41,211 nt of DNA. Origin: a virus. Position numbers and translations under genes: made by a program. The stretch spans positions 1 to 41,211 of IMG/VR virus record IMGVR_UViG_3300009684_001468. One strand, 5' to 3'. The notes beneath the pieces were generated by a model, which made no database searches, had not been told where the DNA came from, and saw only the letters and a list, made by a program, of their open reading frames with translations. This document shows, piece after piece, positions 1-41,211 of the stretch; position 1 is the first letter of the stretch; every line of letters begins with the position of its first letter.

Positions 1-1
1 A

Positions 2-1564
2 AGATATATTGCACAGCGTGCCGGTATCGGAATTAACTCAGGCCGCATACGAGGAATTAATTCACGCATACGAGGTGGTGAAGTTCAGCACACTGGTGTA
101 ATACCATTTCTTAAAAAGTTTGAGGCAACAGTCAAATGTTGTACACAGAATGGCGTAAGAGGTGGCAGTGCAACCGTACATTTCCCAATATGGCACCAAG
201 AAATATCAGATATATTAGTTCTTAAAAACAATAAAGGTTCAGAAGATAATAGAGTAAGAAAATTAGATTACTCAATTCAATTATCTAAATTATTTTATCA
301 AAGATTTATTAATGATGAACAAATAACATTATTTTCACCACATGATGTACCTGAATTATATGATACATGGGGTACAGATAAGTTTGATAAACTATATGAA
401 GAATATGAAAAGAAAACTTCTATTAAAAAGAAAAAGATATCAGCACAAGAATTAATACAAAGTTTATTAAAAGAACGTGCAGAAACAGGCCGTATCTATA
501 TTATGAATATAGACCATTGCAATACACATTCATCATTTAAAGATACAATTACAATGTCAAACCTTTGCCAAGAGATTACATTACCTACTAAACCATTACA
601 ACATATAGATGGTGATGGAGAGATTGCATTATGTATATTATCAGCAATCAATTTAGGTATATTAAGAGATTATGAAGAATTAGAACAGTTATGTGATTTA
701 TCAGTAAGATCGTTAGATGAAATTATAGATCACCAAGAATATCCAGTTAAAGCCGCAGAAGTATCAACTAAGGCCAGAAGAAGTTTAGGCATAGGGTATA
801 TTGGTCTAGCACACTATCTAGCAAAAAACAAATTAATGTACCATGAAAAAGGTGCGTGGAAATTAGTAGATGAATTAACAGAAGCATTCCAATACTATCT
901 TTTAAAAGCAAGCAATACACTTGCAAAAGAAAAAGGTAAGTGTGAATACTTTAATAGAACAAAATATTCTGATGGTATCTTACCAATTGATACCTACAAA
1001 AAAGAGGTGGATGAAATAGTAACCAGAAAACTATCATTTAATTGGGAGAAATTGAGGAAGGATATTGTTGAGCATGGCCTTCGACATAGCACACTCTCAG
1101 CTCAAATGCCATCAGAATCTTCAAGTGTTGTATCTAATGAAACAAATGGTATAGAACCACCTAGAGATTACTTGTCAGTTAAAAAGTCTAAGAAAGGTCC
1201 ATTAAAACAAGTAGTACCTAATTATAATCAATTAAAGAATTTTTATACCTTACTTTGGGATATGAAATCAAATGAAGGATATATAAATGTAGTAGCAGTG
1301 ATGCAGAAGTATTTTGATCAGGCAATTAGCGGCAACTGGTCATATAATCCTGAAAATTACGACACAGGACAGGTACCTTTATCAGTAATGATAAATGACC
1401 TATTAACCACGTATAAGTATGGTTGGAAGACTTCCTATTATCAAAATACTTATGATGGTAAGAAAGATGAAGATGAACCGGCACATCCAATAGGATTTAA
1501 GGATAACGTTCCAGAAACGGTACCTTCAATTGATGATGATGATTGCGAATCTTGTAAAATATAA
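2..1564 (+). CDS. nrdA: Ribonucleotide reductase class Ia, large (alpha) subunit, C-terminal part
   Basis: The frame is open from base 2, so the gene begins left of the window and about 520 C-terminal residues are present. It reduces ribonucleoside diphosphates to deoxy forms together with NrdB encoded 9 bp downstream. Visible signatures are GGVRGGSAT-type substrate-loop residues (here NGVRGGSAT), the catalytic S-N-L-C-Q-E-I triad (Asn, thiyl-radical Cys, Glu), the redox partner Cys in IALCILSAIN, the phosphate-binding MPSESSS and NGIEPPR, and the radical-transfer pair YY in SYYQNTYDG. The C-terminus ends CESCKI, a CxxC, whereas the E. coli tail is CESGACKI. An ATG at 503 lies inside the conserved domain and is not the start. 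Identity is certain from family motifs. The operon with nrdB fits phage dNTP supply during replication. Confidence 0.98.
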   Translation, partial: RYIAQRAGIGINSGRIRGINSRIRGGEVQHTGVIPFLKKFEATVKCCTQNGVRGGSATVHFPIWHQEISDILVLKNNKGSEDNRVRKLDYSIQLSKLFYQRFINDEQITLFSPHDVPELYDTWGTDKFDKLYEEYEKKTSIKKKKISAQELIQSLLKERAETGRIYIMNIDHCNTHSSFKDTITMSNLCQEITLPTKPLQHIDGDGEIALCILSAINLGILRDYEELEQLCDLSVRSLDEIIDHQEYPVKAAEVSTKARRSLGIGYIGLAHYLAKNKLMYHEKGAWKLVDELTEAFQYYLLKASNTLAKEKGKCEYFNRTKYSDGILPIDTYKKEVDEIVTRKLSFNWEKLRKDIVEHGLRHSTLSAQMPSESSSVVSNETNGIEPPRDYLSVKKSKKGPLKQVVPNYNQLKNFYTLLWDMKSNEGYINVVAVMQKYFDQAISGNWSYNPENYDTGQVPLSVMINDLLTTYKYGWKTSYYQNTYDGKKDEDEPAHPIGFKDNVPETVPSIDDDDCESCKI

Positions 1565-1573
1565 TGGAGAAAA

Positions 1574-2677
1574 ATGAGTAGATCAGTATTTAATAAAGCA
1601 AAAGGTTTAGATTTTACCAAAGCACAAATGTTTTTTGGTGACGATTTGGCCGTTCAAAGGTATGATACATTTAAGTATCCTATTTTTGATAAGTTAACAC
1701 AACAACAGTTAGGTTTCTTTTGGAGACCTGAGGAAATATCATTACAAAAAGATCGTAATGATTACCAAGAACTAAGACCAGAACAGAAAAATATTTTTAC
1801 ATCTAATTTAAAATATCAAACAATGTTAGATAGCGTACAAGGACGCGGACCTTGTTTGGCATTTTTACCGTTTTGTTCTTTACCAGAATTAGAAGGTTGT
1901 ATTGTAACATGGGATTTTATGGAGACAATACATAGTCGTTCATATACTTACATTGTAAAAAATTTATATGCAAATCCAGGTGAAATTTTTGATACGATTA
2001 TCGAAGATAAGAAAATTGAAGAACGTGCAGAATCAGTAACCAAGTGTTATGATGACTTAATAGAAATGGGTTACAAGTATCAATTGACACCAGATAAAGT
2101 TGACATGTATGAATTAAAGAAAAGATTGTGGAAGGCATTGATCACAGTAAACATATTAGAAGGATTAAGATTTTATGTATCGTTTGCTTGTAGTTTTGCT
2201 TTTGGTGAATTAAAACTATTAGAAGGTTCAGCAAAGATAATCTCATTGATTGCAAGAGATGAAAGTCAACATCTAGCAGTATCACAAAGAATTATTAATA
2301 ATTATAAAGAAGTTGAAAATGATAAAGTAATGTTAAAGATTATAAAAGATACAGATGCAGAAGTTTATAAAATGTATGATGACGCTGTTAAGTCAGAAAA
2401 ACAATGGGCAACTTATTTGTTCTCACAAGGTTCTATGATAGGTTTATCTGAAAAATTATTACATCAATTTGTAGAATACACAGCAAATCGTAGAATGAAA
2501 GCAATTGGTTTAGAACCTAGATATGATACTAAGATAAATCCATTACCGTGGGTTGATCACTGGTTAAATAGTAAATCAATGCAAAATGCACCACAAGAAA
2601 CAGAAATAGAAAGTTATGTTATTGGCGGTATTAAACAAGATGTAACAAAGGATCAATTTAAAAAGTTTAAATTATAA
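1574..2677 (+). CDS. nrdB: Ribonucleotide reductase class Ia, small (beta) subunit
   Basis: The 367-residue protein is full length for NrdB (E. coli 376). It carries the di-iron centre and tyrosyl radical that drive NrdA. Iron ligands can be placed by comparison with E. coli: Asp in TMLDSVQG (about 86), Glu and His in ETIHSRSY (117 and 120), Glu in ILEGLRFYVSF, and Glu/His in IARDESQHL. The radical Tyr is the last residue of ETIHSRSY (about 124), and the radical-relay Tyr near the C-terminus is in ESYVIGG. All are intact, so the enzyme should be active. It starts 9 bp after nrdA behind a GGAGAAAA ribosome-binding site. Confidence 0.98.
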   Translation: MSRSVFNKAKGLDFTKAQMFFGDDLAVQRYDTFKYPIFDKLTQQQLGFFWRPEEISLQKDRNDYQELRPEQKNIFTSNLKYQTMLDSVQGRGPCLAFLPFCSLPELEGCIVTWDFMETIHSRSYTYIVKNLYANPGEIFDTIIEDKKIEERAESVTKCYDDLIEMGYKYQLTPDKVDMYELKKRLWKALITVNILEGLRFYVSFACSFAFGELKLLEGSAKIISLIARDESQHLAVSQRIINNYKEVENDKVMLKIIKDTDAEVYKMYDDAVKSEKQWATYLFSQGSMIGLSEKLLHQFVEYTANRRMKAIGLEPRYDTKINPLPWVDHWLNSKSMQNAPQETEIESYVIGGIKQDVTKDQFKKFKL

Positions 2678-2687
2678 AAAAGGAAAT

Positions 2688-3461
2688 ATGGTTAAAAAAA
2701 TATTAATAATGGGATTACCTGGTTCAGGAAAAAGTTATCTAGCGGACAAATTAGTATCAAAAATTGACGCTGTTTGGCTAAATGCAGATAGAGTTAGAGA
2801 AGAAGCTAACGATTGGGATTTTTCAATTGAAGGAAGACAAAGACAAGCTAAACGTATGAAAGATTTGGCTCAATCAGCACTTAATCAAAATAAAAATGTT
2901 GTAGCTGATTTTGTATGTCCAACAGAAAAAACTAGAAAAGATTTTGATGCCGATTATACAGTATGGGTGGATACAATAAAAGAAGGTCGTTTTGAAGATA
3001 CTAATAAAGTATTTGAAAAACCTAATGAATATGATTTTAGAGTTCCTACTCAAAATGCTGAATTATGGTCTATAAGAATAGCTGATGAAATAATTCCTTA
3101 CACATGGGATAATCGTAAACCAACAGCACAAATGTTAGGCAGATGGCAACCATGGCATGAAGGACACCAAACATTATTTGAAGAAATAATTAAAAAAACA
3201 GGACAAGTTAATATACAAGTTAGAGATGTACAAGGTGTTGGTGATAATCCTTTTGATTTTGAAACTGTCAAAAGTAATATAGAACAAGCTTTAATTACTT
3301 ATAAAAATAGAATTAAAATAACATTAGTTCCTAATATAACAAATATATGTTATGGTAGAGGTGTAGGATATAAAATAGAAGAAATAATTTTATCAGAAAA
3401 TATACAAAAAATATCTGCTACCGAAATAAGAAAAAAAATGAGAGAAGAAGGTAAACTTTAA
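2688..3461 (+). CDS. Bifunctional P-loop kinase / HxGH nucleotidyltransferase fusion
   Basis: The 257-residue protein has two domains. Residues 1-120 are a P-loop kinase resembling APS kinase or zeta-type small-molecule kinases, with Walker A GLPGSGKS at about 9-16 and NADRVREEA following. Residues about 145-257 form a cytidylyltransferase-like Rossmann nucleotidyltransferase, with GRWQPWHEGH (the HxGH signature) and ISATEIRKKM (the ISxTxIR signature). The HxGH family includes NMN, pantetheine-phosphate and glycerol-3-phosphate nucleotidyltransferases; the substrate cannot be read from the sequence. The gene follows nrdB by 10 bp with an AAGGAAAT ribosome-binding site, so a role in nucleotide or cofactor metabolism is likely. 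NAD salvage (NadR-like, which also pairs these two activities but in the opposite domain order) and sulfate activation are alternatives. Confidence 0.75.
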   Translation: MVKKILIMGLPGSGKSYLADKLVSKIDAVWLNADRVREEANDWDFSIEGRQRQAKRMKDLAQSALNQNKNVVADFVCPTEKTRKDFDADYTVWVDTIKEGRFEDTNKVFEKPNEYDFRVPTQNAELWSIRIADEIIPYTWDNRKPTAQMLGRWQPWHEGHQTLFEEIIKKTGQVNIQVRDVQGVGDNPFDFETVKSNIEQALITYKNRIKITLVPNITNICYGRGVGYKIEEIILSENIQKISATEIRKKMREEGKL

Positions 3462-3619
3462 TGATCACTAAGCTTACAAAAAATTGTCCTCATTGTGAAA
3501 CTAAATATATAGTAGCGTGGGATAATGATAAGTACGAAATGAATCCAATAACATGTCCGTTTTGTAGCCACGAAATAGATGAGGACGTAAGTGAAAAAGA
3601 TAACGATAGTTGGGATTGA
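3461..3619 (+). CDS. Small zinc-ribbon protein (52 aa)
   Basis: The ATG overlaps the preceding stop (TAATG), indicating translational coupling. The protein has two CxxC knuckles, CPHC near residue 9 and CPFC near residue 32, spaced as in a four-Cys zinc ribbon, followed by an acidic tail. The 3' end overlaps the GTG start of the next gene by 29 bp. A zinc-binding fold is well supported; the function (nucleic-acid or protein contact) is unknown. Confidence 0.7.
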   Translation: MITKLTKNCPHCETKYIVAWDNDKYEMNPITCPFCSHEIDEDVSEKDNDSWD

Positions 3620-4136
3620 TTTTAGTTTAAATTCTCCCGCCATATGTGTTAGTGATGGTAGTTTTAAGTTTGAAGATTGTTATTTTTACTATTTAACCAG
3701 TAAGAAAAAACATATTGGTAATATGATGAAGAACATACTAGGTACCGAACATACAGAGTACACTAATCCTATAGAACGATTTGCCAATCTATCCACTTGG
3801 GCATTATCTATCATAAACAAATTAGAGAATCCACAAATTTTTATAGAAGGTTATTCATTTGGAAGTAAAGGTCAAGCAGTATTTCAAATAGCAGAGAACG
3901 GTGGTATATTAAAATATAGATTGAAACAATATGATTATAAGATATTAGTACCAAGTGTTATTAAGAAATTTGCTACAGGCAAAGGTAACGCAGATAAACA
4001 AAAGATGTATGAACAGTTTACTACCGATACTGATACAAACATGATGAAAATATTTGATATACCTACATTAAACAATCCAGTAACAGATATAATAGATGCT
4101 TATTATATTGCAAAGGCTGGCCATAGTAAATTATGA
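3591..4136 (+). CDS. RuvC-like Holliday-junction resolvase / RNase H-fold nuclease
   Basis: The 181-residue protein uses a GTG start within the zinc-ribbon gene. The RNase H-like fold is suggested by the first strand VGIDFSLNSP (acidic residue about D10), IFIEGYSFGSKGQ (second acidic position, Glu), and the C-terminal DIIDAYYIA helix supplying the last acidic residue. The basic segment ATGKGNADKQ between them is typical of the phage and poxvirus RuvC group. The likely role is resolving branched replication and recombination DNA before packaging. T4 itself uses an unrelated enzyme (endonuclease VII), so this would be a functional replacement. Confidence 0.75.
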   Translation: MKKITIVGIDFSLNSPAICVSDGSFKFEDCYFYYLTSKKKHIGNMMKNILGTEHTEYTNPIERFANLSTWALSIINKLENPQIFIEGYSFGSKGQAVFQIAENGGILKYRLKQYDYKILVPSVIKKFATGKGNADKQKMYEQFTTDTDTNMMKIFDIPTLNNPVTDIIDAYYIAKAGHSKL

Positions 4137-4807
4137 TAAATGTTTGTTGTGTATTCTACGGTAACAAATACACTAGTGATTACGTTCAAAACTTATATAA
4201 TATGGTAAAAAAGCACTTGACTGTACCTCATAAGTTTTATTGTTTTACGGATCATACTAATATGTTTGATCATGTTTATGGAGATATCATTTATAAAGAC
4301 TTACCATTAAAAGGTTATAAGGGTTGGTGGAATAAACTACAACTATTTAATACTGATATTGAACTTCAAGGTGTAAACCTATACTTTGATATAGATATAG
4401 TTATTACTAAAAACATTGATTGTTTTGCTACTTATGGAGACGACAAATCTTTTTGTATAATTAGTGATTTTGAACCAAAATTTAAAGAATACAATTCAAG
4501 TATAATGAAATGGAATAATGATACGGCCTCTATTATATGGAAAAAATATATAGAATGGCAAGATCATTATAATAATTTTCATAACGATCAACAAGTTATT
4601 ACAGATATAATACATGATAAAGATATATTAAAAATATATCCAGACGAATGGTCATTTTCATACAAATGGTATAGTAGAGAAAAACCTAGATTTGATATTT
4701 CAGAACAAACTTATGAGGAAGATAAGAACGCAAAGATTGCCGTCTTTCATGGCAAACCAGACCCACACGAATCAAAACAAGAATGGGTTAAAAAACATTG
4801 GAGATAA
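4133..4807 (+). CDS. Putative glycosyltransferase
   Basis: The 224-residue protein overlaps the previous stop by 4 bp (ATGATAA). It begins with a GT-A-like strand (INVCCVFYGN), has a candidate DxD metal/nucleotide-sugar motif in LYFDIDIVIT, and a conserved-looking C-terminal FHGKPDPHE. This layout resembles small GT8/GT32-type glycosyltransferases seen in marine myoviruses. The acceptor (virion protein, DNA or host glycan) is unknown. It is the last gene before an intergenic promoter region. Confidence 0.6.
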   Translation: MINVCCVFYGNKYTSDYVQNLYNMVKKHLTVPHKFYCFTDHTNMFDHVYGDIIYKDLPLKGYKGWWNKLQLFNTDIELQGVNLYFDIDIVITKNIDCFATYGDDKSFCIISDFEPKFKEYNSSIMKWNNDTASIIWKKYIEWQDHYNNFHNDQQVITDIIHDKDILKIYPDEWSFSYKWYSREKPRFDISEQTYEEDKNAKIAVFHGKPDPHESKQEWVKKHWR

Positions 4808-4854
4808 TTCGTTCATTACCTTCATTAGAACAAAACGTGAACAATTATAATAAT

Positions 4855-4933
4855 AAGTCATTGATTATAAACACCTATTTCTTTTAAAAAACGTAAAATA
4901 ACGCTTGTATTGTGTATTTTAGTATGTTATTAT
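4855..4933 (+). promoter_or_regulatory. Early-type promoter module, copy A
   Basis: The module reads AAGTCATTGATT, 8 nt, CTATTTCTTT, 17 nt, CGCTTGTATT, then an extended -10 TGT-TATTAT at 4928-4933. The -35 TTGTAT lies 17 nt from the -10. The same layout recurs at 11833, in part at 6622, and on the minus strand at 40913. It stands about 25 bp before the AAAGGAC ribosome-binding site of the gene at 4965. No -35/-10 of this type is seen in the rest of 4808-4964. Confidence 0.8.
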
Positions 4934-4964
4934 ATACGTATAAATTGAAACAAAGGACTATAAT

Positions 4965-5156
4965 ATGAAAACTAAAGATTACGCAGTAGAAGTTGCAGAA
5001 ACAAAAGCAGACGCTATTAAAGAGTTATTACTTAATAATGAAATATCTCAAGCTGAGGCAGCAGATATGTTAAGTAAAATTCAAAACATAGAATTAATTA
5101 CAAATATGGATTATGATGATATTGCCTATGAGTGGATAATGGAAAGTAGAGGTTAA
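4965..5156 (+). CDS. Small helical protein (63 aa), first gene of an early-type operon
   Basis: Unrecognised. It is acidic and predicted mainly helical (AETKADAIKELLLNNEISQA), ending WIMESRG, with no membrane segment. The ribosome-binding site AAAGGAC lies 8 bp upstream. As the first gene after promoter module A in a cluster of eight tiny genes, it is probably an early host-takeover protein, but that is inferred from position only. Confidence 0.65.
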   Translation: MKTKDYAVEVAETKADAIKELLLNNEISQAEAADMLSKIQNIELITNMDYDDIAYEWIMESRG

Positions 5157-5158
5157 TT

Positions 5159-5464
5159 ATGATATACTATAATAAAAATGATTTAGGTAAAAGTGTTTAC
5201 AGAGTTGTACAAGATTATGTTGTACAAGTTGCTTATTATGTTAAAGCTAAAAGTGCTGACGAAGCTAGAGATATTGCTTTAGATTTTGGTGGTATTAATA
5301 GTGATAATGTAAGAGACATGATTAAACAAGATTCAGATCAATTAGAATTAGATTGGTATGATACTGGTTTTGATGATCAAACCGAAGAACATCTTGGTAT
5401 AATTATCAATGATGAAAACGATCAAGATGAAGTTATGCTTGACAAATATGCAGAAGCAGTGTAG
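5159..5464 (+). CDS. Hypothetical acidic protein (101 aa)
   Basis: Unrecognised. It starts 2 bp after the previous stop. The centre (YYVKAKSADEARDIALDFGG) resembles short phage domains in which a beta strand is followed by a KAxxxxEAxxxA helix; the same pattern occurs in the 64-residue protein at 5685 (FTVKAKNYAEAEKKA), so the two may be distant relatives. The C-terminal half is strongly acidic. Confidence 0.65.
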   Translation: MIYYNKNDLGKSVYRVVQDYVVQVAYYVKAKSADEARDIALDFGGINSDNVRDMIKQDSDQLELDWYDTGFDDQTEEHLGIIINDENDQDEVMLDKYAEAV

Positions 5465-5493
5465 TATAATATTAACAACAAGGAGACTATATA

Positions 5494-5685
5494 ATGACAA
5501 ACATTGAATTAATACAAATAGATATAATCAATCAAATAATTGCTAGTATTGACCATGGTGATTTAGAATCAGCAAGAGATACAGCTATTAGATTCAGAGA
5601 TACATTACAAGAAGATGTGGATAAAGCAGAATCGGATATTGATATACAATTACAATTAGAAAACGAAAGTAAATTTGGTAAATAA
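5494..5685 (+). CDS. Small coiled-coil-like protein (63 aa)
   Basis: Unrecognised. A strong AAGGAGA ribosome-binding site precedes the ATG. The sequence is almost entirely helical with hydrophobic spacing (IDIINQIIASI, then ARDTAIRFRDTLQEDVDKAES). A TATAAT lies upstream at 5466, but its distance from the nearest TTGACA is 20 nt, so a separate promoter is doubtful. Confidence 0.65.
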   Translation: MTNIELIQIDIINQIIASIDHGDLESARDTAIRFRDTLQEDVDKAESDIDIQLQLENESKFGK

Positions 5686-5879
5686 TGAAACAACATTGGT
5701 TTAGAATTACATTTGAATCAAAAATAGTAGATGATAATGGCACTACAGAATTTACTGTTAAAGCTAAAAATTATGCAGAGGCCGAAAAGAAAGCATTATC
5801 ACGATTTAATAAAAAAGAAACTTTAAATTGTATAATAGTTATTGAGAAGTTAAATAAGGAGAACAAACATGTGCGATAG
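5685..5879 (+). CDS. Hypothetical basic protein (64 aa)
   Basis: Unrecognised. The ATG overlaps the previous stop (TAATG). The pattern is a beta strand, then FTVKAKNYAEAEKKALSRF, then another strand (NCIIVIEKL), a small alpha/beta domain shared in outline with the protein at 5159. Its last bases overlap the next gene by 11 bp. Confidence 0.65.
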   Translation: MKQHWFRITFESKIVDDNGTTEFTVKAKNYAEAEKKALSRFNKKETLNCIIVIEKLNKENKHVR

Positions 5880-6060
5880 AACTATAAAAATTAGAAAAGG
5901 ATCATTATTAGATGTTAATTCTAATACAAATTCAATAGAGTTTACAGTAAAAGGTATTAATACAAAAGCTTTTGGTAGACATATTGATAATTTACCACCT
6001 GATGTTAAAAATCAAAGGGAATGGGTTAAAAAAGAAGCAGAAACAAATGTTAACGAATAA
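5869..6060 (+). CDS. Hypothetical protein (63 aa)
   Basis: Unrecognised. It has an AAGGAGAAC ribosome-binding site and starts MCDRTIKIRKG. There is no signal peptide or membrane segment. It overlaps the previous gene by 11 bp and the next by 14 bp, so the three are probably coupled. Confidence 0.6.
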   Translation: MCDRTIKIRKGSLLDVNSNTNSIEFTVKGINTKAFGRHIDNLPPDVKNQREWVKKEAETNVNE

Positions 6061-6346
6061 ACAAAGATTAGAACTAGCCATGACACAATACCGTAAATGG
6101 TTAAAGTCATTAGGTTTAAAGTTAAATAAAAAAGGTAGAGTAATCAGTAATCATAAAGGCTTTGATATACCAGATTACAAAACAAAAGAATCTATACCTA
6201 CAAGTGATAGAGTTGTTGGTGATACATTTAAAAGAACTTATGCAACAAAGTTACCTGCTGGTAAAACGATAGGCATCGCTTACAATAAAGGGGCATATCA
6301 AGTTATAGATAGTACAGATTTTAAAACAATGGGAAGAAAGATATAA
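6047..6346 (+). CDS. Hypothetical basic protein (99 aa)
   Basis: The frame is open further upstream to 5972, but the ATG at 6047 is chosen because it overlaps the end of the preceding gene in the usual style of this cluster and the upstream residues look non-coding. The protein is Lys-rich, with RKWLKSLGLKLNKKGR and GKTIGIAYNKGAYQVI. Unrecognised; nucleic-acid binding is possible from its charge. Confidence 0.6.
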   Translation: MLTNKQRLELAMTQYRKWLKSLGLKLNKKGRVISNHKGFDIPDYKTKESIPTSDRVVGDTFKRTYATKLPAGKTIGIAYNKGAYQVIDSTDFKTMGRKI

Positions 6347-6507
6347 TGACAAATAAAGACTTATTTAAAAACGTAGATAAGAAAAAAAGAAGCAAAGAAA
6401 TTGATGGATACTATTTTGATGGTAAAAAATCATATACTTTATATAAAAATGAAGATGGTGAAATATCATACAAAATAAACAAACAAAAGAAAGGAAAAAA
6501 GAAATGA
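6346..6507 (+). CDS. Small lysine-rich protein (53 aa)
   Basis: TAATG overlap with the previous gene. The sequence is very basic, with a short beta-like centre (GYYFDGKKSYTLYKNEDG) and a poly-Lys C-terminus. The stop overlaps the next start (ATGA). Function unknown. Confidence 0.6.
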   Translation: MTNKDLFKNVDKKKRSKEIDGYYFDGKKSYTLYKNEDGEISYKINKQKKGKKK

Positions 6508-6608
6508 TCTGGTTTATGTTTATACTAGGATTAATAGTTGGAGTGTGGTTAGGATGGAAATACGAACACGTGGTAAATGATTTTATTGAGTCTTGGAAAA
6601 GCTATTAA
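6504..6608 (+). CDS. Single-pass membrane micro-protein (34 aa)
   Basis: It begins at the ATGA overlap. One hydrophobic segment (WFMFILGLIVGVWLGW) is followed by a short soluble tail, so an inner-membrane peptide is likely. Its AAAGGAAAAAAG ribosome-binding site lies in the previous gene. It is the last gene of this operon. Confidence 0.55.
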   Translation: MIWFMFILGLIVGVWLGWKYEHVVNDFIESWKSY

Positions 6609-6621
6609 TATCAATAACTTG

Positions 6622-6695
6622 AAGTCATTGTTTTTAAATACTTATTTCTTTGATTTTAGGCTTGCAATTGACACAAAAAAGTATTACCTTATACA
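6622..6695 (+). promoter_or_regulatory. Early-type promoter module, copy B (diverged)
   Basis: AAGTCATTGTTT, 8 nt, TTATTTCTTT match copies A and C exactly in spacing, but the core is 10 nt closer: GGCTTG at about 6659 and TTGACA at 6668-6673, then 16 nt to TATACA at 6690-6695. It precedes the gene at 6726. The rest of 6609-6725 holds no other signal that I can see. Confidence 0.65.
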
Positions 6696-6725
6696 GTAAG
6701 ACTAACTTAATTAAAAATATATATT

Positions 6726-7055
6726 ATGATAACTTATGATAAAGACACTCTTTTTAAAGAGTTCAGAGACGCCAAAGAAAAAGATGTTGCTCTTTCAACA
6801 AAGAAAAAAATAGAAGATAAAGAAGTTGATATCTATACAAATAGAATACAATTTTTCAAAGATCATATTAAAAATAAATCTGTAAACCCTAGAACTTACG
6901 ACAATTTAGATATTAATTTTGAAGAATTGTTAAAAGCTTATGAAAGTGAAAATCCTCGTGATTACTTTTATTATTCTGTATTTGGTAAATCATATCAACA
7001 GAAAATGTGGGAAGAAGAAGCTGAATTAGAAGATGAGAAACTTGCGAATATTTAG
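6726..7055 (+). CDS. Hypothetical charged protein (109 aa)
   Basis: Unrecognised soluble protein, Lys/Glu-rich and helical, with an aromatic patch NPRDYFYYSVFGKSY and an acidic C-terminal helix. No clear Shine-Dalgarno sequence is seen. It overlaps the next gene by 23 bp. It is the first gene after promoter copy B. Confidence 0.65.
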   Translation: MITYDKDTLFKEFRDAKEKDVALSTKKKIEDKEVDIYTNRIQFFKDHIKNKSVNPRTYDNLDINFEELLKAYESENPRDYFYYSVFGKSYQQKMWEEEAELEDEKLANI

Positions 7056-7527
7056 TTTAATTTTACTTTTGTTTGTTGTTAATCAGTGTGCTAATAATCG
7101 TAGTTACACTGGCGCCACTCTTGGTGCAGTAACTACGACAGCCGCTTGTTTACAATTTACAGATAATCCTATTGTTGCTGCTACGTGTGCTGTTGGCGGG
7201 GCTTTAGTCGGTGCTGATATAATGTATAAATCAGATTATGATGTTCATAACGCTGTATTTGTAGATCACCTAAACAAAGGTACTTCTTCATCTTACACAA
7301 ATTGGCATAATGAAGCTACCAATAATTCAGGTAGTGTAAAGACATATTCAACATATATGGAAGGCCCGATTAAGTGTAAAGATTATGAATCAACTGTAGA
7401 TATTACGAATCAATGGCCATTAATTGGTATTGGTGGTATTAATAGAAAAGTAGAGTTTGGAACTGCTTGTCAACAACCAGATGGAAGGTGGGTAGAAAAA
7501 GATGTCCTTAGACAAAGAACAAATTAA
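7033..7527 (+). CDS. Secreted glycine-zipper protein, 17-kDa surface-antigen-like
   Basis: The 164-residue protein has an N-terminal hydrophobic signal (LRIFSLILLLFVVNQC). A lipoprotein Cys is possible, but the residue before it is Gln, an imperfect lipobox. A Gly/Ala-rich segment (CAVGGALVGADIM) resembles the glycine zipper of rickettsial 17-kDa antigens. The C-terminal half has paired cysteines and a WPLIGIGGINRKVEFGTACQ segment. An envelope location in the infected cell is likely; the role is unknown. Confidence 0.6.
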   Translation: MRNLRIFSLILLLFVVNQCANNRSYTGATLGAVTTTAACLQFTDNPIVAATCAVGGALVGADIMYKSDYDVHNAVFVDHLNKGTSSSYTNWHNEATNNSGSVKTYSTYMEGPIKCKDYESTVDITNQWPLIGIGGINRKVEFGTACQQPDGRWVEKDVLRQRTN

Positions 7528-7675
7528 TATATTAAAACAAAGAGAAAAAGAAATAGTTGAAGAAATAAATTTTTTTGATCACAATTTTCATGCTAGAAAA
7601 GCTTTAGAAGAAGAATTGTATGAAATAGTAGATACATTAAAAAAATTAGAGGTGCAAATTGAACAACAAGGGTAA
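7502..7675 (+). CDS. Small coiled-coil protein (57 aa)
   Basis: The ATG lies 26 bp inside the previous gene. The protein is charged and helical with heptad-like spacing (EQINILKQREKEIVEEI and LEEELYEIVDTLKKLE), so a coiled coil is likely. Unrecognised. Confidence 0.6.
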   Translation: MSLDKEQINILKQREKEIVEEINFFDHNFHARKALEEELYEIVDTLKKLEVQIEQQG

Positions 7676-7772
7676 ACAACCAATAAGATTAGTATCAGAA
7701 AAGTCTATCATTAGATTCTGTATAGTTGTATTGGTAATATTATTATGTGGTATACTACAATTCAGAAGTTAA
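7659..7772 (+). CDS. Single-pass membrane micro-protein (37 aa), TTG start
   Basis: The frame has no ATG; TTG at 7659 lies 5 bp after AGAGGTG and gives a peptide with a basic N-terminus and one membrane segment (CIVVLVILLCGIL). It overlaps the previous gene by 17 bp and ends 2 bp before the next start. It could be regulatory for, or a partner of, the membrane protein that follows. Confidence 0.5.
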   Translation: MNNKGKQPIRLVSEKSIIRFCIVVLVILLCGILQFRS

Positions 7773-7774
7773 CA

Positions 7775-8410
7775 ATGAAATCATTAAATATAACAGGTAA
7801 ATTTTTAAAACCTTATGCAATAGAGTTATTAGATACTTTATTGTATATATTAAAAGAATTATTCTTAACAATTAAATCATTACTGCCTAAAAAAAAATTA
7901 ATATGGGATTGGAGAAAAGGTAGAGCAGAATTAAATTTCAAGAAATACTTTTTATATATTCTTTTATTTTATTTTCTTTTACATGTTTTTATTTCAAAAG
8001 TAAGAGCAAATGAAACTTTTATTATGCCTAAAGTTGAGATGACTGAAGAAGAAAAACAACATGATAATGCTTTATATCAAAAAGTTATTAAAGACATAGA
8101 TGATTTAAATAATAAACAGACTTATGAATTAAGTAGAACTATTACACCTAAAGAAAGTGCTAATCAGAACTGTTATGTATCAGTAAAGATTACACAAGAA
8201 GGAGAAAGTGTTGTTAAAAAAGAAATTTTGGAGTGTGCTGACGGTAGAAAGGGTTTAATTACACCTGGCTACTGGGAAATGTTTGCACAATTCTATTATA
8301 AAGATGTATCGGCACCAGAATATTGCAGATACTATAGTAGACCAGATCACGCCTTTAAATCGTTCGGAAAGACGTGCCTAAACAAGAACGGTGAATGGAG
8401 AGTGCAATAA
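7775..8410 (+). CDS. Membrane-anchored periplasmic protein (211 aa)
   Basis: The frame opens at 7745, but the ATG at 7775 is preferred because it follows the preceding stop by 2 bp. A basic N-terminal region is followed by a strong membrane segment (FLYILLFYFLLHVFISKV) and then a larger domain with four cysteines and an aromatic C-terminal part (GYWEMFAQFYYKD). The positive-inside pattern suggests the C-terminal domain is periplasmic, where the cysteines could form disulfides. Family unrecognised. Confidence 0.65.
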   Translation: MKSLNITGKFLKPYAIELLDTLLYILKELFLTIKSLLPKKKLIWDWRKGRAELNFKKYFLYILLFYFLLHVFISKVRANETFIMPKVEMTEEEKQHDNALYQKVIKDIDDLNNKQTYELSRTITPKESANQNCYVSVKITQEGESVVKKEILECADGRKGLITPGYWEMFAQFYYKDVSAPEYCRYYSRPDHAFKSFGKTCLNKNGEWRVQ

Positions 8411-8550
8411 TGTTTAAAAACATTATAATCGCCACTCTTATCTATATGCTAGTGTTTAACGTGTCTTTTAAAGACCTTTTTAAAACAATTAGAAAAGGAC
8501 TTGACAAAACAGAACAGATAGTATATGATGTAAATAGGAGTGTGAAATAA
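8410..8550 (+). CDS. Small membrane-anchored protein (46 aa)
   Basis: TAATG overlap with the previous gene. One N-terminal membrane segment (IIIATLIYMLVFNVSF) precedes a basic amphipathic helix. Unrecognised. Confidence 0.6.
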   Translation: MFKNIIIATLIYMLVFNVSFKDLFKTIRKGLDKTEQIVYDVNRSVK

Positions 8551-8551
8551 T

Positions 8552-9175
8552 ATGATGATAAGACTAATGACGATCACAATACTTGGCATGTTGCTAGGTG
8601 CTTGTGCTAATACTGGCTTAAACCAGAACTATGAAATTAAAGCAGAAAAGGATAATACATTAACAGTTATCCCTGCTTGGTACGTTAATCAAATCAAACA
8701 AAAAGAAGTTTGTAACTTAAATTCTATTGAATCTAAAGGCACAGACAAACAATGTTTATTTGGTACAGGTACCGCTGTATCGCCAGACTTAAATCTCGCA
8801 ATTGAGAAAGCAAAGATGTTAGCGAAAGCTGATATTGCTGACGTTATAAAAGGCGAAATGAATAAACAATCTAAACAGTTTATAACTGAATTAGGCAAAA
8901 CCGAACAAAAGACTATAGTATCACAAGTAGAATCTACTTTAGTTAACGTAATACAAAATACACCTGTTAGAGGGTATGAAGTATTTGCTACAGAAGTATC
9001 AACTACAAATCAAGGTTACTATAGAGCATGGGTTGGTTTAAAACTTCCTTTAGGTGAATATAATAAGATGTATCACTACAATATTGAAGAAGTAGCGAAC
9101 TCTTATAAACTAAAAGAAAAGGCCGATCTGGCGTTTAAAGAAACTGTTAAGAACGTTGAAAACAAAGCAAACTAA
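8552..9175 (+). CDS. LPP20-like lipoprotein
   Basis: The 207-residue protein starts with a signal peptide ending in a clear lipobox LLGAC, so it should be lipidated at Cys and held in the envelope. The body resembles the LPP20/LPO family: PAWYVNQ near the start of the mature chain, then GTGTAVSPDLNLAIEKAKMLAKADIADVI split by a short loop, and a YYRAWVGLKLPLGEYN strand near the end. LPP20-type proteins occur in bacterial outer membranes; a phage copy could alter the host surface. It is coupled to the glutaredoxin gene (TAATG). Confidence 0.7.
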   Translation: MMIRLMTITILGMLLGACANTGLNQNYEIKAEKDNTLTVIPAWYVNQIKQKEVCNLNSIESKGTDKQCLFGTGTAVSPDLNLAIEKAKMLAKADIADVIKGEMNKQSKQFITELGKTEQKTIVSQVESTLVNVIQNTPVRGYEVFATEVSTTNQGYYRAWVGLKLPLGEYNKMYHYNIEEVANSYKLKEKADLAFKETVKNVENKAN

Positions 9176-9459
9176 TGAGTGATATATCTAACATTTTATT
9201 ATATTCTAAGAATAATTGTGGATATTGTGTTAAGGCTAAGTTGTTATTAAATAATCTTGGCCTTACTTACACAGAAAAAAAGTTCGAAGATTTTGCTTCA
9301 ACCGAAGCATTATATGAAGAAATAGGTAAAACTGTTAGATCAATGCCACAAATTAAAATAAATGGTCAACTTATTGGTGGTTATAATCAATTGGTTGAAT
9401 ATTTACACGATAAAGAATTAGTCAATTTTGAAGGTAAAATAATTAAATCAGATAATTAA
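9175..9459 (+). CDS. grx: Glutaredoxin
   Basis: The 94-residue protein is the usual length for a phage glutaredoxin. The active site CGYC is at about residues 15-18, the cis-proline loop is SMPQI, and the glutathione-binding GG(Y) follows in IGGYNQL. It would reduce disulfides, notably those of the phage ribonucleotide reductase encoded at the left end of the window. T4 and cyanophages carry comparable proteins. Confidence 0.93.
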   Translation: MSDISNILLYSKNNCGYCVKAKLLLNNLGLTYTEKKFEDFASTEALYEEIGKTVRSMPQIKINGQLIGGYNQLVEYLHDKELVNFEGKIIKSDN

Positions 9460-9512
9460 TGACAAAAAATCAAATAGAATATTATTGGCTAAAATGGTTG
9501 TTGCTTAGATGA
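9459..9512 (+). CDS. Possible 17-residue micro-protein
   Basis: An ATG overlapping the glutaredoxin stop (TAATG) opens a 17-codon frame (MTKNQIEYYWLKWLLLR) that ends ATGA onto the next start. Position and coupling suggest a translated leader or membrane-associated peptide, but the length makes it uncertain. Confidence 0.3.
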   Translation: MTKNQIEYYWLKWLLLR

Positions 9513-9988
9513 CCGATAATAATAAAGTAATTTTATTTCCAACAAATAGAATAGTTAATAAAGAAACAGCAAAAAAAGATCCTGTTGCTTCTGAAAAAGA
9601 AAGAATAAAACAAACAAAAGAATTTGTTGAAGGAAACGTAGATGAAATTGCTTTAATGGTATTAAGAAAATTTGTAGAAATGTCTATATTGACAGAGAAA
9701 CCAGAATTTACAAAAGATTTGGCATTATTGGTAGATATAATGAGAGGTTTAATTTATAGAGATTTTGATGTTAAACATCCTGCTCAAAAATTATCTGATA
9801 AAATAGTTAATGTTAATACGAGCAGATTTGGCCCTATTGCATCAATAGATTATAGTTTAGTTATAGATGAAAAACATAAACCACATAAACCTTTTAGTAA
9901 AGATATTAAAGATGAGATTAAAAAAACAAATGATGGATGGACAGATTTTGAAGCAGATTTTGATACACCAGATGATTGGGAGAAATAG
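9509..9988 (+). CDS. Conserved-type phage protein of unknown function (159 aa)
   Basis: It is a soluble protein with a basic N-terminus (NKVILFPTNRIVNKE), a helical centre (FTKDLALLVDIMRGLIYRDF) followed by HPAQKLSDKIV, and an acidic C-terminus. I associate this pattern with hypothetical proteins of T4-like cyanophages and pelagiphages but cannot assign a role. Confidence 0.65.
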   Translation: MTDNNKVILFPTNRIVNKETAKKDPVASEKERIKQTKEFVEGNVDEIALMVLRKFVEMSILTEKPEFTKDLALLVDIMRGLIYRDFDVKHPAQKLSDKIVNVNTSRFGPIASIDYSLVIDEKHKPHKPFSKDIKDEIKKTNDGWTDFEADFDTPDDWEK

Positions 9989-10061
9989 ATTTATGGAAAT
10001 TCTTAATAGAATCGCCTTCGCAGGTTGTAAAATAGCAATTGAAAAACAAGGAGAAAATATA

Positions 10062-10352
10062 ATGTTAAAAACATTGAAAAGAGCATTTACACGTGGTAAT
10101 GCTTCAAAAACACAAAAAGTACTTAACCTATTGTCATCTGGGAAACCAGTGTCATGGAAAACTTTGAGAGACAGATTTGATCTAGTATCTCCAAGAGCTA
10201 TGATTGACAAATTAAGATTAGAAGGAAATATGATTTATATCAATAAAACTTCTACAGGTACTTCATATAGATTAGGAACACCATCTAAAGCAATTATTGC
10301 TGCTGGTATCAAAAAACTATATGGAAGATCGTTACAATCTTATAACGCTTAA
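10062..10352 (+). CDS. Winged-helix DNA-binding protein (96 aa)
   Basis: The frame is open from 9867, but the ATG at 10062 follows a strong AAGGAGAAAATATA ribosome-binding site and is chosen. The N-terminus is basic, then VSWKTLRDRFDLVSPRAMI reads as a helix-turn-helix, followed by a two-strand wing (NMIYINKTSTGTSYRL). A DNA-binding regulator or replication accessory is likely. A 69-bp stretch from the ATG at 9993 could encode a short upstream extension. A strong hairpin follows the gene. Confidence 0.6.
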   Translation: MLKTLKRAFTRGNASKTQKVLNLLSSGKPVSWKTLRDRFDLVSPRAMIDKLRLEGNMIYINKTSTGTSYRLGTPSKAIIAAGIKKLYGRSLQSYNA

Positions 10353-10362
10353 TTAGTGTTTT

Positions 10363-10396
10363 ATAGAGGCGAGAAATATATAACGCTCGCCTCTAT
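10363..10396. terminator. 11-bp hairpin between the winged-helix and RNase H genes
   Basis: ATAGAGGCGAG and CTCGCCTCTAT form a perfect 11-bp stem with a 12-nt loop. There is no long T tract after it, so it could be a terminator, an attenuator or an mRNA-processing or stability element for the upstream transcript. Confidence 0.6.
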
Positions 10397-10408
10397 TACT
10401 ATAACAAA

Positions 10409-11254
10409 ATGATTTTAATAGACCTCAATCAAGTGTTAATATCAAACCTTATGGCACAGACCAGAGGTAAGGCTGAAAACATGCCTAATAAAGAAATGAT
10501 TAGACACATGGTAATCAATTCATTGAGAGGTTTTAATTTAAAATTCAAAAAAGAATATGGCGATAAAATAGTTTTATGTGCTGACGCTGGAGATCCTTGG
10601 CGTAGAGATATATTTCCTAATTATAAACATGCTCGTAGAAAAGGTAGAGTAGATTCTGCCACAGATTGGGATAATATATTTAATGTAATTACAGAAATTA
10701 AAAACGAGATAGCAGAAAACTTTCCTTATGTTATGATGTATGTAGAAAAGGCTGAAGCTGATGATATTATAGCAGTACTTGTAAAACATACAAAAGAACC
10801 TATTATGATTATAAGTGGCGATAAAGATTTTATACAACTACAATCAAAACCTAATGTTAAACAATACAGTCCTATACAAAAGGTATTTGTTGGTGAAGGA
10901 TTAGATCCTAATAATTTTTTACATGAACAGATTATAAAAGGAGACCGATCAGACGGTATACCTAATATATTAAGTCCAGATGATATCTTTTTAACAGGTG
11001 AGAAACAAAGACCTATTAATAAGAAACGACTTGAAGAATGGGCCAAAGTTAGTAATATACCTCTTGGCAGTGAAACCAGCAAATATTACGAGAGAAATAA
11101 GAGATTAATAGACCTTTCTTGCATACCAGAAGAACTAGAAAGAACTATTATAAATACCTATAAGAACTATAAAGTGCCTAGTAGGTCCAAACTTCTACCG
11201 TATTTTATAGAACACAAACTAAAATCGTTAATGAGCAACATTGGTGATTTTTAA
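10409..11254 (+). CDS. rnh: T4-type RNase H (5'-3' exonuclease, FEN1 family)
   Basis: The 281-residue protein aligns by eye with T4 RNase H over its length (T4 305). It removes RNA primers and flaps at lagging-strand ends. Visible metal-binding acids are D5 in ILIDLN, CADAGDPWRRD, EKAEADDIIAVL, SGDKDFIQL and KGDRSDGIPNI. The NVKQYSPIQK segment and the C-terminal LKSLMSNIGDF match T4 features. The hairpin at 10363-10396 separates it from the previous gene. Confidence 0.93.
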   Translation: MILIDLNQVLISNLMAQTRGKAENMPNKEMIRHMVINSLRGFNLKFKKEYGDKIVLCADAGDPWRRDIFPNYKHARRKGRVDSATDWDNIFNVITEIKNEIAENFPYVMMYVEKAEADDIIAVLVKHTKEPIMIISGDKDFIQLQSKPNVKQYSPIQKVFVGEGLDPNNFLHEQIIKGDRSDGIPNILSPDDIFLTGEKQRPINKKRLEEWAKVSNIPLGSETSKYYERNKRLIDLSCIPEELERTIINTYKNYKVPSRSKLLPYFIEHKLKSLMSNIGDF

Positions 11255-11279
11255 TATTCGAATATTGGAGTAAATAATT

Positions 11280-11795
11280 ATGGCAGAAATAGAACAAGCT
11301 AGACATTCTAGCTTAATGAGTAAAAAAGGAATGGCAGCAACGGCTCGTACGGCCACAAATGCTAGACCATTAGCACACGAAATATTTACACAAGTAAATA
11401 ACGCAAAAGACAAACCTTTAAAAATTGAAGTATTAAGAAAACACGACAGTCAAGGTTTAAGACAGATACTTAAAGCTGCTTTTGATCCTAAAATCGTTTT
11501 TGATGTACCTGAAGGAATTCCGCCATATATGGCAAATGAAGCTCCAGCAGGAACAGATCATACCTCTTTATTAGATGAAGTAAGAAAACTTTATCTTTTC
11601 ATTAAAGGTGGAAGCACAATACCTAAAATTAAAAAAGAAACTCTTTTTATACAAATGCTAGAAGCATTACATAAAGATGACGCTGAAGTTTTAATTAATA
11701 TCAAAGATAAAAAATTAAATCTAGTTTATAAAGGCTTAACTGAGAACGTAGTTAAAGAAGCTTTTAACTGGAATGACGATTTTTTACGTAAATAA
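11280..11795 (+). CDS. DUF6433-like phage protein
   Basis: The 171-residue protein resembles the DUF6433 family widespread in T4-like marine phages; the most family-like part is RKLYLFIKGGSTIPKIK followed by a helix and LVYKGLTENVVKEAFNW. Function unknown; the position directly after RNase H suggests replication or repair. The start has a TTGGAG ribosome-binding site. A strong hairpin follows the stop. Confidence 0.7.
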   Translation: MAEIEQARHSSLMSKKGMAATARTATNARPLAHEIFTQVNNAKDKPLKIEVLRKHDSQGLRQILKAAFDPKIVFDVPEGIPPYMANEAPAGTDHTSLLDEVRKLYLFIKGGSTIPKIKKETLFIQMLEALHKDDAEVLINIKDKKLNLVYKGLTENVVKEAFNWNDDFLRK

Positions 11796-11800
11796 TCAAT

Positions 11801-11832
11801 AATAGGGTGTTGTATATTTGCAACATCCTATT
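11801..11832 (+). terminator. 12-bp hairpin terminator
   Basis: AATAGGGTGTTG and CAACATCCTATT pair over 12 bp with one G-T wobble and an 8-nt loop. It lies 5 bp after the DUF6433-like stop and immediately before promoter module C, so it probably insulates the two operons. A related TGTTGTA/TACAACA hairpin occupies the same position upstream of module D (40921-40938). Confidence 0.75.
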
Positions 11833-11911
11833 AAGTCATTGATTTTCATATCATATTTCTTTTTAAATAATCAAAATAACGCTTGTATTCATCAAGTTTA
11901 AATGTTATATT
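11833..11911 (+). promoter_or_regulatory. Early-type promoter module, copy C
   Basis: AAGTCATTGATT, 8 nt, ATATTTCTTT, 17 nt, CGCTTGTATT, then TGT-TATATT at 11906-11911 with 17 nt from TTGTAT. It is 79 bp long, as is copy A. It drives the operon beginning at 11942. Confidence 0.8.
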
Positions 11912-11941
11912 ATACCTATATTAACAACTATAAAATATAAT

Positions 11942-12310
11942 ATGAAAACATTTGAAACATCCTTAATAGATAATTCTTTTGAAGATAAAATACAATCTAA
12001 ATTAGACATACAAAAATTATTAAAAAAATTTAAAAATACATATTTTAAATATTCGTATTTTTCTAGTAAAGATAATAAAGAATATTTAGATTTTTTATAT
12101 ATTATAAAAGAAAGAATCATATACAAAACCAAATTTTCAGACATTGCTAAAAAATTAAATTGTAGTAAACACCATGTTTTATATTTTTATTATAAAAATT
12201 TAGAACTTTTAAAACAAACAAAAAATGATGTTGATTTTAATACAGAATATAAAAAAATGAAATACTGGCAAAATATAGAAAAAACATTAACAAAAACAAC
12301 GAAAAGATAA
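11942..12310 (+). CDS. Helix-turn-helix protein (122 aa)
   Basis: A Lys-rich, AT-rich-coded protein. The segment FSDIAKKLNCSKHHVLYFYY (about residues 68-87) reads as a helix-turn-helix like those of sigma-factor region 4 or homeodomain-like phage regulators. It has no visible metal or enzyme motif. As first gene after promoter module C it is a candidate early transcription regulator. Confidence 0.55.
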   Translation: MKTFETSLIDNSFEDKIQSKLDIQKLLKKFKNTYFKYSYFSSKDNKEYLDFLYIIKERIIYKTKFSDIAKKLNCSKHHVLYFYYKNLELLKQTKNDVDFNTEYKKMKYWQNIEKTLTKTTKR

Positions 12311-12314
12311 ATAT

Positions 12315-12653
12315 ATGAGAAAATACTTGATTTTTTTAATAGCACTAGGTTTACTAGTGTATGGTCTTTTAACTGTTTTTATGAACTCAGTTAAGGCTAA
12401 TGAATATAATACTGCTGTTATAGGCCATGTTATTACACAAAAGGTATCTGGCCAACCAGTTGATGCTTCTAAATTAATGGAACAAGAAATGGCACGTGCA
12501 GCTCATTTGTTTGCAATTGATGCTATTAATATATTCCAAAAGTATTTGCCTACTATCTTAGATAAGATGTCGGCAGAATTAAGAGCTGAAGCAGATAAAC
12601 AATATAAATGTAGCCTGTTAAAAGATACAAAAATACAGGACGATTGTAAATAG
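12315..12653 (+). CDS. Secreted or membrane-anchored small protein (112 aa)
   Basis: The N-terminal hydrophobic segment (YLIFLIALGLLVYGLLTVFM) followed by SVKANEYN looks like a signal peptide or anchor with possible cleavage after KANE or VKA. The mature part is helical with two C-terminal cysteines that could form a disulfide. Unrecognised; a periplasmic location is likely. Confidence 0.6.
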   Translation: MRKYLIFLIALGLLVYGLLTVFMNSVKANEYNTAVIGHVITQKVSGQPVDASKLMEQEMARAAHLFAIDAINIFQKYLPTILDKMSAELRAEADKQYKCSLLKDTKIQDDCK

Positions 12654-12662
12654 TGGTGGTAT

Positions 12663-13076
12663 ATGGAACAGATAACAAAACAGAAAGTTTTGACAATTAG
12701 AAAAAAACTTATGCCATTGTTATCTCTAAAAAACAAATATATAACCACATATAAAGATATAAAAAAATATTTCAAAATGTTAAATAAAGGTATCTTCGAC
12801 AACAAATTACCACCATTCAACGACATACTAATTAAAGAACTTAAAAGACAGAATTGTTCAGGTCAAGTAGTTACTATTGACTGGAAAAGAAAAGGTACAC
12901 AGATTATTGTATTGGAAATGGATAAACAATACGAAAGTAAAAAAGATTTCTTGGACACGTTAGCCCACGAAATGGTACATCTATATCAATTTACACATGT
13001 AAATGATACAGGTGCTCACAACAAACTATTTTATAGTTTTGAACCTAAACTTAAATACGTTGGTTTAAAGTTATAA
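12663..13076 (+). CDS. SprT-like zinc metalloprotease domain protein
   Basis: The 137-residue protein carries HEMVH at residues 102-106 with flanking LDTLAHEMVHLYQ, plus a third candidate ligand His119 in GAHNKLF, the arrangement of SprT/Spartan peptidases. The upstream IFDNKLPPFNDI is also family-like. Spartan enzymes digest DNA-protein crosslinks; SprT-like proteins are common in T4-like marine phages. The C-terminal zinc ribbon of cellular SprT is absent. Confidence 0.85.
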   Translation: MEQITKQKVLTIRKKLMPLLSLKNKYITTYKDIKKYFKMLNKGIFDNKLPPFNDILIKELKRQNCSGQVVTIDWKRKGTQIIVLEMDKQYESKKDFLDTLAHEMVHLYQFTHVNDTGAHNKLFYSFEPKLKYVGLKL

Positions 13077-13094
13077 ACAAAAGAAAGATATATA

Positions 13095-13424
13095 ATGACG
13101 CAAGTGATAACAAAAAAGTTCAAAGATGATTATCTTAAATCATCTATTTTTAATTCTATTAAAGCAATAGAAGATTTTACCAAAAATAAAAGACGAGGTG
13201 ATCAGATCGTTTATTATGAAGGTAATTTTCAAGAAGATGTTTTAAATAATTTCTCTAATAAAGAATCAGAAGAAATATTTAATACTATGAAAAAATACTT
13301 GAACGATTACAGATTAATCTTTTTACAAAAGAAGATTAAACTTAATGATGTTAATGCTCAAGTTAGTGAATTGAATGAACCAAAACACTACTTTTCATAC
13401 ATTGTAAGTAAACGAATATTTTAA
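13095..13424 (+). CDS. Hypothetical protein (109 aa)
   Basis: Unrecognised soluble, charged protein with an AAAGAAAGA ribosome-binding site. It is helical and ends in an aromatic FSYIVSKRIF. No motif identified. It sits between the SprT-like and glucosaminidase genes in one operon. Confidence 0.6.
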   Translation: MTQVITKKFKDDYLKSSIFNSIKAIEDFTKNKRRGDQIVYYEGNFQEDVLNNFSNKESEEIFNTMKKYLNDYRLIFLQKKIKLNDVNAQVSELNEPKHYFSYIVSKRIF

Positions 13425-13436
13425 TTATATAATTAT

Positions 13437-14135
13437 ATGAAAAGACCTTGTTATTGGTACATCAGATATAGACTGCCTAGAAAAATAAAATATTATTTTA
13501 GACAAGCAATGGCAATTATTGGTATTACATTAATTGGATTTGGTATAGGTACATTTTTTCCTAACTTTATATCACAACATAGTGTAGAAGAAAAGGCCAT
13601 AGATAGAACTATGAAATGGGCAAAAGAAATTGGTTTTATGGAACCAAGAATAGAAACTCATAATGATGAGATTTTTATTAAAACTATGCAGAAATGTATC
13701 GCCTATTTAAATTTAGAGTTACATAAAGACGAACAAATACCTGATGAACTTATTATTGCACAAGCCATAATTGAAAGTAATGCAGGCACAAGTAGATTTG
13801 CCAGAGATGGAAATAATTTATTTGGTGTTAGAGTATGGAATAAAGACAAAGGTATGTTACCAGCAGGTTATAATGAAAACTTATCTTGGAGAGTTAAATC
13901 TTATCATAGTAAGTGTGCTTCAGTTCGTGATTATATCAAAATCTTAAATACTAAAGAAGCTTATGCTAGATTTAGAGAAATAAGAGCACAACAAAATAGA
14001 TGGTGGGGCAGGGTTGATTCTATTGCTTTGGCAAAAGGTCTTGATAATTGGAGTACTACAAAAGACTACAATCAACAAGTTATAAATATAATTAGAAAAA
14101 TAAGAGAAGAAGGAAAGGTGGTTATTAAAAGATGA
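13437..14135 (+). CDS. Membrane-anchored Bax-like glucosaminidase (peptidoglycan hydrolase)
   Basis: The 232-residue protein has an N-terminal membrane anchor (AMAIIGITLIGFGIGTFF) and a GH73/Bax-type domain: IIAQAIIESNAGTSRFARDG with the predicted catalytic Glu in IES, then NNLFGVRVW and a repeat-like SYHSKCASVRDYIKILNT. The fold cleaves N-acetylglucosaminyl bonds in peptidoglycan. The anchor would place it in the periplasm like a signal-anchor endolysin. A second, T4-type lysozyme lies at 18282. Confidence 0.8.
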   Translation: MKRPCYWYIRYRLPRKIKYYFRQAMAIIGITLIGFGIGTFFPNFISQHSVEEKAIDRTMKWAKEIGFMEPRIETHNDEIFIKTMQKCIAYLNLELHKDEQIPDELIIAQAIIESNAGTSRFARDGNNLFGVRVWNKDKGMLPAGYNENLSWRVKSYHSKCASVRDYIKILNTKEAYARFREIRAQQNRWWGRVDSIALAKGLDNWSTTKDYNQQVINIIRKIREEGKVVIKR

Positions 14136-14410
14136 ACGATCTATTATTCTTCGTAATATCAGGCACTGTTATTGGTCTATCTTATTACCTTGGTTTTAAA
14201 AATGGCAATGATAAAAAAGTCAAGGAAGAAATAAGACAATTCTTACATGAAGTAACAGTATCTAAAATGACACATGATATTTTTATGCAACGAGCTAAAA
14301 ATGAAACAAGATTATTTTTAAAAGCTCTAGGTGCAGAAGATATTGATGCTAGAAAAATTAGAACTCCAAAGTTACCAAAACCAGAGGAATTTGATTCTAG
14401 TAACAAATAA
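14132..14410 (+). CDS. Small membrane-anchored protein (92 aa)
   Basis: ATGA overlap with the glucosaminidase stop. An N-terminal membrane segment (LLFFVISGTVIGLSYYLGF) is followed by a cytoplasmic charged helix and a Pro-rich end (RTPKLPKPEEF). Tight coupling to the glucosaminidase suggests a lysis accessory, but this is positional inference. Confidence 0.6.
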   Translation: MNDLLFFVISGTVIGLSYYLGFKNGNDKKVKEEIRQFLHEVTVSKMTHDIFMQRAKNETRLFLKALGAEDIDARKIRTPKLPKPEEFDSSNK

Positions 14411-14415
14411 TTAAT

Positions 14416-15414
14416 ATGTTGAATATATTACTATTTCTATCGGGTATTTCCGTATCTATTATAGGTGCTGGTTATTCTATTATAGGATTAGCCTCATTAT
14501 TTGCAGGTGCTTATTGGGCAGTTGTAACAATGGGTATCACATTAGAGATAGCAAAATTAGTAACCGTATCATGGTTATATAGAAATTGGGAATCTAAATT
14601 ATTACCAAACGCAATAAGATATTATTTGACATCTGCTATATTGATGTTAATGTTTATTACTTCAATAGGTATTTTTGGTTTTTTATCAAAGGCGCATTTA
14701 GATCAGGCCGCACCTAATACAGGTAATAGATTATTAGTTAAGAACATTGAAAGACAAATAGAATCAGAAAAGAAATCATTAGAAGGCGCTCAAAAAATTG
14801 TAGATCAATTAGACAGAGCATTAGATAAAGTAATTGATAGAGACGCAGATAAAGGACTTTCAGAAAGACAAAAACAACAGAATGAACGAAATAGAGTTAA
14901 TAACGTTATAGCAAGTTCATCAAAGAAGATTACAGAACTATCAAATCAAAAACTTAAATTAGATAAAGACCAATTGGCCATAGATAAAGATATAGGGCCA
15001 TTCAAATACGTTGCAGAATTAATATATGGCGATAGTATGGACGGCAACTTAGACAGAGCGGTTAGATTGGTTATTATATGCTTAATACTGGTGTTCGATC
15101 CGTTGGCAGTATTAATGTTAATAGCATTTAACGTATCTATTAGAGAAAAAGAACTTATTAATGGTATTGTTAAAAAACCTATTATAATAAAAGAACCTAT
15201 AAAAGAATCGGATTTAGAAAGCAAAATAAGATCACATGCAATAAAAGAATTTATTGAAAAAGTAGATAAAAAAGAATCAAAAAAAGAACGTGAAAGAGAT
15301 TACAAAGCATTAGTACAAAAAATAGGTGCTAAAGAATTGGAAGGTTTAAATCCAGATGAGATTAAAGTTAAATTAGATCAGATATACGACTGGAACGAGA
15401 ACAGTAAAAAATAA
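14416..15414 (+). CDS. Polytopic membrane protein with central coiled coil (332 aa)
   Basis: Three hydrophobic segments at about residues 1-60 and 68-92 precede a long charged helix (about 105-185, with KNIERQIESEKKSLEGA and SKKITELSNQKLKLDKD) and a further membrane segment (LVIICLILVFDPLAVLMLIAF), then a Lys/Glu-rich cytoplasmic tail. This TM-coiled-coil-TM layout recurs in phage and bacterial DUF4407-like proteins. Role unknown; stretch-sensing or host-envelope functions are possible. Confidence 0.65.
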   Translation: MLNILLFLSGISVSIIGAGYSIIGLASLFAGAYWAVVTMGITLEIAKLVTVSWLYRNWESKLLPNAIRYYLTSAILMLMFITSIGIFGFLSKAHLDQAAPNTGNRLLVKNIERQIESEKKSLEGAQKIVDQLDRALDKVIDRDADKGLSERQKQQNERNRVNNVIASSSKKITELSNQKLKLDKDQLAIDKDIGPFKYVAELIYGDSMDGNLDRAVRLVIICLILVFDPLAVLMLIAFNVSIREKELINGIVKKPIIIKEPIKESDLESKIRSHAIKEFIEKVDKKESKKERERDYKALVQKIGAKELEGLNPDEIKVKLDQIYDWNENSKK

Positions 15415-15416
15415 TA

Positions 15417-15445
15417 TTGACAAAAATTCAATTAAATGATATTAT
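15417..15445 (+). promoter_or_regulatory. Sigma70-type promoter
   Basis: TTGACA at 15417-15422, 17-nt spacer ending TGA, and TATTAT at 15440-15445. The predicted start point (about 15452) leaves only about 5 nt before the ATG at 15457. Confidence 0.75.
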
Positions 15446-15456
15446 GATATTATATT

Positions 15457-15609
15457 ATGACAAAATTAAATCTTACAAATAAACTACAACAAAAACTTAT
15501 AAAAAACGCATTTAGAGCTTGTGAAAAAGCAGAATCTAAATGGGCACAAAAATTTTGGTTTGGTATTTGGAAAAAATTATGTCAAAAATATAAAAAAGGT
15601 ATACATTAA
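15457..15609 (+). CDS. Small basic protein (50 aa)
   Basis: It begins just downstream of a TTGACA-17-TATTAT promoter with almost no leader. The sequence is basic and Trp-rich (KWAQKFWFGIWKKLCQKYKKG). Function unknown. TAATG coupling to the next gene. Confidence 0.6.
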   Translation: MTKLNLTNKLQQKLIKNAFRACEKAESKWAQKFWFGIWKKLCQKYKKGIH

Positions 15610-16154
15610 TGGAAAATGATATAAAATCTTTCATGTCTAAAATAGAAATAGATAAACTTGTTGAACATATAAAATTATTACCTAAAAATTCCTTAATAGT
15701 AGAATGGGGAAGTGGTGGCACAACAATAGAATTATTAAAAAATCTTAGAAAAGATCAATCTATGATTTCAATTGAACATGACAAAACATGGTTTGATTTA
15801 GTATCAAACAAGACAAAACTTTTTAAAAATCATACGTATTTTCATAAACCAGAAACAAATTTAATTCGCACAATAGGCCATCCAGAAGAAGAAAATCCGG
15901 CAGAGTTAAAAGATTACATATTGCCAAATGAAACGATATTAAATGCTAACATGTTTATTATAGATGGTTTAGCTAGAGTAACAATAGCATTAATGTTATT
16001 AGCAAAAGCTAAAAGAAATTCGGTAATTTTTATACATGATTATGTTGGCAGAGAACAATATTATGATCTATTACCTAAACTTTTTAAAATAGAAAAATTG
16101 GAAGATTCTCATATAGGCAATCAAAGAACATTAACAAAGTTATATATAAAATGA
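15609..16154 (+). CDS. Class I SAM-dependent methyltransferase-like protein
   Basis: The 181-residue protein has a Rossmann motif I variant VEWGSGGTTIELL (about 35-47) followed by a strand ending in an acidic residue (MISIEHD), as in SAM-binding methyltransferases. A later strand MFIIDGLAR and FIHDYVGREQY resemble class I families acting on small molecules or sugars. No DNA-methylase NPPY-type motif is seen, so the substrate is unknown. Confidence 0.6.
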   Translation: MENDIKSFMSKIEIDKLVEHIKLLPKNSLIVEWGSGGTTIELLKNLRKDQSMISIEHDKTWFDLVSNKTKLFKNHTYFHKPETNLIRTIGHPEEENPAELKDYILPNETILNANMFIIDGLARVTIALMLLAKAKRNSVIFIHDYVGREQYYDLLPKLFKIEKLEDSHIGNQRTLTKLYIK

Positions 16155-16720
16155 ATATATTTTATCTACATAAAGATCCTATTAAAGCGGCAGAAATGTC
16201 TTGTGATAAACATGTTTGTAAAATGATTATAGAATCAGCACAAATGTTGTCTACCGCACACAGAGTATTAGACGGTCAAGAATTTACAGATAAAACTGCA
16301 AACGGTCGTAGTATAAAAAGATGGCGACACCCAGATAAAGACTTAGATAAAATTTTATATAAAGCCAGTCATATTAAACATCCAAGCACACAGTGGGTAA
16401 TGTATAACCTACACAACTATGTATGGTTATATAGACACATGATGGCATTACACAATCAATTTAAATTAAGATATAATAAATCTGAAGATCACATGACAAT
16501 ACAAAAACTAGGCAATGTATTAAAAGATGCACCTAAAAGATTGCCTGTAAGAGATCAAAAAGAACCTACACCAGCAATGCCAGATGAATGTAAAGTACCA
16601 GGCGATGCAGTGGCCAGTTACAGAAAATATTATATAATGAAGAAAAGAGATTTTGCTACATGGAAAAGTCCAGCAATAATGCCAGACTGGTATAAAAAAG
16701 GAATTGAAAATGCAAGATAA
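16151..16720 (+). CDS. Conserved marine-phage protein of unknown function (189 aa)
   Basis: It starts at an ATGA overlap. The pattern MNIFYLHKDPIKAAEMSCDK, HVCKMIIESAQMLSTAHRVL, HPSTQWVMYNLHNYVWLY and PTPAMPDECKVPGDAVASYR is one I recognise from hypothetical proteins of T4-like cyanophages. The many His, Cys and Trp residues could be catalytic or metal-binding, but no family function is assigned. Confidence 0.7.
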   Translation: MNIFYLHKDPIKAAEMSCDKHVCKMIIESAQMLSTAHRVLDGQEFTDKTANGRSIKRWRHPDKDLDKILYKASHIKHPSTQWVMYNLHNYVWLYRHMMALHNQFKLRYNKSEDHMTIQKLGNVLKDAPKRLPVRDQKEPTPAMPDECKVPGDAVASYRKYYIMKKRDFATWKSPAIMPDWYKKGIENAR

Positions 16721-16964
16721 TGATTCTAAAGAATTAAAAGAAGTTTACAATACTGTATTTCAGGAAGTTGCTAGACTTATATTGGTAGAAAAAAGACAAA
16801 CACAGATAGTTGCCGCAACCTTATTAGCACAAGCATTAAGATTATACAAATCATCTTTAAATGATGCTGATTTTTTAAGAATGTTAAAATCAATACCTGA
16901 ATCGGTTGATAATATAAGACCTTATGACGAATTTGAACCTAAAGATAAACAAACAATAAATTAA
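16710..16964 (+). CDS. Hypothetical helical protein (84 aa)
   Basis: A TTG at 16704 is in frame, but the ATG at 16710 is preferred because the AAAAGGAA ribosome-binding site is better spaced. The protein is soluble and helical (VARLILVEKRQTQIVAATLL) with an acidic C-terminus. It overlaps the previous gene by 11 bp. Unrecognised. Confidence 0.6.
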   Translation: MQDNDSKELKEVYNTVFQEVARLILVEKRQTQIVAATLLAQALRLYKSSLNDADFLRMLKSIPESVDNIRPYDEFEPKDKQTIN

Positions 16965-17170
16965 TGAAAATAACAAGAAAAAGAAGTTTTGTAAAAGCAC
17001 TAATATATAGAATTTGGATATTCACATGTACCTTTGTAATGTTATTATTAACAGGACAAAAATTTAAAGATGCGATATGGACAACAATAGGTTTTAATTT
17101 TGTTTTAACTTTTACATATTATAGTTATGATAGATTATGGCAGCATATTAAATGGGGTATAGAGAAATGA
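16964..17170 (+). CDS. DUF2061-like small membrane protein (68 aa)
   Basis: The sequence RKRSFVKALIYRIW, then a membrane segment (FTCTFVMLLLTG), a second segment (FNFVLTFTYYSYDRLW) and HIKWG follows the DUF2061 pattern of two-pass inner-membrane proteins found in bacteria and in marine phages. TAATG start. Function of the family is unknown. Confidence 0.75.
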   Translation: MKITRKRSFVKALIYRIWIFTCTFVMLLLTGQKFKDAIWTTIGFNFVLTFTYYSYDRLWQHIKWGIEK

Positions 17171-17565
17171 AAAAAATATTTTTAATTATTTTATTTTTTA
17201 TAGAAAATGCTTATGGTAATAATACTTCTACAACTATGACGGTAAATGTTAAAGTAATTGAAAATTACGAAAAAAATAAAATTATTAATGCTAATTATTT
17301 AATAAATGAAAATAAAATAACTATTACTAATAATCAACCAATAGTTTTATTTTCTGAAAAAAATGGTACAACCACAACAAATATAATAAGAGAAATTGAT
17401 TATAATTGTTGTTATTGTACACAAAAATATAGTGATGGCACCTATATAGATGAAGAAAAAAATTCTTACTTATTTGATAAAAGAACAAACAAGATAGCTA
17501 TAAATTATTTAAATCAGAATACTGGTAAAGTTATATTTTGTCCAAAGATAAATATTAAGAAATAA
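17167..17565 (+). CDS. Secreted CCYC-motif protein, copy 1
   Basis: The frame is open from 17152, but the ATG at 17167 gives a clean signal peptide (MKKIFLIILFFIENAYG) and overlaps the previous stop (ATGA). The mature 115 residues start with Thr-rich strands (TMTVNVKVIE) and end with NCCYCTQKYSDGTYIDEE and a C-terminal FCP. A second gene at 34949 encodes a clear paralogue sharing this block. The four conserved cysteines suggest disulfide bonding in the periplasm. Unrecognised family. Confidence 0.7.
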   Translation: MKKIFLIILFFIENAYGNNTSTTMTVNVKVIENYEKNKIINANYLINENKITITNNQPIVLFSEKNGTTTTNIIREIDYNCCYCTQKYSDGTYIDEEKNSYLFDKRTNKIAINYLNQNTGKVIFCPKINIKK

Positions 17566-17566
17566 T

Positions 17567-17893
17567 ATGCCAATATATAGCTTTGAAAATATTAAAACAG
17601 GTAAAGAATATACAGAACACTTGTCAATGTCTGAATTAGATGCCTATTTAAAAAAAAATAAAAATATAAGACAAATATTTACATCTCTAAATATTGTTGG
17701 TGGAGTATCTGGTTTAACTCATAAAACAGATAGTGGTTGGCAAGACAATCTACAACGTATTGCTGAAGCTCATCCTTCTTCTCCATTAGGTCAAAGATTT
17801 AAGAAAAAAGGTATTAAAGAAATTAGAACACAACAAGTTTTAGAAAAACATAAAAAAAGACAAAAGGATTTAAAAAAGAATGGCAAACGATAA
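17567..17893 (+). CDS. FmdB-like small protein without zinc cysteines (108 aa)
   Basis: The start MPIYSFENIKTGKEYTEHLS recalls the FmdB-type zinc-ribbon proteins (MPxYxFxC), but the Cys residues are absent. The rest, HPSSPLGQRFKKKGIKE and a Lys-rich end, resembles conserved hypothetical proteins of T4-like marine phages. Basic; function unknown. Confidence 0.6.
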   Translation: MPIYSFENIKTGKEYTEHLSMSELDAYLKKNKNIRQIFTSLNIVGGVSGLTHKTDSGWQDNLQRIAEAHPSSPLGQRFKKKGIKEIRTQQVLEKHKKRQKDLKKNGKR

Positions 17894-18278
17894 AATACCA
17901 GATTACATGAAGGGGTTTGACCTTGCTCAAGATGATTGGGGATTTGAAACCACACCTACAGCAACTACAATACAACAACCTACTATAGATCCTAAAGTTA
18001 TAGAAACCAGTGGTGCAGATATTACAAATATTAAAAAAGATATAACTTCAATTAATTTAATGATCAACGAGATCATGGATATATTAAATGAAGAAAACGC
18101 AAACAAAAATAAAGACGTTGATGTTGATGTACAACAAAGATTCAAAGATATAGAAAAAATTATATTACCTTTCTTATACAATTTAAGTAAGAGTAATGAA
18201 CCATATATACATTGGCCAAATAGGGGTCCAATTATTAAAGCTCAGATAGAAAAAATATTAAAATTAACTAGAGGATAA
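17880..18278 (+). CDS. Hypothetical phage protein (132 aa)
   Basis: It overlaps the previous gene by 14 bp. Starts MANDKIPDYMKGFDLAQDDW, has a helical coiled segment in the middle (ITSINLMINEIMDILNEE), and ends with a family-like motif YIHWPNRGPIIKAQIEKI. Conserved among T4-like marine phages by my recollection; no function known. Confidence 0.65.
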   Translation: MANDKIPDYMKGFDLAQDDWGFETTPTATTIQQPTIDPKVIETSGADITNIKKDITSINLMINEIMDILNEENANKNKDVDVDVQQRFKDIEKIILPFLYNLSKSNEPYIHWPNRGPIIKAQIEKILKLTRG

Positions 18279-18281
18279 TAA

Positions 18282-18725
18282 ATGAACATAGTACAATTAA
18301 GAGAACAATTAAAAATTGATGAAGGTGTTAAATATGAAATTTATAAAGACCATTTAGGTTACGATACATTTGGTATTGGTCATTTAGTAGTTAAAGAAGA
18401 TGAAGAATTTGGTAAACCAGTTGGAACAAAAGTTAGTGAAGATAGAGTAAATGCGGTATTTACTAGAGACGTATTAAAAATGATATCAGAAGCAAAATTA
18501 TTATTTCCAAAATTTGATACTCTACCAGAAGAAGCTCAACAAGTTATAACTAACATGATTTTTAATATGGGTAGACCAAGATTATCTAACTTTAAGAAGT
18601 TTATAACATATATTAACGAAAGTAAGTGGTTAGAAGCATCAAATGAAATGTTAAATAGTGCATGGGCCAAACAAGTTGGTAAAAGAGCACAGAGATTGAG
18701 TGATAGAATAAAGTCTATAAAATAG
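18282..18725 (+). CDS. e: T4-type lysozyme (endolysin, GH24)
   Basis: The 147-residue protein matches T4 lysozyme (164 aa) at the N-terminal catalytic site: IDEGVKYEIYKDHLGYDTFGIGH gives Glu14, Asp23 and Thr29 as the E/D/T triad when read in two blocks. FNMGRPRLSNFKKF and WAKQVGKRAQRL match the C-terminal lobe. It hydrolyses peptidoglycan at lysis. There is no signal peptide, so it would need a holin (candidate at 26951). It is the last gene of the operon from 11942. Confidence 0.93.
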   Translation: MNIVQLREQLKIDEGVKYEIYKDHLGYDTFGIGHLVVKEDEEFGKPVGTKVSEDRVNAVFTRDVLKMISEAKLLFPKFDTLPEEAQQVITNMIFNMGRPRLSNFKKFITYINESKWLEASNEMLNSAWAKQVGKRAQRLSDRIKSIK

Positions 18726-18728
18726 TAC

Positions 18729-18757
18729 TTGACATCTAGTCTATATTATGTTATATT
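18729..18757 (+). promoter_or_regulatory. Sigma70-type promoter for a leaderless transcript
   Basis: TTGACA 18729-18734, 17 nt ending TGT, TATATT 18752-18757. The predicted start at about 18764 is 2 nt before the ATG at 18766, and no Shine-Dalgarno sequence is present. Confidence 0.85.
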
Positions 18758-18765
18758 ATTAAGAT

Positions 18766-19413
18766 ATGGTTAAAATAAATGATACGGCACCAAACTTTGT
18801 AGCTCACACTTCACAAGGTTTGATTGATTTTTATAGTTACACAAATAATAGTTGGGCAATACTATTCTCACATCCAAAAAACTTTACACCAGTATGTACT
18901 ACTGAACTAGGTACATTACAAAAACTTTTACCTGAATTTGTAAAAAGAGATGTTAAAGTTATAGGTCTATCAGTTGATGCAATAGGCAATCACGAACAAT
19001 GGTTAAATGACATACAAGAAACACAAGGCCAAAAACCAGAATACCCATTAATTGCAGACGAAGATAAAAAAGTATCAAGACTTTATGATATGATACACGA
19101 GAATGCTAGTGATACAATGACAGTTAGATCAGTATTCATTGTTGGGCCAGATAAAAAGATTAAATTGAAGTTAGAATACCCAGCAAGTGCAGGTAGAAAT
19201 TTTAATGAAATTTTAAGAGTTATTGATTCGTTACAATTAACATTTAAACATAAAGTTGCAACACCAGCTAATTGGGTGCAAGGTGAAGATGTTATACTAA
19301 CGGCAGCAGTAACCAATGAAGAAGCAAATCAAAAGTTTCCAGGTTTTAAAACACACAAACCTTATTTAAGAACTACAAATGCTTCTTTTGCAACATGTAA
19401 TGTAAAGGATTAA
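18766..19413 (+). CDS. Peroxiredoxin, 1-Cys (Prx6) type
   Basis: The 215-residue protein has the peroxidatic motif PVCTTE with Cys44, preceded by FSHPKNFTP, and the Prx6-length C-terminal domain (TPANWVQGEDV). It reduces hydrogen peroxide and alkyl peroxides. A second Cys at about 211 near the C-terminus could resolve the sulfenic acid, unlike a classical 1-Cys enzyme. The electron donor could be the glutaredoxin at 9175, which is inference. Its own near-leaderless promoter suggests separate expression. Confidence 0.93.
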   Translation: MVKINDTAPNFVAHTSQGLIDFYSYTNNSWAILFSHPKNFTPVCTTELGTLQKLLPEFVKRDVKVIGLSVDAIGNHEQWLNDIQETQGQKPEYPLIADEDKKVSRLYDMIHENASDTMTVRSVFIVGPDKKIKLKLEYPASAGRNFNEILRVIDSLQLTFKHKVATPANWVQGEDVILTAAVTNEEANQKFPGFKTHKPYLRTTNASFATCNVKD

Positions 19414-20108
19414 TGGTTAGAGAATTTAAATTTATAGATTTGAACAAGAGTATATTACCAAAAACAGCAGGTAAAAATATAGATGGTATACGATTTTACG
19501 AAATAGATGGTAAATCTTATCCATCAGTAACTTCTGTATTATCACTATTAAAGAAAGATTCATTAAAAGAATGGCGCGATAAAGTTGGTGAATCTGTTGC
19601 TAATTGGGAAATGGGTAGAGCGGCTAGACGTGGTAAAGCAATGCACACATTGGTAGAACAGTATTTACAGAATGAAACTCCATCTATTAGAGACGTGTTA
19701 CCATTAGGACTTTTTAAGTTAATTAGACCTTATGTAGATCAAATAGATAATATTAGATTATTAGAATCAATCATGTATAGTAAAAAACTTACTATTGCAG
19801 GACAAGTAGATTGTGTTGCAGAATACAACGGTAAGTTATCAGTAATAGACTTTAAATCTGCCAATAAGAGTAGAGAAGAAGGTTGGATTGAAAACTACTT
19901 CTTACAAACTACTGCTTATTCAATGATGTATGAAGAAACGTTTGGTGAAAAGATTGAACAGATTGTAATCATATTGGCCTGTGAAGATGGTGTTGCTCAA
20001 ACTTTTATTAAAAATACGGCAGACTATAAACAGAAGTTGATAGAATCTATAGATAATTTTTATAAACAATTTAATAATAAACAAAATTTAACGTTGAAAA
20101 ATAGTTAA
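19413..20108 (+). CDS. RecB/MGME1-like PD-(D/E)XK exonuclease
   Basis: The 231-residue protein starts in the previous stop (TAATG). Motifs are SYPSVTSVLS, RRGKAMHTLVE (N-terminal conserved region), GQVDCVAEYNGK followed by VIDFKSANK (the D and DxK of the PD-(D/E)XK core), and QTTAYSMMYEE (motif QxxxY). This arrangement is shared by RecB-family and mitochondrial MGME1 exonucleases acting on single-stranded DNA ends. T4-like cyanophages carry a similar gene. The stop codon abuts the tmRNA acceptor region. Confidence 0.85.
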   Translation: MVREFKFIDLNKSILPKTAGKNIDGIRFYEIDGKSYPSVTSVLSLLKKDSLKEWRDKVGESVANWEMGRAARRGKAMHTLVEQYLQNETPSIRDVLPLGLFKLIRPYVDQIDNIRLLESIMYSKKLTIAGQVDCVAEYNGKLSVIDFKSANKSREEGWIENYFLQTTAYSMMYEETFGEKIEQIVIILACEDGVAQTFIKNTADYKQKLIESIDNFYKQFNNKQNLTLKNS

Positions 20109-20324
20109 TAATTAGTTAGGACCAGGGGGCGGTACCCTGCCACTCCACCATTTATATAATGAAATATAAGGGGTGGAAACTAGAATCGACTACTAAGTAA
20201 ACCTATTTGGAGTTAAATCGCTGATATCGTTCTATCAAATTATAGACGCTAACGAAAGTTATGCTCTTGCTGCCTAGTAATAGGTAACGGCGTTGGCCTA
20301 CACGTGGCAACAGAAGTAGGCCGC
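20109..20324 (+). ncRNA. ssrA: Circularly permuted (two-piece) tmRNA
   Basis: The order is acceptor piece first, coding piece second. The acceptor side has T stem CAGGG/CCCTG (20123-20127 and 20135-20139) with 7-nt loop GGCGGTA, then CCACTCC-ACCA ending at 20150. After a 19-nt spacer, GGGGTGG at 20170-20176 pairs with CCACTCC over 7 bp with a G3-U70 wobble, the alanine identity pair. Next comes TAGAATCGAC, matching the tmRNA D-loop region (E. coli TGGATTCGAC). The tag frame follows ATAGAC, and a 7-bp hairpin GGCCTAC/GTAGGCC closes the 3' end (20295-20322). The exact 5' end of the acceptor piece is uncertain and may overlap the exonuclease gene. It rescues stalled ribosomes and tags products for proteolysis. 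Permuted tmRNAs are known in alphaproteobacteria, some cyanobacteria and some betaproteobacteria. Confidence 0.93.
20248..20277 (+). other. tmRNA tag reading frame (ANESYALAA)
   Basis: Resume codon GCT at 20248, then AAC GAA AGT TAT GCT CTT GCT GCC and TAG, followed directly by TAA. With the charged Ala the tag would be AANESYALAA. The terminal YALAA is the ClpXP-type degron also found in E. coli. The upstream ATAGAC corresponds to the E. coli ATAGTC that positions the resume codon. Confidence 0.9.
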
Positions 20325-20353
20325 TTGACAAATCAATCAAATTAGTATATAAT
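20325..20353 (+). promoter_or_regulatory. Consensus sigma70 promoter directly after tmRNA
   Basis: TTGACA 20325-20330, 17 nt, TATAAT 20348-20353: a perfect match to the consensus. Start predicted near 20360, giving a 25-nt leader with AAAAGGAA before the ATG at 20385. Confidence 0.85.
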
Positions 20354-20384
20354 ATAATATACATTAACTAGAAAAGGAATAAAC

Positions 20385-20534
20385 ATGTTTACGTATAGAA
20401 ATATAGCAATTGCTGTAGTAGCACTATTTGTTTTAATAGTAGGATTTTATACATTAGTAAAACCTTCTAAAAAAGTAGATGTAACACCAGTAAAACCTGC
20501 TGTTACGCAGCCAGTTGCACCAGTAAAAAAGTAA
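20385..20534 (+). CDS. Small membrane protein with Pro-rich tail (49 aa)
   Basis: One membrane segment (IAIAVVALFVLIVGFYTLV) is followed by a Lys/Pro/Val tail (TPVKPAVTQPVAPVKK), resembling a miniature TonB- or spanin-like linker that could extend into the periplasm. It is transcribed from the consensus promoter after the tmRNA. Function unknown. Confidence 0.65.
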   Translation: MFTYRNIAIAVVALFVLIVGFYTLVKPSKKVDVTPVKPAVTQPVAPVKK

Positions 20535-20577
20535 TTAAAAAATTTATATAGACTAGATACAATAGGGTGTTTAGTCT

Positions 20578-20585
20578 TATAAATA
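20578..20585 (+). promoter_or_regulatory. T4-type late promoter
   Basis: TATAAATA, the T4 late-promoter octamer, 34 bp before the ATG at 20619. A weak 6-bp hairpin (AGACTA/TAGTCT, ending at 20577) lies just upstream and may terminate the previous transcript. Confidence 0.7.
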
Positions 20586-20618
20586 GAAGTGCTATTAACA
20601 CACACAAAGGAGAAAACA

Positions 20619-20957
20619 ATGGCAACAACATCAAAAAACGGATATGAAATCCGATCAGACTTATTAGGATTAGCGAAAGATATCGTTGATTTTAATTTTC
20701 AAGCTCAAGTAAAAGAGTATGAATACTCAATCAAAAAAGACGGCGACCAAATAGTGCAAGAGTTTAAAGCACCAACTGTTACACCAACAGATATTATTGA
20801 AATTGCAAAACAATTCAATGAATTTGTTACTAACGGTGATGTTATTAAACAAACGCAAGAGAACATACAAAAGGCTCAAGAATGGGTAAAACCTTATGCT
20901 GAAGTATATCAAAATACAGTAAAAGCATTTTATCCAAATCTAAAGAACGGTAAGTAA
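20619..20957 (+). CDS. Hypothetical late protein (112 aa)
   Basis: An in-frame ATG exists at 20589, but the ATG at 20619 follows a strong AAAGGAGAAAAC ribosome-binding site and gives MATTSKNGYEIRSDLLG. The protein is soluble and helical, with NGYEIRSDLLGLAKD and ending KAFYPNLKNGK. It is under a late promoter, so it is probably abundant late in infection; a structural or scaffold role is possible. Unrecognised. Confidence 0.7.
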   Translation: MATTSKNGYEIRSDLLGLAKDIVDFNFQAQVKEYEYSIKKDGDQIVQEFKAPTVTPTDIIEIAKQFNEFVTNGDVIKQTQENIQKAQEWVKPYAEVYQNTVKAFYPNLKNGK

Positions 20958-20958
20958 T

Positions 20959-21162
20959 ATGTTTCCATATAACCCTTGTGAAAATAAATGGTTATCTGAT
21001 ACTAAAAAAGGTGGTCAAGTTGATAAGAAACCTGGCCATCTTTTATCAGGTCAATCTTTTATAGATTATTTAAAAGATAAACTGAATATTAATAAGAATA
21101 TTGACTTTGGTTTTGGTTACACAGAAAAACACGATATATTAGTTAGAAAAGACGAGATATAA
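20959..21162 (+). CDS. Hypothetical protein (67 aa)
   Basis: It starts 1 bp after the previous stop. MFPYNPCENKWLSD and HLLSGQSFIDYLKDKL are distinctive, but I know no family. Likely cotranscribed from the late promoter at 20578. Confidence 0.6.
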   Translation: MFPYNPCENKWLSDTKKGGQVDKKPGHLLSGQSFIDYLKDKLNINKNIDFGFGYTEKHDILVRKDEI

Positions 21163-21363
21163 ATGATAAGAACAATTATTATTACAACTATATTAATACT
21201 ATTAGCATTATCAATTATAGGTGTTATACGTTCAGATAATACACAATTTACATTATTAAAAGCATCACCTGAAATTGATCGTAAAGAAAATATAGCATTT
21301 AAATTTATGTTAATAATGATAATACTTTTTGTTTTATTAGGAATCACATCTTTATTTAAATAA
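21163..21363 (+). CDS. Two-pass membrane protein (66 aa)
   Basis: Directly abuts the previous stop. Two hydrophobic segments (IIITTILILLALSIIGVI and FMLIMIILFVLLGITSLF) flank a charged loop, a hairpin topology like small holin-type or accessory membrane proteins. Function unknown. Confidence 0.6.
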   Translation: MIRTIIITTILILLALSIIGVIRSDNTQFTLLKASPEIDRKENIAFKFMLIMIILFVLLGITSLFK

Positions 21364-21366
21364 TAC

Positions 21367-21395
21367 TTGACATCTTTCATAATATATGATATAAT
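21367..21395 (+). promoter_or_regulatory. Consensus sigma70 promoter, leaderless
   Basis: TTGACA 21367-21372, 17 nt ending TGA, TATAAT 21390-21395. The ATG at 21401 is only 5 nt after the -10 box, at or just before the expected start point (about 21402). Confidence 0.85.
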
Positions 21396-21400
21396 ATATT

Positions 21401-21613
21401 ATGAACTCAAAAGAATTTTCTTTACAAATAGAACAGATAGTAAAAGAGAGAAAAGGTATCTCTCACATGGATGCCGTACTTTTATATTGTGAACAAAATG
21501 ATATAGATCCTTCAACAGTTGCACCTCTATTAACAAAGACTCTAAAAGATAAGATTGCTATAGAAGCACAAAACTTAAATTATCTTCCAAAAACTGGCCA
21601 GTTGCCGGTATGA
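21401..21613 (+). CDS. 33: gp33-like late transcription co-activator
   Basis: The 70-residue protein has the pattern of cyanophage and pelagiphage gp33: KEFSLQIEQIVKERKGISHM, DAVLLYCEQNDIDPSTVAP and the C-terminal LNYLPKTGQLPV. In T4, gp33 links RNA polymerase to the sliding clamp and enables late transcription with gp55. Its sigma70-type promoter would let host polymerase make it before late promoters fire. The family assignment rests on pattern recall rather than an alignment. Confidence 0.75.
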   Translation: MNSKEFSLQIEQIVKERKGISHMDAVLLYCEQNDIDPSTVAPLLTKTLKDKIAIEAQNLNYLPKTGQLPV

Positions 21614-21616
21614 TAT

Positions 21617-22225
21617 ATGGTAAATGGATTTGATGTATATAAAATATATTTGGCAGTTAAACTACATTTTACCACAGATAGTTATGACTATCATAAATAT
21701 GAAGGGAAAGTTAACTGTAAACTAGAAACATTTACTAAAAACAATGCTAGATATTTTTTTCACAAGCTTGGAACCAAATACAATAAAGATGATATATTGG
21801 ACTTTTTTGTTTCTAATTTTCTTACTGATAGTAATAAATGGGTAGGAGATTTAACTAGAAATGATGGCACGGATATTTACCTTGATTGGAGAAAACGTAA
21901 TGACGCTTTTGAATACCATTTTAGAAGTGATTGTGTGTATATTGCTAATGACTTCAATGTTAAGCGCCTTTCTTTTGATGATGGTTTTAACTCTTTTGGT
22001 GGACAGCATCCTAGGTTTTTTCAATTGGTTCTATCAAAAAATATATCTTACGAAAGTGCGGTTGTATTTAACGAAATTTTATCATATAGTAAACGTTGGG
22101 ATAAAGAAATTACTGAAAAAGTAGTTTGGCCAATACATTCAAAAAGAATAAAGAAATATACACAGTTTGTTAAATATAATCCAACGACAGCGAAATTAAT
22201 ATTGAAAGAAGTATTTGTAAAATGA
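21617..22225 (+). CDS. 59: gp59-like helicase loader
   Basis: The 202-residue protein (T4 gp59 is 217) shares FDVYKIYLAVKLHF, ARYFFHKLGTKYN, FFVSNFLTDSNKWVGDL and the C-terminal helical VVFNEILSYSKRWDKEITEK. gp59 loads the gp41 helicase on gp32-coated forks. gp33 lies just upstream, and gp32 itself is at 24366. Confidence 0.88.
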   Translation: MVNGFDVYKIYLAVKLHFTTDSYDYHKYEGKVNCKLETFTKNNARYFFHKLGTKYNKDDILDFFVSNFLTDSNKWVGDLTRNDGTDIYLDWRKRNDAFEYHFRSDCVYIANDFNVKRLSFDDGFNSFGGQHPRFFQLVLSKNISYESAVVFNEILSYSKRWDKEITEKVVWPIHSKRIKKYTQFVKYNPTTAKLILKEVFVK

Positions 22226-22446
22226 TTAGATGGATTGCTTGTTTACTTGGTATGATAGCTGCTACTATACATGCTAGTGCTATAATTTCATTGCAGTGGT
22301 TGGGGTGGATAATATGTTTATTTTCAATATCAACATGGTTATATATTGCAATACAAGACAAAGATAAAGCTCGTTCACTTCAACAATCATATTTTTTACT
22401 ATTAGCACTGATAGCAATTTACAATTGGCTAAAACATGTCATCTAA
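22222..22446 (+). CDS. Small polytopic membrane protein (74 aa)
   Basis: ATGA overlap with gp59. It has two or three hydrophobic segments (CLLGMIAATIHASAII, LGWIICLFSISTWLYIAI and SYFLLLALIAIYNW). Unrecognised; a regulatory or lysis role cannot be told from the sequence. Confidence 0.6.
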   Translation: MIRWIACLLGMIAATIHASAIISLQWLGWIICLFSISTWLYIAIQDKDKARSLQQSYFLLLALIAIYNWLKHVI

Positions 22447-23269
22447 TGTATTTCTAATAGGTAATGGTGAAAGTAGAAAAGGTTTTGATCTTAACAAGTT
22501 AAAACCTTATGGTAAAGTATATGGTTGTAATGCAATCTATAGAGATTTTGTACCAGATGTATTAGTATCAGTAGATCATGGTATTATGCACGAGATATAT
22601 CATAGTGGTTATTGTTATGATAATGAAACATGGTTTAGAGATTGGACTAAATGTCCTGATTTTATGTATGAAGATTTGGTTTATGCAGGCCTATCAAAAA
22701 TTGATATAGATGAATTAAACAAATGGCACGTTAAAACAGAAAATAAAAGAATTGATGAAAAAGAATTTGTTATGCACGGTGCCAATTTATCTGGCTTAGT
22801 AAAAATTTTACATAAAGACAAAAGAATAGAAGAAAAGAATATTAATTCAAATCAACTAGCTGTTAGTTGGGTAAAAGATAATGATAAGGCACATAATATA
22901 AACGAAATTATGCCTAATAATATAGATATTGGTTGGGCCGCTGGTCCTACTTCAGGCTATATTGCAACTAAACAAGATAAACCTAAAAATGTTTATCTAA
23001 TAGGACATGATTTAATAAGTGATAATTCATTTGTTAATAACATATACAAGAATACTAAACATTATGTTATATCTGAACATTCAGCAACACCAGCAGAAAA
23101 TTGGATATTACAATGGAAGATATTGTTTGAAGAAAACCCTAACATTAATTTCTATAAAGTAAATGAAAGTATTAATAATAAAGCAACGAATAAACCATTA
23201 TATGTTTGGAAATCAATAAATAACTTAACATATATAGATTATAAAACACTTGACAATATTTTAAAATAA
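22436..23269 (+). CDS. DUF115/GT42-like Rossmann protein
   Basis: The 277-residue protein begins SSNVFLIGNGESRKGFDLNK, then YGCNAIYRDFVPDVLVSVD, a nucleotide-binding pattern shared by DUF115 (MptE-like) proteins and CST-type sialyltransferases; KNVYLIGHDL supplies a second strand-loop. A sugar- or nucleotide-transferase on virion or host glycans is plausible. It overlaps the preceding gene by 11 bp. Confidence 0.6.
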   Translation: MSSNVFLIGNGESRKGFDLNKLKPYGKVYGCNAIYRDFVPDVLVSVDHGIMHEIYHSGYCYDNETWFRDWTKCPDFMYEDLVYAGLSKIDIDELNKWHVKTENKRIDEKEFVMHGANLSGLVKILHKDKRIEEKNINSNQLAVSWVKDNDKAHNINEIMPNNIDIGWAAGPTSGYIATKQDKPKNVYLIGHDLISDNSFVNNIYKNTKHYVISEHSATPAENWILQWKILFEENPNINFYKVNESINNKATNKPLYVWKSINNLTYIDYKTLDNILK

Positions 23270-23278
23270 TGATATATT
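23250..23278 (+). promoter_or_regulatory. Sigma70-type promoter, leaderless
   Basis: TTGACA 23250-23255 lies within the end of the upstream gene; 17 nt ending TGA; TATATT 23273-23278. Predicted start about 23285, one base before the ATG at 23286. Confidence 0.85.
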
Positions 23279-23285
23279 ATAAGAC

Positions 23286-24059
23286 ATGATTAAAAATATA
23301 TTAATAACATTATGGTTGTTAACAAGTGTGGTGTTGGCCAATCCTATAGACGACAAATGCCCACAACACGCTTACAAAGGCGCACCAGTGAGTGCCATTA
23401 AATCAGATGACCAGTATCTATGTAAAACTAATTATGCAATACATTATAGATATGACACAAGAACAGCAGAATATGTTGTTGAACATGTAACAAAACAATC
23501 TGTATCTGGTCATGCAAAAAGACAAGATGATTTTAGACCAGATCCTGAAATCAAAAAAGAACATCAATCATTATTATCTGATTATAAAGGCCACCCTTAT
23601 GATAGAGGTCATTTAGCACCTGCAGGTAATAATACTCAAAACGATAAGATTATGAGTGAAAGTTTTTTTCTTTCTAATATGGTGCCACAAGAACCAAACA
23701 ATAACAGAGGTATTTGGAAACAATTAGAAACTTTTATTAGAGAATGGTCATTAAAAGGAATGGACATCTATGTTGTAAGTGGAACTATTTACAGTAGAAA
23801 TAGTAAAACAATAGGTGATAATAAAGTAGGTGTACCTGATAAAATATGGAAAGTTATTATAGATAAGAATACAGGTGAATCTATTGCATTTATATTCCCC
23901 AATACAGCATTGCCTGTTGTTGACTTATTGAAGTATTCAACTAGTGTAAAAGCAGTAGAAGATGCTACAGCAATTAAATTCATGCCTGCATTGACAGATG
24001 AAAAGAGTAAGAACTCATTTAATATAGATCATTGGCCTGAATTACATTTAATGAAATAA
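23286..24059 (+). CDS. Secreted DNA/RNA non-specific endonuclease (NUC family)
   Basis: The 257-residue protein has a signal peptide (IKNILITLWLLTSVVLA) and the NUC/Serratia-nuclease core: YDRGHLAPAGNN with catalytic His, FFLSNMVPQ with the metal-binding Asn region NNNRGIW. It degrades DNA and RNA without sequence preference and, with a signal peptide, should act in the periplasm or outside. That location fits scavenging nucleotides, clearing DNA at lysis, or attacking incoming DNA of competing phages. Its leaderless promoter makes it a separate unit. Confidence 0.88.
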   Translation: MIKNILITLWLLTSVVLANPIDDKCPQHAYKGAPVSAIKSDDQYLCKTNYAIHYRYDTRTAEYVVEHVTKQSVSGHAKRQDDFRPDPEIKKEHQSLLSDYKGHPYDRGHLAPAGNNTQNDKIMSESFFLSNMVPQEPNNNRGIWKQLETFIREWSLKGMDIYVVSGTIYSRNSKTIGDNKVGVPDKIWKVIIDKNTGESIAFIFPNTALPVVDLLKYSTSVKAVEDATAIKFMPALTDEKSKNSFNIDHWPELHLMK

Positions 24060-24060
24060 T

Positions 24061-24147
24061 ATGATAATAGAAACATTAATAACTTTTAGTTTTATAATTT
24101 TACTCATTGCTTTCTGGGTAATTATAATAAAAGATATTTTTAAATAG
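24061..24147 (+). CDS. Single-pass membrane micro-protein (28 aa)
   Basis: Starts 1 bp after the nuclease stop; almost wholly hydrophobic (FSFIILLIAFWVIII) with a short basic end. Possibly a membrane peptide; low confidence because of size. Confidence 0.45.
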   Translation: MIIETLITFSFIILLIAFWVIIIKDIFK

Positions 24148-24150
24148 TAC

Positions 24151-24179
24151 TTGACATCACATTAAAATTGTGATATATT
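24151..24179 (+). promoter_or_regulatory. Sigma70-type promoter, leaderless
   Basis: TTGACA 24151-24156, 17 nt ending TGA, TATATT 24174-24179. The expected start point (24186) coincides with the A of the ATG at 24186. Confidence 0.85.
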
Positions 24180-24185
24180 TGAAAT

Positions 24186-24314
24186 ATGTATATCAGAATA
24201 TTAAATTATTTAATTGGTAAATTGATCAATTTAAGAGATAAAGCAAGAACGCCAAACCTTAAAGGTATGACTGTTAAGGAATGGGCAACTAAAAAGAAAA
24301 AGTCATATAAATAA
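24186..24314 (+). CDS. Small basic protein (42 aa)
   Basis: Leaderless by promoter position. N-terminal hydrophobic helix, then a basic tail (MTVKEWATKKKKSYK). The stop codon lies at the late promoter upstream of gene 32, so the end of this gene and the late promoter overlap. Function unknown. Confidence 0.6.
   Translation: MYIRILNYLIGKLINLRDKARTPNLKGMTVKEWATKKKKSYK
24306..24313 (+). promoter_or_regulatory. T4-type late promoter before gene 32
   Basis: TATAAATA octamer, 53 bp before the gene 32 ATG. The leader after it contains ACGGAGAATACA as ribosome-binding site. Confidence 0.65.
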
Positions 24315-24365
24315 TAATGATAGCGATTATACAGCTAACACAAATACAAACATACGGAGAATACA

Positions 24366-25262
24366 ATGGACTTTAATACATTAAAAACTAGTCATTCTAA
24401 CTTTGATAAACTTACCAAAGCATTAGAAGCTAACCTCAATCCTGAGGATATTAATAAATCAAAAGACAAATATACAGACGACAGAATATGGAAACCTGAA
24501 CTAGATAAAACTGGTAGTGGTTATGCCGTTATTCGTTTTCTACCTGCTTCTGAAAAAGAAGAAATGCCATGGGTAAGAGTTTGGTCTCATGCCTTTCAAG
24601 ATAAAGGTGGTTGGTATATTGAGAACTCATTAACAACTCTTAATCATAAAGATCCTGTTAGTGAAGAAAATACTAGACTATGGAATTCAGGTGTTGAATC
24701 TGATAAAGAAATAGCAAGAAAAAGAAAAAGAAAATTATCTTATTTCTCTAACATATTAGTTGTTAGTGATCCTGCTTATCCAGCAAACGAAGGTAAAGTA
24801 TTCATATTCAAATTCGGTAAAAAGATATTTGATAAGATTACAGAAGCAATGCAACCAGCATTTGAAGATGAACAACCAATTAACCCATTTGATTTTTGGA
24901 AAGGTGCAAACTTTAAACTGAAAATTAGAAAAGTTGATGGTTATTGGAACTATGACAAATCTGAATTTGAGCCTGTTAAGGCAATTGCTGATACTGATGA
25001 AAGCATCAAAGCAATTTGGTCTAAACAGTACCCTCTAACGCCTTTCTTGGCCCCTAGTAATTTTAAGACCTATGATGAACTCAAAGAGAAACTGAATAGG
25101 GTAATTACGGGAACTAGAAATACCGAAACAGTTGAAAGTGCTGATCTCTCTAAGGCAAAAACAAATGGTTCAGTAAAAAGTAATGGTAAAACCACTACTC
25201 AATCTGCTAGTGATGATGACGATACGTTGTCTTACTTTAGTAAATTGGCAGATGACGAGTAG
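24366..25262 (+). CDS. 32: gp32-like single-stranded DNA-binding protein
   Basis: The 298-residue protein matches T4 gp32 (301): SGYAVIRFLPASE, DKGGWYIENSLTT, RKLSYFSNILVVSDP, NEGKVFIFKFGKKIFDKI, FDFWKGANFKLKI, and the acidic C-terminal tail DDDDTLSYFSKLADDE that in T4 contacts partner proteins. The zinc-binding Cys of T4 gp32 are missing; the corresponding region reads LNHKDPVSEENTRLWN. Other marine T4-like phages also lack it, to my recollection. It coats ssDNA at replication and recombination forks. Confidence 0.95.
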   Translation: MDFNTLKTSHSNFDKLTKALEANLNPEDINKSKDKYTDDRIWKPELDKTGSGYAVIRFLPASEKEEMPWVRVWSHAFQDKGGWYIENSLTTLNHKDPVSEENTRLWNSGVESDKEIARKRKRKLSYFSNILVVSDPAYPANEGKVFIFKFGKKIFDKITEAMQPAFEDEQPINPFDFWKGANFKLKIRKVDGYWNYDKSEFEPVKAIADTDESIKAIWSKQYPLTPFLAPSNFKTYDELKEKLNRVITGTRNTETVESADLSKAKTNGSVKSNGKTTTQSASDDDDTLSYFSKLADDE

Positions 25263-25285
25263 AATCTCTCTCTACTAGTACTTTA

Positions 25286-25309
25286 ATGGTGGCCAGAAAT
25301 GGCCACCAT
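25286..25309. terminator. Bidirectional terminator between convergent genes
   Basis: ATGGTGGCC and GGCCACCAT form a perfect 9-bp stem with a 6-nt loop; ATTTAAAT follows. It lies between gene 32 (plus) and the tape-measure gene (minus), 2 bp beyond the stop of the latter. Confidence 0.85.
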
Positions 25310-25311
25310 AT

Positions 25312-26946
25312 TTAAATTGCTATAGCAGGTGCATTTAAATTAATAAAAGAACGATCTTGATTTATAGGTGGCATACCCATCACAGTAGATTGATTAGTAT
25401 TATTGACCACGTTATTAGGTGCAAGAACAACATTATTATTATCTCCTGCTTCTTTACCACTCATATTATCAACACTTAATTTATTTAAATCAACATTTTG
25501 TTTAGGTTTAGGTAAACCTTTTTTATCAGACAAAGGTTTTATAGTTTCAGGATTTGCAAGTAATGTGCCCATTGCAAGATCGCCATCCATTGCACCAGTC
25601 ATACTAAAACCAGTTTGTTGGGTTTCTTCATTTACTTGATTTGCTAATTTCTTACCTTCTTCTGTTTTAGCAACGCCTGTAGCAGCAACAGTTGCAGCTG
25701 CACCTCCTACAGCAACACCACCTGCAACCGCTGTTCCTGCACCTGCAGCTCCAACAGCAGTTTCTCCTGCACCAAATAACATTCTACCAATACTACCACC
25801 AATTCTACCTATTGCGCCCATTATACTTGATACAGCACTTATTATAGTTGATATTAAACTCATTATCATAGAACCCAAAAATGCTAAAATAGGAATAATA
25901 GTTACTTTCATAATATTACCAAAAATACCTGTACTTTTACCAGAACTTTCCGTTGTTTTTGTAAAAGAAGATAAACTAGAACCTAAACTTTTAAAACTAC
26001 TACCAATACTACCTACAAATCCAAAAGCAGATTTACCTACTCCAATTATACTTTTACCAAATCCAAATATCTCTTTACCCATTAAACGGAATTGATTATA
26101 TGCGGCACCTATTGTTTGAGCAAAAGGCCCCTGTTCATTATCTCTGCCTGACAACATGCCAGCTTTTTCTTTTCTATCTTGTAATTTCTTTTGATCTTCT
26201 GTAAGTTGTTTTTCTTTATTAATAAGTCTTTCTTGTGTTGTATCATGTATGAAATCTTTTCCTTTTGCTTCTTTTATTTCTCTATTTAATTGTTTTTCTT
26301 CTAATTTTAATCTTTTTTCTTCTGCTAATATTTGTAATTTTTCTATTCTTTCTTGTTCAAATGTTTTAATTTCTAATTTTTGATTTTTTTCATCAAGATA
26401 AGTATTGATACCACGTTCTCTTAATATATCTCTTTCTATTAGTAATTCTTTTTTCTTATTTTCTTTATCAATTTTATTTTTGTTATATAATTCTGATAGT
26501 CTATCAATACTTGAACTTAATTCTTCACTGAAAGATTTGATATCCAAACCAACAGATTTCATAGCTTCAAGTTTTTCCATTCCTTTATCTTTATTTTCAT
26601 CATCACTAGATTGTAATAGACTTATTATATTTTTTAATTCAGATTCAATAGGTAAAAATTCTTTAAAAGCCGCTTGAGTTATATTGTTTATTTCACCAGT
26701 AACTGCTTTTAACATAGATTTACCTAAATCAACTATTTCTTTTGTACCAATATTTTTATTTTGAGATTCAGCAAGTTTTTTAATTCCTTGGACAACTTCA
26801 AGATTATATTTTGGTAATGTTTGTTTTACTTCAACAACATCTTGTTGTGTAGCTTCTTGTTTGGCCTGCATTTTGTCAATCTTTTTAACAAATGTAGAAC
26901 CTAATGCACCAACCAGTTTATTTGAATCGTCTAAGAAATCGGCCAT
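25312..26946 (-). CDS. Tail tape-measure protein candidate
   Basis: The 544-residue protein has a long charged helical region (about 150-260, e.g. LAEEKRLKLEEKQLNREIKE), then Gly/Ser-rich and hydrophobic segments (TIIPILAFLGSMIMSLIS) and Ala/Gly repeats (AAGAGTAVAGG), typical of tape-measure proteins. T4 gp29 has 590 residues. It lies last in the minus-strand tail operon, downstream of the frameshifted chaperone, where tape-measure genes usually sit. At about 1.5 Angstrom per residue it would set a tail near 80 nm. Identification is by composition and position. Confidence 0.65.
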   Translation of the reverse strand: MADFLDDSNKLVGALGSTFVKKIDKMQAKQEATQQDVVEVKQTLPKYNLEVVQGIKKLAESQNKNIGTKEIVDLGKSMLKAVTGEINNITQAAFKEFLPIESELKNIISLLQSSDDENKDKGMEKLEAMKSVGLDIKSFSEELSSSIDRLSELYNKNKIDKENKKKELLIERDILRERGINTYLDEKNQKLEIKTFEQERIEKLQILAEEKRLKLEEKQLNREIKEAKGKDFIHDTTQERLINKEKQLTEDQKKLQDRKEKAGMLSGRDNEQGPFAQTIGAAYNQFRLMGKEIFGFGKSIIGVGKSAFGFVGSIGSSFKSLGSSLSSFTKTTESSGKSTGIFGNIMKVTIIPILAFLGSMIMSLISTIISAVSSIMGAIGRIGGSIGRMLFGAGETAVGAAGAGTAVAGGVAVGGAAATVAATGVAKTEEGKKLANQVNEETQQTGFSMTGAMDGDLAMGTLLANPETIKPLSDKKGLPKPKQNVDLNKLSVDNMSGKEAGDNNNVVLAPNNVVNNTNQSTVMGMPPINQDRSFINLNAPAIAI

Positions 26947-26950
26947 TTAA

Positions 26951-27238
26951 TTATTTTGTTTCTTCTGTTAATGATTGACTATTTTCAGTATTAATCTTTT
27001 CTTTAGTACGACCGTACGAAGTAATACCTAATACAGCACCCATAGCAATATGAAAGAAACCCGCACCTTGTAATGTTAAAGGTGCCCATTGAGTAAATAC
27101 TATATGTTTTAAATAAGTTGCTTGTGCTACATTCCATAAAATAGGAAACAACACAAAATCACATAAACAAACAAATAGATACAACCAACCCATAAGTGGT
27201 CGCCATAATCCTTTTATATCTTCTTTATATTTACTCAT
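26951..27238 (-). CDS. Holin candidate (GTA_holin_3TM-like)
   Basis: The 95-residue protein begins KGLWRPLMGWLYLFVCLCDF, has two or three membrane segments (LYLFVCLCDFVLFPILW and AGFFHIAMGAVLGITSY) and a charged tail. The N-terminal WRP and the loop before the last segment resemble the 3TM holin family. It would permeabilise the inner membrane for the T4-type lysozyme at 18282. Its location inside the tail operon is unusual, and other small membrane roles remain possible. Confidence 0.6.
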   Translation of the reverse strand: MSKYKEDIKGLWRPLMGWLYLFVCLCDFVLFPILWNVAQATYLKHIVFTQWAPLTLQGAGFFHIAMGAVLGITSYGRTKEKINTENSQSLTEETK

Positions 27239-27241
27239 TAC

Positions 27242-27430
27242 TTATTTCTCCCTTTGTTTTCTATCGTTTTCTTCTTTAATATAATTAACCAACAACGCAA
27301 CATATATATCACGTTCCCATGGCAACATATTTTCAATCTCAGTTAATGAATATTTATGATGTTGCATCAGCGCAAAATTGGTTTCAAAGTAGGCCTCTAG
27401 CGTATTGTGGGCGAGGCCAATTCGAAAAAA
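27242..27430 (-). CDS. Frameshift extension ORF (GT-type tail-assembly domain)
   Basis: This frame has no ATG, GTG or TTG between its upstream stop and the gp26 overlap; the first ATG (27367) falls inside the conserved-looking part. Translated from the slippery site, it adds 60 residues after FF: RIGLAHNTLEAYFETNFALM, then QHHKYSLTEIENMLPWERDI and a charged end. It is in the -1 frame relative to the gp26-type gene. Read through the slip, the fusion would be 297 residues. The HHKYSL...E(I/L)E...PWERDIY pattern is like small tail-assembly proteins encoded before tape-measure genes. An internal ATG start giving 41 residues is the alternative. Confidence 0.75.
   Translation of the reverse strand, partial: FFRIGLAHNTLEAYFETNFALMQHHKYSLTEIENMLPWERDIYVALLVNYIKEENDRKQREK
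27392..27430 (-). promoter_or_regulatory. Programmed -1 ribosomal frameshift signal
   Basis: On the minus strand the gp26-type frame reads gaT TTT TTC, a canonical X XXY YYZ heptamer (T TTT TTC, 27430-27424). Five nucleotides (GAATT) later a 6-bp hairpin GGCCTC/GAGGCC with a 15-nt loop begins (27418-27413 with 27397-27392); AATTGG and CCAATT can extend a structure around it. The stop TAG of the zero frame lies at 27399-27397, so the layout matches G/GT-type tail-chaperone frameshifts. Confidence 0.7.
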
Positions 27431-28134
27431 TCTGCTATTCCTGATAAAGTAACTTTATTTGTTACATTTGTTTTAGGGTTGATTACTTCAACATCATGTT
27501 TCAATTTAGGCATAGTTTCAAAGAATTTTTTAATTTTATTAAATGATTCTGGTGGTAAAGAATCAATAAATTCTTTTAATTCAGTTTTTGTGCTATCTTT
27601 TGCAGGATATATCTTTTCTCCTTCAAAAATATGATCAATACAATCTATTAAGATAGTAAATACTTTATCAATTTCTAATGTTTCTATACCTTTACCCACA
27701 TCATAATTATTTAACGTAGGATATCTTAATACTAAACCCAAGTTTCTTTTTTCATCAACTATTATTTTATTAGTATGATCATCATCAACTTGAACTTCAA
27801 CTTTAGTTAAATCAACTTCAGCTTCAGCATAAGTTTTACCATCATCAGGACATATAGTTTTAAATCTAGCAATCTCTGATACAGATTTTGCACGAATATT
27901 TAAAAAGATATACTCAACATCAAATATTGGTAATTGTTCTATTTTTAATATATCAAATGTACAAGCATTAATAACTTCTTTTAAAGCATTAACCATTTGT
28001 TTATTATCACCTGTTTCAAGTGCTATAAACAGTATTTTTTCTTCTTTAACAAGAAATGGTCTGTATTTGATTTTTTTATCTTCTGATGGTAACGTCAATT
28101 CATACGTTGGCACATCAACTCTTGGTAACGCCAT
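27397..28134 (-). CDS. 26: gp26-type baseplate/tail assembly protein (T4_baseplate family)
   Basis: The 245-residue protein matches PF12322-type proteins: PSEDKKIKYRPFLVKEEKIL, then FIALETGDNKQMVNALKEV, LPIFDVEYIFLNIRAKSV and GLVLRYPTL. T4 gp26 is a baseplate hub component; in other contractile-tail phages relatives sit before the tape-measure gene and act as tail chaperones. An AAAGGAGTTA ribosome-binding site precedes the ATG. The last nine codons overlap the -1 frame extension described separately. Confidence 0.85.
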   Translation of the reverse strand: MALPRVDVPTYELTLPSEDKKIKYRPFLVKEEKILFIALETGDNKQMVNALKEVINACTFDILKIEQLPIFDVEYIFLNIRAKSVSEIARFKTICPDDGKTYAEAEVDLTKVEVQVDDDHTNKIIVDEKRNLGLVLRYPTLNNYDVGKGIETLEIDKVFTILIDCIDHIFEGEKIYPAKDSTKTELKEFIDSLPPESFNKIKKFFETMPKLKHDVEVINPKTNVTNKVTLSGIADFFELASPTIR

Positions 28135-28151
28135 AATTAACTCCTTTTATA

Positions 28152-29153
28152 TTATAAATTAAGTGGTGGTAAACTGCCGAATGGAGGGAATACTCTACCA
28201 CCTGTAATACCCCCAATTGGAATACGTCTTTTTAATCCTTCTAATACATCTATACCAGCACGTCTTAATTCTGGTGGTAGATTATTTAGAATGCCTCCAA
28301 AAGCACCATATCCACTTTTAACCGAAACATCTCTAAATGCTGGATTGCCTACAGTAATTTCACCTGCTTTATCTAAGAAGTAATTAATCCAATATCTAAA
28401 TGTAAATGTAACTGTAAATGTTTGAACAGCATTTGCTTCGTAATTGTATTCAACCGGTCCAATAATTTTAGGAAATACATCATACAATTGAACAGCATAA
28501 GTTATATCATCTCTTTCATTACGACTTGCAAATTGCCCTAGTTGATAAATGTTAACATCAGATACATAATTATCATAAAAATTATAATTGTTAGATTGAT
28601 TACTATAGATAGCCGATTGCCATAATTCAAAATAAGATCTTTCTCTTAAAAACTTATCACAATAGAATGTTGCTTGAATATCTGCTGATTTGTGGTCAAA
28701 TGCAATCTTATATGCTGGCCCATGATGTCTAATTTCTTTTGTTTGTATGTCTCTATCAGGCATAGCAATAGCAGAACAGAATGCTCTCACTCTACGACCA
28801 TTTGTTGTTTGTACGGAATTCATTGTTGATGAATTTTTAAATGTAAGTTCTGATTCTTGTGTTGAATTTGAAATACCAACCTGACTTAAATCATCTATGC
28901 CTTGCAAACTACCCAATAAACCACCTGAATTTCCTTTTGGTAAATTAAATTCAACATAAAATCTGGCTTTACGAGCAAATCCTTCTGCCTCATTAACATA
29001 AGATAGAAAACGGCCAATAGTAGTTTCTGGATTGGCACCTGCCTGGTGTCTAAAACGTGGATCTGATTCAACGTTGTCTAATGATCTATCTCTAGGAATA
29101 CCTAATCTGATATCAAAACCACCAATACGAACACCGCCTCTTAATATTGCCAT
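28152..29153 (-). CDS. 54: gp54-like baseplate/tail-tube initiator protein
   Basis: The 333-residue protein has a tail-tube-like fold signature: YVEFNLPKG, then AFCSAIAMPDRDIQTKEIRH, QATFYCDKFLRERSYFELWQ, YDVFPKIIGPVEYNYE and TFTVTFTFRYW. T4 gp54 (320) and gp48 polymerise onto the baseplate and start the tail tube. It is cotranscribed with the preceding structural gene (29153 is the shared base: its ATG overlaps that stop). gp54 versus another tube-like protein is uncertain. Confidence 0.65.
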   Translation of the reverse strand: MAILRGGVRIGGFDIRLGIPRDRSLDNVESDPRFRHQAGANPETTIGRFLSYVNEAEGFARKARFYVEFNLPKGNSGGLLGSLQGIDDLSQVGISNSTQESELTFKNSSTMNSVQTTNGRRVRAFCSAIAMPDRDIQTKEIRHHGPAYKIAFDHKSADIQATFYCDKFLRERSYFELWQSAIYSNQSNNYNFYDNYVSDVNIYQLGQFASRNERDDITYAVQLYDVFPKIIGPVEYNYEANAVQTFTVTFTFRYWINYFLDKAGEITVGNPAFRDVSVKSGYGAFGGILNNLPPELRRAGIDVLEGLKRRIPIGGITGGRVFPPFGSLPPLNL

Positions 29154-29707
29154 TAAATCATACTCCTAGATGCACGATAAACTCCTGTATCGGATGCACC
29201 AACAAATCTTTGAACTGGTAAATAACATGCAATAGCTGCTGCTTGAGCATCAATCTTTAAAAAGTTTGATCGAACATGTTTATACAAATATTTTTTGATA
29301 GTCGGCTTAACTAATGGAATAGTTTTAACTCTACGCCAACTAACGTCAAATTTTGTAGTCGAATCTAATTTATTGTTTGTAGCCCAACGTTGCATATTTT
29401 CTAATAACCTTAATCTCAGTACAGGTGGTAAATAGTGAAAGTTTAATCCACTGAAGCCTCCTGGTATTACTTCTAATGGTAATACTAATGGAAAAGTATC
29501 ATAATAAGGTAAAGTTTTTTTATATTTTGGATCATAAAAAAACATATTCAATGAACCAACATTCGGTCTTGGTGTCAATTTACCTTGTGCCATCAACTTG
29601 TTAGCACTAATTTTATCAGCAATAGATGCAATAGAATTTTTATACCATGCAGCTGATTTTGTAGTGTCGCCTTGTTTACTAACCAGTTTATCTAAAATAC
29701 TAACCAT
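29153..29707 (-). CDS. Conserved virion-associated protein of T4-like marine phages (184 aa)
   Basis: Rich in aromatic and Pro residues: LNMFFYDPKYKKTLPYYDTF, PLVLPLEVIPGGFSGLNFHY, LPPVLRLRLLENMQRWATNN. I recognise the pattern from cyanophage structural clusters but cannot name a T4 counterpart with confidence; some annotations of such genes use gp2-like or hypothetical. A CATAAATA element (29721-29714), one base off the late octamer, lies just upstream of the ATG. Confidence 0.6.
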   Translation of the reverse strand: MVSILDKLVSKQGDTTKSAAWYKNSIASIADKISANKLMAQGKLTPRPNVGSLNMFFYDPKYKKTLPYYDTFPLVLPLEVIPGGFSGLNFHYLPPVLRLRLLENMQRWATNNKLDSTTKFDVSWRRVKTIPLVKPTIKKYLYKHVRSNFLKIDAQAAAIACYLPVQRFVGASDTGVYRASRSMI

Positions 29708-29722
29708 TTACTATATTTATGT

Positions 29723-30157
29723 CTAATTATAGACACCTATATCTTTTTCAGTGAAGATTTTAAATTCTAAATCATTACCTTCACAATAGGTTTTGGCCGC
29801 TGTCCATTTAGCTTGATTTTTAATATATTCTAATTGTTCTTTTAGAAAGTAGTTTGTTTTTTTCTTAGGTGTTTTTGGTGGAAAACATTGTTTATAAGGT
29901 TTAATCTCAACCATATATTTTTTACCAGTTTTTAACTTGAAAATAAAATCAGGAAAATATCTATGAATACGATAATCAATAGGTGAACGATAAACAATAG
30001 GTACTTCTTCACTTGCCCAAAATTCAATTTGATCATTTTTATCTAAATAAACCATCATTCTGCGTTCAAGCATGGAACGATAGACTATTCTATTTGGATC
30101 TCCAATATATTTTTTAGGGTTGATTGGTTTGTATATTCCTTTATAACTCTTTACCAT
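29723..30157 (-). CDS. 4: gp4-like head-completion nuclease-fold protein
   Basis: The 144-residue protein (T4 gp4 is 150) has RIVYRSMLERRMMVYLDKN, YRIHRYFPDFIFKLKTGKKY and MVEIKPYKQC, which together look like a TnsA/PD-(D/E)XK nuclease fold (E, D, ExK). In T4, gp4 completes filled heads before tail joining. It is first in the leftward structural operon and is divergent from the gp48-like gene; GATAAATA on the minus strand (30198-30191) may be its late promoter. Confidence 0.85.
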   Translation of the reverse strand: MVKSYKGIYKPINPKKYIGDPNRIVYRSMLERRMMVYLDKNDQIEFWASEEVPIVYRSPIDYRIHRYFPDFIFKLKTGKKYMVEIKPYKQCFPPKTPKKKTNYFLKEQLEYIKNQAKWTAAKTYCEGNDLEFKIFTEKDIGVYN

Positions 30158-30163
30158 ATCACA

Positions 30164-30171
30164 TATAAATA
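30164..30171 (+). promoter_or_regulatory. T4-type late promoter for the plus-strand baseplate operon
   Basis: TATAAATA lies 32 bp before the ATG at 30203, between divergent genes. A one-mismatch element (GATAAATA) on the minus strand at 30198-30191 could serve gp4. Confidence 0.7.
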
Positions 30172-30202
30172 TTACTATTAATCATAAAGGTATTTATCAA
30201 CT

Positions 30203-31348
30203 ATGGGTATATCAGATATAGTACAAAAAAACTTAGGCAATCTTACAGGAGGCGGATTAGTAGGTATAGCAGGTGGTATTGCTGGTAGTTTATTTGATAA
30301 AGCAAAAAATGGTATGGCACAAAATGCTGCTGCTGCCAAGATATTAAACAAATCACCATTAGAAATAGCAAATGATACAAGTCCTGTTTCTCACATGAAA
30401 TCCAATCCTTATGAATATGGAACGGCATGGTATCCTGAAAATGTACAAAATTTAGGCACAGGTCATTATATGATATTTGATATATTAGAAACTGATACAG
30501 CTTATGGTCAAATTTTTAATAGTATGAAAAAAGGTGCTAATGCAATTGCAAAATCTTTAGGTAAAGATCCCGTAGCAGATCCTGCAGGTTTATTAGAAAA
30601 TAAAATGGGGACATATAAGAATACTAGAAGTAAGGAAGCTGCTCAAGCACGAGTAGTTAAAGCATCATCAGGTATTAATGCTGGTTATGTAGGCGATAGA
30701 CACAGTAGAGTTTGTGATACATTAATTTTATATACGCCGCCAGGATTAAAAACAAGTTATAATGTTTCACATGAAGGAGTAGAAGGAGGATTTTTAGCTG
30801 ATCTTGCAGGAATAGGATCATTATCAGATTTAATGAGAATACCAAATGTAGCTGGTAAACTCGGAATGGAATTAGCAAGTATGGCTCTTGCGATAGTACC
30901 GGGTGCAGGAGATTTAAAGGCAGTAGTACAAAAGGTAACAGGTAGAGCAATTAATCCTAATTTAGAAATGGTGTTCAAAGGTGTACCAATGAGAGAATTT
31001 GATTACACATTCGAATTTGCACCAAAGAATAAAAAAGAATTAGAAAGCGCACAAAAGATAATACAGAAATTTAAATATCACATGCACCCAGAAATTGGTG
31101 CAGGTAATGATTTTATAGTGCCATCACAATTTCAAATAACTTATATGTATATGGAAAATAGAAACTCATATATTCCTAAAATTAGTAAGTGTGTATTGAA
31201 ATCTATGGACTTACAACATGGAGATGAAGGAGTATTCAGTACTTTTGCTTCTGATGCTTTTGGTGCTGCCCCAATTTATACTAAAATGACTTTAAAATTT
31301 GCTGAGACAGAGATTATGACTAAACAAACAATAAACTCAGGATTCTAA
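30203..31348 (+). CDS. 48: gp48-like tail-tube cap / baseplate protein
   Basis: The 381-residue protein has a Gly-rich N-terminus (LTGGGLVGIAGGIAGSLF), NPNLEMVFKGVPMREFDYTF, FAPKNKKELESAQKIIQKFK, QFQITYMYMENRNSYIPKIS and YTKMTLKFAETEIMTK. These match gp48/gp54-type tail-tube initiators, and gp48 is the best fit because of size (T4 364) and its position beside gp53. It ends 1 bp before gp53. Confidence 0.7.
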   Translation: MGISDIVQKNLGNLTGGGLVGIAGGIAGSLFDKAKNGMAQNAAAAKILNKSPLEIANDTSPVSHMKSNPYEYGTAWYPENVQNLGTGHYMIFDILETDTAYGQIFNSMKKGANAIAKSLGKDPVADPAGLLENKMGTYKNTRSKEAAQARVVKASSGINAGYVGDRHSRVCDTLILYTPPGLKTSYNVSHEGVEGGFLADLAGIGSLSDLMRIPNVAGKLGMELASMALAIVPGAGDLKAVVQKVTGRAINPNLEMVFKGVPMREFDYTFEFAPKNKKELESAQKIIQKFKYHMHPEIGAGNDFIVPSQFQITYMYMENRNSYIPKISKCVLKSMDLQHGDEGVFSTFASDAFGAAPIYTKMTLKFAETEIMTKQTINSGF

Positions 31349-31349
31349 T

Positions 31350-31883
31350 ATGTATTTTACATATTTTCCAAAAGGTTTATATGATCTAAAAGGTGATGGT
31401 AATGAAAAACTAGTTACTAACTTAATGCGTAGAGTTAAAGTCAGATCAAAGATTTTAGATCAAGCAAGTTTATATGATCTATATGATGTACCAGAAGGAG
31501 AAACACCAGAGATAACATCATTAAAACATTTTGGTAGTTCTTATTATCATTGGGTAATTTTAATGACAAATAATATTACAGATAGATATTATGGATGGCC
31601 ATTAACAACTTATGAATTTGAACAATATGTAAATGACAAATATAATAATCCAGATGCAATACATCATTATGAAATTGATCAATCAAGTGGTAACATATCA
31701 AGTAATGGGCCTAGTGATTATTCACATAAGATAGAAGTTAATGAGGGCACACCTTTTGCAGTATCAGTATCTAATAGAGAATACGAACAAAGAATACAAG
31801 ATCAAAAGAGACAAATCAAATTATTAAATCCAGCATACTTAACTATATTATTGGAAGAATTTGAAAACTTGATGGCAGAATAA
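31350..31883 (+). CDS. 53: gp53 baseplate wedge protein
   Basis: The 177-residue protein matches T4 gp53 (196): YFTYFPKGLYDL, KHFGSSYYHWVILMTNNITD, RYYGWPLTTYEFEQYV and NDKYNNPDAIHHYE, the LysM-like gp53 fold, and QRIQDQKRQIKLLNPAYL near the C-terminus. It helps join baseplate wedges around the hub. Gene order 4-(48)-53-hub-5 echoes T4's 4-53-5. Confidence 0.92.
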   Translation: MYFTYFPKGLYDLKGDGNEKLVTNLMRRVKVRSKILDQASLYDLYDVPEGETPEITSLKHFGSSYYHWVILMTNNITDRYYGWPLTTYEFEQYVNDKYNNPDAIHHYEIDQSSGNISSNGPSDYSHKIEVNEGTPFAVSVSNREYEQRIQDQKRQIKLLNPAYLTILLEEFENLMAE

Positions 31884-31884
31884 A

Positions 31885-33384
31885 ATGAGTATATATAATA
31901 CACTTGATGCCAGTTCAATAAAAAAACCTGGTGCATATTATCTTTCAGATGTAAGATTAATTTCATATCGTAGTAAACAAGGTGATAGTGAACCTGATTC
32001 TATAGGTATTGATACAATGGTTGTAGATTTAAACATTTATGAAAGTATATTTAATAAAACATTATCAGGCAGTATATTAGTTGTAGATGCAAACAACGTA
32101 ATAGGTAAATTGCCGTTAACAGGTAATGAACGCCTAGAGTTTAAATTCTTTACACCATCACTATCAAAAGGTTACGATTTCACATCTAAATCAGGCAACC
32201 CAATGTACATTTACAAAATAGAAAATAGAGCAAATATTACACCAAGAGCGCAGGCATATCTATTACATTTTTGTAGTAAAGAAATGATGACAAACGAATT
32301 AGTTGTAGTAAGTAATGCACAAACAGAATCTTATTCAAATATGGTCGCTAATATAACTAAAAATGAAGATTTCTTGGCGTCAGTAAAAGATTTTTATTTT
32401 GAACCATCATGGGGATTACATAAACACGTATTTCCTAGAATAAGACCTTTTGATGCTATTGATACATTGTCTTTACAAACACGAAGTACAAAATTTGAAG
32501 GTGCAGGTTATTACTTCTATGAAACATCATCAGGTTTTAATTACAGATCATTAGAATCAATGATGGCAATAGAAGGCAATACGGCACGACCTGCCTTAGC
32601 AAGATTTAGACCTAAACCGGCCAATGTAAATCAAGGCGGTGAAAAAGACATTAAGAACGAAATGCAAATCGCAATAGAATATAGAATAGTAAATCAATTT
32701 GATACATTGAAGAATTTAAGAAATGGTATATTTGCATCTAAACTCATTACACATGATCAACTTAACAAAACATACGAAGAAACTGATTTTAGTTATCATG
32801 ATGAATACGCCAATTTATTTCATTTAGAAACAGGCAAAGATGGAGTAAGAACAAACAATCAAGGTATCTTGCCGTTTTATATAAGAGAAGGACAAACATT
32901 ATCTGATTATCCTGAATCCACATTATATCTATGGTCGCAAACATCAGACACACATTACTCAGGTGATAAACCTTTATACAATCCTGATATGAAAGAGATA
33001 TTACAAAAACGATTATCTCAAAGACTGGCATTACATTCATTTAAACTAGAATTGACTGTGCCAGGATTTACAGGTTTACAAGCAGGCGACATCATTAACT
33101 TTGATATGCCTTCTTACGAACCGGCAGGTGGTTCAGAACCATTAGATCACGACCCATATCTATCAGGACGATATCTGGTTACGTCTATCCGCCACCAATT
33201 AAATCGTAAACAAAACAAACACTTCATGGTCTTAGAGTGCATGAAAGATAGCGTTAAACGACCTTATCCTGAAGAATCCATAGATACTTTTATTAATAGG
33301 GAAAAGGCTAATTCAGGTATCGTAGATATATACGAAGTTGATAAATTGGTTACAGACGTTTCAAGTGGTATATTCAGTATCTAA
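31885..33384 (+). CDS. 27: gp27-like baseplate hub protein
   Basis: The 499-residue protein begins with a strand-rich domain (NKTLSGSILVVDANNVIGKL, PLTGNERLEFKFFTP) as in gp27/gpD hub proteins and ends with the hub C-terminal segment LELTVPGFTGLQAGDIINFD, then YLSGRYLVTSIRHQL. Hub trimers carry the gp5-type spike encoded next. Gene 27 in T4 is elsewhere; here it is linked to gene 5. Confidence 0.75.
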   Translation: MSIYNTLDASSIKKPGAYYLSDVRLISYRSKQGDSEPDSIGIDTMVVDLNIYESIFNKTLSGSILVVDANNVIGKLPLTGNERLEFKFFTPSLSKGYDFTSKSGNPMYIYKIENRANITPRAQAYLLHFCSKEMMTNELVVVSNAQTESYSNMVANITKNEDFLASVKDFYFEPSWGLHKHVFPRIRPFDAIDTLSLQTRSTKFEGAGYYFYETSSGFNYRSLESMMAIEGNTARPALARFRPKPANVNQGGEKDIKNEMQIAIEYRIVNQFDTLKNLRNGIFASKLITHDQLNKTYEETDFSYHDEYANLFHLETGKDGVRTNNQGILPFYIREGQTLSDYPESTLYLWSQTSDTHYSGDKPLYNPDMKEILQKRLSQRLALHSFKLELTVPGFTGLQAGDIINFDMPSYEPAGGSEPLDHDPYLSGRYLVTSIRHQLNRKQNKHFMVLECMKDSVKRPYPEESIDTFINREKANSGIVDIYEVDKLVTDVSSGIFSI

Positions 33385-33541
33385 AACCTACTGAAAGAAT
33401 CTCAGAGTCCGACCGCTCCGAGGGTTTTTGAGACCGCAATTTTTTAGGGCTATGTAGATAACGACTATTTGGCTGGCCGATATTACAGGTACCGAGAGAA
33501 TGGCCTTCTAAATATTAGAGAGAAACTAAGGAAATGAAACT
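33385..33541 (+). other. Intergenic region with sparse signals
   Basis: No gene supported here. It holds TCTCA/TGAGA flanking a GC-rich, T-rich segment (33399-33432) that could form a weak terminator after the hub gene, and two GGCC tetranucleotides (33475, 33502) that begin the GGCC-rich tract. AAGGAAATGAAACT precedes the micro-protein at 33542. Confidence 0.45.
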
Positions 33542-33655
33542 ATGATATACAACATATTAAAGACACCATTAAGAACACTGCAAGGCATATTCTCACTAAG
33601 GGTATGTAAGTGTAAAGGTTGTAAGTGTAAACCAGGCATTTTAAGAAGAAAGTAA
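33542..33655 (+). CDS. Cys-rich micro-protein (37 aa)
   Basis: AAGGAAATGAAACT ribosome-binding region precedes the ATG. The sequence ends with a Lys/Cys block RVCKCKGCKCKPGILRRK containing four Cys in nine residues (CxCxxCxC), as in metal-binding or disulfide-knot peptides. Function unknown; location between hub and spike genes. Confidence 0.5.
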   Translation: MIYNILKTPLRTLQGIFSLRVCKCKGCKCKPGILRRK

Positions 33656-33658
33656 ACT

Positions 33659-33778
33659 ATGAGCGGCCATGTAGATATATTTGTAGATAAAGTCATGCTA
33701 GCGCATGCCTGGCTCATGAATAATATAGAAATGGTAAGTATTTTGGTATTTACTGGTGCGGCCAGCTGGCCTGCGTAG
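33659..33778 (+). CDS. Small hydrophobic protein (39 aa)
   Basis: Starts 3 bp after the previous stop. One amphipathic or membrane helix (NNIEMVSILVFTGAASWPA) at the C-terminus. GGCC occurs three times in its codons. Unrecognised. A further 18-codon frame (33799-33855) leads into gene 5 but is too short to support. Confidence 0.45.
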   Translation: MSGHVDIFVDKVMLAHAWLMNNIEMVSILVFTGAASWPA

Positions 33779-33847
33779 AAAAAAGGAAATGATTACAAAT
33801 GACGTATGTTGAAGTGTTATTATCAGGCCATATAACGAAAGGCCGAA

Positions 33848-34723
33848 ATGAATAACGATAATTATATGGGCCTAGGAGGTTTTTACTGGTTCACTGGTGT
33901 TGTTGAGGATAGAAACGATCCTCTCAAAGTCGGCCGTGTAAAGGTAAGAATCATCGGAGCACACACATCCGATAAAACAATTCTGCCAACTGAAGATTTA
34001 TTCTGGTCGTCTGTAATGTTACCAATTACGGCCAGTGGTATATCTGGGATTGGCCAGTCGGCGACCGGACTACTCGAAGGAAGTTGGGTGTTTGGTTTCT
34101 TTCGTGATGGCCAAAGAAGTCAAGATGCGGTTATATTAGGTAGTTTACCAGGAAGGCCAACACAGGGAGCAAATAGCTCACAGGGCTTTTTTGATCCTAA
34201 TGGAGTTTATCCTCGTTATATAAATGAACCAGATACCAATCGTCTGGCCGTTAACAATGGTGAGAAACCACATCCAAGTCTAGCCACAGATGCGGCTTCT
34301 AGGGTTACAGGAATACAGGCCTATAATTCACAGTGGTCTCAGCCGGCCAGTACCTACGGAGCAATCTATCCATACAATCAAGTATATGAATCAGAGTCGG
34401 GTCATATAGTCGAGTTTGATGACACTACAGATCACGAGAGAATACACATCCGCCATAGGTCTGGTACTCGCCTTGAAATCACGGCCAATGGCGACCAACT
34501 GGCCATTACCAAAGGCGACAACTATATAATCATAGATGGTAATAACAAGGTCTATATAGCAGGTTCATCCGATATCACAGTAAATGGCAATGCAAACATA
34601 AGAGCGGCCGGTGATGTAGGTGTGCTGGCCAGTAATATAGACATAACGGCCACAGGCGATATCAACATGAACGCAGGCGGTGATGTAACCATTCAAGGTA
34701 ACAGAATTGATCTAAACCCTTAG
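33848..34723 (+). CDS. 5: gp5-like baseplate spike protein without lysozyme domain
   Basis: The 291-residue protein has an N-terminal OB fold (FYWFTGVVEDRNDPLKVGRV, SWVFGFFRDGQRSQDAVILG) and a C-terminal repetitive beta-helix (ITVNGNANIRAAGDVGVLAS, ITATGDINMNAGGDVTIQGN) that forms the needle. T4 gp5 carries a lysozyme between these parts; it is absent here. Base composition is unlike the neighbours: G+C about 45-57% in sampled lines and 14 GGCC in 876 bp, against one in the hub gene just before. Confidence 0.85.
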   Translation: MNNDNYMGLGGFYWFTGVVEDRNDPLKVGRVKVRIIGAHTSDKTILPTEDLFWSSVMLPITASGISGIGQSATGLLEGSWVFGFFRDGQRSQDAVILGSLPGRPTQGANSSQGFFDPNGVYPRYINEPDTNRLAVNNGEKPHPSLATDAASRVTGIQAYNSQWSQPASTYGAIYPYNQVYESESGHIVEFDDTTDHERIHIRHRSGTRLEITANGDQLAITKGDNYIIIDGNNKVYIAGSSDITVNGNANIRAAGDVGVLASNIDITATGDINMNAGGDVTIQGNRIDLNP

Positions 34724-34912
34724 TGATAGAAGATGGCCAGGCAGTACTGGAGAACTTTTGCTAATCTATAAAGACTCACCTATGGTTACTACAACTAAGA
34801 CAGGCCGTTAATCTGGTGTAAACCCTTATGTTATTCCTATAGGAAACCTCGGAGGTTCCAGGATCTGTTAAAATGTTGGTGTATCTTTAGTGTCAAAAAA
34901 TTCCCTGGTATA
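34724..34912. other. Intergenic region with inverted repeat
   Basis: No convincing gene. AACCTC-G-GAGGTT (34845-34857) is a perfect palindrome within GGAAACCTCGGAGGTTCC; it may be a terminator or protein-binding site. GGCC occurs at 34735 and 34803. Two frames of 9-12 codons are not supported. Confidence 0.45.
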
Positions 34913-34941
34913 TTGACATTGTTCCAGGTTTGATATATAAT
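34913..34941 (+). promoter_or_regulatory. Consensus sigma70 promoter, leaderless
   Basis: TTGACA 34913-34918, 17 nt, TATAAT 34936-34941. Start predicted about 34948, one base before the ATG at 34949. An in-frame ATG at 34940 lies inside the -10 box and cannot be used on this transcript. Confidence 0.85.
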
Positions 34942-34948
34942 GGTGGTT

Positions 34949-35329
34949 ATGAGATGTCTTATTATACTCTTATTATTATGTTCTAATGCTATGGCTGGTT
35001 CATCAACTGCAACTATGACGGTCACGGTTACAGTACCAGAACCAAACTCTACTCCTCTTCCAAAGAAAGAACCAAGAAATATAGACGTAAAGGATGTTAA
35101 AATTGTTGTAAACGATTCTGCTAATCAAAATTTAAAGGTTATAGAAAATACGACTATGGACTGTTGTTATTGTACAAAGAAATACAGTAATGGTTCTTAT
35201 ATTGATGAAGAAAGAAATTTTTATCTATTTGATAGACAAACAGGCACCTTTGCAATTAATCGTTTGAATAAAGATAATAGATATGCTATAAGATGTCCTA
35301 CTTCTGATTGGGGTAAGCCTAAAAATTAA
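34949..35329 (+). CDS. Secreted CCYC-motif protein, copy 2
   Basis: ATG at 34949 chosen because the ATG at 34940 is within the promoter -10. Signal peptide MRCLIILLLLCSNAMA, then ATMTVTVTVPE and, near the end, DCCYCTKKYSNGSYIDEERN. It shares roughly 25 of 36 residues in this last block with the protein at 17167. The four Cys are conserved between copies. Likely periplasmic or surface-exposed; family not recognised. Confidence 0.75.
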   Translation: MRCLIILLLLCSNAMAGSSTATMTVTVTVPEPNSTPLPKKEPRNIDVKDVKIVVNDSANQNLKVIENTTMDCCYCTKKYSNGSYIDEERNFYLFDRQTGTFAINRLNKDNRYAIRCPTSDWGKPKN

Positions 35330-35333
35330 AGAC

Positions 35334-35362
35334 TTGACATTGTATTGAATTTGGTATATAAT
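35334..35362 (+). promoter_or_regulatory. Consensus sigma70 promoter
   Basis: TTGACA 35334-35339, 17 nt, TATAAT 35357-35362; start predicted about 35369, 8 nt before the ATG at 35377. Confidence 0.85.
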
Positions 35363-35376
35363 GAATAAATAAGCTT

Positions 35377-35538
35377 ATGTACAAATATCTATGGTTGTTA
35401 TGTCTCATAACGGCCTGTACAACGGTTGAAAATACAAGTAACAGTATTGGACCTAATTTAAGTTCATTCAAACAACCTACGGATAATATTTTTAGTACAC
35501 CATCTCCGCCTTATAAAAATCATACGAAAATAAGATAA
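35377..35538 (+). CDS. Small lipoprotein (53 aa)
   Basis: Signal peptide with a good lipobox (LITAC) at about residues 10-14, then a Ser/Pro/Asn-rich mature chain without predicted structure. TAATG coupling to the next lipoprotein. Unrecognised; envelope-anchored peptide. Confidence 0.7.
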   Translation: MYKYLWLLCLITACTTVENTSNSIGPNLSSFKQPTDNIFSTPSPPYKNHTKIR

Positions 35539-35780
35539 TGAATAAATGGTACTCTATTGTTCTGTTGCTTTGTTGTACCTCTTGTGTAGGTTTAACAAGC
35601 ACTAATTTAATCAGTACTCTTTTCACACCAACAAATGTGGTCTCAACTATAACGGATTTGGGTATAGAACAAGAGACCGGAAAAAAGGTATCGGAGCATA
35701 CTCTTTCAGCAGTAACGGCGAAAGACTGCAAGATCAATCTTTCGGATATGACGTTGTGTAAAGATATAACTAAATATTGA
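35538..35780 (+). CDS. Small lipoprotein (80 aa)
   Basis: MNKWYSIVLLLCCTSC reads as a signal peptide with lipobox CTSC, followed by a Thr/Ser-rich chain with two further Cys. Coupled to the gene before it and followed closely by the A-type Fe-S carrier gene. Function unknown. Confidence 0.65.
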   Translation: MNKWYSIVLLLCCTSCVGLTSTNLISTLFTPTNVVSTITDLGIEQETGKKVSEHTLSAVTAKDCKINLSDMTLCKDITKY

Positions 35781-35781
35781 T

Positions 35782-36114
35782 ATGTCCGATATCATTACAT
35801 TAACAGAAAAAGCAAAGGCACATTTAATTACACAGATGGCCATTCACAGAAAGAGTCATGTTTTTTTACAAGCTAAAGGTGGTGGTTGTGCCGGGTTTAA
35901 ATATGATTGGTCTTTTCCTGATACAGTTGATTTAGACAGTAAAGATACTTACATTGTTTTAGATGAGAATTATAATTTAGTAATAGATCGTTATAGTGCG
36001 TTTAAATTAATAGGTATGAATATTGATTATATTGAAAATATATCTGGTTCTACTTTAGAGATCAGTAATCCAAACGCTACATCTACATGTGGATGTGGTG
36101 AATCTTTTAGTTAA
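35782..36114 (+). CDS. A-type iron-sulfur carrier (IscA/ErpA/HesB-like)
   Basis: The 110-residue protein has the three ligand Cys: Cys36 in GGGCAGFKYDW and Cys103/Cys105 in STCGCGESFS, the family's C-x(n)-CxC layout; LTEKAKAHL begins the domain. A-type carriers deliver Fe-S clusters to client enzymes. Marine T4-like phages are known to carry such genes. Nearby Fe(II) oxygenases and RNR are possible iron users. Confidence 0.9.
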   Translation: MSDIITLTEKAKAHLITQMAIHRKSHVFLQAKGGGCAGFKYDWSFPDTVDLDSKDTYIVLDENYNLVIDRYSAFKLIGMNIDYIENISGSTLEISNPNATSTCGCGESFS

Positions 36115-36115
36115 T

Positions 36116-36307
36116 ATGTTAAGACAATATCTTTATATTATTATATTATTGTTTTGTTTAGTAGGTTGTTCTAATGTAAGAATGGCCTGTACTGTTGATA
36201 ATAATTTAAAGGCGATTAAAGATAATAAAGAGACCACACCTACAATCTCTGATAAAGCAAAAGATTGTGTTAATAATCCAACTGTAATTGTATTTAAAGA
36301 GTTTTAA
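36116..36307 (+). CDS. Small lipoprotein (63 aa)
   Basis: ATG at 36116 is preferred over an upstream in-frame ATG (36089), giving the clear signal LYIIILLFCLVGC with lipobox LVGC. The mature chain has two Cys. Its last bases overlap the 3' end of the convergent oxygenase gene by 4 bp. Confidence 0.65.
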   Translation: MLRQYLYIIILLFCLVGCSNVRMACTVDNNLKAIKDNKETTPTISDKAKDCVNNPTVIVFKEF

Positions 36308-36873
36308 GGATTGTTTGCTGACATAGGCACATCAAAGATAAAAGCAATACGTTCTGCTGGCCCTATATTTTCAGCCATGTGATTCTTCTTATTATCAAAC
36401 CAAAAGAATACTCCTGGTTCTACTGTAATAATTTCTTTAGTGGTATCGTCATCGCCATCGTCCCAAACTGTATAACGATATAGGCCTTTAATTGATAAAT
36501 GATAACGATCTTTAGTTGAATAATAATTACCTTGATCAATATGTTTACCTGTAATTTTACCTGCAGGTGTATTTAAAAAAGCACAACGGCCTACTTTTAA
36601 TGATTTAGATGCTAACCATTGTTGAATTGCAATATGTCTTTTAGTTGCATCTGTTGGTACACAAATTTCTGTATCACCAATAAATTCTTCTGGTTTAGAA
36701 ATACCACCCATAACTAATTGAAGTACATCTGCTGTTACAAGTTTACTATGAGGGTCTTGACGATCAACACCTTTTAAGCGACTAGCATTACCCCAATCTT
36801 CTGGGTATTGTTCTAACTGTTCACGTATTTTAGATACGTCTATATTTTTTTCAATAATACGAATATTCTTCAT
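36304..36873 (-). CDS. Aspartyl/asparaginyl beta-hydroxylase-like Fe(II)/2OG oxygenase
   Basis: The start at 36873 is chosen because the in-frame ATG at 36885 lies inside the -10 box of the promoter. The 189-residue protein has GKHIDQGNYYSTKDRYHLSI with a candidate metal His and Asp, then VEPGVFFWFDNKKNHMAENI with the second His, and RIAFIFDVPM. This fits the Asp_Arg_Hydrox cupin family. Substrate unknown; host or virion protein hydroxylation is possible. Confidence 0.75.
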   Translation of the reverse strand: MKNIRIIEKNIDVSKIREQLEQYPEDWGNASRLKGVDRQDPHSKLVTADVLQLVMGGISKPEEFIGDTEICVPTDATKRHIAIQQWLASKSLKVGRCAFLNTPAGKITGKHIDQGNYYSTKDRYHLSIKGLYRYTVWDDGDDDTTKEIITVEPGVFFWFDNKKNHMAENIGPAERIAFIFDVPMSANNP

Positions 36874-36883
36874 GTATAGTTCC

Positions 36884-36912
36884 ATAATATACTTATTTGT
36901 TCATATTGTCAA
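36884..36912 (-). promoter_or_regulatory. Sigma70-type promoter, short leader
   Basis: On the minus strand TTGACA is at 36912-36907, 17 nt, TATTAT at 36889-36884; start predicted about 36877, 4 nt before the ATG at 36873. It overlaps the 3' end of the upstream oxygenase gene. Confidence 0.8.
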
Positions 36913-37445
36913 GCTGTTTTATCTAATGATGGTACGTTATAATCAAATGTCATTACACGTCTATTTACATTATCAGTATTAATATTACCTTTATGCTTAA
37001 ACGCATCACTTACATTTAACATGAACAAATCACCTTTCTTAGGAAATAGATTAAATTCTTCTGTTGCAGTTTTAATATCAAAACCGTTATTATGTTCTTT
37101 AGTATCATCTAGGTATAAATTAAAAACTAAAGATATATTTAAAAATGCCCAAGTATCTCTATCATCATGCCATTTGCGAGCTTTAACATGACAACCATTT
37201 ACGGCCAATTTACGTAGATTTGTATAATTAGAACCAAAAAAACTTACATATCGTTGTTCTATCAATAAACGAAATTCGTCTATTATAGGAAGTATTCTTA
37301 CATCATTATTATAAACATAATCATCTGGTTGATTGTCAGCCTTAATGAAGTTATAATTATCGTAATTATATTTAAATGCTTCTGTAAATGGCAGTATAAT
37401 ATAACCATTAATATAAAAATTATTTAAATCTTTAGTTGTCAACAT
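36909..37445 (-). CDS. Fe(II)/2-oxoglutarate oxygenase (prolyl/phytanoyl type)
   Basis: The 178-residue protein has KARKWHDDRDTW with the HxD pair, LFPKKGDLFMLNVSDAFKHK with a second His, and NRRVMTFDYNVP with the 2OG-binding Arg. That set is diagnostic for the double-stranded beta-helix oxygenase fold. It resembles prolyl- or phytanoyl-hydroxylases common in marine phages. Its start is directly beside the divergent late promoter at 37453. Confidence 0.8.
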   Translation of the reverse strand: MLTTKDLNNFYINGYIILPFTEAFKYNYDNYNFIKADNQPDDYVYNNDVRILPIIDEFRLLIEQRYVSFFGSNYTNLRKLAVNGCHVKARKWHDDRDTWAFLNISLVFNLYLDDTKEHNNGFDIKTATEEFNLFPKKGDLFMLNVSDAFKHKGNINTDNVNRRVMTFDYNVPSLDKTA

Positions 37446-37452
37446 ATACTAT

Positions 37453-37464
37453 TATTTATAAATA
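37453..37464. promoter_or_regulatory. Divergent overlapping late promoters (TATTTATAAATA)
   Basis: TATAAATA on the plus strand (37457-37464) and the same octamer on the minus strand (37460-37453) overlap by 4 bp in the palindrome TATTTATAAATA. Plus side: gene at 37492, 27 bp away. Minus side: gene at 37445, 7 bp away, which would be leaderless. Confidence 0.65.
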
Positions 37465-37491
37465 CTATTACCAATTAACCAAGGAGTTATA

Positions 37492-37665
37492 ATGGGCAGA
37501 AAAAAAACAAAGACTCCTGAAGATATAATTGAAGCTATAAAAGAAAAACAATCTGAAATTGACGATTTATTGTGGGACTTAGAGGACACTATAAGTGTTT
37601 CTTCTGATTCAGATATTTCCGACTTTGATGAGGACGAGGAAATAGATGAGACAGACGAAGAATAA
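37492..37665 (+). CDS. Small acidic late protein (57 aa)
   Basis: AAGGAGTTATA ribosome-binding site. A basic start (MGRKKTKTPEDIIEAIKEKQ) leads into an extremely acidic tail (SDISDFDEDEEIDETDEE). Under the late promoter; function unknown, possibly a DNA-mimic or capsid-associated peptide. Followed by strong hairpins. Confidence 0.65.
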   Translation: MGRKKTKTPEDIIEAIKEKQSEIDDLLWDLEDTISVSSDSDISDFDEDEEIDETDEE

Positions 37666-37679
37666 TAATCTATATTTCA

Positions 37680-37719
37680 GGTGCCTAGGTAACTAGGCAC
37701 CCTTTGACACAACAAAGGG
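37680..37719 (+). terminator. Tandem hairpins after the acidic late gene
   Basis: GGTGCCTAG-GTAA-CTAGGCACC is a perfect 9-bp stem (37680-37701). CCCTTTG and CAAAGGG (37700-37706 and 37713-37719) form a second, 7-bp stem sharing two bases with the first, so the two could be mutually exclusive. No T tract follows. Confidence 0.7.
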
Positions 37720-37723
37720 TTAA

Positions 37724-37882
37724 ATGTTTAACAAATACGCAGGCCTAATCATACTTGGCGTTATATTTTCATTTCTAGCGTGGTTGTATATTTCAATCTA
37801 TTGTCAATCTAAACGTTATAATAAAAAAATGAAAAGATTAAAACTACTATCAAAAAGAATAAGGAGAGGTCGTGTTAGGTAA
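37724..37882 (+). CDS. Small membrane protein (52 aa)
   Basis: One membrane segment (YAGLIILGVIFSFLAWLYISIY) with a very basic cytoplasmic tail (KRLKLLSKRIRRGRVR). Its 3' end overlaps the next gene's GTG start. Unrecognised. Confidence 0.6.
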   Translation: MFNKYAGLIILGVIFSFLAWLYISIYCQSKRYNKKMKRLKLLSKRIRRGRVR

Positions 37883-38123
37883 TTTATTTAAAAAAAGAAA
37901 ACCAAGTTTAAAAAAATTAAAGAAAAAAGCACCAAAGATACCAGACTTTACTTGTCCTGATATAGATCATATTATCGAATACGTGGAAAAAACTGATAAA
38001 TTAAATCGTATTCAATTATCATACTTTAAAAGACGTATGGAAAAATTAAGAACATCTAATGACAAATTGCGAGATAGTGGTGTCTATTGGTATGATGTTG
38101 TAAAAGATTTACTAAACAAATAG
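37872..38123 (+). CDS. Basic hypothetical protein (83 aa), GTG start
   Basis: GTG at 37872 follows AAGGAGAG 4 bp upstream. The N-terminus is Lys-rich (LFKKRKPSLKKLKKKAPKIP); the rest is helical (HIIEYVEKTDKLNRIQ, KLRTSNDKLRDSGVYWYDVV). Unknown function; DNA or protein contact possible. Confidence 0.6.
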   Translation: MLGNLFKKRKPSLKKLKKKAPKIPDFTCPDIDHIIEYVEKTDKLNRIQLSYFKRRMEKLRTSNDKLRDSGVYWYDVVKDLLNK

Positions 38124-38201
38124 ATGGAAATATTAGATATTATTATTATTATTTGGTATGGTCTTATGATAGGTTATTTATTTTTAAATAAAGATAAATA
38201 G
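38124..38201 (+). CDS. Single-pass membrane micro-protein (25 aa)
   Basis: The ATG abuts the previous stop. Hydrophobic throughout (DIIIIIWYGLMIGYLF), ending in Asn-Lys-Asp-Lys. Low confidence because of size. Confidence 0.4.
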   Translation: MEILDIIIIIWYGLMIGYLFLNKDK

Positions 38202-38205
38202 TATT

Positions 38206-38364
38206 ATGTACACACACAGACAGAACGAGCCTCAGTATAATGCAGGCAATTTCCAAGAATATGATTACGAATTAGAATGGATTGAATGTTCTTGGAATAT
38301 CACATATAAACAAATTGAATTAGTAACTGCTTTTTTTTATCCTTGGATTAGAAATTCTGTCTAA
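38206..38364 (+). CDS. Hypothetical protein (52 aa)
   Basis: Polar, Trp/Tyr-rich (YDYELEWIECSWNITYK). Its 3' end overlaps the convergent receptor gene by 17 bp, with no terminator between them. A GATAAATA at 38193-38200 is one base off the late octamer but too close to the ATG for a leader. Unrecognised. Confidence 0.5.
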   Translation: MYTHRQNEPQYNAGNFQEYDYELEWIECSWNITYKQIELVTAFFYPWIRNSV

Positions 38365-40087
38365 ATCCTATTAGAAAATTTCTACCCAATTGAGAATAAC
38401 CATCGGGTCTTTGATAAGTTTTATCGGTAATATTATTTAATTTACCATAAAGAATTGTATTACCTAAAGTGTAATCAGCACTTAAATCAAATGTACTTAC
38501 AGCAGGCATAATTTTATTATTATAAGTTACGCTATCAACATCTATATGAGAACCATAATAATTCCAATTTGCTTTTAAAGATGTATTTTGAATTTTATTA
38601 TATGATGCTTCTAAATTGTTTACCCATTTAGGACGTCTTGTTAATTCATTACCTGAACTATCTTCAGCAATTAAAAATGTATTTGAGTTTTTAAAATCTA
38701 TAACAGATATATTATAATTTAATTTTGTTTCAATACCTTTTCTTGTACTTATTCCAGTATCATTTACATAGGTGTTGTTTTTATAAACAAATAAATGTTT
38801 TATATCACTTTGAAATAGTGCAATGTCTATAATTTTGTTTTTGTAACCTACTTCGTATGTAATACTTTCTTCTGGTATCAATTTTGAATTACCTAAAAAT
38901 CCATAATTGTCTTTACCGTACATTTCATACAACGTAGGCATTTTATAACCTGTTGATACACTTGTTCTAAATCCATTATAGTATGCACCAACTCTTTCAG
39001 TTAATTGATTATCAAAATTACTAGGCATATCATAACGGCCCCCTGCTGTTACAAAAAAATCATCAGATAAAAATTTGATTGCATTAGTATAATAGGCATG
39101 ATTTTCTCTTTTTTTATCTACTGAAGAAACATAATCATCTATGTTAGTATCAAATTTACCATGAGTGAATGTATGTTCTGAACCTACACTAATATCAGCA
39201 AACGTATGAATAGTTGTTTTGGTTAATAATGTTTTGTTATTACTATCGTAAGTATCTTTAACACCATTTTTATTATAATCTCTATTATGATCGGTATTAT
39301 TAATCGTTAATTCATTATCTTTATTTTGTAATGATAGATATTGATTTGAAAATTTATATAAACCTGTATAGTTACGAGTATCTTCTCCTAAGCCATCTAA
39401 ATTAGTATGATTAGTTTGATTAATAAAATTTGATTTTAAATTGTAACCGCTATCTAATAGTGATTGAGTTTGAAATGTATAGTTTCTAAAATGATATGGA
39501 TCTTTTTCAGAACCATTAGGATAAACACTTATATTTTTACTACTTTCATTTTCACCTTGAAAATCTATTATAGTTTTGCCTATTGTTTGTCCTAATTTAA
39601 TTTTTTCATTCCATGTATTGTTAGAACCGTAAGATAGATCAATCCAATTTTTATCATTTGGTTGTGTTACCATATTAACAACTCCACCAATTGCATCTGG
39701 TCCGTAGATACTACTCATTGGACCTTTTATAATTTCTAATGATGAAACTCCAGAAAAACTATGTTGAGTTAGATCATCGCTGCCCGTAGGTGTACTAGCA
39801 TCTTTAATAGGAATACCGTTTAAAGTAAATAATGTATGATTAGAATTTGTACCACGAGTAAAGGTACTACTAAATTGTTGTTTAGGTCCGCTTTGAATTA
39901 TATTTAAACTTGATGATGATTTTATATCATTTGGTTCTATAACGTCATAAGAATATGTTAATGGAAGATGTTCCTCCGCCGTTCTAAATGCTTGTATTGT
40001 AATTTGTGGAATATTTTCGTAAGTGTATTGTGAATACGAAGTATTAGTTACTAATATGAATAATAGTAATTTAATGAATAAGCGCAT
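38348..40087 (-). CDS. BtuB-like TonB-dependent outer-membrane receptor
   Basis: The 579-residue protein is full length for the family (BtuB precursor 614). A signal peptide (RLFIKLLLFILVTNTSYS) is followed by a possible TonB box ITIQA (29-33). The plug matches BtuB: STFTRGTNSNHTLFTLNG (74-91), GSDDLTQ (102-108), then GPMSSIYGPDAIGGVVNMVT (122-141). DYNKNGVKDTYD (270-281) resembles a calcium-binding DxNxxG loop; BtuB also uses calcium in this area. The C-terminus has LNNITDKTYQRPDGYSQLGR and ends in Phe, the barrel-assembly signal. It should bind cobalamin or a similar large ligand in the outer membrane of the infected host. It is last in a leftward operon of tiny genes. Confidence 0.92.
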   Translation of the reverse strand: MRLFIKLLLFILVTNTSYSQYTYENIPQITIQAFRTAEEHLPLTYSYDVIEPNDIKSSSSLNIIQSGPKQQFSSTFTRGTNSNHTLFTLNGIPIKDASTPTGSDDLTQHSFSGVSSLEIIKGPMSSIYGPDAIGGVVNMVTQPNDKNWIDLSYGSNNTWNEKIKLGQTIGKTIIDFQGENESSKNISVYPNGSEKDPYHFRNYTFQTQSLLDSGYNLKSNFINQTNHTNLDGLGEDTRNYTGLYKFSNQYLSLQNKDNELTINNTDHNRDYNKNGVKDTYDSNNKTLLTKTTIHTFADISVGSEHTFTHGKFDTNIDDYVSSVDKKRENHAYYTNAIKFLSDDFFVTAGGRYDMPSNFDNQLTERVGAYYNGFRTSVSTGYKMPTLYEMYGKDNYGFLGNSKLIPEESITYEVGYKNKIIDIALFQSDIKHLFVYKNNTYVNDTGISTRKGIETKLNYNISVIDFKNSNTFLIAEDSSGNELTRRPKWVNNLEASYNKIQNTSLKANWNYYGSHIDVDSVTYNNKIMPAVSTFDLSADYTLGNTILYGKLNNITDKTYQRPDGYSQLGRNFLIGFRQNF

Positions 40088-40181
40088 AGGCCAAACACCA
40101 TAACTCTAGGCCTAATTTGTATAATAAAAATGCAATTACAGGCGCTAATAATAAACTCAAATAAAGATATTTCTCTTCCAT
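40071..40181 (-). CDS. Small membrane protein preceding the receptor (36 aa)
   Basis: Starts 4 nt after the predicted start of the promoter at 40220-40192 and overlaps the receptor ATG by 17 bp, which suggests coupling. One or two hydrophobic stretches (YLYLSLLLAPVIAFLLY, LELWCLAYALIH). Function unknown. Confidence 0.6.
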   Translation of the reverse strand: MEEKYLYLSLLLAPVIAFLLYKLGLELWCLAYALIH

Positions 40182-40191
40182 ATCTTTATTT

Positions 40192-40220
40192 ATTCTATCA
40201 GGAATTGTTTAAATTGTCAA
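40192..40220 (-). promoter_or_regulatory. Sigma70-type promoter for the receptor
   Basis: Minus-strand TTGACA 40220-40215, 17 nt ending TGA, TAGAAT 40197-40192; start about 40185. It lies within the end of the upstream small gene, so the receptor has its own promoter besides module D. Confidence 0.75.
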
Positions 40221-40344
40221 CCTCTTTACACCAATCTTCTATGTCCTCTTTTAATATTACGTTAGAAAAACCTTTATACTTGACAAGGTAACATTTACCA
40301 AATACACCAACATAGTTGATGTCAATAATTTCTGGTTTATCCAT
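40198..40344 (-). CDS. Hypothetical protein (48 aa)
   Basis: Overlaps the upstream gene by 8 bp. Compact sequence with IDINYVGVFGKCYLVKYKGF and an acidic helical end (KEDIEDWCKEVDNL), two Cys. Unrecognised. Confidence 0.55.
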   Translation of the reverse strand: MDKPEIIDINYVGVFGKCYLVKYKGFSNVILKEDIEDWCKEVDNLNNS

Positions 40345-40561
40345 AGATATGATATAACAATGCAACAGAACTTACAATCACTAATGCTCCGTTTGTAATA
40401 ATTAATGCTGATTCTTTCCACATAAAACTTACTATTAACCAAATAGCACTTCCTGTAATAAGAACAATAGGTCCTGCTGGGTAATAACCTAAAGAATTTA
40501 CAACACTACCTATGATCAATATTACAGTAGCAATCCATTTTAGTATTATATCCGATTTCAT
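40337..40561 (-). CDS. Polytopic small membrane protein (74 aa)
   Basis: Three hydrophobic segments (WIATVILIIGSVVNSLGY, GPIVLITGSAIWLIVSFM and IITNGALVIVSSVALLYH), with ATGA start overlap. The pattern resembles small membrane proteins found in marine phages; function unknown. Confidence 0.65.
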   Translation of the reverse strand: MKSDIILKWIATVILIIGSVVNSLGYYPAGPIVLITGSAIWLIVSFMWKESALIITNGALVIVSSVALLYHIYG

Positions 40562-40686
40562 ATTTTAAATTGTTCGTAGATTCCTAACCATTTGGAGAAA
40601 TAATAGAAACCATATATTGAACCATAAGCAGCTGCAATAAAAATACCAGCGTAAACTAGAGCTTTTATATCATCTTTTGTAAACAT
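40558..40686 (-). CDS. Small single-pass membrane protein (42 aa)
   Basis: MFTKDDIKALVYAGIFIAAA, then YGSIYGFYYFSKWLGIYEQF; a membrane segment with aromatic belt. ATG overlaps the previous stop (TAAATG), and an AAGGAG site lies just upstream. Unrecognised. Confidence 0.6.
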   Translation of the reverse strand: MFTKDDIKALVYAGIFIAAAYGSIYGFYYFSKWLGIYEQFKI

Positions 40687-40827
40687 TTAGTTAACTCCTT
40701 TCACATACATTAAGTGTTCAATACCATTTTCTTTTTTAATCAATTGAATATAGTTTTTTCCGTCTTTTGACTTCAAAAACTTCTTGGTATCTGCTTTTAC
40801 CATTTTTATTAGTTGTTTTATTTTCAT
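40687..40827 (-). CDS. Small basic protein (46 aa), first gene of the leftward operon
   Basis: MKIKQLIKMVKADTKKFLKS, then DGKNYIQLIKKENGIEHLMY; a short helix plus beta hairpin. It starts 9 bp after the -10 box of promoter module D, so the leader is only about 2 nt. Unrecognised. Confidence 0.65.
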   Translation of the reverse strand: MKIKQLIKMVKADTKKFLKSKDGKNYIQLIKKENGIEHLMYVKGVN

Positions 40828-40835
40828 ATAGGTAT

Positions 40836-40913
40836 AATATACACTGTATTTTTACTTAAAACAAGCGAAAAAGGCATTTTTTTAAAGAAATAAGGCAACA
40901 AAATCAGTAACTT
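40836..40913 (-). promoter_or_regulatory. Early-type promoter module, copy D (minus strand)
   Basis: Read on the minus strand: AAGTTACTGATT (40913-40902), 8 nt, TTATTTCTTT (40893-40884), 16 nt, CGCTTGTTTT, and TATATT (40841-40836) 17 nt from TTGTTT. One nucleotide shorter than A and C. Drives the leftward operon ending in the receptor. Confidence 0.8.
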
Positions 40914-40920
40914 AAATCAA

Positions 40921-40938
40921 TGTTGTAAAAATACAACA
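40921..40938. terminator. 7-bp hairpin upstream of promoter D
   Basis: TGTTGTA-AAAA-TACAACA, a perfect 7-bp stem with 4-nt loop, at the same place relative to module D as the 12-bp hairpin relative to module C. It separates the leftward operon from the rightward late genes. Confidence 0.55.
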
Positions 40939-40949
40939 ACAAAAATCGG

Positions 40950-40957
40950 TATAAATA
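40950..40957 (+). promoter_or_regulatory. T4-type late promoter
   Basis: TATAAATA octamer; predicted start near 40964, only 2 nt before the ATG at 40966. Confidence 0.7.
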
Positions 40958-40965
40958 GTAAATAT

Positions 40966-41097
40966 ATGATTGATTTTGACAAAATTGATGATTTATCGTT
41001 TATGATTGATGATATTGATTCGAAAAAACTAAAAAAGGCAAAAAATTATGGCAAGAAAAGTAGCAGGAAACACAAACGCATCAAAAAAAGTAAGTAA
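40966..41097 (+). CDS. Small protein with acidic start and basic end (43 aa)
   Basis: MIDFDKIDDLSFMIDDIDSK followed by a Lys/Arg-rich tail that overlaps the next gene by 50 bp in another frame. Would be leaderless from the late promoter. The overlap makes it less certain than its neighbour. Confidence 0.45.
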   Translation: MIDFDKIDDLSFMIDDIDSKKLKKAKNYGKKSSRKHKRIKKSK

Positions 41098-41197
41098 ACC
41101 AAAAAGAACAAGCATTGGCCGTGGATTCCACAGTAAATGTATGATGAACAAACATAAAAGAAGAAGTTTTAAGAAGTATAGAGGCCAAGGAAGATAA
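41048..41197 (+). CDS. Small basic protein of T4-like marine phages (49 aa)
   Basis: Starts MARKVAGNTNASKKVSKPKR and ends SKCMMNKHKRRSFKKYRGQG-R. I recognise the NKHKRRS(F/Y)KKYRGQG ending from short conserved cyanophage and pelagiphage proteins. Strongly basic, with one Cys; probably nucleic-acid binding. Under the late promoter at 40950. Confidence 0.7.
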   Translation: MARKVAGNTNASKKVSKPKRTSIGRGFHSKCMMNKHKRRSFKKYRGQGR

Positions 41198-41211
41198 AAA
41201 ACAAATGCCGG

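Follow-up and report, generated by a model that had tools for sequence, protein, structure and literature searches.

Marine phages that carry btuB-like genes probably bring vitamin B12 into the cells that they infect. The reading that we favour, with a probability of about 70%, is that a BtuB-type receptor encoded by the phage would import cobalamin, or a closely related corrinoid, as far as the host periplasm during infection. The gene from which the analysis started lies in a linear IMG/VR record of 41,211 bases, considered over its whole length and called here the window. Relatives of this gene are encoded on 109 other viral contigs and selection was purifying in the pairs tested, so the gene is not there by chance.

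A BtuB-like receptor gene in a T4-like phage

Profile matches identified in the window genes for a class I ribonucleotide reductase (RNR), gp32, a DNA end protector, a tail tube, a baseplate and a gp5-type protein, which together mark it as part of a T4-like phage genome. Judged by gp32, the nearest isolate is Pelagibacter phage Mosig (76.8% identity in this protein), and the identity to the gp32 of HTVC008M is 68.2%. The btuB-like gene is as AT-rich as its surroundings, as the original prediction had stated, and the segment is not a chimera with host DNA. A contig from another metagenome (L002) matched positions 28351-41211 of the window at 99.9%, and seven more contigs (L003-L008 and L046) agree with it, matching the btuB-like gene together with neighbouring window sequence at lower identity. 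Some of these seven match only the upstream part of the gene, where the contig ends. The features of the region are collected in Table 1.

Table 1 Location of the btuB-like gene, its parts and its neighbours in the window
Feature	Positions	Strand	Remarks
Two oxygenase-like neighbours	36304..37445	-	Asp/Arg hydroxylase-like and 2OG-Fe(II)-like; both below Pfam cut-offs
btuB-like gene, 579 aa, predicted plug and 22-strand barrel	38348..40087	-	Intact single frame
Beta-barrel, residues 197-553	38429..39499	-	Pfam PF00593
Loops matching the BtuB calcium-site region (S187, E194, D196, D231, D236)	39380..39529	-	By alignment
Plug domain, residues 59-136	39680..39913	-	Pfam PF07715
TonB-box-like ITIQA, residues 29-33	39989..40003	-	Aligned with BtuB positions 8-12
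Likely signal peptide, residues 1-19	40031..40087	-	By eye
Hydrophobic micro-ORF, 36 aa	40071..40181	-	17-nt overlap with the btuB start; in 9 of 9 subgroup contigs
Sigma70-type promoter TTGACA-17-TAGAAT	40192..40220	-	TTGACA at 40215-40220, TAGAAT at 40192-40197

A complete BtuB-like TonB-dependent receptor on phage DNA had been proposed from the sequence, and the 579-residue frame bears this out, with Plug (E 4e-13) and TonB barrel (E 9e-26) domains both above the Pfam cut-offs. The signal peptide that had been noticed is likely present and so is the C-terminal Phe. The top NCBIfam model for the protein was TIGR01779 (TonB-B12) with 191 bits (E 3e-56), under its cut-off of 599.7, and for this reason we class it, on profile evidence, as a BtuB-like TonB-dependent receptor set apart from the BtuB equivalog. 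Two cellular receptors flanked by riboswitches also fell under this cut-off (203 and 141 bits), suggesting that it may suit only the near relatives of E. coli BtuB. The same model came top in five of the six phage relatives tested and second, behind the other BtuB model, in the relative L171. The SusC/RagA model TIGR04056 was absent among the 16 NCBIfam matches of the window protein (E<=0.01), and its closest solved structures by sequence were six E. coli BtuB sequences (E about 1e-30).

Structure prediction and comparison with BtuB had been recommended as a check. The AlphaFold2 model, built from an alignment of 50 phage sequences, has a mean pLDDT of 87.3 and a pTM of 0.86 and comprises 22 long barrel strands (residues 148-578) with folded plug strands. 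Its best match in the PDB is E. coli BtuB (Z 42.7, rmsd 1.7 Å over 502 residues). Ten BtuB entries head the comparison (Z 41.5-42.7, rmsd 1.7-2.2 Å, 502-531 aligned residues, 24% identity), and the next receptor is HasR with Z 38.5, followed among others by B. theta BtuB1 (37.9), ChuA (36.8) and two more entries for BtuB (2guf with 37.8 and a modelling entry with 34.7). In BFVD, the collection of predicted viral structures, the sole match at E<=0.001 was a SusC receptor of an uncultured marine phage. An earlier model made from 17 close sequences had left the plug unresolved (pLDDT 63) and was superseded by the one described here. Residues 14-37 of the current model, the region of the TonB box, have a pLDDT below 50.

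Two of the motifs in the original prediction held in part. The BtuB calcium ligands considered were D179, D193, D195, D230 and D241. In each of the 35 phage sequences compared, the positions of D193 (E or D in the phage family), D195 and D230 (both an invariant D) hold an acidic residue, but D179 is replaced by an invariant Ser and the equivalent of D241 is a 90%-conserved Asp located one column away, perhaps D236. The calcium site of BtuB would thus seem partly conserved. Where the consensus has D184, the window protein has Lys. As for the TonB box, ITIQA does align with that of BtuB, and among the 35 phage sequences a hydrophobic residue is found at BtuB position 8 in 34 and at position 10 in 32, but the Ala at position 12 is present in only 12.

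The promoter TTGACA-17-TAGAAT named in the original prediction is present upstream of the gene. Its -35 element, TTGACA, lies at a constant distance from the start in nine of nine contigs of the window subgroup, and after the 17-base spacer the -10 element is TAGAAT in seven of them and TACAAT in two. The micro-ORF that overlaps the start of the gene occupies the position where many relatives have a gene of the family DUF6580, and it may be a replacement or a remnant of it.

Relatives, the DUF6580 partner and the AdoCbl-II riboswitch

A search of marine viral contigs for the same operon was also among the checks recommended. Searches with growing alignments retrieved relatives on the 109 other IMG/VR contigs (77 + 13 + 19; 80 of the 82 matches of the first round were kept), with identities to the window protein down to 32% in the first round and down to 26%, relative to the query of that round, in the last. 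These contigs reach 328 kb, and 99 of 110 frames (the 109 viral ones and one from a metagenome-assembled genome, MAG) were uncut by a contig end according to a script test. The 109 contigs cannot be counted as independent: at 90% identity, the full-length proteins from the early rounds group, together with the window protein, into 29 clusters. Among 23 pairs of relatives, dN/dS was 0.03-0.25 in 22 (the remaining pair was without synonymous change), so that in the pairs examined the gene as a whole is under purifying selection.

In the tree, 36 phage rows were placed on one side of a branch and 13 cellular rows (E. coli, five plasmid-borne receptors and seven flavobacterial receptors) on the other, with an SH-aLRT support of 100 by a quick method; within the phage group, some of the deep forks (several in number) were weakly supported. 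With such a small cellular sample, one origin of the phage receptors is likely rather than shown. An earlier tree with 52 phage and 14 cellular rows gave the phage branch a support of 38, and L202_304, a non-receptor, was then dropped. In cellular genomes, where 595 stretches were among the matches listed, a single one was confirmed, on a short contig (L079) of a Flavobacteriaceae MAG. The other genes of L079 are phage-like by eye, including some that resemble tail-protein genes. The tblastn matches in INPHARED were two Salmonella contigs that carry 16S rRNA, a pair of 254-kb records under the label "Acinetobacter phage" and short records of 3-12 kb, and no isolated marine phage with a btuB-like gene was among them.

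When the frames around 111 loci were clustered (the 109 viral ones, L079 and the window), one ORF family was found beside btuB in 69 of them, namely 68 of the 109 viral loci and L079. It codes for a polytopic membrane protein of 128-183 residues, which was DUF6580 by Pfam, above the cut-off, in the three of three members scanned. The partner is located upstream of btuB in 59 loci, in 57 of which it overlaps the longest btuB ORF, and downstream in 10. That the gene order swaps while the pairing stays argues for a shared task of both proteins. Whole-record searches for PF20221, RF00174, TIGR02504, RF01849, PF03544 and PF02310 covered 51 records (50 of the 109 contigs plus the window); DUF6580 was present in 34 of the 51 and was found neither in the window nor in five records of its subgroup (set G000, G008, G088-G091). 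A DUF6580 query gave no tblastn match in INPHARED (50,697 records), and the name DUF6580 appears in no paper of the open-licence PMC literature searched.

The cellular context of DUF6580 was followed in the family of the Flavobacteriaceae MAG, where it is present in 10 of 80 genomes, among them the MAG itself. A BtuB-like receptor adjoins DUF6580 in seven of the ten loci (one locus is cut by the contig end), and in five of these seven a cobalamin riboswitch (RF00174, 82.6-108 bits) lies between both genes. Two other loci have a homocysteine S-methyltransferase, possibly the N-terminal part of MetH, as the next or second gene with a SAM-II riboswitch upstream, and one has neither receptor nor methyltransferase. 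This suggests a link of DUF6580 to B12, direct in five cellular loci and suggestive in four.

In the phage records RF00174 gave nothing above cut-off in any of the 51, and Rfam scans of the window and six other phage loci detected no cobalamin riboswitch. The one weak match (21.3 bits, in the L139 record) was reassigned to the AdoCbl-II riboswitch RF01689, which fits there at 71.7 bits (cut-off 36.5, E 1.2e-17) and is located 5' of a DUF6580-btuB pair. The L139 operon is flanked by terminase and virion-protein genes on one side and by SSB, UvsX, helicase and DNA polymerase genes on the other. RF01689 was then sought in the window and in 100 of the 109 contigs, and of these 101 records it exceeded the cut-off in 16 with 71.7-93 bits and in none of the remaining 85; neither RF01689 nor RF00174 passed in the window and the above five records of its subgroup. 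All 16 elements are directly 5' of btuB or of DUF6580-btuB. In L077, L083 and L093 the riboswitch extends 14 bases into the longest btuB ORF, and the true start is probably downstream of that of the longest ORF. The carriers are scattered in the earlier, larger tree (L139/L140, L088/L128 and L134/L135; the L077/L083 line; the L093/L171/L172 line), and an alignment of six of the riboswitch sequences showed compensatory changes at 11 of 45 predicted pairs.

Vitamin use, host and competing explanations

Under B12 import, the BtuB-type receptor made by the phage would be added to the outer membrane of the infected cell, where the host TonB-ExbBD would power it and cobalamin (B12 or a close corrinoid) would pass to the periplasm. 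The host is proposed as the driver because the TonB C-terminal domain was found in none of the 51 records, all of them fragments. In most relatives DUF6580 would provide the inner-membrane step, moving B12 across, and in some lineages the AdoCbl-II riboswitch carried by the phage would control the genes, lowering their expression when B12 is plentiful. Such riboswitches usually turn expression down when their ligand is plentiful. The imported B12 would then be available to host B12 enzymes and, in some phages, probably to B12-binding radical-SAM enzymes of their own. B12 as the ligand, DUF6580 as its mover, the host TonB as the driver and an early expression, which had been predicted from the promoters, are what we infer. 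The version in the window would do the same job, with DUF6580 lost or replaced and no riboswitch; since both are missing there, B12 import in the window is argued from homology.

Candidates for the use of the vitamin were found among the neighbours. One cluster of 39 ORFs of B12-binding/radical-SAM type is represented near btuB in 30 of the 111 loci, as counted in the fetched flanks of btuB-bearing loci only. Pfam scans covered three radical-SAM ORFs, two of them from this cluster, and then four more fetched ORFs. Both cluster members scanned have a radical-SAM and a B12-binding domain, the latter with 50.8 bits in one (passing) and 26 bits in the other (below the cut-off of 32.1). In whole records PF02310 was above cut-off in 12 of 51 and reached E<=0.001 in 18. 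The B12-domain matches of the window subgroup, 16.5-22.5 bits, are all below the Pfam cut-off; in the records L007 and L004 this domain gave 16.6 and 20.5 bits and radical SAM 24.3 and 34.8 bits (cut-off 29.5). When B12-binding proteins were compared by tblastn with the 50,697 INPHARED records, one query gave seven weak matches and another none. From their domains, the B12-binding radical-SAM genes are a possible phage-borne consumer of B12. No class II (B12-dependent) RNR, NrdJ, passed the cut-off in the 51 records, in agreement with the earlier statement that the phage RNR does without B12, and the RNR genes of the window are of the class I NrdA/NrdB type. Eight weaker class II matches corresponded to frames of 453-823 aa that were read as class I NrdA. 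Since the records are fragments, absences in the 51-record searches are weak evidence.

An extended version of the model is a two-membrane module sensed by the riboswitch, in which the BtuB-like receptor and DUF6580, as a new type of B12 permease, would feed the phage radical-SAM enzymes. We advance it tentatively, at somewhat less than even odds. If true, B12 supply would become a resource controlled by the virus during infection and DUF6580 would be a new class of B12 transporter serving bacteria too.

The host bears on who would profit. That of the nearest isolate is Ca. P. ubique, and in the available text of a survey of its genome no TonB-dependent transporter is reported (PMC3400609). 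The accessible part of a SAR11 survey likewise reports neither siderophore nor heme uptake (PMC4771312), and SAR11 is described as being without MetE, MetH and MtgBCDE in the available portion of PMC12478193. With no TonB transporter and none of these enzymes, a typical SAR11 host would gain little from B12 import, which points to a different bacterial host or to a benefit of another kind. OM43 bacteria are infected by related phages and in OM43 strain H5P1 a cobalamin riboswitch precedes its own btuB (PMC9004378, available text). A permuted alpha-type tmRNA was above cut-off in the window (102.5 bits) and in eight others of the 51 records. It was dropped as a proof of the host, because the OM43 phage Melnitz carries an alpha-like tmRNA too, in two pieces, according to the same source text (PMC9004378), so the window tmRNA is compatible with SAR11, OM43 or another host. 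The word "TonB" is absent from the main text of the pelagimyophage paper (PMC7029224).

The original prediction had left open whether the receptor would raise the uptake of cobalamin or metals or block superinfection by replacing or masking that of the host. Cobalamin uptake is favoured by the DUF6580, the AdoCbl-II riboswitch and the B12-binding radical-SAM genes of the relatives, but the window has neither DUF6580 nor riboswitch. This same absence throughout the window subgroup would suit a decoy, in which the protein transports nothing and, by taking the place of the host receptor or by occupying it, blocks superinfection or a colicin-like attack. Phages commonly use TonB receptors for entry, there is a solved structure of FhuA with the superinfection-exclusion lipoprotein Llp, and the TonB box is conserved only in part across the phage family. 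However, a decoy would have no use for an inner-membrane partner or a vitamin-sensing RNA. The former accompanies the gene in many relatives and the latter in some, and the whole gene is under purifying selection in the tested pairs. The block of superinfection found no support here and we regard it as distinctly unlikely, though it may still apply to the window subgroup. Transport of another ligand (heme, a metal chelate or another cofactor) by a protein for which a B12 receptor is the ancestor only is, in our view, unlikely. Such a switch of ligand can occur in TonB receptors, the B12-linked genes found beside the relatives are gone from the window, and HasR and ChuA are not far down the structural comparison; but the ten BtuB entries score 3-4 Z units above HasR, and the acidic positions of the calcium site are invariant or nearly so in 50 sequences that include members controlled by the riboswitch.

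Finally, the gene could be bacterial DNA in the assembly, or a random cargo of transfer of no use to the phage, as might be thought from the binning of L079 in a Flavobacteriaceae MAG and from the nature of the INPHARED matches (16S-bearing Salmonella contigs, 254-kb "Acinetobacter phage" records and short records, with no isolated marine phage). This seems to us highly improbable. Independent contigs agree with the window, L079 itself has genes resembling those of tail proteins (by eye), the phage rows split from the cellular ones with full support, selection is purifying and the L139 operon is embedded in phage genes.

Similarity to known systems

Phage B12 import would belong to the auxiliary-metabolic-gene kind, of which nutrient uptake by phages is already known (the phosphate ABC transporter gene of Mosig and the SusC-like gene of Mar_Mega_1). 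E. coli BtuB shares with the window protein the plug and 22-strand barrel of the predicted model, the best sequence match in the PDB and the acidic residues at three of the five calcium positions considered; in contrast, the window protein is 24% identical, falls below the NCBIfam BtuB cut-offs and is phage-borne, with many of its phage relatives carrying DUF6580 and some AdoCbl-II control. Among Bacteroides receptors, B. theta BtuB1 and BtuB3 are found among the next structures. The Flavobacteriaceae-type receptors have in common the vicinity of DUF6580, five of seven with a cobalamin riboswitch, but in the tree none of the seven flavobacterial rows groups with the phage rows.

Among marine phages, the megaphage Mar_Mega_1 has a SusC-like TonB-dependent receptor, which was read as a carbohydrate-uptake auxiliary metabolic gene (available text of PMC9723777). 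The SusC receptor found in BFVD differs in being longer (805 aa) and 14% identical. Mosig has a nutrient-uptake gene, pstS-like, by gp5 and beside an annotated Asp/Arg hydroxylase and a 2OG oxygenase (annotation names only), but it is annotated as a phosphate ABC transporter, and tblastn searches gave no BtuB-like match in this phage. The pelagiphage Skadi also has a gene labelled as TonB-dependent receptor, but this one is among tail-tube and capsid genes and was read as pointing to the adsorption receptor (PMC10504331, in the part available). No record of Skadi was among the INPHARED tblastn matches, and this phage may be outside the collection.

What appears new is a phage pair for B12 import with its own cobalamin riboswitch; neither a phage BtuB-DUF6580 operon nor a phage cobalamin riboswitch was reported in the open-licence PMC literature, to the extent of the text available there. 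Most prokaryotes have B12-dependent enzymes and only about a third make B12 (PMC9296465, available text). Viral B12 import would link infection to vitamin cycling and would show phages manipulating active transport at the outer membrane, and a phage B12 module would give DUF6580 a testable function. The AdoCbl-II riboswitch, listed as 'Marine' in the accessible part of an early description (PMC2864571), is now placed on phage genomes.

DUF6580 in cellular genomes

DUF6580, the small membrane protein paired with btuB in many phage relatives, belongs to a family without assigned function. A BtuB-like receptor adjoins the DUF6580 gene in seven of the ten cellular loci (L176 and L194-L202), and in five of those seven a cobalamin riboswitch lies between the two genes. 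Furthermore, in 2 of the 10 a homocysteine methyltransferase gene with a SAM-II riboswitch is found close to DUF6580. With these receptor neighbours, cobalamin riboswitches and methyltransferase/SAM-II loci, DUF6580 is a candidate for B12 transport across the membrane not just in phages but also in bacteria.

Receptor matches in phage collections

The receptor encoded in the window matched the PHROGs family phrog_5687 (E 4e-24), the function of which is given there as unknown; judging from this match, the family probably contains TonB-dependent receptors. In INPHARED, btuB was found in records AFYI01000005, AGRM01000004, CAKLQH020000002 and CAKLQF020000003. Two of these four are Salmonella contigs with a 16S rRNA gene next to btuB, and the other two, of 254 kb each, are labelled as Acinetobacter phage.

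Other genes and RNA elements

In ten loci (L036 and nine relatives), a TctA-type gene follows the phage btuB, its start at the btuB stop codon or adjoining it. The DUF6552 gene of the window lies upstream of the btuB promoter, and the glutamine riboswitch is on L009, a phage contig that also carries btuB. Alpha-type tmRNA exceeded the RF01849 cut-off in 9 of the 51 phage records (the window and 50 others with btuB relatives), including those of 328, 243, 204 and 172 kb. The phage-borne Fe-S_biosyn gene of the window is close to tail genes.

Genes and RNA elements in the window and in two related loci
Feature	Location	Strand	Support
TctA-type tricarboxylate transporter gene	L036 5042-6331		Pfam E 1e-54
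DUF6552 small membrane protein, function unassigned	window 40337-40561	-	33.6 bits (cut-off 27)
Glutamine riboswitch	L009 6912-6960	-	RF01739, 56.9 bits
tmRNA gene, alpha-type permuted	window 20056-20325	+	RF01849, 102.5 bits
Iron-sulphur assembly protein, Fe-S_biosyn	window 35782-36114	+	53.5 bits
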